DNA of 44,552 bases from a virus, in IMG/VR virus record IMGVR_UViG_3300035199_000182, positions 1-44,552 of that record; one strand, 5' to 3'. A model generated the notes under the pieces. It did not search any database. It had not been told where the DNA came from and saw nothing but the letters and a program-made list of their open reading frames with translations. The position numbers and the translations under genes are program-made. Shown here piece by piece: positions 1 to 44,552 of the stretch (position 1 is its first letter; every line of letters begins with the position of its first letter).

Positions 1-262
1 GTTGACAAAGTGGTATTTTCATGATTTTACACCCAGGCGGCGATTTCCCAGGGCGCAACGCGGCAAATAGTAGTCAAAATCACCCCAATCCGCGCAATCA
101 GCCCATGCTAATGCGGCGATATGGCTGTATTCTATTCAAAATTAACGAGATCCTCCCCCGTTTGAGCCTGACGGGAATTCATAGGCGCAATTCGTCACGA
201 ATCGGTCCATTTTGGGCCAGATCGCGATAATCAAACGAAAAATAGGGGTAGGAGGCACGGCA
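1..262. repeat. Terminal direct repeat, left copy
   Basis: These 262 bases recur at 44291-44552. They match throughout except for three substitutions clustered at about 127-136. The repeat opens with TTGACA at 2-7. No convincing gene lies in it: a 69-codon open frame starts at 21 but has no ribosome site. The repeat may be a true terminal redundancy or the overlap of a circular assembly. The window ends inside the right copy, so the full repeat length cannot be known from here. Confidence 0.9.
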
Positions 263-467
263 CGGCACTAGGGTCAAGGGCGAACGTGGTAGATTATACT
301 TCCCCCCAAACCAAGTCCGAAAAGACCTAGCAACCAGTTGAAAGCGACTACGCCCAACACCCATTGTGGCTAACATCAGCCATACTTGAACCCCCCTCCC
401 CCCCAACGAGAAAGACCCCTAGTTTCCTAGAGGCCTTGAGATATTCTAGCGGTTGCAGACGGTAGCC
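263..467. other. Non-coding left-end region
   Basis: No supported gene. The minus strand carries a G-rich tract (13 G in 14 bases, about 390-404). A terminator for the accessory operon lies at 408-433. The rest shows no clear structure. Confidence 0.6.
408..433 (-). terminator. Rho-independent terminator of the left operon
   Basis: Read on the minus strand, CCTCTAG pairs with CTAGGGG around a GAAA tetraloop, giving a 7-bp stem with one G-U pair (416-433). It is followed by TCTTTCTC. It lies 35 bases past the last stop codon of the minus-strand operon (468). The GNRA loop and pyrimidine-rich tail fit an intrinsic terminator, though the U run is interrupted. Confidence 0.65.
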
Positions 468-770
468 CTACTCAGGGGCATCTACCTCAGCCTGTGCCCT
501 TGCACAATGCACACACGGGAGTAAGCTACCCTCGTGCGCCTCCCGAAACTCTATGTCCTTCTGTGCGTCCACTATGTCACCCGATACTCGATAGACTGGG
601 CAAGCCTCGTTGTGTGCGCCAAAGTGTAGCCCGAACTGGACAACGGGCGGAAGTTCTTTAACGTAGCAAGTACATTTACTCTTGAGCCAAGTGACCTCCG
701 CCGAACCAATCTGCTTGGATGCCAGAGAATCCACTATGTATCCCTCGGATATCCGAAACTCTATGTCCAC
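468..770 (-). CDS. Small Cys/His-rich protein, possible zinc binder
   Basis: A 100-aa protein of unknown function and the last gene of the left minus-strand operon. Translation most likely starts at GTG (770), seven bases after GGAGG. It carries CTC near residue 33, a histidine-cysteine pair mid-protein and a CVHC near the C-terminus, so a structural zinc site is plausible. The pentapeptide DIEFR occurs twice, at the N-terminus and around residue 70, hinting at an internal duplication. No enzyme family is recognisable. A 160-base gap upstream carries a hairpin and a weak promoter-like sequence, so it may have its own transcript. Confidence 0.6.
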   Translation of the reverse strand: MDIEFRISEGYIVDSLASKQIGSAEVTWLKSKCTCYVKELPPVVQFGLHFGAHNEACPVYRVSGDIVDAQKDIEFREAHEGSLLPCVHCARAQAEVDAPE

Positions 771-929
771 GTTGTATCCTCCTCAAACGTTAGAATGGGC
801 ACACCGTACACGATGCGCCCATCCCTTGTCAACTTGCCCAACTACCCATCATTGGTGAGTTACACCAATGGAGCAAGGGTAGCCGGGCCTTCACCCCGTG
901 ACGAGTGAAATTCTGCCACGTTGGGCAGT
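771..929 (-). promoter_or_regulatory. Intergenic region with perfect hairpin and weak promoter-like site
   Basis: CATTGGTG (850-857) and CACCAATG (863-870) form a perfect 8-bp stem with a 5-base loop. Minus-strand TTGACA lies at 827-832. The best -10 match is only TACGGT with an 18-bp spacer, so promoter activity is uncertain. The hairpin could be an operator upstream of the -35 or a processing/termination structure after the upstream gene. Confidence 0.4.
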
Positions 930-1142
930 CTAGTTAGCCACCGCCATCATGACCAACATGGTCACGCCAGACGATAGGAACGCCGCCGATGTCATCCACC
1001 AGAACAGTTCACCAGTTGTCCACCGTTCACGTATCCCACCGAGTCCCACCCATGCCGCAACTCTGTCAACGATGGGCCGCTTGTCCTCTGTTGGGTAAGG
1101 TAGCACCGGAGTGATTTTGGGGTCGTTGTGGTAGTTAGGCAT
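930..1142 (-). CDS. Small membrane protein, one C-terminal TM segment
   Basis: A 70-aa protein with a polar N-terminal half and a hydrophobic C-terminal stretch (about residues 47-69, beginning FWWMTSAAF) that should span the membrane once. AAGGTG precedes the ATG by seven bases, and the start overlaps the end of the upstream gene (1135-1142), so translation is probably coupled. The size and topology would allow a holin-like or membrane-anchoring role, but no family motif supports that and no lysis cassette surrounds it. Confidence 0.65.
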   Translation of the reverse strand: MPNYHNDPKITPVLPYPTEDKRPIVDRVAAWVGLGGIRERWTTGELFWWMTSAAFLSSGVTMLVMMAVAN

Positions 1143-1518
1143 TGTTCATCACCTTCACGATTGTGTGGGTTTCGTCTTGGGTTATTGTGGGCATGGCTTC
1201 GTCATCGTCCCAGAAGTCACTGTTACCGGACACCGCCTGGACGATACCATTAGCGTCCAATAGTAGGTAGTCGCCAGGTTCATAGGTGCTTGGCTTGTAT
1301 TGTTCCTTCACGTTGTCAGAGTACGCTAGGGCCGCTTTGCGGAAACGGTCATCGTCAAACCTTGGGTTATCTACCCGAAACGCCGCTTGGAATTTGGCCA
1401 TCACATCCCAAATGGTCGGGGCATCGGTGTCCCTGTATAGCTCCGCAATGGTAGAGGCTACCATTACATATGTTGCCCTTGACCACCGGTACGCTTGCGG
1501 TTTCACGTGGTTAATCAT
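1135..1518 (-). CDS. Hypothetical acidic protein
   Basis: A 127-aa protein of unknown function. It has a predicted helical N-terminal half, a segment with FRVDNPRFDDDRF near residue 47, and an acidic C-terminal half (FWDDDEA). ATG follows GGAGGTG by nine bases and overlaps the stop of the upstream gene, in keeping with coupled translation in the operon. No catalytic motif, Cys/His cluster or membrane segment is visible. Confidence 0.6.
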   Translation of the reverse strand: MINHVKPQAYRWSRATYVMVASTIAELYRDTDAPTIWDVMAKFQAAFRVDNPRFDDDRFRKAALAYSDNVKEQYKPSTYEPGDYLLLDANGIVQAVSGNSDFWDDDEAMPTITQDETHTIVKVMNNA

Positions 1519-1759
1519 CTAGTCCCACCTCCTCAAGTAGTTCTTTTGCGTCTGCCATGACTTCATCCGCTCTGATAGCGCATAGCCGCCATAATATCTC
1601 AGCGTCGTTCTTTGCGTCCTCCGGGTCAGCCTCCATCAGAGTCTCCAGGGCCACGGCAAGCCAAACGCTTGTTCCCTCTAGGTTCTGGATAGCCCGAAAC
1701 CGTCCGAGCCAAGTTAACTCTAGCCGGTCGCTGTGGTGCTCCTCGTGTGTGTCACTCAT
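1511..1759 (-). CDS. Small acidic alpha-helical protein
   Basis: An 82-aa hypothetical protein. The open frame extends upstream, but the ATG at 1759 is preceded by AGGAGGTG at ideal spacing and the upstream extension is low-complexity and Gly/Arg/Pro-rich, so the short form is chosen. The sequence is largely helical with many Glu/Asp residues at its C-terminal half (ELLEEVGLDD). It overlaps the next gene by eight bases. Function is not recognised. Confidence 0.6.
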   Translation of the reverse strand: MSDTHEEHHSDRLELTWLGRFRAIQNLEGTSVWLAVALETLMEADPEDAKNDAEILWRLCAIRADEVMADAKELLEEVGLDD

Positions 1760-1829
1760 TCGACACCTCCTGCCGGGATAATACCCACGCCTCCGGAGGT
1801 TGTCAAGGGGCGGGCCGGGGCGGTTCCGG

Positions 1830-2078
1830 TCACTCTGCCAACGTCCAGGCCAGCCGGTACCCGCACGAGCACCGGAACACCCCCACATACGGCACCAAGC
1901 GGCTACTATCGTTTGGGCAGTATTCCACCGGCCTCCGGCCATGACCGGCTTGCCGGTACTGGAGTGCGCGTATTTGGTGGGCGGCGATGGGCGGCAGCCA
2001 CATTCTATCGGGTCCAATATTCACGACTTGCCCGTAGTCGTAGTCGTTCCCATAGTCTCTGTAATCCTCGTCATACAT
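1830..2078 (-). CDS. Small zinc-ribbon protein
   Basis: An 82-aa protein. The chosen start is ATG at 2078 behind GTGGGGATATC. A longer TTG-initiated form to 2129 is possible but poorly supported. The N-terminus is rich in Tyr and Asp (DYRDYGNDYDYG). The C-terminal half has CP near residue 53 and CSCG near residue 69, the spacing of a small zinc ribbon. It begins inside the upstream gene (58-base overlap). It may be a regulatory or adaptor protein; there is no evidence for a specific partner. Confidence 0.5.
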   Translation of the reverse strand: MYDEDYRDYGNDYDYGQVVNIGPDRMWLPPIAAHQIRALQYRQAGHGRRPVEYCPNDSSRLVPYVGVFRCSCGYRLAWTLAE

Positions 2079-2377
2079 GATATCCCCACTAGCATTAGGA
2101 TTAGGGCCACCCGCCGCACCGGAGTCCAAGGGATCAGGTCGTTGACGGCCATCAGTGCAACCAGTTGGCTTCGGGTTAGACCGAAACGCTTTGAGACTTG
2201 AAGATAGATATCCCGGCTACGGCTGATACCCCTGGAGCGGTACCGGCGATTGTTGGCACCGTACAAACTCCCGATAACGCAACAACGGGCCACGCCATGC
2301 TCACTGACATGACGTAGCCCGTAGCGGCCATCGGCTCCATGCCAGACAGCCCGGACGGCTATTGATAACCTCGTCAC
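2021..2377 (-). CDS. Hypothetical protein with helical C-terminal domain
   Basis: A 118-aa protein with a GTG start at 2377 that overlaps the upstream stop (GTGA). The N-terminal third is basic. Residues about 55-100 look helical, with a hydrophobic stretch near LILMLVGISCM that could be a short membrane segment or a helix core. The block around KRFGLTRSQLVAL resembles a helix-turn-helix in spacing but cannot be assigned firmly. Its 3' end overlaps the following gene by 58 bases in another frame, which is unusual for this compact operon and leaves some doubt about one of the pair. Confidence 0.45.
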   Translation of the reverse strand: MTRLSIAVRAVWHGADGRYGLRHVSEHGVARCCVIGSLYGANNRRYRSRGISRSRDIYLQVSKRFGLTRSQLVALMAVNDLIPWTPVRRVALILMLVGISCMTRITETMGTTTTTGKS

Positions 2378-2937
2378 GTAGCCCGAAACTCTCGGTACGT
2401 GCTCCAGAACTCGGTGGACAGTTTGGTGTTCTTGACCTGTGCCAGTTCGGCTTTGGTTGCTTCTAGTTCGGCTCTTGCGTCGTTCCTATCCTCAGTCACC
2501 CATTCTATGTACTCGGCGATGTCTTGGATGTCCAAGTCTAGGTACTCGACCTGTGCCACCGGCTCCTGGGCGGCTGGTGGTGGCACCACGATGTCGGATA
2601 CCAAAGCCTCATGCGGCGTGATGGTCGGCGGCAGTTGGCTTCGGCCTTGGATGACCCCGGCTGTTGGGTTAGACCCAAACCACGGCTTGCCGTTCAACTC
2701 CATGCAGTCCTGTGGATAATGGTCGATGGCTCCTAACCTCGTGAATAACACCCCGCAATCCCGGCATTTGTAAGAGTAGGATGGGCTTATCCCGGCCTTG
2801 GCCGCATACGAGGTACTGTTGGCGAATCGAGTCTTCATGTTAGCCGTACCGATAGGGTTTACGGTTTCCCTGGCGGCATACGTGCCCCTGGCTTTCCCTG
2901 CGTCGCTTCTCTGTTTCCGATTCTTCTGTCTTGCCAT
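2374..2937 (-). CDS. Basic zinc-finger/coiled-coil hypothetical protein
   Basis: A 187-aa protein with an ATG start behind AAGGAG. The first 35 residues are highly basic (RQKNRKQRSDAGKARG), suggesting nucleic-acid contact. CRDCG near residue 58, followed by H and C about 15-22 residues on, fits a C2H2- or C2HC-type zinc site. Residues about 135-175 are a charged helical stretch (EDRNDARAELEATKAELAQVK) likely to form a coiled coil. A DNA- or RNA-binding oligomer is the best inference. It sits directly downstream of the metallopeptidase gene (five-base gap). Confidence 0.6.
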   Translation of the reverse strand: MARQKNRKQRSDAGKARGTYAARETVNPIGTANMKTRFANSTSYAAKAGISPSYSYKCRDCGVLFTRLGAIDHYPQDCMELNGKPWFGSNPTAGVIQGRSQLPPTITPHEALVSDIVVPPPAAQEPVAQVEYLDLDIQDIAEYIEWVTEDRNDARAELEATKAELAQVKNTKLSTEFWSTYREFRAT

Positions 2938-2942
2938 TGTCT

Positions 2943-3890
2943 CTACTCCTTTCCTATGGATCTAGTAGGTTTTACTTCCGACCACGAGAACCCATTGTAA
3001 AGGTACTCCCGGCCATTGACCAGCTTGATTGCCTCCGCTTCATTTTTGATTACCGGCTCAACGTAACTATCGGTGTCCCAATATGGCGTGTAGTCCATGT
3101 CTAGGTCGTAGTAGTCTCGGTGGCTAAATTGGGCGGAGCGTGTCATCGGCTTGTGTGATGCGCCATGAACACGACTAAGCCAAGAACGGCCACCAGCAAA
3201 ATCAGTTCTAGTACGATTGTAAGCATAACGCTTGTTCTTGTTCCTCTCGTAGAAGTTCACCAGCTTTTTGAGTTGCTCTCGCAGGATGTTTGTGTCCCAA
3301 TCACAAGCCAGAGTATGCTCGTGGTCATAGCCGATGCCCACGTTGACCGCCTGGACTCCGAGGTGGTCGAGGTAGCCAATGTCGGAGAATGAGCCACGGT
3401 CGATGCGGAAACCGGCTCTTGTTAGTTCCTTGTTCCATTTTTTGCTGCCGTACTGGTACAACACGCAACCGTCCTTCCGACGGTCAAGTTCAAATATCCA
3501 ATGATAGGCTTTGCCATTCGGCGGCTCAAAGCTACCGGCTGTGGATTGTCCAATCTCCTCGTTGTCTGTTAGTAGGATGTCGTAGTTCATGAACTCGGGC
3601 AGCACCGACAACAATGCCCAGACCCCCAGCCTATCGTCCAGTTGCGGGCCAGTTTGGTGAAACTTGGCTAGTTGCATCGTCTTGTTGTGTGCTTCTAGTC
3701 CGGTTTCGGTTTGGATACTCCGGTGGTTGTCCACGGTGTCGATGTGGCCAACGGCCAGGATGTCAGCACCGTTGTCTTGATAGATGAGGTGTCGGGTTGG
3801 CAAGTCCTTGATTAGCGACTCACCAAACTGGCCAAACCACCAGCGGTCAGCGCAAAGCACATCTGTTAATGTTGGATTTAAGCGTACCAT
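2943..3890 (-). CDS. M28/M20-type zinc metallopeptidase
   Basis: A 315-aa protein. ATG at 3890 is chosen because AAGGGGAG stands five bases upstream; an in-frame extension to 4067 lies within the upstream gene. The full set of co-catalytic zinc motifs of the M20/M28/M42 clan is visible in order: GHIDTV (His, Asp) around residue 48, LDDRLG (bridging Asp) around 84, NEEIG (catalytic Glu and ligand) around 110, an Asp near ELDRR, and GYDHEHT (final His) around 185. Such enzymes are aminopeptidases or amide hydrolases acting on small substrates. The C-terminal about 80 residues are Tyr/Asp-rich and look like an appendage. This class is uncommon in phage genomes. It could act on a host peptide, a cell-wall fragment or a metabolite; nothing here discriminates. 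Confidence 0.75.
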   Translation of the reverse strand: MVRLNPTLTDVLCADRWWFGQFGESLIKDLPTRHLIYQDNGADILAVGHIDTVDNHRSIQTETGLEAHNKTMQLAKFHQTGPQLDDRLGVWALLSVLPEFMNYDILLTDNEEIGQSTAGSFEPPNGKAYHWIFELDRRKDGCVLYQYGSKKWNKELTRAGFRIDRGSFSDIGYLDHLGVQAVNVGIGYDHEHTLACDWDTNILREQLKKLVNFYERNKNKRYAYNRTRTDFAGGRSWLSRVHGASHKPMTRSAQFSHRDYYDLDMDYTPYWDTDSYVEPVIKNEAEAIKLVNGREYLYNGFSWSEVKPTRSIGKE

Positions 3891-5017
3891 TTCACTCCCC
3901 TTGTTCGTGTCCATCTGTCGCTCTTGGGCGAACGCCTCGCATGGGTGGTTATACAGTCGATGCACCACACCCCACTGAGAATAGCAGGGCCATACTTCTC
4001 CCCATTCCCATTGACTCGTTGGATTTTCATGGGACGGTTTGCTGTAAACGAGGTATCCTTCCGACAATTCTCACAGAATGACCGTCCCGGCTGATGGCGG
4101 CGGTTGTACTGGTAGTCCAGTCGATTAAATATCCAGTCGTACTCGTGTGGCTTGACATCACCAAACGTGGTTATACCTGGGCTTATGTCATTGGGTAACA
4201 GGCCAGTCAACTTAGTGAATAGTCCGGCTAGTTGCGGGAGGTGTAGCGATCCATATGGGTTGTGCATGATGCCGGTACGTCTATCACCTGTCCAGCGTCC
4301 ACCGAAAGCCTGTTGCCATCCTGGCTCATTGGTTGCCGGTACGATTCGTTGGTTAGCGGGACGATTGCCCCATCGCTCACCACGGCGGCGGTTGCCGTCT
4401 GGCTGTACTCCTTCAACGTTTGGCTCCTCTAGTGCTGCTCCTGGACGCTCGGCTAACCTCCACCACGGCACAAAGAACGCTCTTGAGCCGTCATTCCTTA
4501 TGTCCAAGAGATAACCATTCTCATCACGCTCGTTTAATATCTCTGGATAAGAGGATTCCATTGCTTCTATGTAGTGTTCAAGTGTCTCGGCATGGTAGTT
4601 CCGATGCTTTGGGCTATAGTGGACACGAAATGCCCACGTACCTTCCTGACCCATACGCCGCCGCTCTCCGGTGTACCCTTGCCAGTAGCAGCTATGTTGG
4701 TCCCCGAAATCACCAGCGTTCCACGATAGGTGGTCAACGATGTCTACCATATATGTACCCACCGGGAGGATTGTTAGTCCCTTGTCGCTGGCGTTCTCAC
4801 CCTTGAATCCGTTGAAGTACCTGTTAATAACGTGGAGTATCTCTGCGTCGGTTTTTTCAGCGTATGCGGCAACCTTCATACGCAACGTACCGATGCTATC
4901 CTCCGGAGTGATGTCCAATCTATGTAAGGTGTTTACCGCCACTGGGAAGCCATCCGTAAGTTTAGGTGCTGGCACCAGAACCTGAGATGCTTCTAGCATA
5001 GTCATTACAGTGACCAC
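3878..5017 (-). CDS. Large hypothetical accessory protein with C-terminal zinc cluster
   Basis: A 379-aa protein starting at GTG (5017), seven bases after AGGAGG. The N-terminal 200 residues include a Trp/Gly-rich block around residues 93-140 (LSWNAGDFGDQ, then GEGTWAFRVHY-like strands). A Pro/Arg/Asn-rich, probably disordered linker runs from about 205 to 250. The C-terminal 70 residues carry CENC and CIDC, consistent with a four-cysteine zinc site. No family is recognised. The stop lies within the first codons of the metallopeptidase gene, so the two are probably translationally coupled and may act together. Confidence 0.6.
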   Translation of the reverse strand: MVTVMTMLEASQVLVPAPKLTDGFPVAVNTLHRLDITPEDSIGTLRMKVAAYAEKTDAEILHVINRYFNGFKGENASDKGLTILPVGTYMVDIVDHLSWNAGDFGDQHSCYWQGYTGERRRMGQEGTWAFRVHYSPKHRNYHAETLEHYIEAMESSYPEILNERDENGYLLDIRNDGSRAFFVPWWRLAERPGAALEEPNVEGVQPDGNRRRGERWGNRPANQRIVPATNEPGWQQAFGGRWTGDRRTGIMHNPYGSLHLPQLAGLFTKLTGLLPNDISPGITTFGDVKPHEYDWIFNRLDYQYNRRHQPGRSFCENCRKDTSFTANRPMKIQRVNGNGEKYGPAILSGVWCIDCITTHARRSPKSDRWTRTRGVKWYA

Positions 5018-5018
5018 G

Positions 5019-5195
5019 TTATTCCTCCTTGTCTCGTTCTATTTTCTCTAGTATTGCGGCTTCTAGCCATTGACCTATTGTTTTCCCATCTGTCACAGCC
5101 CCAATCTTGGCTAGACGATGTGCTCCTGGGCGAATCCGCAAGGTGTAGAGGTGAGTCGCCTGTTCGGGCCAAGGATACCATTCTGGCTGTGACAT
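5019..5195 (-). CDS. Ribbon-helix-helix type DNA-binding protein
   Basis: A 58-aa protein. The ATG at 5195 follows AAGGAGG. A strand-like segment YTLRIRPG (residues about 17-24) is followed by two helices with the pattern RLAKIGAVTDGKTIGQWLEAAI and a charged tail (LEKIERDKEE). This order and length match Arc/CopG/MetJ-type ribbon-helix-helix repressors, where the strand pairs in a dimer and contacts DNA. It is the first gene of the left operon, just below the structured RNA modules and the promoter at 5502-5530. That promoter overlaps palindromes, so autoregulation is an attractive inference. Confidence 0.6.
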   Translation of the reverse strand: MSQPEWYPWPEQATHLYTLRIRPGAHRLAKIGAVTDGKTIGQWLEAAILEKIERDKEE

Positions 5196-5217
5196 TCGGC
5201 CTCCTTCTATTGTATAT

Positions 5218-5318
5218 GCTCCTAGCATGATCTCATGTATTCAGCGGGTAGAAGATTTACCCCTAGGGCCGATTACAAAATGGCTGGCTAAACCAGCCGA
5301 CCCGCCATGCTTCGGAGC
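5218..5318 (-). ncRNA. Structured RNA module 1 (leader of left operon)
   Basis: The outer stem pairs GCTCC-t-AGCATG (5218-5229) with CATGCT-tc-GGAGC (5306-5318). Inside, GCGGGT (5244-5249) pairs with ACCCGC (5300-5305), and GGCTGG (5282-5287) pairs with CCAGCC (5293-5298). GGGTA (5246-5250) can instead pair with TACCC (5258-5262), which is mutually exclusive with the ACCCGC pairing. On the minus strand the module ends about 23 bases before the ORF start at 5195. Strand is inferred from the promoter at 5502-5530. Confidence 0.55.
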
Positions 5319-5333
5319 GATTCCCAAAATTAA

Positions 5334-5400
5334 GGCTCCTAGCATACTCCCATCTATTCGAGGAGGTGGTTATGAACACCCACCGGTATGCTTCGGAGCC
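5334..5400 (-). ncRNA. Structured RNA module 2
   Basis: GGCTCC-t-AGCATAC (5334-5347) pairs with GTATGCT-tc-GGAGCC (5386-5400), a 13-bp stem interrupted by a one/two-base bulge. GGTGG (5365-5369) pairs with CCACC (5380-5384) inside. It shares its boundary sequences GCTCCTAGCAT and ATGCTTCGGAGC exactly with module 1, so the two are tandem copies of one design with different interiors. On the plus strand the inner stem would cover AGGAGGTGG ahead of an ATG, but the promoter evidence favours minus-strand transcription. Confidence 0.55.
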
Positions 5401-5412
5401 TGTACCCATTGT

Positions 5413-5495
5413 TGGTGCCGGGAGGTGGAGTTGAACCACCATCTTGCGATTGAGTGTCGCACGTCCTACCAAACTGCCGATTAGACGACCCCGGT
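5413..5495 (-). tRNA. Atypical tRNA-like gene (anticodon position CUC, Glu)
   Basis: On the minus strand: a 7-nt acceptor with six pairs (A1-C72 mismatch), a 4-bp D stem, a perfect 5-bp anticodon stem (TGCGA/TCGCA), a 4-nt variable loop, a perfect 5-bp T stem (GGTGG/CCACC) with consensus loop TTCAACT, discriminator A and encoded CCA. The oddities are a 16-nt D loop, about twice the usual size and looking internally duplicated, and A instead of U at position 33 of the loop CACTCAA. It may be a decaying tRNA or a tRNA mimic. The 5' base coincides with the expected start site of the promoter at 5502-5530. Confidence 0.65.
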
Positions 5496-5501
5496 CAAGC
5501 C

Positions 5502-5530
5502 ACAATACAGACCCCGGTACGGTCTGTCAA
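5502..5530 (-). promoter_or_regulatory. Sigma-70 promoter for tRNA-like gene and left operon
   Basis: Minus-strand TTGACA (5525-5530), 17-bp spacer, TATTGT (5502-5507). The expected start is near 5495, the first base of the tRNA-like gene. The -35 lies in the palindrome GGTCTTGACAGACC, and the spacer and -35 flank contain CAGACC-N7-GGTCTG, so a repressor could occupy it. Confidence 0.75.
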
Positions 5531-5560
5531 GACCCAATTTTCCAGGCTCAATTCCGGATT

Positions 5561-5646
5561 TCGTAGGCTCGGCTACGACTTCCGATGGGTATCCCGCCAG
5601 GGCCATGGGTACCCCGCCCCGCGGGGCGGAGGCGCGCCCGCCCTGG
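5561..5646. repeat. GC-rich palindromes in the control region
   Basis: TCGTAG-GCTCGG-CTACGA (5561-5578) is a perfect 6-bp inverted repeat. CCGCCCCGCGGGGCGG (5614-5629) is a perfect 16-bp palindrome nested between CCAGGGC (5597-5603) and GCCCTGG (5640-5646), which can form a long cruciform or hairpin. These sit between the divergent promoters and could act as protein sites or transcription blocks. Confidence 0.6.
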
Positions 5647-5664
5647 GGCCGGGTCGGGTCACTC

Positions 5665-5690
5665 TCGGCTGACATCGGCTATGATCGGCT
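5665..5690 (+). repeat. Three 10-bp iterons (TCGGCT)
   Basis: TCGGCT occurs at 5665, 5675 and 5685, exactly one helical turn apart, each within a decamer of the form TCGGCTNNNA. Additional copies lie at 5569 and 5802, the latter inside the spacer of the rightward promoter. This arrangement is typical of initiator or repressor binding arrays. Together with the AT-rich stretch at 5726-5765 it makes this region the best origin candidate. Confidence 0.55.
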
Positions 5691-5699
5691 ATCAGCGAC

Positions 5700-5799
5700 T
5701 CGCAATTTTCTGACAGTGACTAGAGCCCTAGATATATATTTTCAAATAAATATTTCAGAAGGTATTTAGTCAACGTCACTTTTCTGCGAGGGGTTGACA
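5700..5799 (+). promoter_or_regulatory. Shared inverted control element, left copy, with AT-rich core
   Basis: Arm one is TCGCAA (5700-5705) then TGACAGTGACTA (5711-5722). Arm two, in opposite orientation, is TAGTCAACGTCA (5767-5778), TGCGA (5785-5789) and TTGACA (5794-5799). An AT-rich core (5727-5765) separates them. The same architecture recurs at 44154-44297. Only arm two has a functional-looking promoter next to it. Confidence 0.6.
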
Positions 5800-5822
5800 A
5801 GTCGGCTGTGAGCGTCTATGCT
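5794..5822 (+). promoter_or_regulatory. Sigma-70 promoter for the replication operon
   Basis: TTGACA (5794-5799), 17-bp spacer, TATGCT (5817-5822, four of six consensus bases). The expected start near 5829 gives a short leader before GGAGG at 5842-5846. The upstream element TAGTCAACGTCA begins 27 bases before the -35 and may be an activator or repressor site. A TCGGCT copy lies within the spacer. Confidence 0.7.
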
Positions 5823-5851
5823 CGTTCTATTCAAAAAATTTGGAGGTGCCT

Positions 5852-6139
5852 ATGAGTACGGAAGAGCTTTACCGACTGCTAAGGGACAGAGAGTTTACCA
5901 TAGAGGATGTTATCAACGCCATCATCCAGATCAATGGGATAGTAGGCGTGGGTAAGATCAGTCTAGGTGACACCCTAAAGAACTACTGCTACACCAGAGC
6001 CAAGGACCATCAATCCAAAGGGGTTGATAACGTAGAGCTAAAAAGTGGGATCGTTGCCCCGATTGAAAGCGACGACACCATAGGTATTGACTGGGGAGGA
6101 CAAGTGTGGCAATCAAACCACCGCAATGGCACGACATAG
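5852..6139 (+). CDS. Hypothetical early protein
   Basis: A 95-aa protein and the first gene of the plus-strand replication operon. ATG at 5852 follows GGAGG by five bases; an upstream in-frame TTG overlaps that ribosome site and is rejected. The protein is acidic and mixed alpha/beta by eye (TEELYRLLRDREFTIEDVINAI at the start), with no Cys/His cluster or catalytic motif. It overlaps the following ATPase gene by 34 bases. Its position directly ahead of the helicase-like gene suggests an early regulatory or helicase-accessory role, which is inference only. Confidence 0.65.
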   Translation: MSTEELYRLLRDREFTIEDVINAIIQINGIVGVGKISLGDTLKNYCYTRAKDHQSKGVDNVELKSGIVAPIESDDTIGIDWGGQVWQSNHRNGTT

Positions 6140-7302
6140 TAGCAGAGTATCTACCTGGCTGTGAACCTGGGGTTGCTACATGTCTGGCATCTGCGTGTTC
6201 ACTACTGCTGGAGGACAGCACGGTCTGTCCAGCTCTAGTGTTGGTTGGCCCACCCTCGAGCTTCAAGACCACCATCGTAGGTCTAGTCGAGATGGAACCA
6301 CTTACAATGGTACTGGATAACTTCTCATCCAAGGCTTTTGTGTCGCACTATGCTACCAAGCAGGTGAAGAAGCTGAAGGATGACGTGGACATGCTGTACA
6401 AAATCAAGCACAAGCTGCTCATAGTGCCAGACCTGGGTCCCTTCTTCAATAGAAGGACAGATGACCTGGCTGAGAGCCTGGGTGTGCTGACGCGTGTCCT
6501 TGATGGACAGGGCTACGTCTCCCACAGCGGCGTACATGGACAGCGGGGTGACCGGGGCGACTATCGCTTCGGTCTACTCGCCGCCACTACACCCATCGGT
6601 GGCCAGGTATGGAAGGTGATGAGTGCGCTTGGTCCTCGTCTATTGATGTTCAACATCAAGGGGCAGGGGTCATCCGTGGATGAGCAGGTGGATGACATGA
6701 CCCACCCGCTCACGTTCGGCCAGCGCCTAGCTCAGTGCAAGGAAGCTGTGCAGGATACATTTAAAAGAGCGTGGGACGCTGGTGGAGCCAAGGTCGGCGG
6801 CCTTGAGTGGGATCGGAAGGGTGATGACAGGCGGATCCTAGCAATGGTTGCCAGACTAGCTGCCCTTGGCAGTGTCATGCGGAGTCAGACAGCCAGGGAG
6901 AAGCGGACAGGCGCCGACGACTATGAGTATCAAGAGGGTGTGCTCGAGGGGCCAGGCAGGTACCGTCAGTCACTGTACAACCTGGCCAGGGGCAGTGCAA
7001 TCTCAAGAGAACGTAGGACACTAGAGGTAGAGGACCTGTTCCCGCTGTTGGGTGTGGTCATGAGTACTGGACCCACGGAGCGTGTCAGCGTCATGAAGTA
7101 TGTGGCATCTGGACGGTCATTGACCGTGAACCAGGCCCAACATGTCATTGGACACGCATGGCACACAGCTGACCTGGCCCTCAAGTCTATGATTACAATC
7201 GGACTACTGGAGGGGGACAATGAGGTTGTCCTCGCAGAGCAGTACAAGTGGCTCATGCCACTATGGAAGGAGTACACATGTCAGAATTTAACTACTACCT
7301 AG
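6106..7302 (+). CDS. P-loop ATPase, probable replicative helicase or loader
   Basis: A 398-aa protein with a GTG start at 6106 behind GGGGAGGA. Walker A reads GPPSSFKT (residues 48-55) and Walker B reads LLIVPDLG (104-111, acidic residue Asp109). A Thr-rich sensor-like strand LLAATTP lies near 157-163, followed by an arginine in GPRLL that could be a finger. The C-terminal about 130 residues look like a winged-helix region (EYKWLMPLWKEYT at the end). This fits an AAA+ or helicase-superfamily ATPase. As the only such gene in the replication block, it likely unwinds DNA or loads a host helicase at the origin. No primase domain is evident. Confidence 0.7.
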   Translation: MAIKPPQWHDIVAEYLPGCEPGVATCLASACSLLLEDSTVCPALVLVGPPSSFKTTIVGLVEMEPLTMVLDNFSSKAFVSHYATKQVKKLKDDVDMLYKIKHKLLIVPDLGPFFNRRTDDLAESLGVLTRVLDGQGYVSHSGVHGQRGDRGDYRFGLLAATTPIGGQVWKVMSALGPRLLMFNIKGQGSSVDEQVDDMTHPLTFGQRLAQCKEAVQDTFKRAWDAGGAKVGGLEWDRKGDDRRILAMVARLAALGSVMRSQTAREKRTGADDYEYQEGVLEGPGRYRQSLYNLARGSAISRERRTLEVEDLFPLLGVVMSTGPTERVSVMKYVASGRSLTVNQAQHVIGHAWHTADLALKSMITIGLLEGDNEVVLAEQYKWLMPLWKEYTCQNLTTT

Positions 7303-8024
7303 AGGGCGACGAGCTCTGGTGTGAGGGGGTGCGCTTAGGTCCCAGCGATGCTCTCTTCCTAGACACACGCCAGACTGGTCTAGTCAGGTGGCTAGAGAAG
7401 GTCCAGCCAGAGGCTGGGTGGCCTAGACTAGTCACCTACCAGCTACCCTATGGAGACTACGTGTTCGTGTCTAAGAATGGGGTGGTAGCCATCGAGTCCA
7501 AGACCATCCCTGACCTGATGGGCAGTTACGAAAGACGTCGTCTGCAGAGGCAGCTACGACACCTCCTGACAGCTGCACCCATGGCAATCCTGGGGATAGT
7601 AGTGGACAGCATCACACCAGAGGGTGTACCATCGGAGATACTGCTCGACGTAGCCAAGTGGGACATGAGTTTGGGCAGTACCATATTGATACCCAGTAGC
7701 TATAGCGAATTGATTCCATTTCTGGTAGAATTACGGGCAACCATTGCACCCGGCGCTCATCTACTAAGTGTAGTCGCTGGCACTGATGCACCGAGGGTGC
7801 ATGTTACAGATTGCTCGACGGCACTTGAGCGCCTGTTCAATGGGGTAGGTCGTAAGACAGCAGTAGCTATAGCTGAGCACTACGGCCAGGACCTTAGGTC
7901 CGCACTCAATGCAACGGAGGAAGAGTGGTTAGCGATACCAGAGGTGCACAAGGGAATAATAAAATCAAGAAGGAGACTGGTACCTTGTACGAATACAGTG
8001 GAGGTAATGGGAGGTCAACCATGA
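7278..8024 (+). CDS. ERCC4-type nuclease with helix-hairpin-helix
   Basis: A 248-aa protein. ATG at 7278 follows AAGGAG; a GTG further upstream lies within the previous gene. Residues about 55-90 carry the XPF/Mus81 signature: GDY, then IESKTIPDL (family ERK motif, here E-S-K), then RRRLQRQLRHL. The C-terminal part has tandem helix-hairpin-helix-like segments (FNGVGRKTAVAIAEHYG, then a helix ending in AIPEVHKGI). Such enzymes cut branched or flapped DNA. The Arg-to-Ser change within the ERK motif is noteworthy but leaves the metal-binding Glu and Lys. It probably resolves recombination or replication intermediates with the neighbouring nuclease and Sak4-like ATPase. Stop and next start overlap (ATGA). 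Confidence 0.75.
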   Translation: MSEFNYYLEGDELWCEGVRLGPSDALFLDTRQTGLVRWLEKVQPEAGWPRLVTYQLPYGDYVFVSKNGVVAIESKTIPDLMGSYERRRLQRQLRHLLTAAPMAILGIVVDSITPEGVPSEILLDVAKWDMSLGSTILIPSSYSELIPFLVELRATIAPGAHLLSVVAGTDAPRVHVTDCSTALERLFNGVGRKTAVAIAEHYGQDLRSALNATEEEWLAIPEVHKGIIKSRRRLVPCTNTVEVMGGQP

Positions 8025-8851
8025 GAAGAGTTACAGTTACAGAGCTAGACCAATGGCAGGACTGCCCAGCCAAGTGGTACTACAAGTATAAGGATAGGCT
8101 GGCCCCCACTAAGGGAGAGTCCATGGGCAACAGAGCCTATGGCACACTAGCCCACAAGGGTGCAGAGGTCCGTCTACTGCTAGGCAGAGACGACTATGAG
8201 CCAGCTGTTCGGATGCTTGCAGACGAGATAGGTGCAGACGAGAAGGCAATCCAGTCCGCCCTCGGTGCAGTCAGGGGCATCCCTCAGTGGGTGTGGCAGC
8301 TTGATAGGCCACAGGTAGAGACGGAGATTGAGCTCTCTGTCCCACCTGGTGAAGACGACTTCCACTACGGGGTGGGTGAAAATGAAATCACCTTGGTAGG
8401 TCACCCAGATGTGTGGGGATTCACAGGTGAGAATGAAATCCTGGTGATCGACTTCAAGACTACATCTGAGTCACCCAAGGCACGACTGAACAAGATCTAC
8501 GCCCATGAGGTGCAGCTCAAGAGGTACGCGGCCATCCTGTACAAACTCATGCAACAAGGGCACTTCGGACCTCCGATTTCCAACCCAATTGTAGGCTACC
8601 AGTATATCGTGATAAACTATAAAGGTAATTGCGAAGTAGGGGGGTTAAATTTCCTTAATCAAAAAATTGTGGACTACATCCTTTTCCAGGCATTTAGAGT
8701 CGCCAGGCAGATAGGTAGTGGTCCAGACGTAGAGAACTTCGGTCCCTTGTGTGGGTGGTGTGAGTTCTGGCCCATCTGTGAAGCAAGCTTGACAGGTGGT
8801 GACCCCAATGATATAATCGACACAGATTTTTTAGTGAGAGAAGAAAGATGA
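8021..8851 (+). CDS. Cas4/RecB-like PD-(D/E)XK nuclease with Fe-S cluster
   Basis: A 276-aa protein. ATG at 8021 follows GGGAGGT and overlaps the upstream stop. Motifs in order: N-terminal cysteine in CPAKW (residue about 15), His in YGTLAHKG (about 47), Asp in VGHPDVWGF (about 130), DFKTT (about 145-149) and QLKRYA (about 168-173). C-terminal cysteines in CGWCEFWPIC (about 247-256) combine with the N-terminal one to make the four-cysteine Fe-S pattern of Cas4, AddB and Dna2-type exonucleases. Predicted role: single-strand DNA exonuclease producing recombinogenic ends for annealing or strand exchange. There is no CRISPR array or other cas gene, so it is a phage recombination nuclease and not an adaptation protein. 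Confidence 0.85.
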   Translation: MRRVTVTELDQWQDCPAKWYYKYKDRLAPTKGESMGNRAYGTLAHKGAEVRLLLGRDDYEPAVRMLADEIGADEKAIQSALGAVRGIPQWVWQLDRPQVETEIELSVPPGEDDFHYGVGENEITLVGHPDVWGFTGENEILVIDFKTTSESPKARLNKIYAHEVQLKRYAAILYKLMQQGHFGPPISNPIVGYQYIVINYKGNCEVGGLNFLNQKIVDYILFQAFRVARQIGSGPDVENFGPLCGWCEFWPICEASLTGGDPNDIIDTDFLVREER

Positions 8852-9213
8852 AGGATACACAGATACCAGTAGAGCCATTAGCTATGGGAAAGAAGGGGCA
8901 GTACCCGAAGTGGATCATGGAGCGGCTTGAACATGCTGGACATGATCGGTACAATCTAGGCAGAGATTTTGGAGGGACCAACCACTGGATTGATCACTTC
9001 GGTTCCCTCAAGGATGACCCCGAGGTCTTTATATCCGAGCCCTACGGACTGGTCGGGGATGACTTTCCCAACATCATGGCCTTCTGCGATGCAATAGGTG
9101 GCAAGGTTGAGATACAAGCTGCAAGCACACACTACCCAACGAGGACGTTGAGGGTGATAATCACTAAGAAGAACAGAGAGCCGATGTTGCTGGAGGGAAG
9201 GGAGTATGTATAA
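8848..9213 (+). CDS. Hypothetical protein in recombination cluster
   Basis: A 121-aa protein whose ATG overlaps the stop of the Cas4-like gene (ATGA). It has a basic N-terminal third (KKGQYPKWIMERL), a Gly/His/Asp-rich middle (FGGTNHWIDHFGSL) and a C-terminal strand-rich part (TRTLRVIITKKN). No recognised domain. Its position between an exonuclease and a RecA-like ATPase suggests an accessory role in recombination, by context only. Confidence 0.65.
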   Translation: MKDTQIPVEPLAMGKKGQYPKWIMERLEHAGHDRYNLGRDFGGTNHWIDHFGSLKDDPEVFISEPYGLVGDDFPNIMAFCDAIGGKVEIQAASTHYPTRTLRVIITKKNREPMLLEGREYV

Positions 9214-10021
9214 GATGCTCGGTTACGGAGCGGGTGGCTCCGGAAAGACAACACTAGGAGTCAGTGCATTCTGGGACTTCGACAACTACGAGATGATAGA
9301 CAAGGGAATCTGGATCAGACTGGGTCAGGAACGCAACGACTCTCTCCGTGTACCGGATGAGTATGTACAACGATTTGCGGTGGACCCGTCCAAGCCAATG
9401 AACTTTGTCGGAGAGCTGAGAGAATACCTCAAGGCTCTGCAGGTGGCAGGCTCCAAGGGTCAGGGACCCAACTGGCTGGTGTTCGATGGTCTCACCGAGC
9501 TAGCCTACGCAGCCTCGTTCGCCTATAACCTAGCTCCTTTAGATCCTGGAGATCGCTGGGGAGAGTGGCGATTCCAGAAGGAGACCGTCGGGCAGATATT
9601 CCAGCTGCTTGATGCCGATGCACTCAACTGCAACATCTTCGCCACCGCAAGGATAGGTGAGTTTAGGAAGGGCATCCAGAACAAGCAGTCAGGTGCGGTC
9701 CAAGGCCGTGACCCTGAGTGGCTGTCCGAACAGAAGTACTTCCCCCAGATGGATGGGTGGGCACGACACAACTTGATATCATACTTCGAGTACGTGTTCT
9801 ACCTAGAAGAAGAAGCGGCACCAAAGAAAGGAGGGATGCCGATACACAGATGCCACCTCATTACGAACGGGGACTTCAAGGTCAAGAACAATGACAGTCA
9901 TCGGTGGGAAGCTAAGAAGCTACCGATATGGGTGGACAACCCACGCATGAGTGACATCGTTTCGATACTTGAAAAAGCAGGGGAACAAACAGTACCAAAT
10001 AAAGAAAAGGAGAAAGTCTAA
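9206..10021 (+). CDS. Sak4/RecA-like single-strand annealing ATPase
   Basis: A 271-aa protein with Walker A GAGGSGKTT (residues about 8-16) and Walker B NWLVFDGL (about 93-100), followed by a RecA-core-like order of strands. Phage proteins of this length beginning with MLGYG-type Walker A belong to the Sak4/AAA_24 group of recombinases. They assist single-strand annealing with an SSB partner. Two start codons are possible (9206 and 9215). The later one gives better spacing to GGGAG, the earlier overlaps the upstream gene in the manner usual here. The neighbouring nucleases support a recombination role. Confidence 0.75.
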   Translation: MYKMLGYGAGGSGKTTLGVSAFWDFDNYEMIDKGIWIRLGQERNDSLRVPDEYVQRFAVDPSKPMNFVGELREYLKALQVAGSKGQGPNWLVFDGLTELAYAASFAYNLAPLDPGDRWGEWRFQKETVGQIFQLLDADALNCNIFATARIGEFRKGIQNKQSGAVQGRDPEWLSEQKYFPQMDGWARHNLISYFEYVFYLEEEAAPKKGGMPIHRCHLITNGDFKVKNNDSHRWEAKKLPIWVDNPRMSDIVSILEKAGEQTVPNKEKEKV

Positions 10022-10590
10022 TGGCTATCCAGCCTAACACGAGATCAGTAGTAGACATAGTCAAGGAGCTGGAACAGGAGTACGGATACACGGACAACGT
10101 ACCCCAGGGTAACCAGCACATCACCTTCACCGACCGCACAGGTGTGGTGGAGGACTCCCACCCGCCTCGTCTCCGCTTCTCCATGCAGGTGGCATGCGGA
10201 CCAGACAAGGGCCGGTACATCTCGGACTACTCTAGCTACTTCGCATCGCTGGAGTCCAACTCGGAGAAGTCCATTGAGGACCGACGCATCACCACCAAGA
10301 ACATCTTCATCCGGAAGCTTGGTGACCTGGTGAAGGCCGTCGAGGACCCCAGTAGTCTAGTCGATGCCTGGCGGACGATGCCCACGACCAACTTGGAAGC
10401 TGACAACAAGACCATAGTAGACTCTGAAGCTGCCATGGCGGACATTGCCAGCGCCCTCGAGGACCAGGACGTCCATGTATTCGTGGTCGTCAACGAACGG
10501 GGCACCGCTGTCCGGTACTTGAAGCAAGGTGACCACCGTGCAACCTGCACTTGCATGGTGTCTGACCGGGCCAACCCCTTCGGGGCGTAG
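10021..10590 (+). CDS. Hypothetical protein, possible SSB-like partner of Sak4
   Basis: A 189-aa protein. Its ATG overlaps the upstream stop (TAATG) behind AGGAG. Residues about 40-75 contain strands (RLRFSMQVACG, then GRYISDYSSYF) reminiscent in layout of an OB-fold. The C-terminal portion has another strand pair (VHVFVVVNERGTAVRYL) and ends in ANPFGA. Sak4-type recombinases are usually encoded next to an SSB or DUF669-like protein, and this is the only candidate in the block, so a single-strand-binding role is inferred from context. No acidic C-terminal tip of the bacterial SSB type is present. Confidence 0.5.
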   Translation: MAIQPNTRSVVDIVKELEQEYGYTDNVPQGNQHITFTDRTGVVEDSHPPRLRFSMQVACGPDKGRYISDYSSYFASLESNSEKSIEDRRITTKNIFIRKLGDLVKAVEDPSSLVDAWRTMPTTNLEADNKTIVDSEAAMADIASALEDQDVHVFVVVNERGTAVRYLKQGDHRATCTCMVSDRANPFGA

Positions 10591-10614
10591 CTCGGCACCT
10601 CCTTCTCACCCGCT

Positions 10615-10636
10615 GGCAGACCGGGCAAAGTCTGCC
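10615..10636 (+). promoter_or_regulatory. Intergenic stem-loop
   Basis: GGCAGA (10615-10620) pairs with TCTGCC (10631-10636) around a 10-base loop, in the only substantial gap of the replication operon. There is no T run, so it is more likely an RNA-processing or stability element than a terminator. Confidence 0.4.
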
Positions 10637-10655
10637 ACTTAACAAGGGAGATGAC

Positions 10656-11018
10656 ATGCCAGTTACTACACAGATGAGTGTCACCCTGGACATGGTATCC
10701 ATAGAAGGGGAGACGTATAAAAAAGAAATTACCAACGTGGTCCACTTCAATGAGGGCCGCAAGATTATACAGGTGACCAGAGCTGATGACCCAGCCAATA
10801 GGGCCTCGCCCTACAATGTGTACGGCTTTGACTTGAGTACAGTCCTGGCCTACGACATCAGGTGCACACCCGACACAGTGCAGGAGAATCTAGAGGAGAA
10901 TGAATGGTGGGGGGTGGAGAACTCAAGCATCCCAATGTACAACGATCCACCACTAAGCATAGATCCTATGGATAAACTAATTCAAGATGAAGAGGACGAG
11001 TATGGCCAGGAGAGTTAA
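10656..11018 (+). CDS. Hypothetical protein with acidic C-terminus
   Basis: A 120-aa protein. ATG follows AAGGGAG. The N-terminal 75 residues alternate hydrophobic and polar residues as in a small beta-sheet fold (MSVTLDMVSIEGETYKKEI). The last 45 residues are acidic (NLEENEWWG, then IQDEEDEYGQES). An acidic tail of this kind is common in DNA mimics and in SSB-like proteins, but no family is recognised. The end overlaps the next gene's start region. Confidence 0.6.
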   Translation: MPVTTQMSVTLDMVSIEGETYKKEITNVVHFNEGRKIIQVTRADDPANRASPYNVYGFDLSTVLAYDIRCTPDTVQENLEENEWWGVENSSIPMYNDPPLSIDPMDKLIQDEEDEYGQES

Positions 11019-11643
11019 CAATATAGTCAAGCATGCTGTCTGGCAGAAGTATGCTCCACGTGTTGACGGGGAGATTGATCCCATGTGTCTGTACGTAGGA
11101 CCTCTGATGGATGGCATGGGGCAGTTTATGCCAGAGCTAGGGGACATGCTCATGCGTAGCAGTCGTGACGAACGGAATGACGCAGCAATAAGGACGCGTA
11201 TCAAGCATTTCATTCAGGACCTAGTCAACCCAAGGACCGGCACACGAGCTGGATCAGCTGGCGGTGACGTAGCTGGCACTGGCTTCGGGACTCTGGTGTT
11301 CCAGAGGAGGGGCGGCAACCCGGTGGAGTTGACGAGGCGGACACTGCTGGAGCAGGAGCCGGGTGAGTACATGAATAGTGTGGAAGTAGTCACCGACAAC
11401 AAGGGGAAAGACTTGATAGTTAACGTGGTCCGTGAGCCCGGTAGCTATAAGATAGTGGACCCCCTAATCCGTGAAGACAACCAGCACTTCTTGCACTACC
11501 TGATGGTGGGCGACAAGTTCAAAGCAAACTTCTCATCCAGAGGTCGTACCCGCATGCTCGAGTATGACTTGAGGCCAGTGAGTGAAGGCAGCAGTGTGGT
11601 GAGTGCGCCAGCTAGCATTGGTGAACGGCAGGAGATATTCTGA
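11002..11643 (+). CDS. Hypothetical protein upstream of DNA polymerase
   Basis: A 213-aa protein. ATG at 11002 is chosen over the in-frame ATG at 10987 because it has a purine-rich AGAGGACGAG just upstream; the alternative adds five residues. The N-terminal half is helical and basic, and a Gly-rich stretch (GSAGGDVAGTGFGTL) is central. The C-terminal half is strand-rich with HFLHYLMVGDKF. No catalytic signature is visible. Its stop overlaps the polymerase start (TGATG), so expression is probably coupled. A polymerase-accessory function is possible but unsupported by motif. Confidence 0.6.
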   Translation: MARRVNNIVKHAVWQKYAPRVDGEIDPMCLYVGPLMDGMGQFMPELGDMLMRSSRDERNDAAIRTRIKHFIQDLVNPRTGTRAGSAGGDVAGTGFGTLVFQRRGGNPVELTRRTLLEQEPGEYMNSVEVVTDNKGKDLIVNVVREPGSYKIVDPLIREDNQHFLHYLMVGDKFKANFSSRGRTRMLEYDLRPVSEGSSVVSAPASIGERQEIF

Positions 11644-13976
11644 TGGACTTCCCCGACTGCCCACTGAAGTACCTACAGGATGAGGGTGCGGGTCCTGTCC
11701 CTGGTGACGGACCCATACCTGCTACCATAATGATCGTAGGTGAGGCACCTGGTGCTGCTGAGGCAGTCAAGGGGCGCCCCTTCGTTGGGCGGTCGGGTAT
11801 AAGACTGGAAGCTTTCCTAGGCATAGCTGGTATCAAGAGGGAGGACGTGTACATCACCAACGTAGAGAAGTACCGTCCGCCTGGTAACAGGAACCCGTAT
11901 GCTGCTGAGGTCAAGGTCTGCTCCCCCTACCTAGAGTGGGAGATAGAGCAGGTCAACCCCTCTCTCATCCTAGCCATGGGTGCGATAGCAGTCAAGTGGT
12001 TCTTGGGCTCACGTGTCAAGCTCAAGAAGGATCATGGATACCCCTACACGTGGGAGGGCAGAGAGGTGGTCCCGATGTACCATCCCGCTGCCACCCTACA
12101 CAACCATAACCTCCTGCCTGTGCTGACAGGTGACTTCCAGCGCCTGTACAGCATAGTCAGGGGGAAACTCCCCGAGCCAGATGTCAATGAGTACAGCCTC
12201 GGGCAGTCGGGGAGTGACGTAGCTCCAGGTGCCTACTCCACAGGGATCATAGGCTTTGACCTGGAGACCACTGCCCCCACTAGAGGCAGGTTCTTCGCTG
12301 CTGATGAGGCAGAGATCGTGGGGTACTCGGTGTCTAGTGCTCCTCACAAGGCTACCTATATCCCTGACACTCCCGGTGACCTGCAGGATGTGCTGGAGAA
12401 CCCAGCCATCACTAAGGTCTGCCACAATGCAGCCTTCGAGTACATGAAACTAGGGCAGATGGGCATCACACTGAACAACTTCCAAGACACCAAGCTGGCT
12501 GCTCAGGTGCTAGGGTACCCATCGACACACCTCAAGACACTGACCAGGCAGCTCCTTGGTGAGGACCCCATCACCTACGAACAAGCCACGACCAATGGTC
12601 CACTATCAGAGCAGTCCCCCGAGGACATCAAGGACTACGCAGCCGGTGATGCTGACCACACGCTGCGTATCTGGGAGCACGAGAGGCGTCAGCTAGAGGG
12701 GTACAACCTGTGGCATGTGTACAATGATATAGAGCTGCCGCTTGTGCCTGTTGTGTCGGAAATGGAACGGTACGGAGTGTTGGTGGATGAGTACGCCGCA
12801 TTCAAGGTACATAGCCATTGCGTAGACCAGCGGGGCAAGTCGGCAGCTGCCCTCCATAAGCTCATTGATGTGAGTAACCCGGCGAGTCCGGAGCAGCTAG
12901 CCCATGCCCTGGAGAAGATGGGTGCTCCACTAGAGGAACGTACACCTACCAAGGGAGTCTTTGTAACGGACGACGATGCCTTAAATAAAATAAAAAACTG
13001 GAACCCGGAGCTTATAGATGGGATACTTGAGTACAGGAGGTGGGGGAAACTGGGGTCGTATGCCAACAACTTCATCGTCCTCCGAGGTGAAGATGGACGA
13101 CTACATCCCACAATACATCAGGCTGGAGGATTTGAGGAAGGCGGTGGGGGCGATAATCTTGGACCTTCAACAGGTCGCCTTGCGTACGGAGGACCCAACC
13201 TTCAAAACGTACCTCACCGTGGAGATCCAGAGATGGTTAAAGCTATTCGAGACTGCCTTGTTGCCTCTCCAGGAATGACACTGCTGGCAGCAGACGTGTC
13301 ACAGGAGGAGCCGAGGTGCCTGGCCTTCTTCTCTAAAGACGAGCAGATGCTGGCGGACTTCCGTAGTGGCCAGTCGATCTATGGGTTCATCGGCCAAGCT
13401 CTGTTTGGCAGGGAGATAGACAAGCATGCTGACCCACGTGAGTGGTGGGCTTCGAAGACATACTTCCTGGCACTAGCATACGGTGGGTCACCGTCGAAGC
13501 TCCAGGAGATAATGCCTGAGCTGTCCATGTCTGCAGCCAGTCAAGGAGCACAGCGTCTGTCATCCAGGTACAGGTACATCAAGCCGTACAGAAGGGAGGT
13601 GGTGCAGGGACTGATAGAGACCTACGAGGTGCGAGACTACTTCGGTAGGCGCCGACAGTTTCCAGCCATGGCTGCGGACTCCTGGGCAGACAGGGACAAG
13701 GCCAAGAGACAGGGGTTCAACTTCACTATACAAGGACCCCCTGCCTCGATCATCAAGATAGCCATGGCTAAGCTGCACAAGACACTGCCCTCTGACTGTC
13801 ACATACTACTGCAGGTGCATGACGAGCTGGTGTTTGAAGTGCCAGTGGACAAGGTTGAAGAGGTGTGTAACATGTGTTACGATGCGTTTCAGGTACCTGA
13901 CTTTATCGAACTACCAATGGAGTTTTCATCTGGCTATGCCTGGGGATCTCTTCGACCTATTACCACCAAAGTTTAA
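11643..13976 (+). CDS. polA: Uracil-DNA glycosylase / 3'-5' exonuclease / family A DNA polymerase fusion
   Basis: A 777-aa replicative polymerase with three parts. Residues 1-165 are a family 4-like uracil-DNA glycosylase: GEAPG (33-37), PFVGRSG (46-52), NVEKYRPPGNR (73-83) and the HPAA motif (147-150). Only Cys6 and Cys93 match the usual Fe-S ligands, so the cluster may be absent. Residues about 200-345 are the DEDD exonuclease: DLE (206-208), HNAAFE (261-266, Glu where Asp is usual) and YAAGD (332-336). Residues about 350-777 are the polymerase: TGRLAYGGPNLQNVP, motif A DVSQEEPR (551-558, normally DYSQIELR), motif B SKTYFLALAYG (604-614) and motif C HDE (726-728). The residue aligned with E. 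coli Phe762 is Leu609. The fusion would remove uracil ahead of synthesis. Confidence 0.93.
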   Translation: MDFPDCPLKYLQDEGAGPVPGDGPIPATIMIVGEAPGAAEAVKGRPFVGRSGIRLEAFLGIAGIKREDVYITNVEKYRPPGNRNPYAAEVKVCSPYLEWEIEQVNPSLILAMGAIAVKWFLGSRVKLKKDHGYPYTWEGREVVPMYHPAATLHNHNLLPVLTGDFQRLYSIVRGKLPEPDVNEYSLGQSGSDVAPGAYSTGIIGFDLETTAPTRGRFFAADEAEIVGYSVSSAPHKATYIPDTPGDLQDVLENPAITKVCHNAAFEYMKLGQMGITLNNFQDTKLAAQVLGYPSTHLKTLTRQLLGEDPITYEQATTNGPLSEQSPEDIKDYAAGDADHTLRIWEHERRQLEGYNLWHVYNDIELPLVPVVSEMERYGVLVDEYAAFKVHSHCVDQRGKSAAALHKLIDVSNPASPEQLAHALEKMGAPLEERTPTKGVFVTDDDALNKIKNWNPELIDGILEYRRWGKLGSYANNFIVLRGEDGRLHPTIHQAGGFEEGGGGDNLGPSTGRLAYGGPNLQNVPHRGDPEMVKAIRDCLVASPGMTLLAADVSQEEPRCLAFFSKDEQMLADFRSGQSIYGFIGQALFGREIDKHADPREWWASKTYFLALAYGGSPSKLQEIMPELSMSAASQGAQRLSSRYRYIKPYRREVVQGLIETYEVRDYFGRRRQFPAMAADSWADRDKAKRQGFNFTIQGPPASIIKIAMAKLHKTLPSDCHILLQVHDELVFEVPVDKVEEVCNMCYDAFQVPDFIELPMEFSSGYAWGSLRPITTKV

Positions 13977-14073
13977 AGTGTGCCCTCATTGTGGGGGCAT
14001 GATGTACCGAGACGACATGGATAAAGTCTGGGTCTGTCTCAACTGTGCTAGACGTTTTTACGATAAGGAGTAA
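13936..14073 (+). CDS. Tiny zinc-ribbon protein
   Basis: A 45-aa protein with CPHCGG (residues about 15-20) and CLNC (about 33-36), a textbook four-cysteine zinc ribbon, ending ARRFYDKE. The first in-frame ATG giving a sensible N-terminus is 13936, inside the 3' end of the polymerase gene; the ribosome site is weak (GGAG 13 bases upstream), so translation may be coupled. Comparable small ribbons act as nucleic-acid-binding or transcription accessory proteins. Confidence 0.6.
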   Translation: MPGDLFDLLPPKFKVCPHCGGMMYRDDMDKVWVCLNCARRFYDKE

Positions 14074-14074
14074 G

Positions 14075-14392
14075 ATGACATCACCAACTGATCCGAACAG
14101 ATGTGGATGCGAAGGGTGCACGTGCGGGGCGAATGAGCACATCAGTCGAGTCTCCGGTACTTCAAGGCACGTGAATAAGGAGATACCACACTTCCACTAC
14201 ATGGACAAGGACGGCAACACCCACATTGAGACCGCTGACGGAGAGCTCAGTGCCATCGAGACCAATGCGGTGGAGAGATTGATCGAGGAGCATAGGCAGC
14301 TCGAGATGTTTGATGCTGACCCCACGTACGGTGGTATATTTCCCGAGGAATTTGAGGACCTACAAGACGGAGACATGGTGGAGGAATCATGA
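14075..14392 (+). CDS. Small Cys-rich hypothetical protein
   Basis: A 105-aa protein. ATG at 14075 follows AAGGAG, one base after the preceding stop. It carries an N-terminal cysteine cluster CGCEGCTCG (residues 10-18), then HFHYMD, and an acidic C-terminus (FPEEFEDLQDGDMVEES). Metal binding is likely. No function is recognised. Its stop overlaps the exonuclease start (ATGA). Confidence 0.65.
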   Translation: MTSPTDPNRCGCEGCTCGANEHISRVSGTSRHVNKEIPHFHYMDKDGNTHIETADGELSAIETNAVERLIEEHRQLEMFDADPTYGGIFPEEFEDLQDGDMVEES

Positions 14393-14979
14393 GAATAGCG
14401 GCGTTCGATCTAGAGACCACGGACCTCAAGGCCAACATGGGTACCATACTCTGCGCGAGTTTCCAGCAGGTCATGCCACCTATACGCAAGTTGATGGAGG
14501 CCACTGACATAGCTGTGCCTAACCCACCAACCTACACACTCAAGATAGACCTGGATACCATGGACCCACACGACCCCAACCCTGACAAGGAGCTGTGCAT
14601 AGCTATCAGGGATGAGATTGAGTGGTATGACCTGGTGCTCTCCTGGAACGGTGTCATGTTTGATGCCTCCTTCCTCAACGCCCGCCTCCTGTACCACAAG
14701 GAGAGGCCAACACGCTTCCAGTTCCACAAGGACCTCATGTACTATGCCGGTCAGTCACATAACAGGATAGGCTCCCGGCGCCTGGAGTCAGTTCAGCAGT
14801 TCATGGGGATCGAGGAGCAGAAGACCCGGCTAGACTGGGACATCTGGAAGAGGGCCATGCGTGGGGACAAGGCTGGTCTAGATGAGGTAGTCCGTCACTG
14901 TGAGATAGACGTCCGTGTACTAGCCGAAGCTTACTGGAGGTTGCTACCCTATGTCAGAAACTTTCATAAGGCGGGATAA
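14389..14979 (+). CDS. DEDD-type 3'-5' exonuclease (RNase H fold)
   Basis: A 196-aa protein. Exo I is FDLETT (residues 6-11). Exo II is SWNGVMFDASFLNARL (about 84-99), the pattern WNGxxFDxxFL of YprB-like predicted exonucleases. Exo III is HCEIDVRVL (about 169-177, HxxxD). It is a single-domain enzyme separate from the polymerase's own exonuclease. A second proofreading or DNA/RNA-trimming nuclease within the replication block is the likely role. The start overlaps the previous gene's stop. Confidence 0.8.
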   Translation: MRIAAFDLETTDLKANMGTILCASFQQVMPPIRKLMEATDIAVPNPPTYTLKIDLDTMDPHDPNPDKELCIAIRDEIEWYDLVLSWNGVMFDASFLNARLLYHKERPTRFQFHKDLMYYAGQSHNRIGSRRLESVQQFMGIEEQKTRLDWDIWKRAMRGDKAGLDEVVRHCEIDVRVLAEAYWRLLPYVRNFHKAG

Positions 14980-15280
14980 GTTGCAAGACCACAGGAGACA
15001 CAAGTGCGCCTGTTGTGGGTTGCCTCTCCTCATGCCCTGCCCCTACTGCAAGCTACCCTTGGACCTCAGTCTTGCGCCACCCGATGATCGGATGGGGTGG
15101 AGTCCGGAAAGAGTAACAGGCCTTGACTTATCCTGTCTCTTCCTGCACAACAACCACAGGATTCTCCGCATGGCCATGGAGCGCCGGTCAGGCAGGGGGA
15201 TATCCCAAGAGACAGAGTCTAGCTGGTCTATCCATGACAAGCCCGAGTGGTGGGAGGATATACGGGGGCTTCTACCATAG
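14951..15280 (+). CDS. Zinc-binding protein, possible HNH-like nuclease
   Basis: A 109-aa protein, last of the plus-strand operon. ATG at 14951 lies ten bases after GGAGG, within the end of the exonuclease gene. Cysteines in CACC (residues 19-22) and CPYC (30-33) form a likely zinc site. They are followed by GWSPERVTGLD, similar to the SPDR/N segment before the histidine in small HNH enzymes, then HNNHRIL. The usual HNH Cys pairs and DH are not all in place, so the call is tentative. A structural zinc protein is the alternative. Confidence 0.5.
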   Translation: MSETFIRRDKLQDHRRHKCACCGLPLLMPCPYCKLPLDLSLAPPDDRMGWSPERVTGLDLSCLFLHNNHRILRMAMERRSGRGISQETESSWSIHDKPEWWEDIRGLLP

Positions 15281-15397
15281 GTACTTCTGTATTACTACCA
15301 GGCAGTCAGGCGGATTGACAACTAGCCACCAGACCCCAACGGCGACTACGATATCCGCCGCTGCCGCCACATACATCCCCAGCAGCATCCACTTCAT
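15272..15397 (-). CDS. 41-aa membrane peptide at the end of the late operon
   Basis: The ATG at 15397 overlaps the stop of the 800-aa tail gene (TAATG). The product begins MKWMLLGMYVAAAADIV and is hydrophobic over most of its length with two short hydrophobic runs separated by NPPD. Its stop overlaps the 3' end of the convergent replication operon by nine bases. The position at the end of the late operon and the membrane character make it a candidate lysis or superinfection peptide. No family match can be claimed. Confidence 0.5.
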   Translation of the reverse strand: MKWMLLGMYVAAAADIVVAVGVWWLVVNPPDCLVVIQKYLW

Positions 15398-17799
15398 TAG
15401 CTGGTGTTAGCCTCCTGCAAGACTAGTCTCCAAACTTCCATACCCTCTACAGCCTGGGAGCTATCCTCGGGCTGTCTCTCTAGTGCAAGTATGTGCACCC
15501 TAACAGTGGTCTCTGCCCCCACCTGATCAAAGTCATGTGTCAGTACAAGGGGGTAGACCTGTGTCTCCAGTGTGTCCAGGGCGGACACCATGTTGGCCTT
15601 AGCCACTGGCTCAGGGAATCCATTCCTCAAGGGCACACTGTCCCCGATCCACACGAAGCACTCCCATGCCCTCACCCTCTCGGGCCTCAGCGTGGAGTGT
15701 ATAGCGTAGGCGAACATCTTGGGTGAGACCTCGTCGTCTGTAGTGAAGGTCCACTCAGGCTGGATGGTCCGTCCGATCGCAGCGGACTCCGGTGTAGTGA
15801 CTGTGTTGAAGTAGGCTGTCTGCACCCTGGCTGACCCGTTGAAGGTGGCCAGTGTGGTGGTAGTGGGAGCAGCGCCGTCCAGTCCGTACCTCATGCGTAT
15901 GGTGTGCTCTGCGTCCAGGTCTTCACAGATGATAGACACTGACAGGTATGCCTTGTCCGCGTCTGGGCTCTGTCCATCCCAGACTGAGTCTTCTATGGAT
16001 GCAGTCGTGAGTATGGCAGGCGAGGCGTCATAGGCAGGGGCTACGTTTTTCGTCGGGAGTGTCCACCTGTATGAGGCAGCGACATATGCAGTTCCATCGT
16101 ACAGTCTGCCCAGTCCGTATAGGTACCCTCTGTTTGCAGCTAGATGATTGATGTCTCCTATAGGTACCGTCTGCATGAGGTGGTACCTCCACTCATCTCC
16201 TATCTCCCTCAACGATGCTAGCCATGTAGTCTTGGTGGTAGAGGTGTCAGCAGTGGGTGTGTCCACTAGCATCCACATTTGTGTAGGGTCTGCTGCAAAT
16301 GCCTTCGGGCTGCTACCAATGCTGCTGAGTCGTGGCTCAAATAGTATCCCACTTATATCCTCTAGGTTTATTGTGTTAAACCTTATGAGACCTTGCTGGG
16401 TCGTGGCAAGGTACAGCCACCCGGCTCGAGTAGCCCCCCTGGCGAAGTTGTCTGTTGAGACTAGGTTCTGGAAGTCGTTGGTGATGTTCTCAAACTCGTT
16501 GGCATTGGATCCATCATTGTGGTACCTCTTGTAGACGTGCATGCCGTCTTCTTTACCGATGACAATGGTATCCCAGAGACTGTAGAGTGCAGTGATACTC
16601 TTGTCGCTGCTACCCACTGTGTAGGCAGCACTCCAGTTGGAACCAGTAGGAGCGTCCTCCGTTGAGGCCACGACTGCGATGTTGGTTGGGACGATGGAGG
16701 AACGGACCTGGTTAGTTGAGTCACTCTTCCACAGCCTGTTGCGATTGATAGTGAAGTACACTGCGTCGTTGCTGACACCATCGTTGCTGCTGTACCAGGT
16801 GGTCCCTGTCCCGTATAGGTATGCGTTGCCCTCTCCCGTTGCCACATATATGTTCCCGAAGTACTCAATTATGTCAGTAGCTGCGTTGGCTGAGTAGAAC
16901 ACCAGGTCCCAGACATCGTTGGTTTCATTCCACTTGACGATCCCCCTCCCCACTGCAGCATAGAGGGTGTCCCCTGCCTCTGCTGTTCCAACCCAGGCTA
17001 CTCCCCCAGTGGGCGTTACGCTTATGTCATCCACATGGAAGGTGTGGTCAGCTGTGGGATCGGCAGAGTTACGCAGTTCTATCCTGACACGGGAGGAGGC
17101 AGAGCTATGCACTGTGTGGGTGACAGCCAGCCTTGCCCAGGAGCTGCTCGTGGAGGCCGAACTGTCAGTGTTGCTGTTACCGTCACCAACCCTCAGGATT
17201 ATCCCAGAGTCACTGCCCCCTGTGCGCTTGACCCAGACAGTCACTGTGACCTGTGTGCCCCGCCACGGTGTGACATGCCAGGCCAGGTCCTGGTACATCA
17301 GCGTACCCGCTGCACTGGATGCAGACGCCAGCACTAGCTGGTGGACATAGCTCCCTGAACGAGGTGAGGTGGTAACGATGGTGTGGGTGACGTTAGACCC
17401 AACAGTCCACCCTGTCGTCGCGTTCTGCTCTGCTCCACCATTCCGCACCAGGAAGTCTGCCGGTGTCCTGTCCATGCCGATCGTGAGCAGGTTCTCCCAC
17501 CTCGGGTCACACCCGTCATTCTTGGCGTACTTGTTAGGCTCATCTGATTTCCATACAGCTTGAAGTGCCCCTCCGCTCCAGTCAGTCTTGCCCAGGACGA
17601 AGTCTACCTTGGGGTCACGGTGTGTCCATGTCAGTTCACCTGATGACTGGCGTGGTGGTATGGAGGGGACGCGAAGCTCCTGCCAACGTCGCCCTCCTTC
17701 TTCATCCTCCGCCAGTATCAGGTCGATGGCAGTGGTTGGGCTGGCAGACTCGTCGCTAGCTAGTCTAAGATCATGACTCCCACCTGGGACAACACTCAT
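15397..17799 (-). CDS. Tail protein with jelly-roll carbohydrate-binding-like domain (nozzle candidate)
   Basis: An 800-aa virion protein. Residues about 115-265 resemble a CBM4/9-type jelly roll: LVRNGGAEQ opening, TGWTV, strands with VTVTVWVKR, and FHVDDISVTP closing. The rest (about 270-750) consists of repeating Gly/Asp/Trp-containing strand blocks (for example GNIYVATGEG and NRGYLYGLGRLYDG) typical of beta-propellers. The length is close to T7-type tail nozzle proteins (gp12, about 790 aa), and the position at the end of the tail block agrees, but the assignment is by layout and not by a diagnostic motif. It overlaps the 447-aa gene start by one base. Confidence 0.6.
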   Translation of the reverse strand: MSVVPGGSHDLRLASDESASPTTAIDLILAEDEEGGRRWQELRVPSIPPRQSSGELTWTHRDPKVDFVLGKTDWSGGALQAVWKSDEPNKYAKNDGCDPRWENLLTIGMDRTPADFLVRNGGAEQNATTGWTVGSNVTHTIVTTSPRSGSYVHQLVLASASSAAGTLMYQDLAWHVTPWRGTQVTVTVWVKRTGGSDSGIILRVGDGNSNTDSSASTSSSWARLAVTHTVHSSASSRVRIELRNSADPTADHTFHVDDISVTPTGGVAWVGTAEAGDTLYAAVGRGIVKWNETNDVWDLVFYSANAATDIIEYFGNIYVATGEGNAYLYGTGTTWYSSNDGVSNDAVYFTINRNRLWKSDSTNQVRSSIVPTNIAVVASTEDAPTGSNWSAAYTVGSSDKSITALYSLWDTIVIGKEDGMHVYKRYHNDGSNANEFENITNDFQNLVSTDNFARGATRAGWLYLATTQQGLIRFNTINLEDISGILFEPRLSSIGSSPKAFAADPTQMWMLVDTPTADTSTTKTTWLASLREIGDEWRYHLMQTVPIGDINHLAANRGYLYGLGRLYDGTAYVAASYRWTLPTKNVAPAYDASPAILTTASIEDSVWDGQSPDADKAYLSVSIICEDLDAEHTIRMRYGLDGAAPTTTTLATFNGSARVQTAYFNTVTTPESAAIGRTIQPEWTFTTDDEVSPKMFAYAIHSTLRPERVRAWECFVWIGDSVPLRNGFPEPVAKANMVSALDTLETQVYPLVLTHDFDQVGAETTVRVHILALERQPEDSSQAVEGMEVWRLVLQEANTS

Positions 17800-19142
17800 T
17801 AGTAGTCCATCATGGGTCCGAACGTGGCTACGTTAGCAGCCTGCCCGTGACCATCGGATAGTATATCTATGTCACGCTCCAGTAGTGAGACACGCTCTAG
17901 GTACTTCTTCCTAGTAGACAGGTTGACCGAGAGGAGCTGCCTCTCGAGCAGTGACTTAGCTGCCGCCTTAGCTACCAGCTCTGACTCGGGCAGCGTAACC
18001 TCCATGGTCTCTGTCTCTCCATCTAGCAGTGTGAACGGACCCTCTGCCATGATACGGAGACGTGCTCCGTGTGGCATGCCAGGTGGCAGTATCAGTGACG
18101 CCCTCTGTGAGGTGGTCGCACTAGGGAAGGACATCTCATGGCTCTTATAGAACTGCCAGTCCAGTAAGGACCTGTAGCTGCCTACATGGATCAGGTCTCC
18201 CAGTTTGCCTGACTTGTCTATACCGGGTGTCGCATACCTGATGGTAGATGGCCCGTCAGGTGCCTGCACGATAGGCCATGGGTACTCAGTTACCTGTGTG
18301 CCACTGCTGACCCAGCAGTCTGCGAAGTAGGACGTAGCCGTGGTAGCCACGGACAGCAGAGGTTTAAGGTCCGTGTCCGTCACGCTAGAGTTCAGTTCTA
18401 CATTGAGTAGTTCCCAGTCTCCGTCACCGCTATGGTAGTCGCTGTACGTGATGCTGCTGCCGTTGTTCAGTCCTATCCGAGCATGGCTGGTAGTTGAGGA
18501 CTTCACCCAGCAGTAGAATGTCACAGTGGACCCCTTCAGGTCGAAGAGGTATCTCCTCCACGGGTGGTCCAGCTCGAGCCTGCCCTCTGAGCCACTAGCA
18601 CTGGCTAGGCCCATTGAGGTTTCGGACAGGGCTATGTTACCCGAGTCTCTCTCCCTGGTCTGAGATACCCCGGCGCCTGCGCCTATCCAGCCGTCCACTG
18701 CAGTTGTGCCTCCCCACAGCTCAAAGGACGCATTGTAGACAGGGCTTCCTACTACAATGCTCTTCATCCAGAACTCACGTAGCAGTGACCCCTGGTCAAA
18801 CAGGGAGTGTGCAGCTGAGTCTATCGACTGGTGTACAGCTGTGGCAGAGAAGGGCAGCACCTCATAGGTACGCCCTGTAGGGGCAGCACTTAATGTGGGT
18901 ATGAAGTTCACTGTCCCTGCCGACTGACTACTGTCTGTGATCTGTAGGTCCCTGAAGTTGGGGCTGCCATCAGATATGAACACCCAGCCCCCAATCAGCG
19001 CATCGTCTCTGTACTGCTGGAGGTCTGGGGTGTCCTTGAGCGTGTCAGTACCGGCACTAGCAGAGTCAGACGTGCCGCTGATAAACGGCAGGCCTAACTG
19101 AGCTACCGTGAGTTCTCTAAGCTGGGCTCTAGTACGTGCCAT
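17799..19142 (-). CDS. Tail or adaptor protein with jelly-roll domain
   Basis: A 447-aa protein. Residues 1-100 contain a helical start (RAQLRELTVAQLG) and strands resembling phage head-tail or tail adaptor proteins. Residues about 135-290 have the same jelly-roll layout as the neighbouring 800-aa protein (YNASFELWGG opening, VTFYCWVKS, YFADCWVSSG closing). Residues about 380-430 form a helical region (LLERQLLSVNLSTRKKYLERVSLLE) suited to a coiled coil. It is likely a structural tail component working with the 800-aa protein. The start overlaps the preceding tiny ORF's stop. Confidence 0.6.
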   Translation of the reverse strand: MARTRAQLRELTVAQLGLPFISGTSDSASAGTDTLKDTPDLQQYRDDALIGGWVFISDGSPNFRDLQITDSSQSAGTVNFIPTLSAAPTGRTYEVLPFSATAVHQSIDSAAHSLFDQGSLLREFWMKSIVVGSPVYNASFELWGGTTAVDGWIGAGAGVSQTRERDSGNIALSETSMGLASASGSEGRLELDHPWRRYLFDLKGSTVTFYCWVKSSTTSHARIGLNNGSSITYSDYHSGDGDWELLNVELNSSVTDTDLKPLLSVATTATSYFADCWVSSGTQVTEYPWPIVQAPDGPSTIRYATPGIDKSGKLGDLIHVGSYRSLLDWQFYKSHEMSFPSATTSQRASLILPPGMPHGARLRIMAEGPFTLLDGETETMEVTLPESELVAKAAAKSLLERQLLSVNLSTRKKYLERVSLLERDIDILSDGHGQAANVATFGPMMDY

Positions 19143-19202
19143 CTAGCACCTCTTGGCTCCTCCTTTAGGTCCTGGGCATCCTTTCATTCTCTTGCCTGCC
19201 AT
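19143..19202 (-). CDS. 19-aa basic peptide
   Basis: A tiny ORF, MAGKRMKGCPGPKGGAKRC, exactly filling the space between the 32-aa ORF and the 447-aa tail gene. It contains two cysteines and seven Lys/Arg. The exact fit and strong basic character suggest a real peptide, but a translated spacer is possible. Confidence 0.4.
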   Translation of the reverse strand: MAGKRMKGCPGPKGGAKRC

Positions 19203-19203
19203 G

Positions 19204-19302
19204 TTAGTAGCCCGCCTTTCCCGTCAGCTTCTTCTTGGCTGCGGCTGCTTGTTTCTTCCCGGCTGGGGTGTAGGGGTACTTCTTCTTACCTACTCTAGGC
19301 AT
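19204..19302 (-). CDS. 32-aa Lys-rich small phage peptide
   Basis: ATG at 19302 follows GGAGG by five bases and overlaps the stop of the upstream gene. The product, with segments MPRVGKKKYPYTPAGKK and KKKLTGKAGY, is very basic. Peptides of the form VGKKK-x-PYT-x-x-GK recur in my knowledge of environmental phage genomes next to tail genes; the function is unknown. DNA, RNA or nucleoprotein binding is plausible. Confidence 0.55.
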   Translation of the reverse strand: MPRVGKKKYPYTPAGKKQAAAAKKKLTGKAGY

Positions 19303-19519
19303 TGTTCCTCCATTGTTGTAGTGTATTCCGAAGGTCAATGACAGCATGCTTGAGCTGTGTCAGTGCCTCTGTGTTATGCGCCAGGTGGTTGTTCATCAGC
19401 TGGTCTAGTCTGTTGCTGAGATGCTTGTTGCGCTCTAGTAGGTGCCTCAGCATCATGCCGAACCCAAGGAGTACAGCCGATCCAAATACAGCGACGTCTG
19501 CGAACTGTGCAATATCCAT
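19295..19519 (-). CDS. Small membrane-anchored coiled-coil protein, holin-like candidate
   Basis: A 74-aa protein. ATG follows GGAG with good spacing. Residues about 5-25 (FADVAVFGSAVLLGFGMML) form one transmembrane segment. The remaining 48 residues are a charged helix with regular Leu spacing (NRLDQLMNNHLAHNTEALTQLKHAVIDLRNTLQ), suited to coiled-coil assembly. Size and topology match small phage holins or membrane lysis accessory proteins. It is the best lysis candidate in the late operon, but no endolysin is adjacent. Confidence 0.6.
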   Translation of the reverse strand: MDIAQFADVAVFGSAVLLGFGMMLRHLLERNKHLSNRLDQLMNNHLAHNTEALTQLKHAVIDLRNTLQQWRNNA

Positions 19520-19521
19520 GC

Positions 19522-19776
19522 CTACTCCAGTTCAAGTAGTTCAGTAGGCCAGATGGCCTTGAGTTCCTCCGGTGTATCCGTGGTCAAGTCGAGAGTCTGT
19601 GGGATGTCTCGCAGGACCTGTTTCTCCCCGGCGATACGGACCCGCTCACTGTCATCTCCAGTTTCCACTGCTCGCATGAATGACACATCTAGGCCAGCAA
19701 GCTGCTTGTTTCGTACGAGCCGTATCTTGTCCATGTGGATGCCTCTGGCCTTAGCCATGTTGACGATGATTGGCAT
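19522..19776 (-). CDS. Small tail-associated protein (XkdW-like layout)
   Basis: An 84-aa protein. The ATG at 19776 lies just past the upstream stop with GGAG in place; a 40-residue in-frame extension lies within the upstream gene. It opens PIIVNMAKARGIHMDKIRLVRN, has LAGLDVSFMRAVETGD mid-protein, and ends with ELKAIWPTELLELE. This order (basic start, LDVxFMRAxExGD, ALRD, EELKxxWP) is one I associate with small proteins encoded beside phage tail fibres. A chaperone or fibre-attachment role is likely; the family name is uncertain. Confidence 0.55.
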   Translation of the reverse strand: MPIIVNMAKARGIHMDKIRLVRNKQLAGLDVSFMRAVETGDDSERVRIAGEKQVLRDIPQTLDLTTDTPEELKAIWPTELLELE

Positions 19777-19777
19777 G

Positions 19778-20053
19778 TTAGTCGCTCCACTCCCAGGCAT
19801 TTCTGAAATAGCGGTCAGTAGGTAGGTCGGTGTCCTCACATTCCCCGACCAGAGCCAGCGCACGATGGCCAGAAATCCCAGCAGCGATGACTTCACGGGT
19901 ATGTACTACTGGGTCGAAATGGCTGGTCATGTCCGTGGTGCGGCTTAGTTCAAACAGTGCCTTGGTTATTTTTAAGCCATCGGGATCCTCCCCCACAGTT
20001 TGAGTGATGGATAGTCTCCCGTCGTCTGCTGTGGTTAAATATCTCTTACTCAT
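19778..20053 (-). CDS. Receptor-block protein with C-terminal YFRNAWEW motif
   Basis: A 91-aa protein. The first 65 residues are unrecognised. The last ten, YFRNAWEWSD, are almost identical to the end of the protein at 20508-20747 (YFRNAWEWGE), although the rest of the two proteins differs. A conserved C-terminal tag on different small proteins between fibre genes suggests docking to a common partner. The start overlaps the stop of the next upstream gene. Confidence 0.6.
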   Translation of the reverse strand: MSKRYLTTADDGRLSITQTVGEDPDGLKITKALFELSRTTDMTSHFDPVVHTREVIAAGISGHRALALVGECEDTDLPTDRYFRNAWEWSD

Positions 20054-20505
20054 TACTGGTCTCCAAAATAGGCCACTCCTATGTGCCTGTTGTCGATTAC
20101 ATCCGAGACACCTGTTGTCCCATCCTCAACTGTTGTATAGATCGAAAAACTACCAGCGGCTACAGTATTGGTATGGGTGCCGCCTCGTTGCCCCGCCACG
20201 CTGTTGTTCTTAGACATCCCTATGAGGCAAAAATTGACAGCCGACATATCAGTGGTGATAGCAACCGTGTAATCGCCCGTCCCATTATCAGTAAGGCTTG
20301 CGATATTGTGTTGGGTTTGGATAGCAACAGTGCCTTCTCCGTTAAAGGAGATCCATGCCTTTGCCACCCCGGGGTGGTTCTGGGTGCGGCCCGGTGTCAC
20401 ATAGGCGGCAGTTGACGTAGCCGTTTCCATCTCAGCCTGAGTTGCAGTGAGGTAGCCGATTGCTGCAAGTCTTTGCCCACTTGCGTTGTAAAATGTCCAG
20501 CCCAT
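20053..20505 (-). CDS. Receptor-binding or fibre-tip protein, WTFY family, paralog 1
   Basis: A 150-aa protein. The ATG at 20505 follows GGGGAG. It opens MGWTFYNASGQRL, then ATQAEMETAT, HPGVAKAWISF and a strand-rich body ending in AYFGDQ. The same landmarks in the same order occur in the protein at 20748-21179, so the two are paralogs. The TQxEMExAT...VTPGR...HPGVAKAW layout is a fibre C-terminal domain type seen in environmental phages. Likely role: host-surface contact. Two divergent copies may broaden receptor range. Confidence 0.65.
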   Translation of the reverse strand: MGWTFYNASGQRLAAIGYLTATQAEMETATSTAAYVTPGRTQNHPGVAKAWISFNGEGTVAIQTQHNIASLTDNGTGDYTVAITTDMSAVNFCLIGMSKNNSVAGQRGGTHTNTVAAGSFSIYTTVEDGTTGVSDVIDNRHIGVAYFGDQ

Positions 20506-20507
20506 GC

Positions 20508-20747
20508 TTACTCCCCCCATTCCCAAGCGTTGCGGAAATACTCATCTGGGGCCAGAGCATCGTCCATCATAAAATAGCCCAGGATAGTCCCATACTGTCG
20601 TCGTAGGTTATTGTCCATCTTGTAAGCGAGCCGCTTTCGGTGAACCTCGTACAGCTCATCTAACATGGCCTCAGTCCACTCGTAGTCAGGATTAAGACTC
20701 ACATCCGTAATGCCACCATCCGTGCGATAGATATACATTTTGCGCAT
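20508..20747 (-). CDS. Receptor-block protein with C-terminal YFRNAWEW motif
   Basis: A 79-aa protein. It begins MRKMYIYRTDGGITDVSL, has a helical charged middle (EWTEAMLDELYEVHRKRLAYKM), and ends DEYFRNAWEWGE. It shares only this ending with the 91-aa protein at 19778-20053. It lies between the two WTFY paralogs, giving a repeated order of tagged small protein then fibre protein. Function unknown, probably fibre assembly or attachment. Confidence 0.6.
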   Translation of the reverse strand: MRKMYIYRTDGGITDVSLNPDYEWTEAMLDELYEVHRKRLAYKMDNNLRRQYGTILGYFMMDDALAPDEYFRNAWEWGE

Positions 20748-21179
20748 TTATTGGTCTCCGTAGCAGACACACTCAAACCCTTCGTCTACGGGGTCAGGAG
20801 TACTATCCAGCAGTTCACATTCGACTGAACCTACTGCCCTAGTAGTGTCATCAATACGTATACAATCGACGAAGGCTGCTGTATCGAGAGGAGTAAATTG
20901 AGTAATGAAATTCGTGTTTGCAAAGTTCGTTGCTATGGTCACTGTCATAACCCCTGTTGCGTCCCTCGCTGTTGAAGTGACATTTAGGCTACCGGACTTT
21001 AATACACCCCCATTATTGACCGAACAGAAAACCTTCGCCACCCCAGGCGAGTGCTTCACAAGGTCGGGTGGCACAAACTTGGCTACAGCCGTTTGTGCTT
21101 CCATCTCAGCCTGGGTAGCCTCGCTTTCTGCGTGTTGTACCAGAGACTCGCCGTTGCTGTTGTAGAACGTCCAACTCAT
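20748..21179 (-). CDS. Receptor-binding or fibre-tip protein, WTFY family, paralog 2
   Basis: A 143-aa protein opening MSWTFYNSNGESL, with ATQAEMEAQT, HSPGVAKVFCSV and a C-terminal CYGDQ. It aligns end to end with the 150-aa protein at 20053-20505 but has diverged strongly in the central strands, as expected for receptor-contact surfaces. It starts just upstream of the 79-aa gene with near-zero spacing. Confidence 0.65.
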   Translation of the reverse strand: MSWTFYNSNGESLVQHAESEATQAEMEAQTAVAKFVPPDLVKHSPGVAKVFCSVNNGGVLKSGSLNVTSTARDATGVMTVTIATNFANTNFITQFTPLDTAAFVDCIRIDDTTRAVGSVECELLDSTPDPVDEGFECVCYGDQ

Positions 21180-21181
21180 AT

Positions 21182-21517
21182 CTAACTCACATCTATTTCA
21201 TCACCGTAGATGGTGATGGTAATCTCGCTACCTTGCTCCGCATCGCCGCCGATGATGTCGGATGCGTCCATCGTGATGATGCCGTCGAACTCAGCCCAGC
21301 CGCCCGCTGGCAGGGTCGCTTCTGGGATGATGGTGGTGGCTTCACTGTAGGTCGTGCCGGTGGTATGGAACAGCGTGAACCACAAGGCTTCCGTGTCATT
21401 GTTCACCACGGTGATGTACTTCACGATAGTCTCATGGTTGGCTGGCACCGTGTACAGCGCACCTGCCGTGGTGGTTATCTGACTCTGGTGCAGTAACTTA
21501 AAATTATCACTTGGCAT
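21182..21517 (-). CDS. Small beta-rich virion protein, paralog A
   Basis: A 111-aa protein. ATG at 21517 follows AGGAG; a longer frame upstream is rejected because it overlaps the fibre gene and lacks a ribosome site. It shares a pattern with the 111-aa protein at 22761-23096: LY-x-VP-x-x-x-E-x-IVK, NN-x-T, a TL/TLFHT strand, an I/LP block, AGG-x-AEF-x-G-x-I-x-M and a terminal TI-x-G-x-EI. The equal length and motif order show a duplication. The alternating-hydrophobic sequence suggests a beta-sandwich decorating the fibre or tail. Confidence 0.6.
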   Translation of the reverse strand: MPSDNFKLLHQSQITTTAGALYTVPANHETIVKYITVVNNDTEALWFTLFHTTGTTYSEATTIIPEATLPAGGWAEFDGIITMDASDIIGGDAEQGSEITITIYGDEIDVS

Positions 21518-21525
21518 GAAATCTC

Positions 21526-22761
21526 CTATGCAAAGAAGAACGGATTGGGTACACCGCCACCGCTTGCCGCTGCCCATGCGATGTCAGTGCCGTCACTGGT
21601 TAGAACGTAGGTTGCGGCACCCTTGGTTAGCTCTGCTGTTGCAGCACTGCCATTACCGTAGATGATACTGCCCCTAGCTATATCAGCTAGCTTCGCCACA
21701 GTTACTTGGTTGTCTGCTATGTGGGCGGTATCTATAGATCCGTCTGCGTAATGCTCTGAGTCGATCACATCATCACCGATCTTAGCCGCCGTCACAGCAT
21801 CGGCGGCTAGATGTGCTGCATCTATGGACCCGTCAGTGTAGTGTTCCGAGTCAATAGCGTCATCCGCAATCTTGGCACCCGTAACAGCGTCAGCAGCAAT
21901 CAAGGCTGTCGTGATTTGTAGGTTGCCTATATGTGCTGTGTCGATAGACGCGTCTGTGTAATGCTCAGAGTCAATAGCGTCGTCTGCAACCTTGGCGCCA
22001 GTTACCGCATCGTTAGCTAGGTGTGCTGTGTCGATGGAGCCGTCCACATAGTGCTCGGAGTCCACCGCGTCATCTGCTATCTTAGCCCCAGTTACCACAT
22101 CGGCAGCAAGGTGTGCGCTGTCTATTGAGCCATCTGTATAGTGTTCCGAATCAACAGCATCGTCTGCTAGTTTTGCACCAGTGATAGCATCGGCAGCAAT
22201 CTTAGCAGTAGTTACTTGTAGGTCACCTAGGTGAGCTGTGTCGATAGAGCCATCTGCATAGTGCTCACTGTCTATTGCATCGTCAGCGATCTTGGCTCCG
22301 GTAATTGCATCAGCAGCAATGTACCCTGACGCTATAGCCGTACCTTGCCAGACACCTGTGCCAATAGTGCCTACGGTAACCAGATTGGCAGTGGCTGTAA
22401 TTGCTGCTTGTGTGCCACCAGTGACAGTAGCTGCCGTCCCCGAGGCGTTACCTGTAACATTCCCCGTCAGTGCTCCTGCGAAAGCCGGTGAAGTTAGGAG
22501 CCCACCGCTGGGGTTGTAGTGGAGGTTGCCGTCTGACTCCAGTCCGACATTCCCACCATCAGCATCAGCGCCAGCTACAAAGGTGAGTACGTTATTCTCA
22601 TCCGTACTCTCGTTGTCGGTGACAGTTACGGTAGTAGCAACGGTGGCAGTAGTTACAGTTGCCGCTGCAGCCAGTGTAGTGCCATCCGCCTTATAAAATG
22701 TCCAGCTGACTCCAGGGGTACCCTTTGCCTGTCCGTCAGCTTTATAGAATGTCCACGGCAT
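21526..22761 (-). CDS. Tail fibre shaft protein with decapeptide repeats
   Basis: A 411-aa protein. It begins with two copies of the WTFY module (PWTFYKADGQ and SWTFYKADGT). Residues about 155-365 are built from ten-residue units of three alternating types, IDTAHLxxDA, VTGAKIADDA and IDSEHYxDGS, with six IDSEHY copies spaced 40, 30, 30, 40 and 30 residues. The C-terminal region is Gly/Ala-rich (GNGSAATAEL) and ends VPNPFFFA. This is the layout of a trimeric fibre shaft with an attachment N-terminus. It overlaps the next upstream gene's stop by one base. Confidence 0.75.
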   Translation of the reverse strand: MPWTFYKADGQAKGTPGVSWTFYKADGTTLAAAATVTTATVATTVTVTDNESTDENNVLTFVAGADADGGNVGLESDGNLHYNPSGGLLTSPAFAGALTGNVTGNASGTAATVTGGTQAAITATANLVTVGTIGTGVWQGTAIASGYIAADAITGAKIADDAIDSEHYADGSIDTAHLGDLQVTTAKIAADAITGAKLADDAVDSEHYTDGSIDSAHLAADVVTGAKIADDAVDSEHYVDGSIDTAHLANDAVTGAKVADDAIDSEHYTDASIDTAHIGNLQITTALIAADAVTGAKIADDAIDSEHYTDGSIDAAHLAADAVTAAKIGDDVIDSEHYADGSIDTAHIADNQVTVAKLADIARGSIIYGNGSAATAELTKGAATYVLTSDGTDIAWAAASGGGVPNPFFFA

Positions 22762-23096
22762 TATGAAATCTCCAAGCCCCAGATGGTGTAGGATATTTCG
22801 TCTGCAGCAGCAGCAAATCCATGGATCTCGGTAGTAGCTGACATGCAGATAGATCCACCAAACTCGGCAAACCCGCCAGCCTCAATCTCAACTCCAGGCA
22901 GGATGAGGTTTGTGTCAGCAAGGCTTGCGCTATTGCTTGTGTGATGTAGTGTCACCACGCGAGCTGTGGCTGTGTTGTTGGATATATTGATAGTCTTTAC
23001 GATAGCCTCTGTGGAAGACGGCACATCATACAGCTTGGTAGTGCCACCTGATGCAGGCAGTCTTCCCTGTGCTAGCCTTTTATATACTTCGCCCAT
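22761..23096 (-). CDS. Small beta-rich virion protein, paralog B
   Basis: A 111-aa paralog of the protein at 21182-21517, sharing LYDVPSSTEAIVK, NNTAT, LHHTS, AGGFAEFGGSICM and the terminal IWGLEIS pattern. Its start follows GAGGTCAT. It lies between the two fibre genes, as its paralog lies beside the WTFY receptor genes, so each fibre unit seems to have its own copy. Confidence 0.6.
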   Translation of the reverse strand: MGEVYKRLAQGRLPASGGTTKLYDVPSSTEAIVKTINISNNTATARVVTLHHTSNSASLADTNLILPGVEIEAGGFAEFGGSICMSATTEIHGFAAAADEISYTIWGLEIS

Positions 23097-23102
23097 ATGA
23101 CC

Positions 23103-23903
23103 TCATGCCATGAAGAATGAAAAAACTTTACCAGCGGTGACTGTGATTGCTCCGTCACCATTTGTGACTGTAACGCCGGTCCCTGCTGTCAGTGTAGTCA
23201 CGGCTGGTCCACTGGAGCCGCCAACCAGGATGTTGCCGCTGGTGGTCATGGCTGCTGCTGCTACTGTGTCTGTTCCAGAATCCTGTGTTATCAGTACAGC
23301 TTTGTCCGCAAGGGATGACGCACCTGTGCCTCCACTAGCCACCTTGAGCGTGCCAGTGCTGGAGGAGAAAGCGGCCAGGGCAACTGGGTCTGTGCTACCA
23401 TCTCCAACTACTATTGCACCGTCAGCGAGCACAGCCATAGCCGTGACTGCTGAGGTTCCTGACCCTAATAAGATACCGCCGTCAGTCAGTGTGGAGGCAC
23501 CAGTGCCGCCATTGGCCACTGACAGATCTGTCCCACTCCAGTTGCCGTTGTTCACACTAATCGCCCCACCAGTGGAGCTACCGGCATGGGTGTGGGTGGA
23601 GTTAGCCCATGCGGTAGCCCCAATGGTGGGTGCAGTAATGGTGGGTGAGGTTATCGTGAGTGTCCCAGAACTGGTGCTAACTTCAGTAGCTTTCTGGAAC
23701 TCAAACCCACCATCTGTTATAAGGACCTGATCTGTGGCATTGACGACCAGACCCATTGTGTCGGCTGCATTAAGGTATATGCCGGTATTGGGGTCTGTCG
23801 TGAAAGATGTGCCAGGGGCGGCCTCGGCGCCAGGTGGATGAAGCGCCTGGGTCGCGGAGGTCTCCGCCCCTGCAGTTAGTTCACCATAACCTGCTCTAGG
23901 CAT
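23103..23903 (-). CDS. Tail fibre protein
   Basis: A 266-aa Ala/Gly/Thr/Ser-rich protein. It has a short N-terminal segment (MPRAGYGELTAG), a middle with TGIYLNAADTMGLVV and a run of VANGGTGAS/VASGGTGAS repeats, and a C-terminal ITVTAGKVFSFFMA. The GGTGAS(S/T)L repeat is characteristic of phage fibre stalks. ATG at 23903 follows AGGAG. Immediately upstream lies the strong hairpin at 23919-23981. Confidence 0.7.
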   Translation of the reverse strand: MPRAGYGELTAGAETSATQALHPPGAEAAPGTSFTTDPNTGIYLNAADTMGLVVNATDQVLITDGGFEFQKATEVSTSSGTLTITSPTITAPTIGATAWANSTHTHAGSSTGGAISVNNGNWSGTDLSVANGGTGASTLTDGGILLGSGTSAVTAMAVLADGAIVVGDGSTDPVALAAFSSSTGTLKVASGGTGASSLADKAVLITQDSGTDTVAAAAMTTSGNILVGGSSGPAVTTLTAGTGVTVTNGDGAITVTAGKVFSFFMA

Positions 23904-23918
23904 TTGTTCTCCTAAGCA

Positions 23919-23981
23919 TTCGGGGCGGCACCTTGTGCCAGCATGTTAATCCGCTTGGCTATAAAGGTGTACCGCCCCGAA
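23919..23981 (-). promoter_or_regulatory. Long imperfect hairpin between virion genes
   Basis: TTCGGGGCGG (23919-23928) pairs perfectly with CCGCCCCGAA (23972-23981). Past a two-base bulge, CACCTT pairs with AAGGTG. On the minus strand the stem ends about six bases before the ribosome site of the fibre gene. The hairpin also holds an open frame ending ...KRINMLAQGAAPNA with no clear start codon. Possible roles: processing signal, attenuator or translational control. Confidence 0.55.
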
Positions 23982-23988
23982 CGTATTA

Positions 23989-24582
23989 TTACGATCCCCT
24001 TACAAAGACCTCCGCCCACTTGAATGTGAAGAACCAGCTAGGCTGCGTGGTGCCTGCGAAGGTGTAGACCACCAGTGAGGCAGGTCCTACCAAGTAGGGT
24101 GCATAGCTGTGCCTCGCACTCCAGAACACCTGGCTGCTAGTCACAGCTCCGTCTAGGTTGTGTTCATATATACCACTGAACAGTGAGACATCAATAGAAT
24201 TGGCATTGGTTGTAGGCCCGGTGTAGAAGCTGCAGCCAGAAGACGCCAGGTTACTGTCCGAGCCAGATACCGTAAACCTCATGTTCCTAGGTGTGTGGGC
24301 AGTCCCGCCTGAAGCACGTCTTACCTTGTCAGACAGTGTAGCCAGCACGGTGATCGCGCCACCTGCTACTGTGCCTCCCTGTCTAAGATCAATTTCTAAT
24401 GGGACAACGCCTGTTCCGCTAGGTACATCTAGTACGAAGGCGGGAGCTGTGTCCGAGAAGGACGTCCCGCCTACCGCTAGAGCTGTCTCCCTGGCAGCAT
24501 TGCTGACCATGAAGGCCCGGCCATCAAGGATAGCCTGGTCGTACCTATCAGAGACAACCAGTCCCTGATTGCCGTATTCCAT
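23989..24582 (-). CDS. Virion structural protein
   Basis: A 197-aa protein. ATG follows GGAGGAG. Residues about 15-30 read QAILDGRAFMVSN; later blocks are strand-rich (FVLDVPSGTGVVPLEIDLRQGG, then RFTVSGSDS, then SFYTGP). The pattern GRAF...SF-DT-P-F-L-x-VPSG...PLE-x-x-LRQ-G-TVAGG is one I associate with fibre-adjacent virion proteins of environmental phages. Location between capsid and fibre genes supports a virion role; the exact place is unknown. Confidence 0.55.
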   Translation of the reverse strand: MEYGNQGLVVSDRYDQAILDGRAFMVSNAARETALAVGGTSFSDTAPAFVLDVPSGTGVVPLEIDLRQGGTVAGGAITVLATLSDKVRRASGGTAHTPRNMRFTVSGSDSNLASSGCSFYTGPTTNANSIDVSLFSGIYEHNLDGAVTSSQVFWSARHSYAPYLVGPASLVVYTFAGTTQPSWFFTFKWAEVFVRGS

Positions 24583-25386
24583 TTAGCTCCTCCGTAGTTG
24601 CCAGACCTTAAAGAAATCTAAGTCGCAGTTGACACTGGCAGTGGTCCTAGTCCGTACCAGAACACTGGGGGCAAGGTTTACGCTACCAGTCTGAGAACCG
24701 GACATCACCAGAGTTTCCCCTTGCTTCCTGCCATCAGCGTTGTACCTCATGAAGTAGGCGCTGTCTTCCATCATGGCCACCACCATTGTCTGGTAGGTGT
24801 CCGCAACGGGGTAGACTCCCGCAGACTGGTCTATACTAGAAGTACCAGAGACGGATAGGGCTTGTGCAGTGGCAGCTGTACCGGCAGCAACGCCCATGGC
24901 ATTCCATGAGTCTACCGTTGCTGATGTGTCATAGGCCCAGCAACAGCCGTTAGTGGCTGTCATGGAGCCAGCATCTATGACATTTGATATTGCGGTGCCG
25001 TTGGCGACGTGGTCGGAGAACCCTACCTCTAGCTTTATATTTGCAGCCGAGCTGAGTCTGTACCGAACTGCCATTACAGCATTACAGTCACCCTTAAACT
25101 GCAACGGTAGGGAGATATGACCAGCTGAATCTGAGGTGGTTCCAGTCACGTACCGAATATTCCCCCATTCATTAGCAGAAGCTGTAGGTGCGAGAACAGC
25201 CCATGCTGTCCCCCCAGATCCTGTACTAACGGTATACACGTTAGTCGTGAGTACCCCGCTCAAGAAGTCATCTTCCCACTTGCAGACATCAAAGGAGTTC
25301 ATCTGGAGAAACTCCATCGAAGCTTCTGGGCTATCCCCTGAGCGGAGACGGATGTCGCTTAGATCTTGTACTATTCTATCAGCCAT
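24583..25386 (-). CDS. Beta-rich virion protein, decoration or fibre candidate
   Basis: A 267-aa protein. It begins with a polar segment (ADRIVQDLSDIRLRSGDSPE), then WEDDFLSGVL, followed by strand-rich sequence with AGHISLPLQFKGD, VRYRLSSAANIKLEVGF and a C-terminal LDFFKVWQLRRS. This has the layout of a concanavalin-like beta-sandwich, a fold common in capsid decoration and fibre proteins. ATG overlaps the upstream stop (TAATGG). Confidence 0.5.
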   Translation of the reverse strand: MADRIVQDLSDIRLRSGDSPEASMEFLQMNSFDVCKWEDDFLSGVLTTNVYTVSTGSGGTAWAVLAPTASANEWGNIRYVTGTTSDSAGHISLPLQFKGDCNAVMAVRYRLSSAANIKLEVGFSDHVANGTAISNVIDAGSMTATNGCCWAYDTSATVDSWNAMGVAAGTAATAQALSVSGTSSIDQSAGVYPVADTYQTMVVAMMEDSAYFMRYNADGRKQGETLVMSGSQTGSVNLAPSVLVRTRTTASVNCDLDFFKVWQLRRS

Positions 25387-25832
25387 TATTCTCCTAGAGT
25401 GAAGCCCTTAGGTAGGCCGTGCTTCTCGATGTACTCATCGGGTATCCAGGCCTTGGTCTTCTTGTGTTTCATAGTGAACCATGCCCAGCAGTTGTACTGG
25501 TCACCATCCTCAACCTTCCATGGGTGGTCTGGAGCTAGACCCTGTACGCCATCGGGTACCCAGAGTGCCACTCCATCCTCGCTATTACCTGCTGGTTTAT
25601 AGGACACCCCATACTCCGGTACCTTCTGGAAGCACGGCGCCGTCTGGAGTGTCCAGTTCAACTTTTCGTAATGAGCCACGAACTTCTCGAGCTGCTCGTA
25701 CGCCTGCTTATAGAGTGTGAGCCCTTTTAGGTCAGGACGCACCATGAACATGCCGTTCCGCTTGACCCAGTTAGGCTGTATAGCTTTCTTCTGGGCCAAG
25801 CCTGTTGATGTGTGGCTCAGTACGGGAGGCAT
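25386..25832 (-). CDS. Hypothetical protein downstream of the major capsid gene
   Basis: A 148-aa protein. It has a basic N-terminal part (AQKKAIQPNWVKRNG), a central helix (TLYKQAYEQLEKFVAHYEKL), and a Trp-rich second half (ALWVPDGVQG, DQYNCWAWFTMKHKKTKAW). It lies directly after the capsid gene with a stop-start overlap, where head completion or decoration proteins are often found. No motif supports a firmer call. Confidence 0.5.
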   Translation of the reverse strand: MPPVLSHTSTGLAQKKAIQPNWVKRNGMFMVRPDLKGLTLYKQAYEQLEKFVAHYEKLNWTLQTAPCFQKVPEYGVSYKPAGNSEDGVALWVPDGVQGLAPDHPWKVEDGDQYNCWAWFTMKHKKTKAWIPDEYIEKHGLPKGFTLGE

Positions 25833-26725
25833 TACATGCCGTTCATGAATACGCCGTGGTCATCCCGGATCTCGATGAACCCGTAGATGGCGTGAGCAGC
25901 GTATCGAGTGGTGTCCGTGCTGATCTCATAGTGCTCGGCAGTACGCATCTCCTCTACGATGAGGGAGGCGAGAGCTTCCTTCTGCCAGATGCCATTGTCA
26001 TGGCCAGTAGCGTTGGTACCTTCTACGTTCTGGGACATGTACCAGTCCATTCCGTAGATGGTAGCCTGGTAGCCAGGGTACTTGCCGTTCTTGGACAGGT
26101 TCCCTATACTGTCGTTGTACTGCCGGTTGATGTACCGTTCAACGCTGAAGAGGTTCATCTGCTCAGCAGGGGAGAAGACGAAGAATCGGTTATCCGATGG
26201 AGCGAAAGCATCTTCCAGATACTGAACCGCTCGACGGAGGTCTGGGTCCGTGAGAGGGACCGATAGTGACCCAACCGTCTGGCTAAAGCCATCCACGAAG
26301 CCAGCAGCGTCGTCATCAATACGGTGGGCTATCGCATAGCCAGCCGCCTTGGTCAGCTTCTCCATGAGGCCAATGTTGGAGAACAAGTCAGCCTCGTACT
26401 CCAGCTCGAAGGCCTGGAAGATGTGGGTGTCAGCAACAAGGCTGATACGGGAGAGCAGTCGGGCCTCATCGAAGGACACTGCGCCACCGCTGCCGCCTCC
26501 AGCCGCTGCAGACATGGCGTTCGCCTGGGTCGAGTCCTCATCTTGGAACCGATTGATACCATGAATCAGTACCCGGTCAGCACTGTCTTTTCGATCGGCC
26601 TCCCAGCGTCGGTCGAAGAAGTTGGTGAAGATTAGGTTTGATTCCCTATAATCCGCAGTCAGATGAGAGTAGATCTGCGGGATGGTGTTGGACAGATTAG
26701 TCGTATCCGTGTCAGTAATAGCCAT
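25832..26725 (-). CDS. Major capsid protein
   Basis: A 297-aa protein. ATG at 26725 follows AGGGG; the preceding in-frame TTG is rejected. It has an N-terminal helical arm (IPQIYSHLTADYRESNLIFTNFFDRRWEAD), a Gly/Ala/Ser-rich loop around residue 70, a long helix (ARLLSRISLVADTHIFQAFELEYEADLF) and a P-domain-like region (AVQYLEDAFAPSDNRFFVFSPAEQMNLF). It ends RYAAHAIYGFIEIRDDHGVFMNGM. Size and layout fit an HK97-fold coat protein. It follows the scaffold gene by eight bases under the promoter at 27485-27513. Confidence 0.8.
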   Translation of the reverse strand: MAITDTDTTNLSNTIPQIYSHLTADYRESNLIFTNFFDRRWEADRKDSADRVLIHGINRFQDEDSTQANAMSAAAGGGSGGAVSFDEARLLSRISLVADTHIFQAFELEYEADLFSNIGLMEKLTKAAGYAIAHRIDDDAAGFVDGFSQTVGSLSVPLTDPDLRRAVQYLEDAFAPSDNRFFVFSPAEQMNLFSVERYINRQYNDSIGNLSKNGKYPGYQATIYGMDWYMSQNVEGTNATGHDNGIWQKEALASLIVEEMRTAEHYEISTDTTRYAAHAIYGFIEIRDDHGVFMNGM

Positions 26726-26733
26726 CAATACCC

Positions 26734-27390
26734 CTACGCGGGAAGCGTGATCTTACCGCCCCGCAAATTTTTAAGTATCTCTTCTTTGTGTTCCGTCCAG
26801 AACTCGCGGCCCTCTGGTCCTGCCAGTGTGTTGTTGAGTCTGGATGCATCTGTTAGAACCCCGGTAGGCACCACAGATGAGGTACCTTGTGAGTCTACTT
26901 GAGAGGCTCCTGCCCGAGAAGCTAGTCTCCTCTCTACCTCGGCTTCTACTTCTACTTCTGTGGTACCAACTGCTCCGGTATGTAGTGTGTTGGCTACCAT
27001 CTCAGCAGCCTCTCTAAACCTACCAGCAGACCACGTGTCTCGGGCCCTGTCCATAGTGGGATCATCCCATGAGGTCTCAGCTTCAAACAGTGATTGAGCA
27101 ATCTCTCTTCGAGCCGAAGAGGCTTCAGGAGGTACTTGGACGCCACCGGCTTGGACCATATCGTCCTCATCTATAATGCCGGATTTCCCCAGGATTCTCA
27201 GCACGGCTTGGTTACCCATCGTTAGTGCCTCTAGCTGGGCCTGGATCTCGACTTGAGCTAGATTTTGCTCCATCAACGCGCGCTCACGACGTCGGGACGC
27301 TTCTAGTTTCCGCTGTAGACTCTTGTACGCCTCACTCGGAGCGTCCGCAGGTTGACCCTGGTTACTCTCGAGTTCTGTTTCCTCTGGCAT
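26734..27390 (-). CDS. Capsid scaffolding protein
   Basis: A 218-aa acidic protein. It has a disordered start (EETELESNQGQPADAP), a coiled-coil region about residues 22-60 (YKSLQRKLEASRRRERALMEQNLAQVEIQAQLEAL), a helical middle and a basic amphipathic C-terminus (EEILKNLRGGKITLPA). This acidic-coiled-coil-basic-tail layout and the position immediately before the capsid gene are typical of scaffolds. ATG follows AAGGGGGA. It is the first gene after the internal late promoter. Confidence 0.8.
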   Translation of the reverse strand: MPEETELESNQGQPADAPSEAYKSLQRKLEASRRRERALMEQNLAQVEIQAQLEALTMGNQAVLRILGKSGIIDEDDMVQAGGVQVPPEASSARREIAQSLFEAETSWDDPTMDRARDTWSAGRFREAAEMVANTLHTGAVGTTEVEVEAEVERRLASRAGASQVDSQGTSSVVPTGVLTDASRLNNTLAGPEGREFWTEHKEEILKNLRGGKITLPA

Positions 27391-27411
27391 ATATCCCCCT
27401 TAAACAAGTGA

Positions 27412-27473
27412 AAGCCGCAGGTCTAGCCCGCAGCTTAAAATAGGAGTCCGTTCGGGTAGGTTTTTCTCTACCC
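27412..27473 (-). promoter_or_regulatory. Two hairpins in the scaffold/capsid mRNA leader
   Basis: On the minus strand, GGGTAG and CTACCC (27454-27473) form a 6-bp stem near the transcript 5' end. The second hairpin (27412-27436) is a 10-bp stem with a 5-base loop and two G-U pairs. Those G-U pairs become A-C mismatches on the other strand, so the fold is specific to minus-strand RNA. A TTTC follows, so it may be an attenuator or an mRNA-stabilising structure. Confidence 0.6.
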
Positions 27474-27484
27474 TACTGTAGTTG

Positions 27485-27513
27485 ATTATAGCACAGTTTT
27501 TATACATTGTCAA
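27485..27513 (-). promoter_or_regulatory. Consensus sigma-70 promoter for scaffold and capsid genes
   Basis: Perfect TTGACA (27508-27513), exactly 17 bp, perfect TATAAT (27485-27490) on the minus strand. The -35 begins a few bases after the stop of the 2935-aa gene. The expected start is near 27478, leaving a leader of about 90 bases before the scaffold ATG. This boosts capsid-gene expression relative to the upstream giant genes. Confidence 0.9.
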
Positions 27514-27515
27514 TA

Positions 27516-30500
27516 CTAATACAGCTTGGATCTTCCAGATTCTATCTTCTGTCGTATGGGGGAGTATCCATAGAACTTCTCAAGCTGCCTACTTAGGGCT
27601 GGATTGACCAGTCTCCAGGCATCTTTACGGGCATCGACTCTGGCCATGTATGCCTTAACTTGTGGATACCGAAGCATAAACCTCGCCCTACCTTCATTCG
27701 TCGGAATGCTGTAGTAGTTCTGTATCAACCTATACGGTCCGGTGTCCTTGCCGAAGACCCTCTCGGCCATTTCCCAGAATGGCTTGAGATCCTGTCTAGC
27801 CTTCTCTAGTTCAGCAACCAGGGGAGGTAGATCCTTATTGAGCTTTGCCCTAGCCTGCACATACTCCCAGTCGTCTGCGTGGATCTTGTTCTTGAAATTA
27901 TCCTGGTGCGCTGCAAAGTTCTCTGGGATAAAGTTACCATACTCGTCTTGGAGGTCCTCCGCGCCTGTAACTTCAGCCCTATACATGTCGTAGAGTATGT
28001 CCCCTATATGACCCTCTCCGACCTCTAGCCTCCCCAGTCGTTTTACATCTAGGTCCTCTATGATCGTCTTATAAGTCACACCATTGGCATGGTGGATACC
28101 CCTGAGCCACGCATCAATTATGCCTATCTGCCTACGGAACTCTCTATGATCTATCTCTCCACTCTCAAACTTGTTAGATATACCCGTGAGTCTAGTGAAG
28201 TGCTCCTCTCTAGCTTTTTCGGTAGCATCTATAAACTCTTTGAATTTAACCCTCTCTGGGTCACCCTGGAAGAACTTACTGGTCTCCATCGACTCCTTGA
28301 TCTCTAGGATATCCTCGTGCCTTTCATCTAGGAGATCAATGAACAGGACAGGTGCCTCGTCTACCGTCACAGGTTCTCCGTTAGCTATCTGTTCGTTCCT
28401 CCACTCTACCAAGTCTGGGTCTGTGTCAGTAAGTAGGTAGTTGAGTCTCAATTGGGCTATCTGCTGAGACTTAGGTAGAGGTGAGGTCCTGAGACCCACC
28501 AGCTCGGAGAGAGTGCCAAGCTTGTTCCACCCTTGAAAATCATACATGAGAGTCTCGCCCCAGAAGGGCAGGGCTTGTCGACCAAGATAGCGGCCAAGCT
28601 TGAGTTTTTCCCACGACCCGTCAGCATCCCGTAGAGGGTCGCCAATAAAGGTACGACCATTTACGATGTCTACTATAGTGCTGCCTAGGGGAGACATAGA
28701 AGACCTGGCCCATTTCATTATGGCATGGTCCTCCCAGGACAGATCCTTTATGCCACCTGGATCGCCATCGGTCATTTGATGGATAACGTCCGATGCCATC
28801 CTCATGAGAGCATAGTACGGAGTGCCTATACCTACACGCACACCACCGATCTTTGCAGTCATGAAGTCTGCGCTGGTGGTATCAAACACCTTCTTGTTAT
28901 TTCCAGAGAAGTAGACCATTGCTCCCATGGCTGTAGCAGCAGTTACTAGGGAGCCAATTGATAGAAGAGCCTGTCTACGTTCTAGACCTAGAGCTACCTT
29001 CTCTCCCCCTCCAGGAAGGGGCATTCTCCCAATGCGTCTCGGAGCCTTCAGCCCTAGCAGAGATGCAGGAGCCAGAGCGGCACCTTCCCCTGCCTTCCAG
29101 ATTAGGGCTGCAGTTGCCCGTCTGAGCATAGGGGCAAACATGAGATATGTACTCTCAATCTGCCTCTGGTGATTTGATATGCCAGCCCTGACTGGATCCA
29201 GTGTGCCTGTTATCTTATTGACAATGGCTGCAAGTTCCCTAAGTTCCGCGTCGTCTGTGATAAGGGGCCTAAGAGCCTCCCAGTACTCTATGCGAAGCAT
29301 GTCAATAAAGGTGTTAAAGGTGTTCTCTGCCCTCTTGGTTGCAGAGCCTATGTTCCAGCCCTTATACCCTGTTGTTATCTCCCTCCCACCAACATTGAGG
29401 TACTCCATCTCGGACAGCTTCTCAATACCATACTCACCAGTAGTTTCACGAAGCGAGCTTATATTCGGAGTACTGCCGTATCTGGCCATCTCACCTATGG
29501 TAGCCGACTTTGACGAAAGGTAGTTATAGCGTACTTTGTGTCCATCCTTAGATATGAACGCCCTCATCATGTGCACACTGGCCTGGGCCCACGGAGTCTT
29601 ATGCCAGGATAGGCCCTCGAAGGCTGACATGCGAAGTTGATCGGCCTTAGTTATGGACTCTCTTCCCTGTAAGATGTCCTCCTTGCGGAGTATATCCAAG
29701 TCCTTGTACTTCCGTATACCACGCTGTGCTGCTATGGTAGGAGTCATTGTTAGAAGCATGAATCCATGGATAAGAGGGACTCCTAAGTCAAAGGTAGTTG
29801 AGAGAGTCCGTACCATAGAGGACCACATAGAAGGAAGCCTACCGATACCCGTTACAGAGAAGTGCTCCGACATGTTCTCCACGTATACCTTTAGCTCGTG
29901 CATAGCCTCGGGCTGGAAGGCCAACTCAGATAGCTCCTTAGTCATCTCGTCGCCTCCTCCCATAAAGGCGTCAATTCCTCGAGGGTTCCTGAGACCTAGT
30001 GAGTCCTTAAACCTTAAAACTGCATTAGATTGGATCTCTGCTATTGCCTGTCTGATCATCTCCTTCTCTTTAAGGATATCCTGTCCACCTGGGAGACCAG
30101 CACCACCTGCCGCAGCCCTATTGACGGTATTGATCCTAGATACTAGTCCTGGATAGTAGGCTTCTGCAACTATGGCAAGTTCCATGTCGACATAGTGGCC
30201 ACCTTCAAGTGCATGTATCAATTTACTGCCCGCAAGGATAGGGCTCTTCATATGACTAACGCTCTTGCCTAAATCTGGGGTACGGAGCATTGTCTCCACA
30301 AGCTGCTTATCAGCTACCCATCCATAGACACCAGTAGTCAGCTGCCTCAGAGCCTCAACAGGGTCCTGTATATACGTGGCAGAACCCGCCCCAAGAACGT
30401 CCTCCCCTTCGATCATTCCATGGGTGTACACCCTTTCCTCGAAGAACTGAGGATTCGATCCAAGTACGGGTCTGTCGCTAAAACTGGCATCCTTAGCCGC

Positions 30501-33500
30501 CTGAGCCTTCCTGTTTACTACATGGGGGACATAGTAGTCCCTCATCATCCCCTTGACATAGTCGTCTACTCTAAACCCCGCACGTGCTGACATATCCTGC
30601 AATCGGGCTATGGTGTTGTGGTACTCCTGGTAGAACTTTAGCTGGTCATCAGATAGTATGTAGTACTTTGCTAGGTCATGTTCGGGAGTCTCTAGAATCG
30701 TAGTCATCCTACGAGCCTCCCACTGTGCTGCATCCATGCCAGATCCAGCAGATGGCATAGTGTCCTTATGCTGCTTCCACGCTATCGTAATATCCGTCTT
30801 CGTACCAACATCCCCCACTATCGCTTCACCTTCCCTAGTAAGAAAGTGAGCCTGAGGTGGCAGATTCGATAGCAAAGGTACGCTGTCGTACACTAGCTGA
30901 ACATTCATAGCCCTGCCGTACCTAGAGCTATACCCAAATAGATCAGACCCATAGTAGAAGTAGTGTAGTACCTGGTCACCCTGAGATGTGGCCCAGACAC
31001 GAGCTGCTCTATGAGAGCCTAGCAGAGAGCCCATAACTGTACGAGCAACATTCTGCCCAAAGACCCACTCAAGAGGGGTCCTAAATATAGGCTTCATCCT
31101 GTTGGTAGTGAGCTGCCTTATCCTGCTATCTATAAACTGTGGCAGGTACCACTTTAAGTGATGTGGGTCCTCCCCAAACCTTGGCGCACCATTTGAGTCT
31201 GGTGGTGGTGAAGTGTCAACACCAGGATGCTTGTTATTCCACCGATCAAGATTCGAGGGCTCATCAGGACTTGGGGTACCTCCAGGAGGACCCTTACTGC
31301 CTGGGGGACCGATATCACGACCTCCCCAACCTGCTCCACCTTCTGCTCCTGCCTGGGCAAACAGCTTTTTATCAGCAGTCGTTTTAGCCATCATTGCTTG
31401 CCTTTTCAGCTCATGTTCGTACATCTCCCCAAAGGCCTTCTGAATTTCATCGTTAAAGACCCAGATGTTTGGGCCCTTACTCTGGTCCCTGACTATGAAG
31501 GCATCTCCCTCTGGCACGCCTCGTGGGCCAATAGGCCGTGTTGTAAATAGCTCCCATAGACCACGCTGGCTCACTTTTCGTGTTCTTCCCGTACTTACTC
31601 TAAGGATCTTCTGCAGTTCTGTGGTAAGGTAGCCAAGATTAGAAGGATACCCGCTCTCATTAAACTTAACTTCAAACCCTTCCTCAAAGATCTTTCTATC
31701 ATTCCTAAACTGAGACAGCCTCTTTTTTCTCTTAGCCACCTTAGACCAGTTGCCGAATAGTCGTCCAGCTATCTTAGTGGCATCCCATACGTTGGTCCCA
31801 GTTACTGGTGGATGGACAATAGAGCTAGCAGGTAACTCTGCCCAGGAAGTCCACCCAGCCACAGGTTTGCCGACTTTACCATATACCTCAATCCTGGCAC
31901 CTGGTATAAGACCAGCTTCAGTACCAGCTAGCTGTCCAACACGAAGGAGCTCACCCTCCTCATATCCCATAGGCAGCTGACCTGTCTTCTCTTTGGCAAG
32001 TTCCCACAGTGTGCCTTCCGCATCTGTCTTCTCTACCTGACGGAGGATGTATGTGACGTCATCGCCCTTGCTGTACGAGTCTATCAATATGTACATCTTG
32101 CCCGATTGTACACCCTTTTCAGCAGTCGCCATCGGACCAGACACTAGAAGTTGGGGCTTTATAGCTCGGGCACCAGAAGGGTCAATCCGACCTGTGTAGT
32201 TTATAACCCTCTCGCCTAGAGCTTTTATATCCTGGCTATTTACAAGGTCATTCAAAGTCTTCTCTATCAGCTCATAGAGAGCTTTAGCTTGAGTCTTGGA
32301 CGGTCCTGCTGCGGTGCGACTCCACGCCAGCTCAGCCGTAGCGGCGGTATCTGCCTCGGCTCTGAGGATACTTTGCCTGGTATTTAGAAGGGACTGCATC
32401 ATATTAGTGATCCGTTCCGGGAGCTCTATGTCCTGCCCCGGCCCAAAAGTGCCCTTTACCTTGCCCTCAAAACCACTTACCATTGCACTTAATTTTTCGT
32501 AGAGATTCTTACCCTGAAGAAGCATCTTATCCTTCTGTGACTTAGAAAGCTTCTTATATATGTTCCAGTCATGTGCGTTTATGGGCTGGCCAGCGTGTTC
32601 GGGTAGTCTAACTCGACCCAGGATATCCGCCCTATGGAAGTAGGCAGATGCAGCAGTGAAGCCCTCAGAGACTGCCCACATATCGGCGTATAGCTGCTTC
32701 AACCTGGGGTCCCAGTCTTGGCCACCACCTTTAGGGTGACTTTGAGCTACACGAGAACCCACATTTCTAGATTGAGGCAGACCACCACCTGGAACATCCG
32801 TAGAAGACTCAAGGAACTCGAAGATCTCTCTAGGAGTCTTCATATGGACCAGCCCGAGTAACTCGCTCTCCGCCATATTAGCATTGTACCAGATCTGCTC
32901 TAGCACACCACGTTCAGAGGCCTGTCCTACAGCACCTTTGTGGTCCGTGCGTATGCCCAATCTCTGGAGCACTGAATCATTAACATTGCCAAGCAGGTAC
33001 TTTTCCAGGTCTAGGTTTGTAGGGTTTTCTCCAGCAAAGCCCGCCAGAGCCTCATCGAAAGCAGGTACGGTGCCTCCTAGATTGTCTACCAGTCTCTTTA
33101 CAAGTGACTCCTGAGTGACCATCGAATCTATAGCCATCCGGAATCTATTTAGCGCATCATAGTCATCTTGGTGTATGGGCCAGGGCCTGAACGGCTTCTT
33201 TCTACCAACTGTATTACCCTCTGCCTTCCACTTCCTCTTACCAGCATTATCTAGACCTTCGTACTCTGCCTTGGACCTTGCTCGACTAGCTATCTCAAGG
33301 TTACGATAGGCTGACTCTTTAGTCTTTTTGAACTGAGGGTCCTTCTCTAAGGTAGGACGCCACAGCTTGTACTGGCCTTTAGACGGGGGTGTGGCGTGGA
33401 GTATCTGCCACAGAGAACTCATGTAGGCATTCCACTTTAGAGTAAGGTCCCTTTCAGATGCGCGAGTCGCCTGCCCTCGATTAGGAACTTGAAGATTAGT

Positions 33501-36323
33501 GTTCCAGTCCCAGAACCTAGTCTCGATCAATTGACCAGATCCATCCATATCCTCTGCATGCCGGGCCGCTACGTCACTCTGGTATATAAGTTTCTGGATC
33601 TGCTCTGCGAACGCCTCCTCAGTAGTGGAATACAGGTGCTTACCTTCCAAGCTGACCAGGATCGACGCGGCTTTAAGTATGTAGTGCGACAACATAGTGG
33701 TATCAGCCCCTGCTTTGTGACCCATGTAGAGCTGAATAGTGTGTATATCATGGCCGTCCAGTAATGACTGTGTAGCGAAGTAGTCACGGAGTGACCCTCT
33801 AGTGAGCTCAACTCCCTGGTTCCAGGCACTTTCCCCTAAACGCTTGTTCAAGCCTGAAATGTAGCCAGATGAACCTGTCTTTGCATTATATCTAATCTCA
33901 TTCCAGTTAGCGTTTAGGAACACTGCGTCTGTGATCATAGAGCCTTCGGCAGTAGGGTGTAGGGGAGCTACGGCATTCCTTCCTTGTTCTTCTCTTACTA
34001 GCTGTGAACGAACAGGCATGTTACTTGGATGCCAGGTAGGCACCGTTGTCTCCCCACCGTGAACACCCTTAGACACCACCCTATTGATGACAGGGGCCTC
34101 AGGGCCGAATGCCCATTTCCAAATGAACGCAGCGGCTCTAGGGGAGATATGTCGATAGGTGATAGCCCCGTCGTCCCTACGAAGCTTGAGTTTAGGAGTC
34201 GGTGCTGGCCCAAGACTGGGATTACTAGGAGCCCTTAGGAACCCACCGTCAATTGCCGTTAAATCCGACATTAAGAGACGACCTAGATCTCTACCACGCA
34301 TCCCCGTAAGAACGTATACTGTGGAGTTGATCCTATCAGATAGATACTCTAGACCTTTGATAGAAGCATGTATATTCTCAGGGGAGAGATTGGAGACTGT
34401 GTGCATCTCAAAAGGATCATAGTCTTCTGTCCCACCCTTGGATGGAGTCAGACCGTATTCACCACTTCGCTCGTCCCACTCGTGTGACATGTATTCCAGG
34501 CCCTCGGATAGAAGAGACTCTGCTTCTTCTTCCTCGACCACATCCCATGCCCTGTCTTCGCCATCCTTGCCTATATAGTCTATGTTAGGTGGATCACCTT
34601 CTGGACGGGCAGGAGAATGAGACCAGTCCCATTTGCCAGTAAGACCATCCTCATATTGACCTAGCCACGCATCTTCCATAACAACAGGAGGGCCCTTTGG
34701 GACAGCATCAATCTCAACGGAACTAGTAACCTCTGTAGCATCCTTTACTACTTGATGACCTCGTTCAAAGATCCCCGTTAAAGGGAAGCGAGGAGTCGGG
34801 AATTGCCACCTACCTATGTCAAACTCTGTTTCTTGGGCAGCAGCGTGAGCAGCCTCTTCCAGACTATGTGTCTGCTCACGTTTGGCTGCCTCCATAGCCT
34901 CTTCACTGAAAAACTCCTCAGGCTCGTGGGGAGTTTCACGACGTGGATCTTCAGGAACAGCCCTACGCTTCTGCCCAGTGAGAGGGTCTATGCTGGCAGG
35001 GTGTAGGCCTTCCCGTGCCGAAATAAACACAGGGTTCCCATTCATATCCCAGTGGGATATGGTATCCCCGTAGTACGCAGACGAGTAGAACTCCCCCACT
35101 GTACCAGTAACGCTGCCATCAACATCCTTAATATGAGGATAGCTGGCAAACTTGTAGGCATAGTCATCCGGCTCCAACCAACGAACTACATCAGGAGGTA
35201 GCCGCCTATCTGCCCTAGCTATAGCCGCCTGTGATTGCTCATCCCAGAAGCCCTGCACAGCATCCCTCATGTGCCTGCCCCTGCTCTCCATAATACGTCT
35301 TTTAACAGGGTTCTTAGTTAGCTTAGCCTCCTGAAGTACTCTCTCAGACTCCTCGTGCATCTTCCAAGGATCAGTAATACCAGTCTCTTCCATGAAGTCC
35401 TTGTAGCCTTTTAGTCGAGCCGTGCGTATAGGATTACGGGCCTTAACGTATCTAGCTGCAGGCCTAGTCGCAGGGGCAACCAGTGTACCCACAGGCCTCA
35501 AAGCCGCCTTTATAGGCTTGGCAAAGACCCAACCAGGAACTAGATTAAGGGGGTCCATTACCACTTCAGCAGCAAACTTGACTCCCCAAGGAGCGTCGGT
35601 CTCATGCCAGGCGTCTCTCTGGGCTTTAATGTTATCCATGTTCCAGAAGTCAGGTCTTAGACTTGATGGATCTTTTATAGCATCTATAAGAAACTGAACA
35701 CTGCCAGCAAAGGGCAGCATTGCCAGCTTCGTATCGGCAGGGGCAGCCAGACCGTACTCCTCTCTCTTCTCTTTAAGCAGTCTCTCGTACTGCTGCTCAC
35801 CTCGCATGAAGCCCTGGACTATGCCAAGAGCAGTAGAGGGCACAATTGTGCCAAGGGTATCCAAAGCAGCTAGTGTACTCTGACCGGCCCTTGTGCCAGC
35901 AGCCCAGGCTACCCCCTGTATACCCTGAGAGATACCAGGAGTACGAGCAAGGGCCCTACCAGAGGCATAGACTGCCTTCATGAACCAGTTCTTGGCATCC
36001 TCTTTCTCTTTATCAGGGGCTAGAGCTACAGCATCGGCGCCCTCTCTGAGCATGTCAGTGGACTGTTCTATAGACTTACCAGCAAAGTCAGACTGTGTAC
36101 CGGTAAAGGGAGGAGACTTGAACAGATTGCTCTCAGCCTCCTCCTCGACCATGAACCGTAGATCTTCCTTAGAGTAGTCCAGTATATCCTTGACAGGAAC
36201 AGGAACATTCTTAGATGTCCGGAAGCGTTTAATCGTTGCCTTTTGACGAAGTTCCTTTTCAAGCCTAGACTCTACGGTAGGAAACTGACCTGGACCAGGA
36301 CCAAACGGGCCTATAGGAGCCAT
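27516..36323 (-). CDS. Giant 2935-aa virion protein with embedded tyrosine-recombinase-like domain
   Basis: A 2935-aa protein, a fifth of the genome. Residues 1-300 include a Pro/Gly start and small-residue hydrophobic segments (for example 140-170). Residues about 660-890 read as a tyrosine recombinase catalytic domain: TGMRGRDLGRLLMSDL (Arg676), LTRGSLRDYFATQSLL (Arg846, with Gly843 where the His is usual), YMGHK (His869) and SHYI (Tyr881). Near residue 1930, RDYYVPHVV and the following FF-x-x-R and YI-x-DP blocks resemble segments of large polyvalent phage proteins. A hydrophobic segment lies near 2455-2475 (LLSIGSLVTAATAMGAM). It sits between portal and capsid genes, as for internal ejected proteins. 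No RNA polymerase motif was recognised. The start overlaps the upstream stop (TAATGG). Confidence 0.75.
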   Translation of the reverse strand: MAPIGPFGPGPGQFPTVESRLEKELRQKATIKRFRTSKNVPVPVKDILDYSKEDLRFMVEEEAESNLFKSPPFTGTQSDFAGKSIEQSTDMLREGADAVALAPDKEKEDAKNWFMKAVYASGRALARTPGISQGIQGVAWAAGTRAGQSTLAALDTLGTIVPSTALGIVQGFMRGEQQYERLLKEKREEYGLAAPADTKLAMLPFAGSVQFLIDAIKDPSSLRPDFWNMDNIKAQRDAWHETDAPWGVKFAAEVVMDPLNLVPGWVFAKPIKAALRPVGTLVAPATRPAARYVKARNPIRTARLKGYKDFMEETGITDPWKMHEESERVLQEAKLTKNPVKRRIMESRGRHMRDAVQGFWDEQSQAAIARADRRLPPDVVRWLEPDDYAYKFASYPHIKDVDGSVTGTVGEFYSSAYYGDTISHWDMNGNPVFISAREGLHPASIDPLTGQKRRAVPEDPRRETPHEPEEFFSEEAMEAAKREQTHSLEEAAHAAAQETEFDIGRWQFPTPRFPLTGIFERGHQVVKDATEVTSSVEIDAVPKGPPVVMEDAWLGQYEDGLTGKWDWSHSPARPEGDPPNIDYIGKDGEDRAWDVVEEEEAESLLSEGLEYMSHEWDERSGEYGLTPSKGGTEDYDPFEMHTVSNLSPENIHASIKGLEYLSDRINSTVYVLTGMRGRDLGRLLMSDLTAIDGGFLRAPSNPSLGPAPTPKLKLRRDDGAITYRHISPRAAAFIWKWAFGPEAPVINRVVSKGVHGGETTVPTWHPSNMPVRSQLVREEQGRNAVAPLHPTAEGSMITDAVFLNANWNEIRYNAKTGSSGYISGLNKRLGESAWNQGVELTRGSLRDYFATQSLLDGHDIHTIQLYMGHKAGADTTMLSHYILKAASILVSLEGKHLYSTTEEAFAEQIQKLIYQSDVAARHAEDMDGSGQLIETRFWDWNTNLQVPNRGQATRASERDLTLKWNAYMSSLWQILHATPPSKGQYKLWRPTLEKDPQFKKTKESAYRNLEIASRARSKAEYEGLDNAGKRKWKAEGNTVGRKKPFRPWPIHQDDYDALNRFRMAIDSMVTQESLVKRLVDNLGGTVPAFDEALAGFAGENPTNLDLEKYLLGNVNDSVLQRLGIRTDHKGAVGQASERGVLEQIWYNANMAESELLGLVHMKTPREIFEFLESSTDVPGGGLPQSRNVGSRVAQSHPKGGGQDWDPRLKQLYADMWAVSEGFTAASAYFHRADILGRVRLPEHAGQPINAHDWNIYKKLSKSQKDKMLLQGKNLYEKLSAMVSGFEGKVKGTFGPGQDIELPERITNMMQSLLNTRQSILRAEADTAATAELAWSRTAAGPSKTQAKALYELIEKTLNDLVNSQDIKALGERVINYTGRIDPSGARAIKPQLLVSGPMATAEKGVQSGKMYILIDSYSKGDDVTYILRQVEKTDAEGTLWELAKEKTGQLPMGYEEGELLRVGQLAGTEAGLIPGARIEVYGKVGKPVAGWTSWAELPASSIVHPPVTGTNVWDATKIAGRLFGNWSKVAKRKKRLSQFRNDRKIFEEGFEVKFNESGYPSNLGYLTTELQKILRVSTGRTRKVSQRGLWELFTTRPIGPRGVPEGDAFIVRDQSKGPNIWVFNDEIQKAFGEMYEHELKRQAMMAKTTADKKLFAQAGAEGGAGWGGRDIGPPGSKGPPGGTPSPDEPSNLDRWNNKHPGVDTSPPPDSNGAPRFGEDPHHLKWYLPQFIDSRIRQLTTNRMKPIFRTPLEWVFGQNVARTVMGSLLGSHRAARVWATSQGDQVLHYFYYGSDLFGYSSRYGRAMNVQLVYDSVPLLSNLPPQAHFLTREGEAIVGDVGTKTDITIAWKQHKDTMPSAGSGMDAAQWEARRMTTILETPEHDLAKYYILSDDQLKFYQEYHNTIARLQDMSARAGFRVDDYVKGMMRDYYVPHVVNRKAQAAKDASFSDRPVLGSNPQFFEERVYTHGMIEGEDVLGAGSATYIQDPVEALRQLTTGVYGWVADKQLVETMLRTPDLGKSVSHMKSPILAGSKLIHALEGGHYVDMELAIVAEAYYPGLVSRINTVNRAAAGGAGLPGGQDILKEKEMIRQAIAEIQSNAVLRFKDSLGLRNPRGIDAFMGGGDEMTKELSELAFQPEAMHELKVYVENMSEHFSVTGIGRLPSMWSSMVRTLSTTFDLGVPLIHGFMLLTMTPTIAAQRGIRKYKDLDILRKEDILQGRESITKADQLRMSAFEGLSWHKTPWAQASVHMMRAFISKDGHKVRYNYLSSKSATIGEMARYGSTPNISSLRETTGEYGIEKLSEMEYLNVGGREITTGYKGWNIGSATKRAENTFNTFIDMLRIEYWEALRPLITDDAELRELAAIVNKITGTLDPVRAGISNHQRQIESTYLMFAPMLRRATAALIWKAGEGAALAPASLLGLKAPRRIGRMPLPGGGEKVALGLERRQALLSIGSLVTAATAMGAMVYFSGNNKKVFDTTSADFMTAKIGGVRVGIGTPYYALMRMASDVIHQMTDGDPGGIKDLSWEDHAIMKWARSSMSPLGSTIVDIVNGRTFIGDPLRDADGSWEKLKLGRYLGRQALPFWGETLMYDFQGWNKLGTLSELVGLRTSPLPKSQQIAQLRLNYLLTDTDPDLVEWRNEQIANGEPVTVDEAPVLFIDLLDERHEDILEIKESMETSKFFQGDPERVKFKEFIDATEKAREEHFTRLTGISNKFESGEIDHREFRRQIGIIDAWLRGIHHANGVTYKTIIEDLDVKRLGRLEVGEGHIGDILYDMYRAEVTGAEDLQDEYGNFIPENFAAHQDNFKNKIHADDWEYVQARAKLNKDLPPLVAELEKARQDLKPFWEMAERVFGKDTGPYRLIQNYYSIPTNEGRARFMLRYPQVKAYMARVDARKDAWRLVNPALSRQLEKFYGYSPIRQKIESGRSKLY

Positions 36324-39300
36324 TACCTAGCACCTCCAGTGCCACCCCAAGAATACCCAGGCATTATAGTGCCGGGTGCCTGTTGACCCATGCCCCACTG
36401 CACTCCCTCAGGTGTCATGCTGTTCCTCAAAGATGCCTCAGTCAGCGCAAGACGCTTGTCCGTAGGACTCAACACTGCCATTAGCTGCTCTGTAGGAAGA
36501 CCTAGATCTGAACCATCCATTATAGGGAGCTCAGATAGACCAAAATCTATGTCCAACATCTGCTCTATGACACCGATCAAACCTGTCCTAGAAGCTACTA
36601 GATGCTTAACTGGATCAGATATGTAGTCCTGTATGAAGGTCCATTTCGTCATCTCCTTTTGATTCTCAAGTTTGAGCTTCTCAAGGTTTATTAGGTCAAC
36701 GTGGTTCTTTCTAGCAGCTGCAATATTCGCACTGTTTATGGCTTCGTCCTTATCAGACTGGATCTGCATTCGCTCAGTCTCTTGCAGCATGCTTGTCTTC
36801 TGAAGAGCCTGGAGTCCCATGGTAGCCTCACGCTGCATTGTCTGAGACATCTCCGTTACGGCCATCTGTCTACTTACTAGAGTCTGTTGGGGGCCATCTG
36901 GGCCATCAAAGGTGCCTGTTATCTCCATGTCCTGCTGGGCCTTTAGTGCGTCAAACTTCTGCCCCTCTAGAGTTCTATTCTTACGAGCCGTATCCATGTA
37001 GCCGGACATCTTCTGCCGGGTTTCCTCTATTGTAGCATTCCACCTACTCTGCTCTGTGTCAGCTTGTGTCTGTGCTGTGGTTGCTGCCGTCTGTTGAACG
37101 CCAAGTCTCAGCCCCTGCTGCCTCTGCTCCTCTTCTAACCTAGCTGTATCTGCTGTAAGCTGCTGCTGGGCTAGAGTTGCTGTCCCTAGTCCGAACTCAC
37201 CGCCAGGCCACCTACCTGTTGTTTGAGCCTGTGCAAGGTTCCTCTGAAACCTAGCCTGACGTTCCGATTCTTCCTGCTGGAACGTCTTGAGCTGATTGGT
37301 GAAATTCATGTCTTGTAGAGCTACTGACTTTTCCATCGCTGCGACAGTCTCTCTAGAGATATTGTCCATCTCTGCTATATCTTTAGACGTTACATTTCCC
37401 TGCCTTGCTCTGTGTTCAAAGCTCTCTTGTGCAGAGTAGGCTAGCATGATCTGCTGCAGAATAGACGCCTTCATACCAGCTTCTGGGTCAGTGCTTGGGT
37501 CCAGCTGTGCTATCTGGTCCCTGACAGTATGAGACTTACCACCAAACGACATACCAGCAATGCCCCCAGGCATGTCATCTGGCTGACCTCCTCCTGCTCC
37601 AGGACTAGCACTTCCCGCCCCATAGCTAGGGGCTCCTTCTCCTAGACGAGCTGCTTCTGCAGAGGCATAGGGGCGGTTAGTATATGGGTCGTATCCCCAT
37701 GGAGCCTCCTTATTGGGACCTTGATAACCTTGTCCCCCCTCTCTCGGGACTACGTGGCCTCCACCAGCAGTAGCTAAAGCACCCCAGTCTATACCAGCTA
37801 GAGCCTGTCCCATCTGACCGCCCCACTGCTGGAACTGCTGGCCAGTGTCTTGAGGTGGAGGCTGTGATGGTGGTGGAGTTTTCTCAGTAGGTGTAGAATC
37901 ATCGGCATAGGCCGTACCAGGGGCAAAGGGACTCCACCCACCACCACCTTGAACGTAGTTACTGGCTAGCTGTGCACCACCCGGAGGGGTAGCGACATCT
38001 GTAGCAGTAGCGGTCGGGATAATGCCCCTATTAGGTCCTTGATTAGGGTCGGACGTGTCTCCTAAGTCAGTCGCTCCATATCCACCCCCCATGCTTCCAC
38101 CGGGAGCTCTCCCTTCCTGAGCAGCATCATATTGGGCCCGTTGCTGGGCAGCTTGCTGCCTCCTCTGCTCATCCTGCTGCTGCTGCTGCCACGCTTTTTG
38201 ATAGACATCCATACCAGTGCCGGGTAAAGACTGAGGATCAACCCAGTCCTCTTCAGCAAATTGGCGGTCTGTAGCCTCTTTAGTAAAGGCGCCATAACCT
38301 CCAAAGTCATCATCTCCGTAGTCTACTGTAGTGCCAGGAAAGGAGGCACTACCAGATCCAGGCCCAACACCACGGTGGTCTACGCCAGCAGCGGGTCCTC
38401 CCATGGTAGTCAGATATCCCCACTGGCCAATATTTTGCTCATTCCCTTCGTAGTTCTTTAAACGCCAAAGAAAGTCAGGTGTAGACTCCCCCTTTTGTCG
38501 TTGTGGGCCCGTCCTGAGATTTTCAGGGACAGGCCCTACTGGAGCTGCAATAGTTCCTCTAGTATAATCTGGTCCTTGTTGCACTTGTCCCCCATCTGCT
38601 CTAGTTAGTATTGGCCTTACTTCCGGGGCATCACGCTGGTAAGTCTGGGCACCCGATCCTCTCGGAGCATAGACGTTTGCTAGCATATCCTCTTTGGAGC
38701 CTCTGGGCGCAACAGCACCAAAGCTATCGAGTGCCGTAGTCCCTCGCAGATCATATGATGGGATGTAAGCTCCAGTTCTAGATGCCTGATCAGTCACTCC
38801 AGTCTGTATAAGATTTTCAACTACAGCTGGAGAACCCCATCTCCCAAAGTCCGTATTGAGCTTCCGGATCTCCTCACTTACCATCCTGTAAGTGTCTGCA
38901 GCCTCTTTCGCAGGATCTGGGTCAGATAAGCCAGCACCTGCTCTAATGGATCCTATCTCTTGAGACATAGACCGCATCATAGATGCCTGTGCCTGCGGAG
39001 TAAGCTTTCCTGTCTTAGCGAAAGTTGGGTCTTTACCCATAGCACCACTCAGGTACTTAGCGTAAATACCTCTTGTGCCACCCTTGTTGGCCATCGACTT
39101 GAGATTCGCTGCGGCTTCTGCCTTTTTCTCTTTTGCGTCTCGGTCTTCGTTAGCCTTTCTAGCAGCTGCGCTCAGTTGAGGGCCTGCAAGTCGTGCTGCC
39201 TCCCTCCTCTGCTGCTCAGCGACAGAGACGGTCTCGAGATACGTCCCACCCTGTCCATCGTCATGTACATACGTCTTCGCACTGGGTGCAGTCCTAGCAT

Positions 39301-39484
39301 ATGCAGCTGCCACCCTTCCTGCCCCTATTGGCACTGTCTGAGAGGCGAGTCTCTTAGCCCGTATCGCATCGTTAGCTGCCTTCTGCGCTAGTAGCTTGAG
39401 CTCATACTCACCACGCGAGTTTCTACCTGGATCATCAGACTCATTGTAGCCCTCCTCCCATGAGGGTCGGTCTCTATCTACCAT
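36323..39484 (-). CDS. 1053-aa disordered and coiled-coil virion protein
   Basis: A 1053-aa protein. Residues 1-130 are charged and Ala-rich with a coiled-coil-like stretch (AARKANEDRDAKEKKAEAAANL). Residues about 250-680 are Gly/Pro/Gln/Tyr/Asp-rich and probably disordered, with a Gln/Arg run (KAWQQQQQDEQRRQQAAQQ). Residues about 700-960 are helical and Gln/Glu-rich with repeated heptad-like segments. The C-terminus is Gly/Pro/Trp-rich. It is coupled to the giant gene by a stop-start overlap. An internal virion or portal-core protein that helps package or eject the giant protein is the best inference; no family is recognised. Confidence 0.55.
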   Translation of the reverse strand: MVDRDRPSWEEGYNESDDPGRNSRGEYELKLLAQKAANDAIRAKRLASQTVPIGAGRVAAAYARTAPSAKTYVHDDGQGGTYLETVSVAEQQRREAARLAGPQLSAAARKANEDRDAKEKKAEAAANLKSMANKGGTRGIYAKYLSGAMGKDPTFAKTGKLTPQAQASMMRSMSQEIGSIRAGAGLSDPDPAKEAADTYRMVSEEIRKLNTDFGRWGSPAVVENLIQTGVTDQASRTGAYIPSYDLRGTTALDSFGAVAPRGSKEDMLANVYAPRGSGAQTYQRDAPEVRPILTRADGGQVQQGPDYTRGTIAAPVGPVPENLRTGPQRQKGESTPDFLWRLKNYEGNEQNIGQWGYLTTMGGPAAGVDHRGVGPGSGSASFPGTTVDYGDDDFGGYGAFTKEATDRQFAEEDWVDPQSLPGTGMDVYQKAWQQQQQDEQRRQQAAQQRAQYDAAQEGRAPGGSMGGGYGATDLGDTSDPNQGPNRGIIPTATATDVATPPGGAQLASNYVQGGGGWSPFAPGTAYADDSTPTEKTPPPSQPPPQDTGQQFQQWGGQMGQALAGIDWGALATAGGGHVVPREGGQGYQGPNKEAPWGYDPYTNRPYASAEAARLGEGAPSYGAGSASPGAGGGQPDDMPGGIAGMSFGGKSHTVRDQIAQLDPSTDPEAGMKASILQQIMLAYSAQESFEHRARQGNVTSKDIAEMDNISRETVAAMEKSVALQDMNFTNQLKTFQQEESERQARFQRNLAQAQTTGRWPGGEFGLGTATLAQQQLTADTARLEEEQRQQGLRLGVQQTAATTAQTQADTEQSRWNATIEETRQKMSGYMDTARKNRTLEGQKFDALKAQQDMEITGTFDGPDGPQQTLVSRQMAVTEMSQTMQREATMGLQALQKTSMLQETERMQIQSDKDEAINSANIAAARKNHVDLINLEKLKLENQKEMTKWTFIQDYISDPVKHLVASRTGLIGVIEQMLDIDFGLSELPIMDGSDLGLPTEQLMAVLSPTDKRLALTEASLRNSMTPEGVQWGMGQQAPGTIMPGYSWGGTGGAR

Positions 39485-39487
39485 CCT

Positions 39488-39589
39488 CTACTTACTCCTT
39501 ATCTGCCTAAGAAGGGACTCAAACACACGTAGGGTCTTCCTAACCTGTGTAGAGAGAGATTGCACAGTATCCAGGAACTTGACAATCAT
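39488..39589 (-). CDS. 33-aa amphipathic peptide
   Basis: ATG at 39589 overlaps the stop of the 184-aa gene (ATGA) and has AGGAGG nine bases upstream. The product, beginning MIVKFLDTVQSLSTQVRKTL and ending RQIRSK, is a basic amphipathic helix. It fills the gap to the 1053-aa gene exactly. Ribosome site, coupling and fit all support a real gene. Function unknown. Confidence 0.55.
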   Translation of the reverse strand: MIVKFLDTVQSLSTQVRKTLRVFESLLRQIRSK

Positions 39590-40140
39590 GCTAGTAAGCC
39601 TCCAGGAGGCATAGCCGGGCCAGGAACACCACCCATACTAGGAGGGCCAGGTGGAGCGCCCATGCCTGGAGGACCCCCCATGTCCGGAGGGCCACCCATA
39701 CCAGGCGGGCCTCCCATTGGAGGACTTCCAGGTACGCCACCAGGAGCATCCATTACACCAGACGTAATCTCAGACACAATGGCCATAGCCTCCTCTCTAG
39801 AGAAGCCAAACGTACTATTAAGAATCTCAACTAGCTCTTGGTGGTCAGGTGGAAGAACCTGGCTAGGTGAGGGGGGAGCCTGCCCCTGTAGCTCTGTGAG
39901 AAGAGTCCTAATACCTTGAGGCCCCTGTGTACGGTCTCGAAGAGCACCTACAAGAGCCTCTCTGGGGAGTTGCCCAGTTGTATACTGCTGGAACAAAGTG
40001 ACAAGGTCGCCAGAATTAGGCACAGGCATAGGACCATCAGCCCCCGGTCCAGGCCCCATTTTAGGCATAGGAACTCCCCCTGAAACAGGAGGGGGACCTG
40101 GGGGAAGAGGTACGCCATCTGTTGATGTTCTATTAACCAT
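39586..40140 (-). CDS. Pro/Gly-rich protein with collagen-like tail
   Basis: A 184-aa protein. The N-terminal 45 residues (PLPPGPPPVSGGVPMPKMGPGPG) and C-terminal 55 residues (GGPPGMGGPPDMGGPPGMG) are Pro/Gly/Met-rich and low complexity. The central 80 residues are helical (LVTLFQQYTTGQLPREALVGAL, then LVEILNSTFGFSREEAMAIVSEI). The helical core may be a small virion domain with disordered spacers. It lies between portal and giant-protein genes, so a virion role is inferred. Confidence 0.6.
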   Translation of the reverse strand: MVNRTSTDGVPLPPGPPPVSGGVPMPKMGPGPGADGPMPVPNSGDLVTLFQQYTTGQLPREALVGALRDRTQGPQGIRTLLTELQGQAPPSPSQVLPPDHQELVEILNSTFGFSREEAMAIVSEITSGVMDAPGGVPGSPPMGGPPGMGGPPDMGGPPGMGAPPGPPSMGGVPGPAMPPGGLLA

Positions 40141-40374
40141 CTATAAAAGCCTCATTATCTGCTCTTCGTCCATAGTCTGCTGAGCATACTGGATCATCTT
40201 AGTATTGCCCCTGGCAATCTCCTCTCGGATCTGTGCAGGAGTCAAAGTAACACTAGTAGGGCCAGAGAATAGTTGGTTCCTAAGGATGCTCTTAACCTTA
40301 GCTGTCACTCCCGAAGCCCGTACTACAGCTTTACGAGTCACATCTGAACCATATTTACTACCTTTCTCTGCCAT
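40141..40374 (-). CDS. Small basic helical protein after portal
   Basis: A 77-aa protein, basic at its N-terminal half (KYGSDVTRKAVVRASGVTAKVKSILRNQL), with a C-terminal helix (PAQIREEIARGNTKMIQYAQQTMDEEQIMRLL). ATG overlaps the stop of the 52-aa ORF (TAATG). Function unknown; the position suggests a portal-associated or head completion role. Confidence 0.6.
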   Translation of the reverse strand: MAEKGSKYGSDVTRKAVVRASGVTAKVKSILRNQLFSGPTSVTLTPAQIREEIARGNTKMIQYAQQTMDEEQIMRLL

Positions 40375-40532
40375 TACTTACTCCCCGAACGATCTGGTAA
40401 CTCTTTGGTAGATGTGTAGGCTATCTTCTCCAACTGTGCTACCGACATAGTACTGCTCGTAGGCTTCCCCTTCTTCTTGAGCTCTAGTTGATTTAGTGCC
40501 CAATTAACTTGAGCTTTTGACACACCTGACAT
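40374..40532 (-). CDS. 52-aa basic protein between portal and 77-aa gene
   Basis: ATG at 40532 overlaps the portal stop (TAATG), and the stop at 40374-40376 overlaps the next gene's ATG in the same way. The product begins MSGVSKAQVNWALNQLELKKKGK, is Lys-rich, and ends KELPDRSGSK. The double coupling leaves no spare base and argues strongly that it is translated. No family is recognised. Confidence 0.65.
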   Translation of the reverse strand: MSGVSKAQVNWALNQLELKKKGKPTSSTMSVAQLEKIAYTSTKELPDRSGSK

Positions 40533-42289
40533 TACAGGCCTCCTATAGCCGAACCGCGACCTTCGCGGGCTAATCCTTCCCTACCAGGGACATTAGTACC
40601 AGAAATGGTTTCTGCCTCCCTTCTAGGGGCCCCAGCTATCTCCCCTCCTCCTACTCCACTGCCTGCCATTAGACCTCTTACCGCATCCCCCATCTGGTCA
40701 GACTGGGTATTCTGCTGTAAATCAGCAAGTGCAGCCTCTGAGAGTACCCCTGATGCCACCAGCTGGGCCAGCACAGCCTCACTGATGACCAATACGTCTT
40801 CATCATCTGGGTCATCTACTATACCTTTCATGTAGCGATCCATGAACGTATGTCTGCTAATTAGGGGCAGACCATCAGCCCTATCACGACGTAGAGCCAG
40901 ACCAGAAAGCATGCGTCTGTCATTCTCTACAGGATCTACCGACTCAAACTCCACACGGAAGTTATAGTGTTTAAACTTGGACCCAGTGGCCATGCGCTCC
41001 TGGTGGTCCTGTTTACCCCTTATATTCATAGACAGGCCCAGCTCACTCATCTGGTGAGCCATACCATTCAGTAGATCCGTGCCCATGGAGTTAAGGACCC
41101 TCTTAACAGGAGATATCATCTTGAGAGCCTGTCCCATGAGGATGGACTGGTGAATACCAGCATCTACACCCTCTGGGCGCTCTGTAAGGGCTGGAGAGGC
41201 CTTCTTATAGATGTTGCCCATGATCTCCTGCAGGAACTGGAGCATGGCAGGGTTTGGAGAGGGTGTCTCCAACCACTCAGGTTTACCCCGAGCAGGGTCA
41301 TACTTTATAATCGACCCAGCTCCAACCATAAGTTGGCGTCTAACCTTTCTTGGGTCGTCTGTGGTAAGTAGTCTTGGGTACGCGTGGAATAACCACTGAT
41401 GTGCCTGGGCGGTCTTGATTCGTATTTCCTCTTCCAGCTCTCCGACGATGCTGCTGAGAATACCAACTGCAAGGTGTGCAGGATCGCCATCATAGTTGGA
41501 CCTACCCAAACCGCTAAACTCCCAAAGGTACGGGACAATCCCGTATGGATTCTTGGTCTCGATAATCCTGATACCGTCAGCTTCGACAATATAATGTCCG
41601 TCCTCTTTCTTTTCTCCGTTTCTATATATAGGGGCAGACCAATACTCCAGCCACTTGACTGGGCGCATAGGCTTGTCGACTCCCCTCTTTGTGAGTAGCG
41701 GGTCATGCCATGCGTCCCCATATTGAGTCCTTACGTCTATAGCTCGTCTCTGTTGTACCTCTAGGACATAGTTTAGAGGACGCCTGCCTCCAGGTGATGG
41801 GTAGACAGAGGCAGGGTCTATAGGACGAACTATGAATGGGAATGACATCTTACGAGCTGCAGGAGGTAGAGAGCTAGCCTCTGGGGTCACAAGGACCTGA
41901 GGATCTACTATGAACTTGAGGCAAGCTGCTCCAAGCATGAGCTGGTCATGTACGACCTGCTGTATAGGATCTGAGATGTTACGTCGGGAGATCTCCCAAA
42001 GACAGGCTTCTCCCCAGAGCTCCATGAGAGTCTTCTCTTGAAGAGCAGCCTCAGACCTACCCACAGCCTCAAACTCTACACGAGGCTCATCTGTGCGTAC
42101 TTGGTCTCTGAGGTTATCTACAATAAGGTTGGCCGTGGAGCTTTCGTGCACAGCCATACCAGCGGGCACCTTTACAAGCCCCTTGACATCGTGATGGTAG
42201 AGCCTTCGGTTCCGGTCCATCTCGGTAGTCATGGTGGCGTAGTACGAGTGGAGATCAGTTTCTAACTGTCCTAGGTCATCAGGTTGCAT
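40532..42289 (-). CDS. Portal protein
   Basis: A 585-aa protein that forms the dodecameric DNA channel at the head vertex (family role). It has an N-terminal helical part (LGQLETDLHSYYATMTTEMDRNRRLYHHD), then NLIVDNLRDQVRTDEPRVEFEA and a stretch YPSPGGRRPLNYVLEVQQRRAIDVRTQYG typical of portals of this size. There is a long helix-rich crown region and a Gly/Ala-rich C-terminus (GLMAGSGVGGGEIAGAP). It directly follows TerL with a TAATG overlap, the usual gene order. Length is within the range for podovirus portals. Confidence 0.8.
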   Translation of the reverse strand: MQPDDLGQLETDLHSYYATMTTEMDRNRRLYHHDVKGLVKVPAGMAVHESSTANLIVDNLRDQVRTDEPRVEFEAVGRSEAALQEKTLMELWGEACLWEISRRNISDPIQQVVHDQLMLGAACLKFIVDPQVLVTPEASSLPPAARKMSFPFIVRPIDPASVYPSPGGRRPLNYVLEVQQRRAIDVRTQYGDAWHDPLLTKRGVDKPMRPVKWLEYWSAPIYRNGEKKEDGHYIVEADGIRIIETKNPYGIVPYLWEFSGLGRSNYDGDPAHLAVGILSSIVGELEEEIRIKTAQAHQWLFHAYPRLLTTDDPRKVRRQLMVGAGSIIKYDPARGKPEWLETPSPNPAMLQFLQEIMGNIYKKASPALTERPEGVDAGIHQSILMGQALKMISPVKRVLNSMGTDLLNGMAHQMSELGLSMNIRGKQDHQERMATGSKFKHYNFRVEFESVDPVENDRRMLSGLALRRDRADGLPLISRHTFMDRYMKGIVDDPDDEDVLVISEAVLAQLVASGVLSEAALADLQQNTQSDQMGDAVRGLMAGSGVGGGEIAGAPRREAETISGTNVPGREGLAREGRGSAIGGL

Positions 42290-43767
42290 TATCGCCTCAG
42301 GAGCTCATCAAAGATATTATCCCCGCTATCTGGGATCTCGTCTAGATAGGAACTTAGATAGGAGTTGTCCATAGAGTCCTCGTCCCCATCATACTCCCAC
42401 CATCTGTCAGAGGACTCAGGACGAGAGGTTCCAAAGTGGTGCACAAGCCCATAGGCCAGGGCTTTAGCGGAGTGATCATTGGCATGTTCGGGGGTGCCGT
42501 TTCTATGCCTCCAGATATGGATCCCAGGTAGAGGAGACTGTCCTCCACCTAGCTCACAGATTAGACCAGTACAGGTTGGGTTTATAAGGAGTCTAGGGCG
42601 CCCTGTAGCAGGATTGACCTCCAGAAGACTCCGTACACGCTCTATGCTATCTTGGACAGCCACCTTCTGATGGTTGAAAGACAATCCTGGATCGTCGTTC
42701 CATGCGTCCCATGCGCTGGGGTTTCCCATATGATGTTGTGTTCCGCCAGTATCCATAACATGCGTGCCTCGTGCGACATCTTTCCACCATACCTTGGCCG
42801 TACAGGCCTTTACGATTTGAACATGTGACCAGTCCCGGACGTATACTTCATCTATTACACAGACCTCATCATTCAAGAACTGAACGGCGAGTACAGCGTA
42901 AACATAATTCCCAGGATCAATAAATAGATGTACAGGAGTACGAGGACTGTAAGCGACATTAGCCACCACCGTCTCAGCGTTAAACTCAGGGAAGATGGCA
43001 TCTGCAGGGGGCAGAAGGATACCGCCATGACGTCTCATGAAGCGGTCACGTGTCATGGATGATTCAAGCTGCCTTATAGCAGCATCCTGACGTCCCCCAG
43101 GGAAGACTGAGCGGTTCACCCAAGAAGGCATACTGTATGACTTAACACCAAGCTCGTTGGGCATCTGCCCGAACCTGATGTAGTCAGCAAAGTCGCCTAA
43201 GGCATTCTCAGGAGACCCGCTCAGCCAGCACCAGGAGTGTGGACGGCGCCGGGCTAAGCGACCAAAAACTCGTTCCCAAAGTTCCTTGGTCCACCGAGAG
43301 ACCTCACACCCTAGTATACCTGTGGGCTCTTCACGACCGACCTTGAGAGGGTCGTAGCCGCTGATGAGCTTGAAGCTTTGCTTGTGGCGGAGAGTGGTCA
43401 GTATACAGAACTGGTCGTGGCGGGCTGGTGTGGAAGTGTTCTGTGAGTCTATATCCTCGAGCTGGTCCATCCAACCTACGAGGTAGTTGTCGTCGCCCTT
43501 GGTACCCATTTCCATGCGGGCATCTTCATAGTCGGCGCCTACAAGCCAGTAAAGGTCTCCGTAGGTCTCACCCGAGGTCTCGGACTCTAGGGCATCGTGG
43601 AAAGCCCTACAACACATGTAAAGGCTGCCCAAGAAGCTCTTACCGCTACCCTCCCCTCCGCAGACTACCTTGTAATCTGCATCGTCGTAGAAGATGTCAG
43701 ACTGTTCTTGTTCAAGGACAACACCTAGTTCCTTGAGTATCTGTTCAGCAGTGTCCTGCCAGCGCAT
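42289..43767 (-). CDS. Terminase large subunit
   Basis: A 492-aa packaging motor. Walker A is GGEGSGKS (37-44). The Walker B region is GILGCEVSRW (150-159, catalytic Glu155). The coupling-motif-like CWLSGSPE lies about 180-187. The nuclease domain has FIDPG (282-286, Asp284), VIDEVYVRDW (304-313) and a C-terminal NDHSAKALAYG with a further acidic residue. Together these give the ATPase plus RNase H-like nuclease order of TerL. It lies between TerS and portal with minimal spacing. Confidence 0.9.
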   Translation of the reverse strand: MRWQDTAEQILKELGVVLEQEQSDIFYDDADYKVVCGGEGSGKSFLGSLYMCCRAFHDALESETSGETYGDLYWLVGADYEDARMEMGTKGDDNYLVGWMDQLEDIDSQNTSTPARHDQFCILTTLRHKQSFKLISGYDPLKVGREEPTGILGCEVSRWTKELWERVFGRLARRRPHSWCWLSGSPENALGDFADYIRFGQMPNELGVKSYSMPSWVNRSVFPGGRQDAAIRQLESSMTRDRFMRRHGGILLPPADAIFPEFNAETVVANVAYSPRTPVHLFIDPGNYVYAVLAVQFLNDEVCVIDEVYVRDWSHVQIVKACTAKVWWKDVARGTHVMDTGGTQHHMGNPSAWDAWNDDPGLSFNHQKVAVQDSIERVRSLLEVNPATGRPRLLINPTCTGLICELGGGQSPLPGIHIWRHRNGTPEHANDHSAKALAYGLVHHFGTSRPESSDRWWEYDGDEDSMDNSYLSSYLDEIPDSGDNIFDELLRR

Positions 43768-43768
43768 A

Positions 43769-44122
43769 TTAGTCCTTGCTTGTAACCGAGACTTCTTCCT
43801 TCCCGTTCACGTTCACCTGAACTGCAGCCGCTATACGGGATGCTCGGGATTCACGCTCATCATCGTTAAGGTTCATGCCTAGTTTAGCAGGTAGGTCCAA
43901 TAAATGCAAGAGGACCCTCGTGTCGCCCTTCTTGGCGAGATCAAGAGCCACCTCTAAGAGAGACTCATACTCATTAGCTAGTTTGAAGAGACCGCCCCGG
44001 ATCGCTAACCTGAGCTGAGCTGAGAGACGTTTAGCCTCCGCCAGCTGGACCGCGAGTTCGGGCGGGCGCCCTGCACCGGGACGTCTCCCCCCGCGCTTGA
44101 GTGTAGGAGCTTCTTCTGACAT
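43769..44122 (-). CDS. Putative terminase small subunit
   Basis: A 117-aa protein. The N-terminus carries an AT-hook-like RRPGAGRPPE (residues 12-21), frequent in phage small terminases and DNA-binding proteins. A helical core follows (AVQLAEAKRLSAQLRLAIRGG, then LLEVALDLAKKGDTRVLLHLL). It is first in the packaging operon and directly upstream of TerL, the standard position. The ATG lies only nine bases after the -10 box and has no Shine-Dalgarno sequence, so the mRNA is probably leaderless. Identity rests on position and DNA-binding features. Confidence 0.65.
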   Translation of the reverse strand: MSEEAPTLKRGGRRPGAGRPPELAVQLAEAKRLSAQLRLAIRGGLFKLANEYESLLEVALDLAKKGDTRVLLHLLDLPAKLGMNLNDDERESRASRIAAAVQVNVNGKEEVSVTSKD

Positions 44123-44130
44123 TATTCATA

Positions 44131-44159
44131 ATTATACCACACCCAGTGGGTAATGTCAA
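44131..44159 (-). promoter_or_regulatory. Consensus sigma-70 promoter for the packaging/late operon
   Basis: Perfect TTGACA (44154-44159), 17-bp spacer, perfect TATAAT (44131-44136) on the minus strand. The spacer contains the palindrome ACCCA-N-TGGGT (44141-44151), a good repressor site. The shared control element lies directly upstream. The expected start (about 44123-44125) abuts the start codon at 44122. Confidence 0.9.
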
Positions 44160-44165
44160 TGGGGG

Positions 44166-44297
44166 TCGCAAAAAAGTGACGGTGACTAGAGGGGGGCCCG
44201 CACTGGCACCTGTTCCTAATTAATGGTGTTTTTCTTGATATTTCTATGGGGAAAGTTGTGTATAGTCACCGTCAGAATATTGCGAGGGGGGTTGACA
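44166..44297. promoter_or_regulatory. Shared inverted control element, right copy
   Basis: Arm A, read on the minus strand, is TAGTCACCGTCA (44177-44188), then GCGA (44166-44169), then the -35 at 44154-44159. Arm B on the plus strand is TAGTCACCGTCA (44263-44274), TGCGA (44281-44285) and TTGACA (44292-44297). Each arm begins 29 bases before its TTGACA. The arms are perfect 12-bp inverted copies. Arm B lacks a good -10 (TTTTAC at 44315-44320), so its promoter is doubtful. The middle (44205-44245) is AT-rich. Confidence 0.6.
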
Positions 44298-44552
44298 AAG
44301 TGGTATTTTCATGATTTTACACCCAGGCGGCGATTTCCCAGGGCGCAACGCGGCAAATAGTAGTCAAAATCACCCCAATCCGCGCAATCAGCCCATGCTA
44401 ATGCGGCGATATGGCTCTATTTTAATCAAAATTAACGAGATCCTCCCCCGTTTGAGCCTGACGGGAATTCATAGGCGCAATTCGTCACGAATCGGTCCAT
44501 TTTGGGCCAGATCGCGATAATCAAACGAAAAATAGGGGTAGGAGGCACGGCA
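44291..44552. repeat. Terminal direct repeat, right copy
   Basis: Repeats 1-262. The three differences are G to C, C to T and T to A at positions equivalent to 127, 132 and 135; flanks are identical. The window ends within it. If the contig is circular, one copy is redundant and the genome is 44,290 bp. Confidence 0.9.

Follow-up and report, generated by a model that had tools for sequence, protein, structure and literature searches.

A tyrosine-recombinase-like domain within a giant, probably co-ejected protein from the head-gene region of an uncultured phage

The DNA analyzed here, which we refer to as the window, is a 44,552-nt stretch from an uncultured phage in which genes for head proteins flank the gene for a giant protein of 2935 amino acids. 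The features of this locus are as follows.

42289..43767, minus strand: large terminase, TerL (phrog_2, E 1.3e-13), 41-47% identical to the TerL proteins of relatives
40532..42289, minus strand: portal protein, assigned by position and by homologues that adjoin TerL
36323..39484, minus strand: 1053-aa protein adjoining the giant, Q-rich and coiled-coil-like
27516..36323, minus strand: giant 2935-aa protein, a single open frame, polyvalent-like and predicted to be co-ejected
33615..34403, minus strand: embedded tyrosine-recombinase (Y-rec) catalytic domain, residues ~641-903 of the giant, identified by PF00589, an integrase profile, a fold match and four related giants
27534..29813, minus strand: conserved C-terminal core of the giant, residues ~2171-2930, defined by BLASTP to other giants
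25832..26728, minus strand: major capsid protein, MCP (phrog_283, E 1.7e-11)

The giant gene lies between the genes for the portal and the 1053-aa protein and those for the scaffold and MCP, and the gene order TerL, portal, ~1000-aa protein, giant, scaffold, MCP is conserved among relatives. The portal protein shares 36-43% identity with the products of TerL-adjoining genes in L108, L114, L116, L119 and L120. Profile comparison found no family match for the 1053-aa protein; its gene has counterparts, with the order kept, in frames of 1075 (L108), 993 (L114) and 1117 aa (L116). Homologues of the MCP come after the giant in L183, L184 and L187. The C-terminal third of the giant is homologous to giants of other phages at the equivalent locus, with BLASTP E values for the C-terminal core of 1e-40 (G059), 5e-36 (G053) and 2e-30 (G064) and, for further giants, 2e-22 (L120), 3e-15 (L015) and 2e-15 (L022). 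The window ends in 262-bp near-identical repeats with 3 mismatches, and no dif-like palindrome was seen in this terminal repeat.

Only one Pfam family, Phage_integrase (PF00589), is matched by the whole giant at E <= 1, with an E value of 0.0051, or 1.7e-5 at the level of the record. A 291-aa piece of the protein matches the same family with an E value of 2.8e-5 and a score of 24.4 bits, which is under the curated cut-off of 27.1 bits. We also scored the giant with an integrase-only profile that was built without the window sequence, and obtained 25.3 bits at residues 826-885, compared with 7.5 bits for the best of 500 block-shuffled control copies. When the PDB was searched with phmmer, the top three matches were all Y-recs, although weak ones (E 0.03-0.07). 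Likewise, a viral-contig scan using the domain alignment, with the window as its first sequence, returned 12 confirmed loci, every one a free-standing integrase with a frame of 324-379 aa, and mostly of the integron type. The giant holds a domain that is homologous to the tyrosine-recombinase catalytic domain. No Pfam family for a core-binding domain is matched anywhere in the giant at E <= 1, a threshold at which a diverged copy could escape the profile. A separately translated internal integrase gene was considered and rejected, as the base composition shows no break and the start signals are weak.

Several searches for relatives came back empty or nearly so. The giant has no counterpart among 50,697 phage records (tblastn, E 0.01), scanning viral contigs with TerL alone, the domain or the complete giant gave nothing usable, and the pattern TGMRGRDLG has no match. 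A scan with the conserved core returned two loci, one of them already known and the other distant. One further candidate, a 422-aa frame in G068 (E 0.008), was rejected as a spurious match that reads as a virion-type protein. Relatives were found by means of TerL alignments, which gave a graded set. In all four relatives with a TerL at least 43% identical to that of the window and with the giant at hand, the Y-rec domain is present in the N-terminal half of the giant. The TerL proteins of these four are 43-46% identical to that of the window, and their domains are as follows.

G053 (L108): giant of 2505 aa; PF00589 E 4.3e-5 on the domain, covering profile positions 20-168
G059 (L114): giant frame of 2106 aa, incomplete at the contig end; PF00589 E 4.4e-7, 30.3 bits, above the cut-off
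G061 (L116): giant of 1744 aa, incomplete; PF00589 weak, E 0.26, assignment also leaning on alignment by eye
G064 (L119): giant of 2265 aa; PF00589 weak, E 0.012, assignment also leaning on alignment by eye

In G059, G053 and G064, the PF00589 matches sit within the open frames of the giants. The domain is not detected in L120, which has a TerL 41% identical to that of the window and a giant of 1611 aa, nor in more distant relatives. Because syntenic, homologous giants in relatives carry it, the Y-rec domain is best described, from the sequences compared, as a module of the clade and neither an assembly accident nor a one-off fusion. The five embedded domains are only 13-25% identical to one another in pairwise comparisons, so that the domain looks like a retained, fast-changing part of the giant.

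We modeled the fold of the embedded domain with AlphaFold2, using a 10-row alignment of the window and nine integrases, rows that may bias the model toward a Y-rec fold. The mean pLDDT is 54, with values of about 80 near both arginine boxes and below 50 near the tyrosine. Foldseek and VIA-align place XerA (5hxy) as the best match (Z 13.3, 169 residues, rmsd 3.6); IntI4 has a Z of 12.0. The best fold matches are Y-recs and phage regulators with the Y-rec fold, among them structures of MrpR, YopR and SroF. The model shows the catalytic-domain fold by which Y-recs are recognized, though from an alignment that contained integrases. An alignment-free AlphaFold2 control on the L108 domain gave no usable model (pLDDT 34). 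Given the integrases in the model alignment and the failure of this control, the main evidence for the domain is its sequence. An earlier note on this DNA, made from the sequence alone, had proposed a Y-rec-like domain inside the 2935-aa protein, and that proposal is borne out by PF00589, by the integrase profile as measured against shuffles, and by the presence of the same domain in the giants of relatives. Two of the checks that it suggested favor the recombinase: structure prediction produced a recombinase fold, with the modest pLDDT and the integrase rows described above, and the Pfam search found PF00589, with the window scoring below the curated cut-off and G059 passing it.

The residues of the putative active site lie at the following positions.

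34296..34298, minus strand: Arg676 (R-I), an invariant column
33795..33797, minus strand: Gly843, at the position of the HxxR His; G/K/E/Q/R across the five embedded domains
33786..33788, minus strand: Arg846 (R-II), an invariant column
33717..33719, minus strand: His869 (third-box His); Asp in G064, His in the four other embedded domains
33681..33683, minus strand: Tyr881, candidate nucleophile at H+12; a Tyr is common to the five domains

When the five embedded domains are aligned with three integrases (n=8), the columns of Arg676 and Arg846 are the only invariant ones. A MAFFT alignment of the embedded domains without integrases as a guide was misregistered and was left unused. Among the embedded domains, R-I, R-II and a tyrosine are each present in five of five, the third-box histidine in four of five, and the HxxR histidine in none; the last is replaced by G in the window and by K, E, Q and R in the set of G053, G059, G061 and G064. 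These frequencies carry a detection bias, since motif conservation partly served to recognize the homologues. The offset of the tyrosine from the third-box position is +9 in G053 and G059, +10 in G064, and +12 in G061 and the window. In the window, Leu878 lies at +9 and fills the ungapped tyrosine column of the alignment with integrases. We considered that the catalytic tyrosine had simply been lost to this leucine, a view that is downgraded by the tyrosines found at H+9, +10 and +12 in the relatives. The column of the hairpin lysine holds Asp718, with K711 and K713 in the strand, in a part of the alignment that is uncertain; as far as the alignment can be followed, a hairpin lysine is not recognizable in the window domain.

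The earlier note had placed the motif residues correctly, at R676, R846, H869 and Y881 with G843 at the position of the HxxR histidine, and conservation of the arginines and the tyrosine, which it had named as a check, holds in the five domains: they do not vary freely, even though recognition of the domains was partly motif-based. Its description of the spacing as correct is accurate for R846-H869 (23 residues, canonical) and fails for H869-Y881 (12 residues, with 9 being canonical) and for R676-R846 (170 residues, against 110-160 in the relatives). Its statement that only the first histidine of HxxR is changed was too generous, given Leu878 in the ungapped tyrosine column and Asp718 in that of the hairpin lysine.

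One explanation of this pattern is that the giant gene captured an integrase that is now decaying as a neutral relic. The strong divergence among the embedded domains would fit such a history, as would the failure to detect the domain in distant relatives and in the 1611-aa giant of L120. Yet the open frame and the Arg, Arg and Tyr set have survived in all five phages across the TerL divergence described above, a time scale over which loss of the motifs or deletion would be expected, and the giant gene has no break in base composition. We therefore consider a relic very improbable.

Type IB topoisomerases and protelomerases cut DNA without having the HxxR histidine. Its absence from the embedded domains is therefore compatible with membership in the fold. 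The opposite precedent is MrpR (YopR), a repressor of the SPbeta prophage (8a0a; PMC10516654), which resembles the embedded domains in that it is of phage origin and combines the Y-rec fold with changes in the active site. MrpR keeps the tyrosine and a lysine, loses other Y-rec residues including R-I, lacks recombinase activity and functions as a DNA-binding repressor (PMC10516654). It differs from the embedded domains in that it is free-standing, has a core-binding domain, plays a regulatory role and is without R-I, whereas they keep both R-I and R-II. As these precedents point opposite ways, activity can be neither claimed nor excluded. The domain may be a dead Y-rec that has been kept as a DNA-binding module and that would tether the giant to the DNA of the phage, either inside the head or at entry, with no cutting. 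Loss of the HxxR histidine from all five domains, the unrecognizable hairpin lysine and the leucine in the window's tyrosine column all argue for this explanation, and MrpR shows that dead Y-rec folds serve phages as DNA binders (PMC10516654) and appears, with YopR and SroF, among the fold matches. Against it, binding alone has no obvious need for a tyrosine, and the tyrosine is retained throughout; in G053 and G059 it occupies the canonical H+9 position. We regard a purely DNA-binding module as plausible, with somewhat less than an even chance of being correct.

The closest relationship of the domain is to Y-recs of the XerA, XerC and integron-integrase type (PF00589; 5hxy, 4a8e, 2a3v), with which it shares the catalytic fold, the two arginine boxes and the box-II sequence LxDGxDIxTIQxxMGH; its nearest relatives on viral contigs are integron-type integrases. 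Unlike Xer and integron integrases, it is located inside a protein of ~2100-2935 aa, no core-binding domain is matched, the HxxR histidine is absent from all embedded members and, in the window, the tyrosine is at H+12. The giant as a whole resembles the polyvalent proteins of phages (Iyer et al. 2017, PMC5512222; for example those of the P1 DdrB and N4 virion RNAP type), which are likewise giant, multidomain, encoded beside portal and capsid genes, and variable in their N-terminal cargo. A ddrB-ParB domain (PF18763, E 1e-23) is present in the homologous giant of L015, and this domain is typically seen in those polyvalent phage proteins for which packaging is established or predicted (PMC5512222). 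No known polyvalent domain was detected in the window's own giant (Pfam, E <= 1). On the basis of gene order and homology to polyvalent-type proteins, we infer that virions carry the giant in the head and eject it together with the genome. The main text of the 2017 catalogue of polyvalent proteins contains neither "recombinase" nor "integrase" (PMC5512222), and full-text literature searches, whose partial coverage makes them weak evidence of novelty, returned no Y-rec embedded in a virion protein.

The giant could instead be a late cytoplasmic assembly or packaging factor that is not delivered by the virion, with the Y-rec module handling DNA during maturation or end processing. A gene located between the portal and the scaffold and MCP is compatible with a role in head assembly, but the size of the giant, its hydrophobic segments, its variable cargo and its ddrB-ParB-bearing homologue suit packaged polyvalent proteins, and we judge the cytoplasmic role improbable.

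Our best reading, to which we give about an even chance, is that the domain is a Y-rec module specific to the clade, forms part of a protein that is probably co-injected, and acts on entering DNA. According to this reading, the giant would be a polyvalent-type protein that is loaded into the head and ejected into the host along with the phage genome, on which the Y-rec domain would act during entry, either by catalysis or by binding alone, the two roles that the earlier note had named. If catalytic, it would cleave and reseal DNA by means of the tyrosine, as a stripped-down activity resembling that of a nicking enzyme or topoisomerase or of a recombinase, and the outcome might be relief of topology or joining of the repeated ends of the genome. 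Since the Arg, Arg, (His) and Tyr residues persist though the HxxR histidine is gone throughout, we lean slightly toward the view that in at least some members, such as G053 and G059, the tyrosine still serves to cleave and reseal DNA. For the window's own copy, catalysis is uncertain because the tyrosine is shifted to H+12 and a hairpin lysine is not recognizable, and the domain there may only bind DNA. End-joining is put forward as a possibility only, given that the ends are near-identical over 262 bp and lack a dif-like palindrome. Lysogenic integration is not an obvious use for the domain, as we found no free-standing integrase in the window or in the G059, G053 and G064 records, no serine resolvase (PF00239) in the window or relatives, and no prophage relatives when genome contigs were scanned with TerL or the giant core.

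In its most specific form, the proposal would have the clade package an active cleaving-joining enzyme of the Y-rec or type-IB-like kind in the ejected giant, where it would seal or circularize the repeated ends or relax the genome at entry. We consider this form rather doubtful. If true, it would be a virion-delivered, covalent counterpart to the binding role of phage Mu N, a virion protein that is injected with the DNA and holds the genome ends together (PMC3325207). The comparison is a functional analogy only, as Mu N acts non-covalently and no Y-rec domain is claimed for it.

Almost all tyrosine recombinases are free-standing proteins. By keeping one as part of a giant that is probably ejected, this clade would add a DNA breaking-rejoining fold to the known cargo of polyvalent proteins, and it offers a candidate enzyme with the potential to process phage DNA ahead of any phage gene expression, a step that is poorly understood. 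The five domains also form a natural series, with the tyrosine at H+9, +10 or +12 and the HxxR histidine replaced by G, K, E, Q or R, in which to ask which Y-rec residues are dispensable.

HExxH-like motifs (FHEIGHDIYE, IHELTHAWW) are present in the giant proteins of two more distant relatives of the window's phage, each occupying the position that the giant protein has in the window.

L007 8700-13211, giant protein, HExxH-like motif
L030 9468-15470, giant protein, HExxH-like motif

Such motifs suggest that these proteins carry a metallopeptidase cargo, as polyvalent proteins do. Another relative, whose giant protein lacks the embedded recombinase domain, encodes a separate integrase.

G007 (L015 record) 37911-38399, free-standing integrase, score above the Pfam cut-off

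A repressor-like gene adjoins this integrase, a gene arrangement indicating that temperate phages exist among the window's relatives.

The following features belong to the window itself.

1-262 and 44291-44552, 262-bp terminal repeat
2943-4067 (-), 374-aa ORF
11643-13976 (+), DNA polymerase A
21526-22761 (-), tail-fibre-like protein

Comparison of the two ends reveals 3 mismatches, grouped at repeat positions 127-135; the repeat may be physically present at the genome ends, or it may be the overlap left, imperfectly, when a circular map was assembled. The tail-fibre-like protein, which matches several fibre families in PHROGs, is built from tandem repeats of the type AKIADDAIDSEHY(T/A)DGSIDTAHL. 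The polymerase has a 3'-5' exonuclease and, fused at its N-terminus, a uracil-DNA glycosylase domain (PF03167, E 3.6e-32). By eye, the 374-aa product (VGHIDTVD ... TDNEEIGQ) looks M20/M42-peptidase-like.
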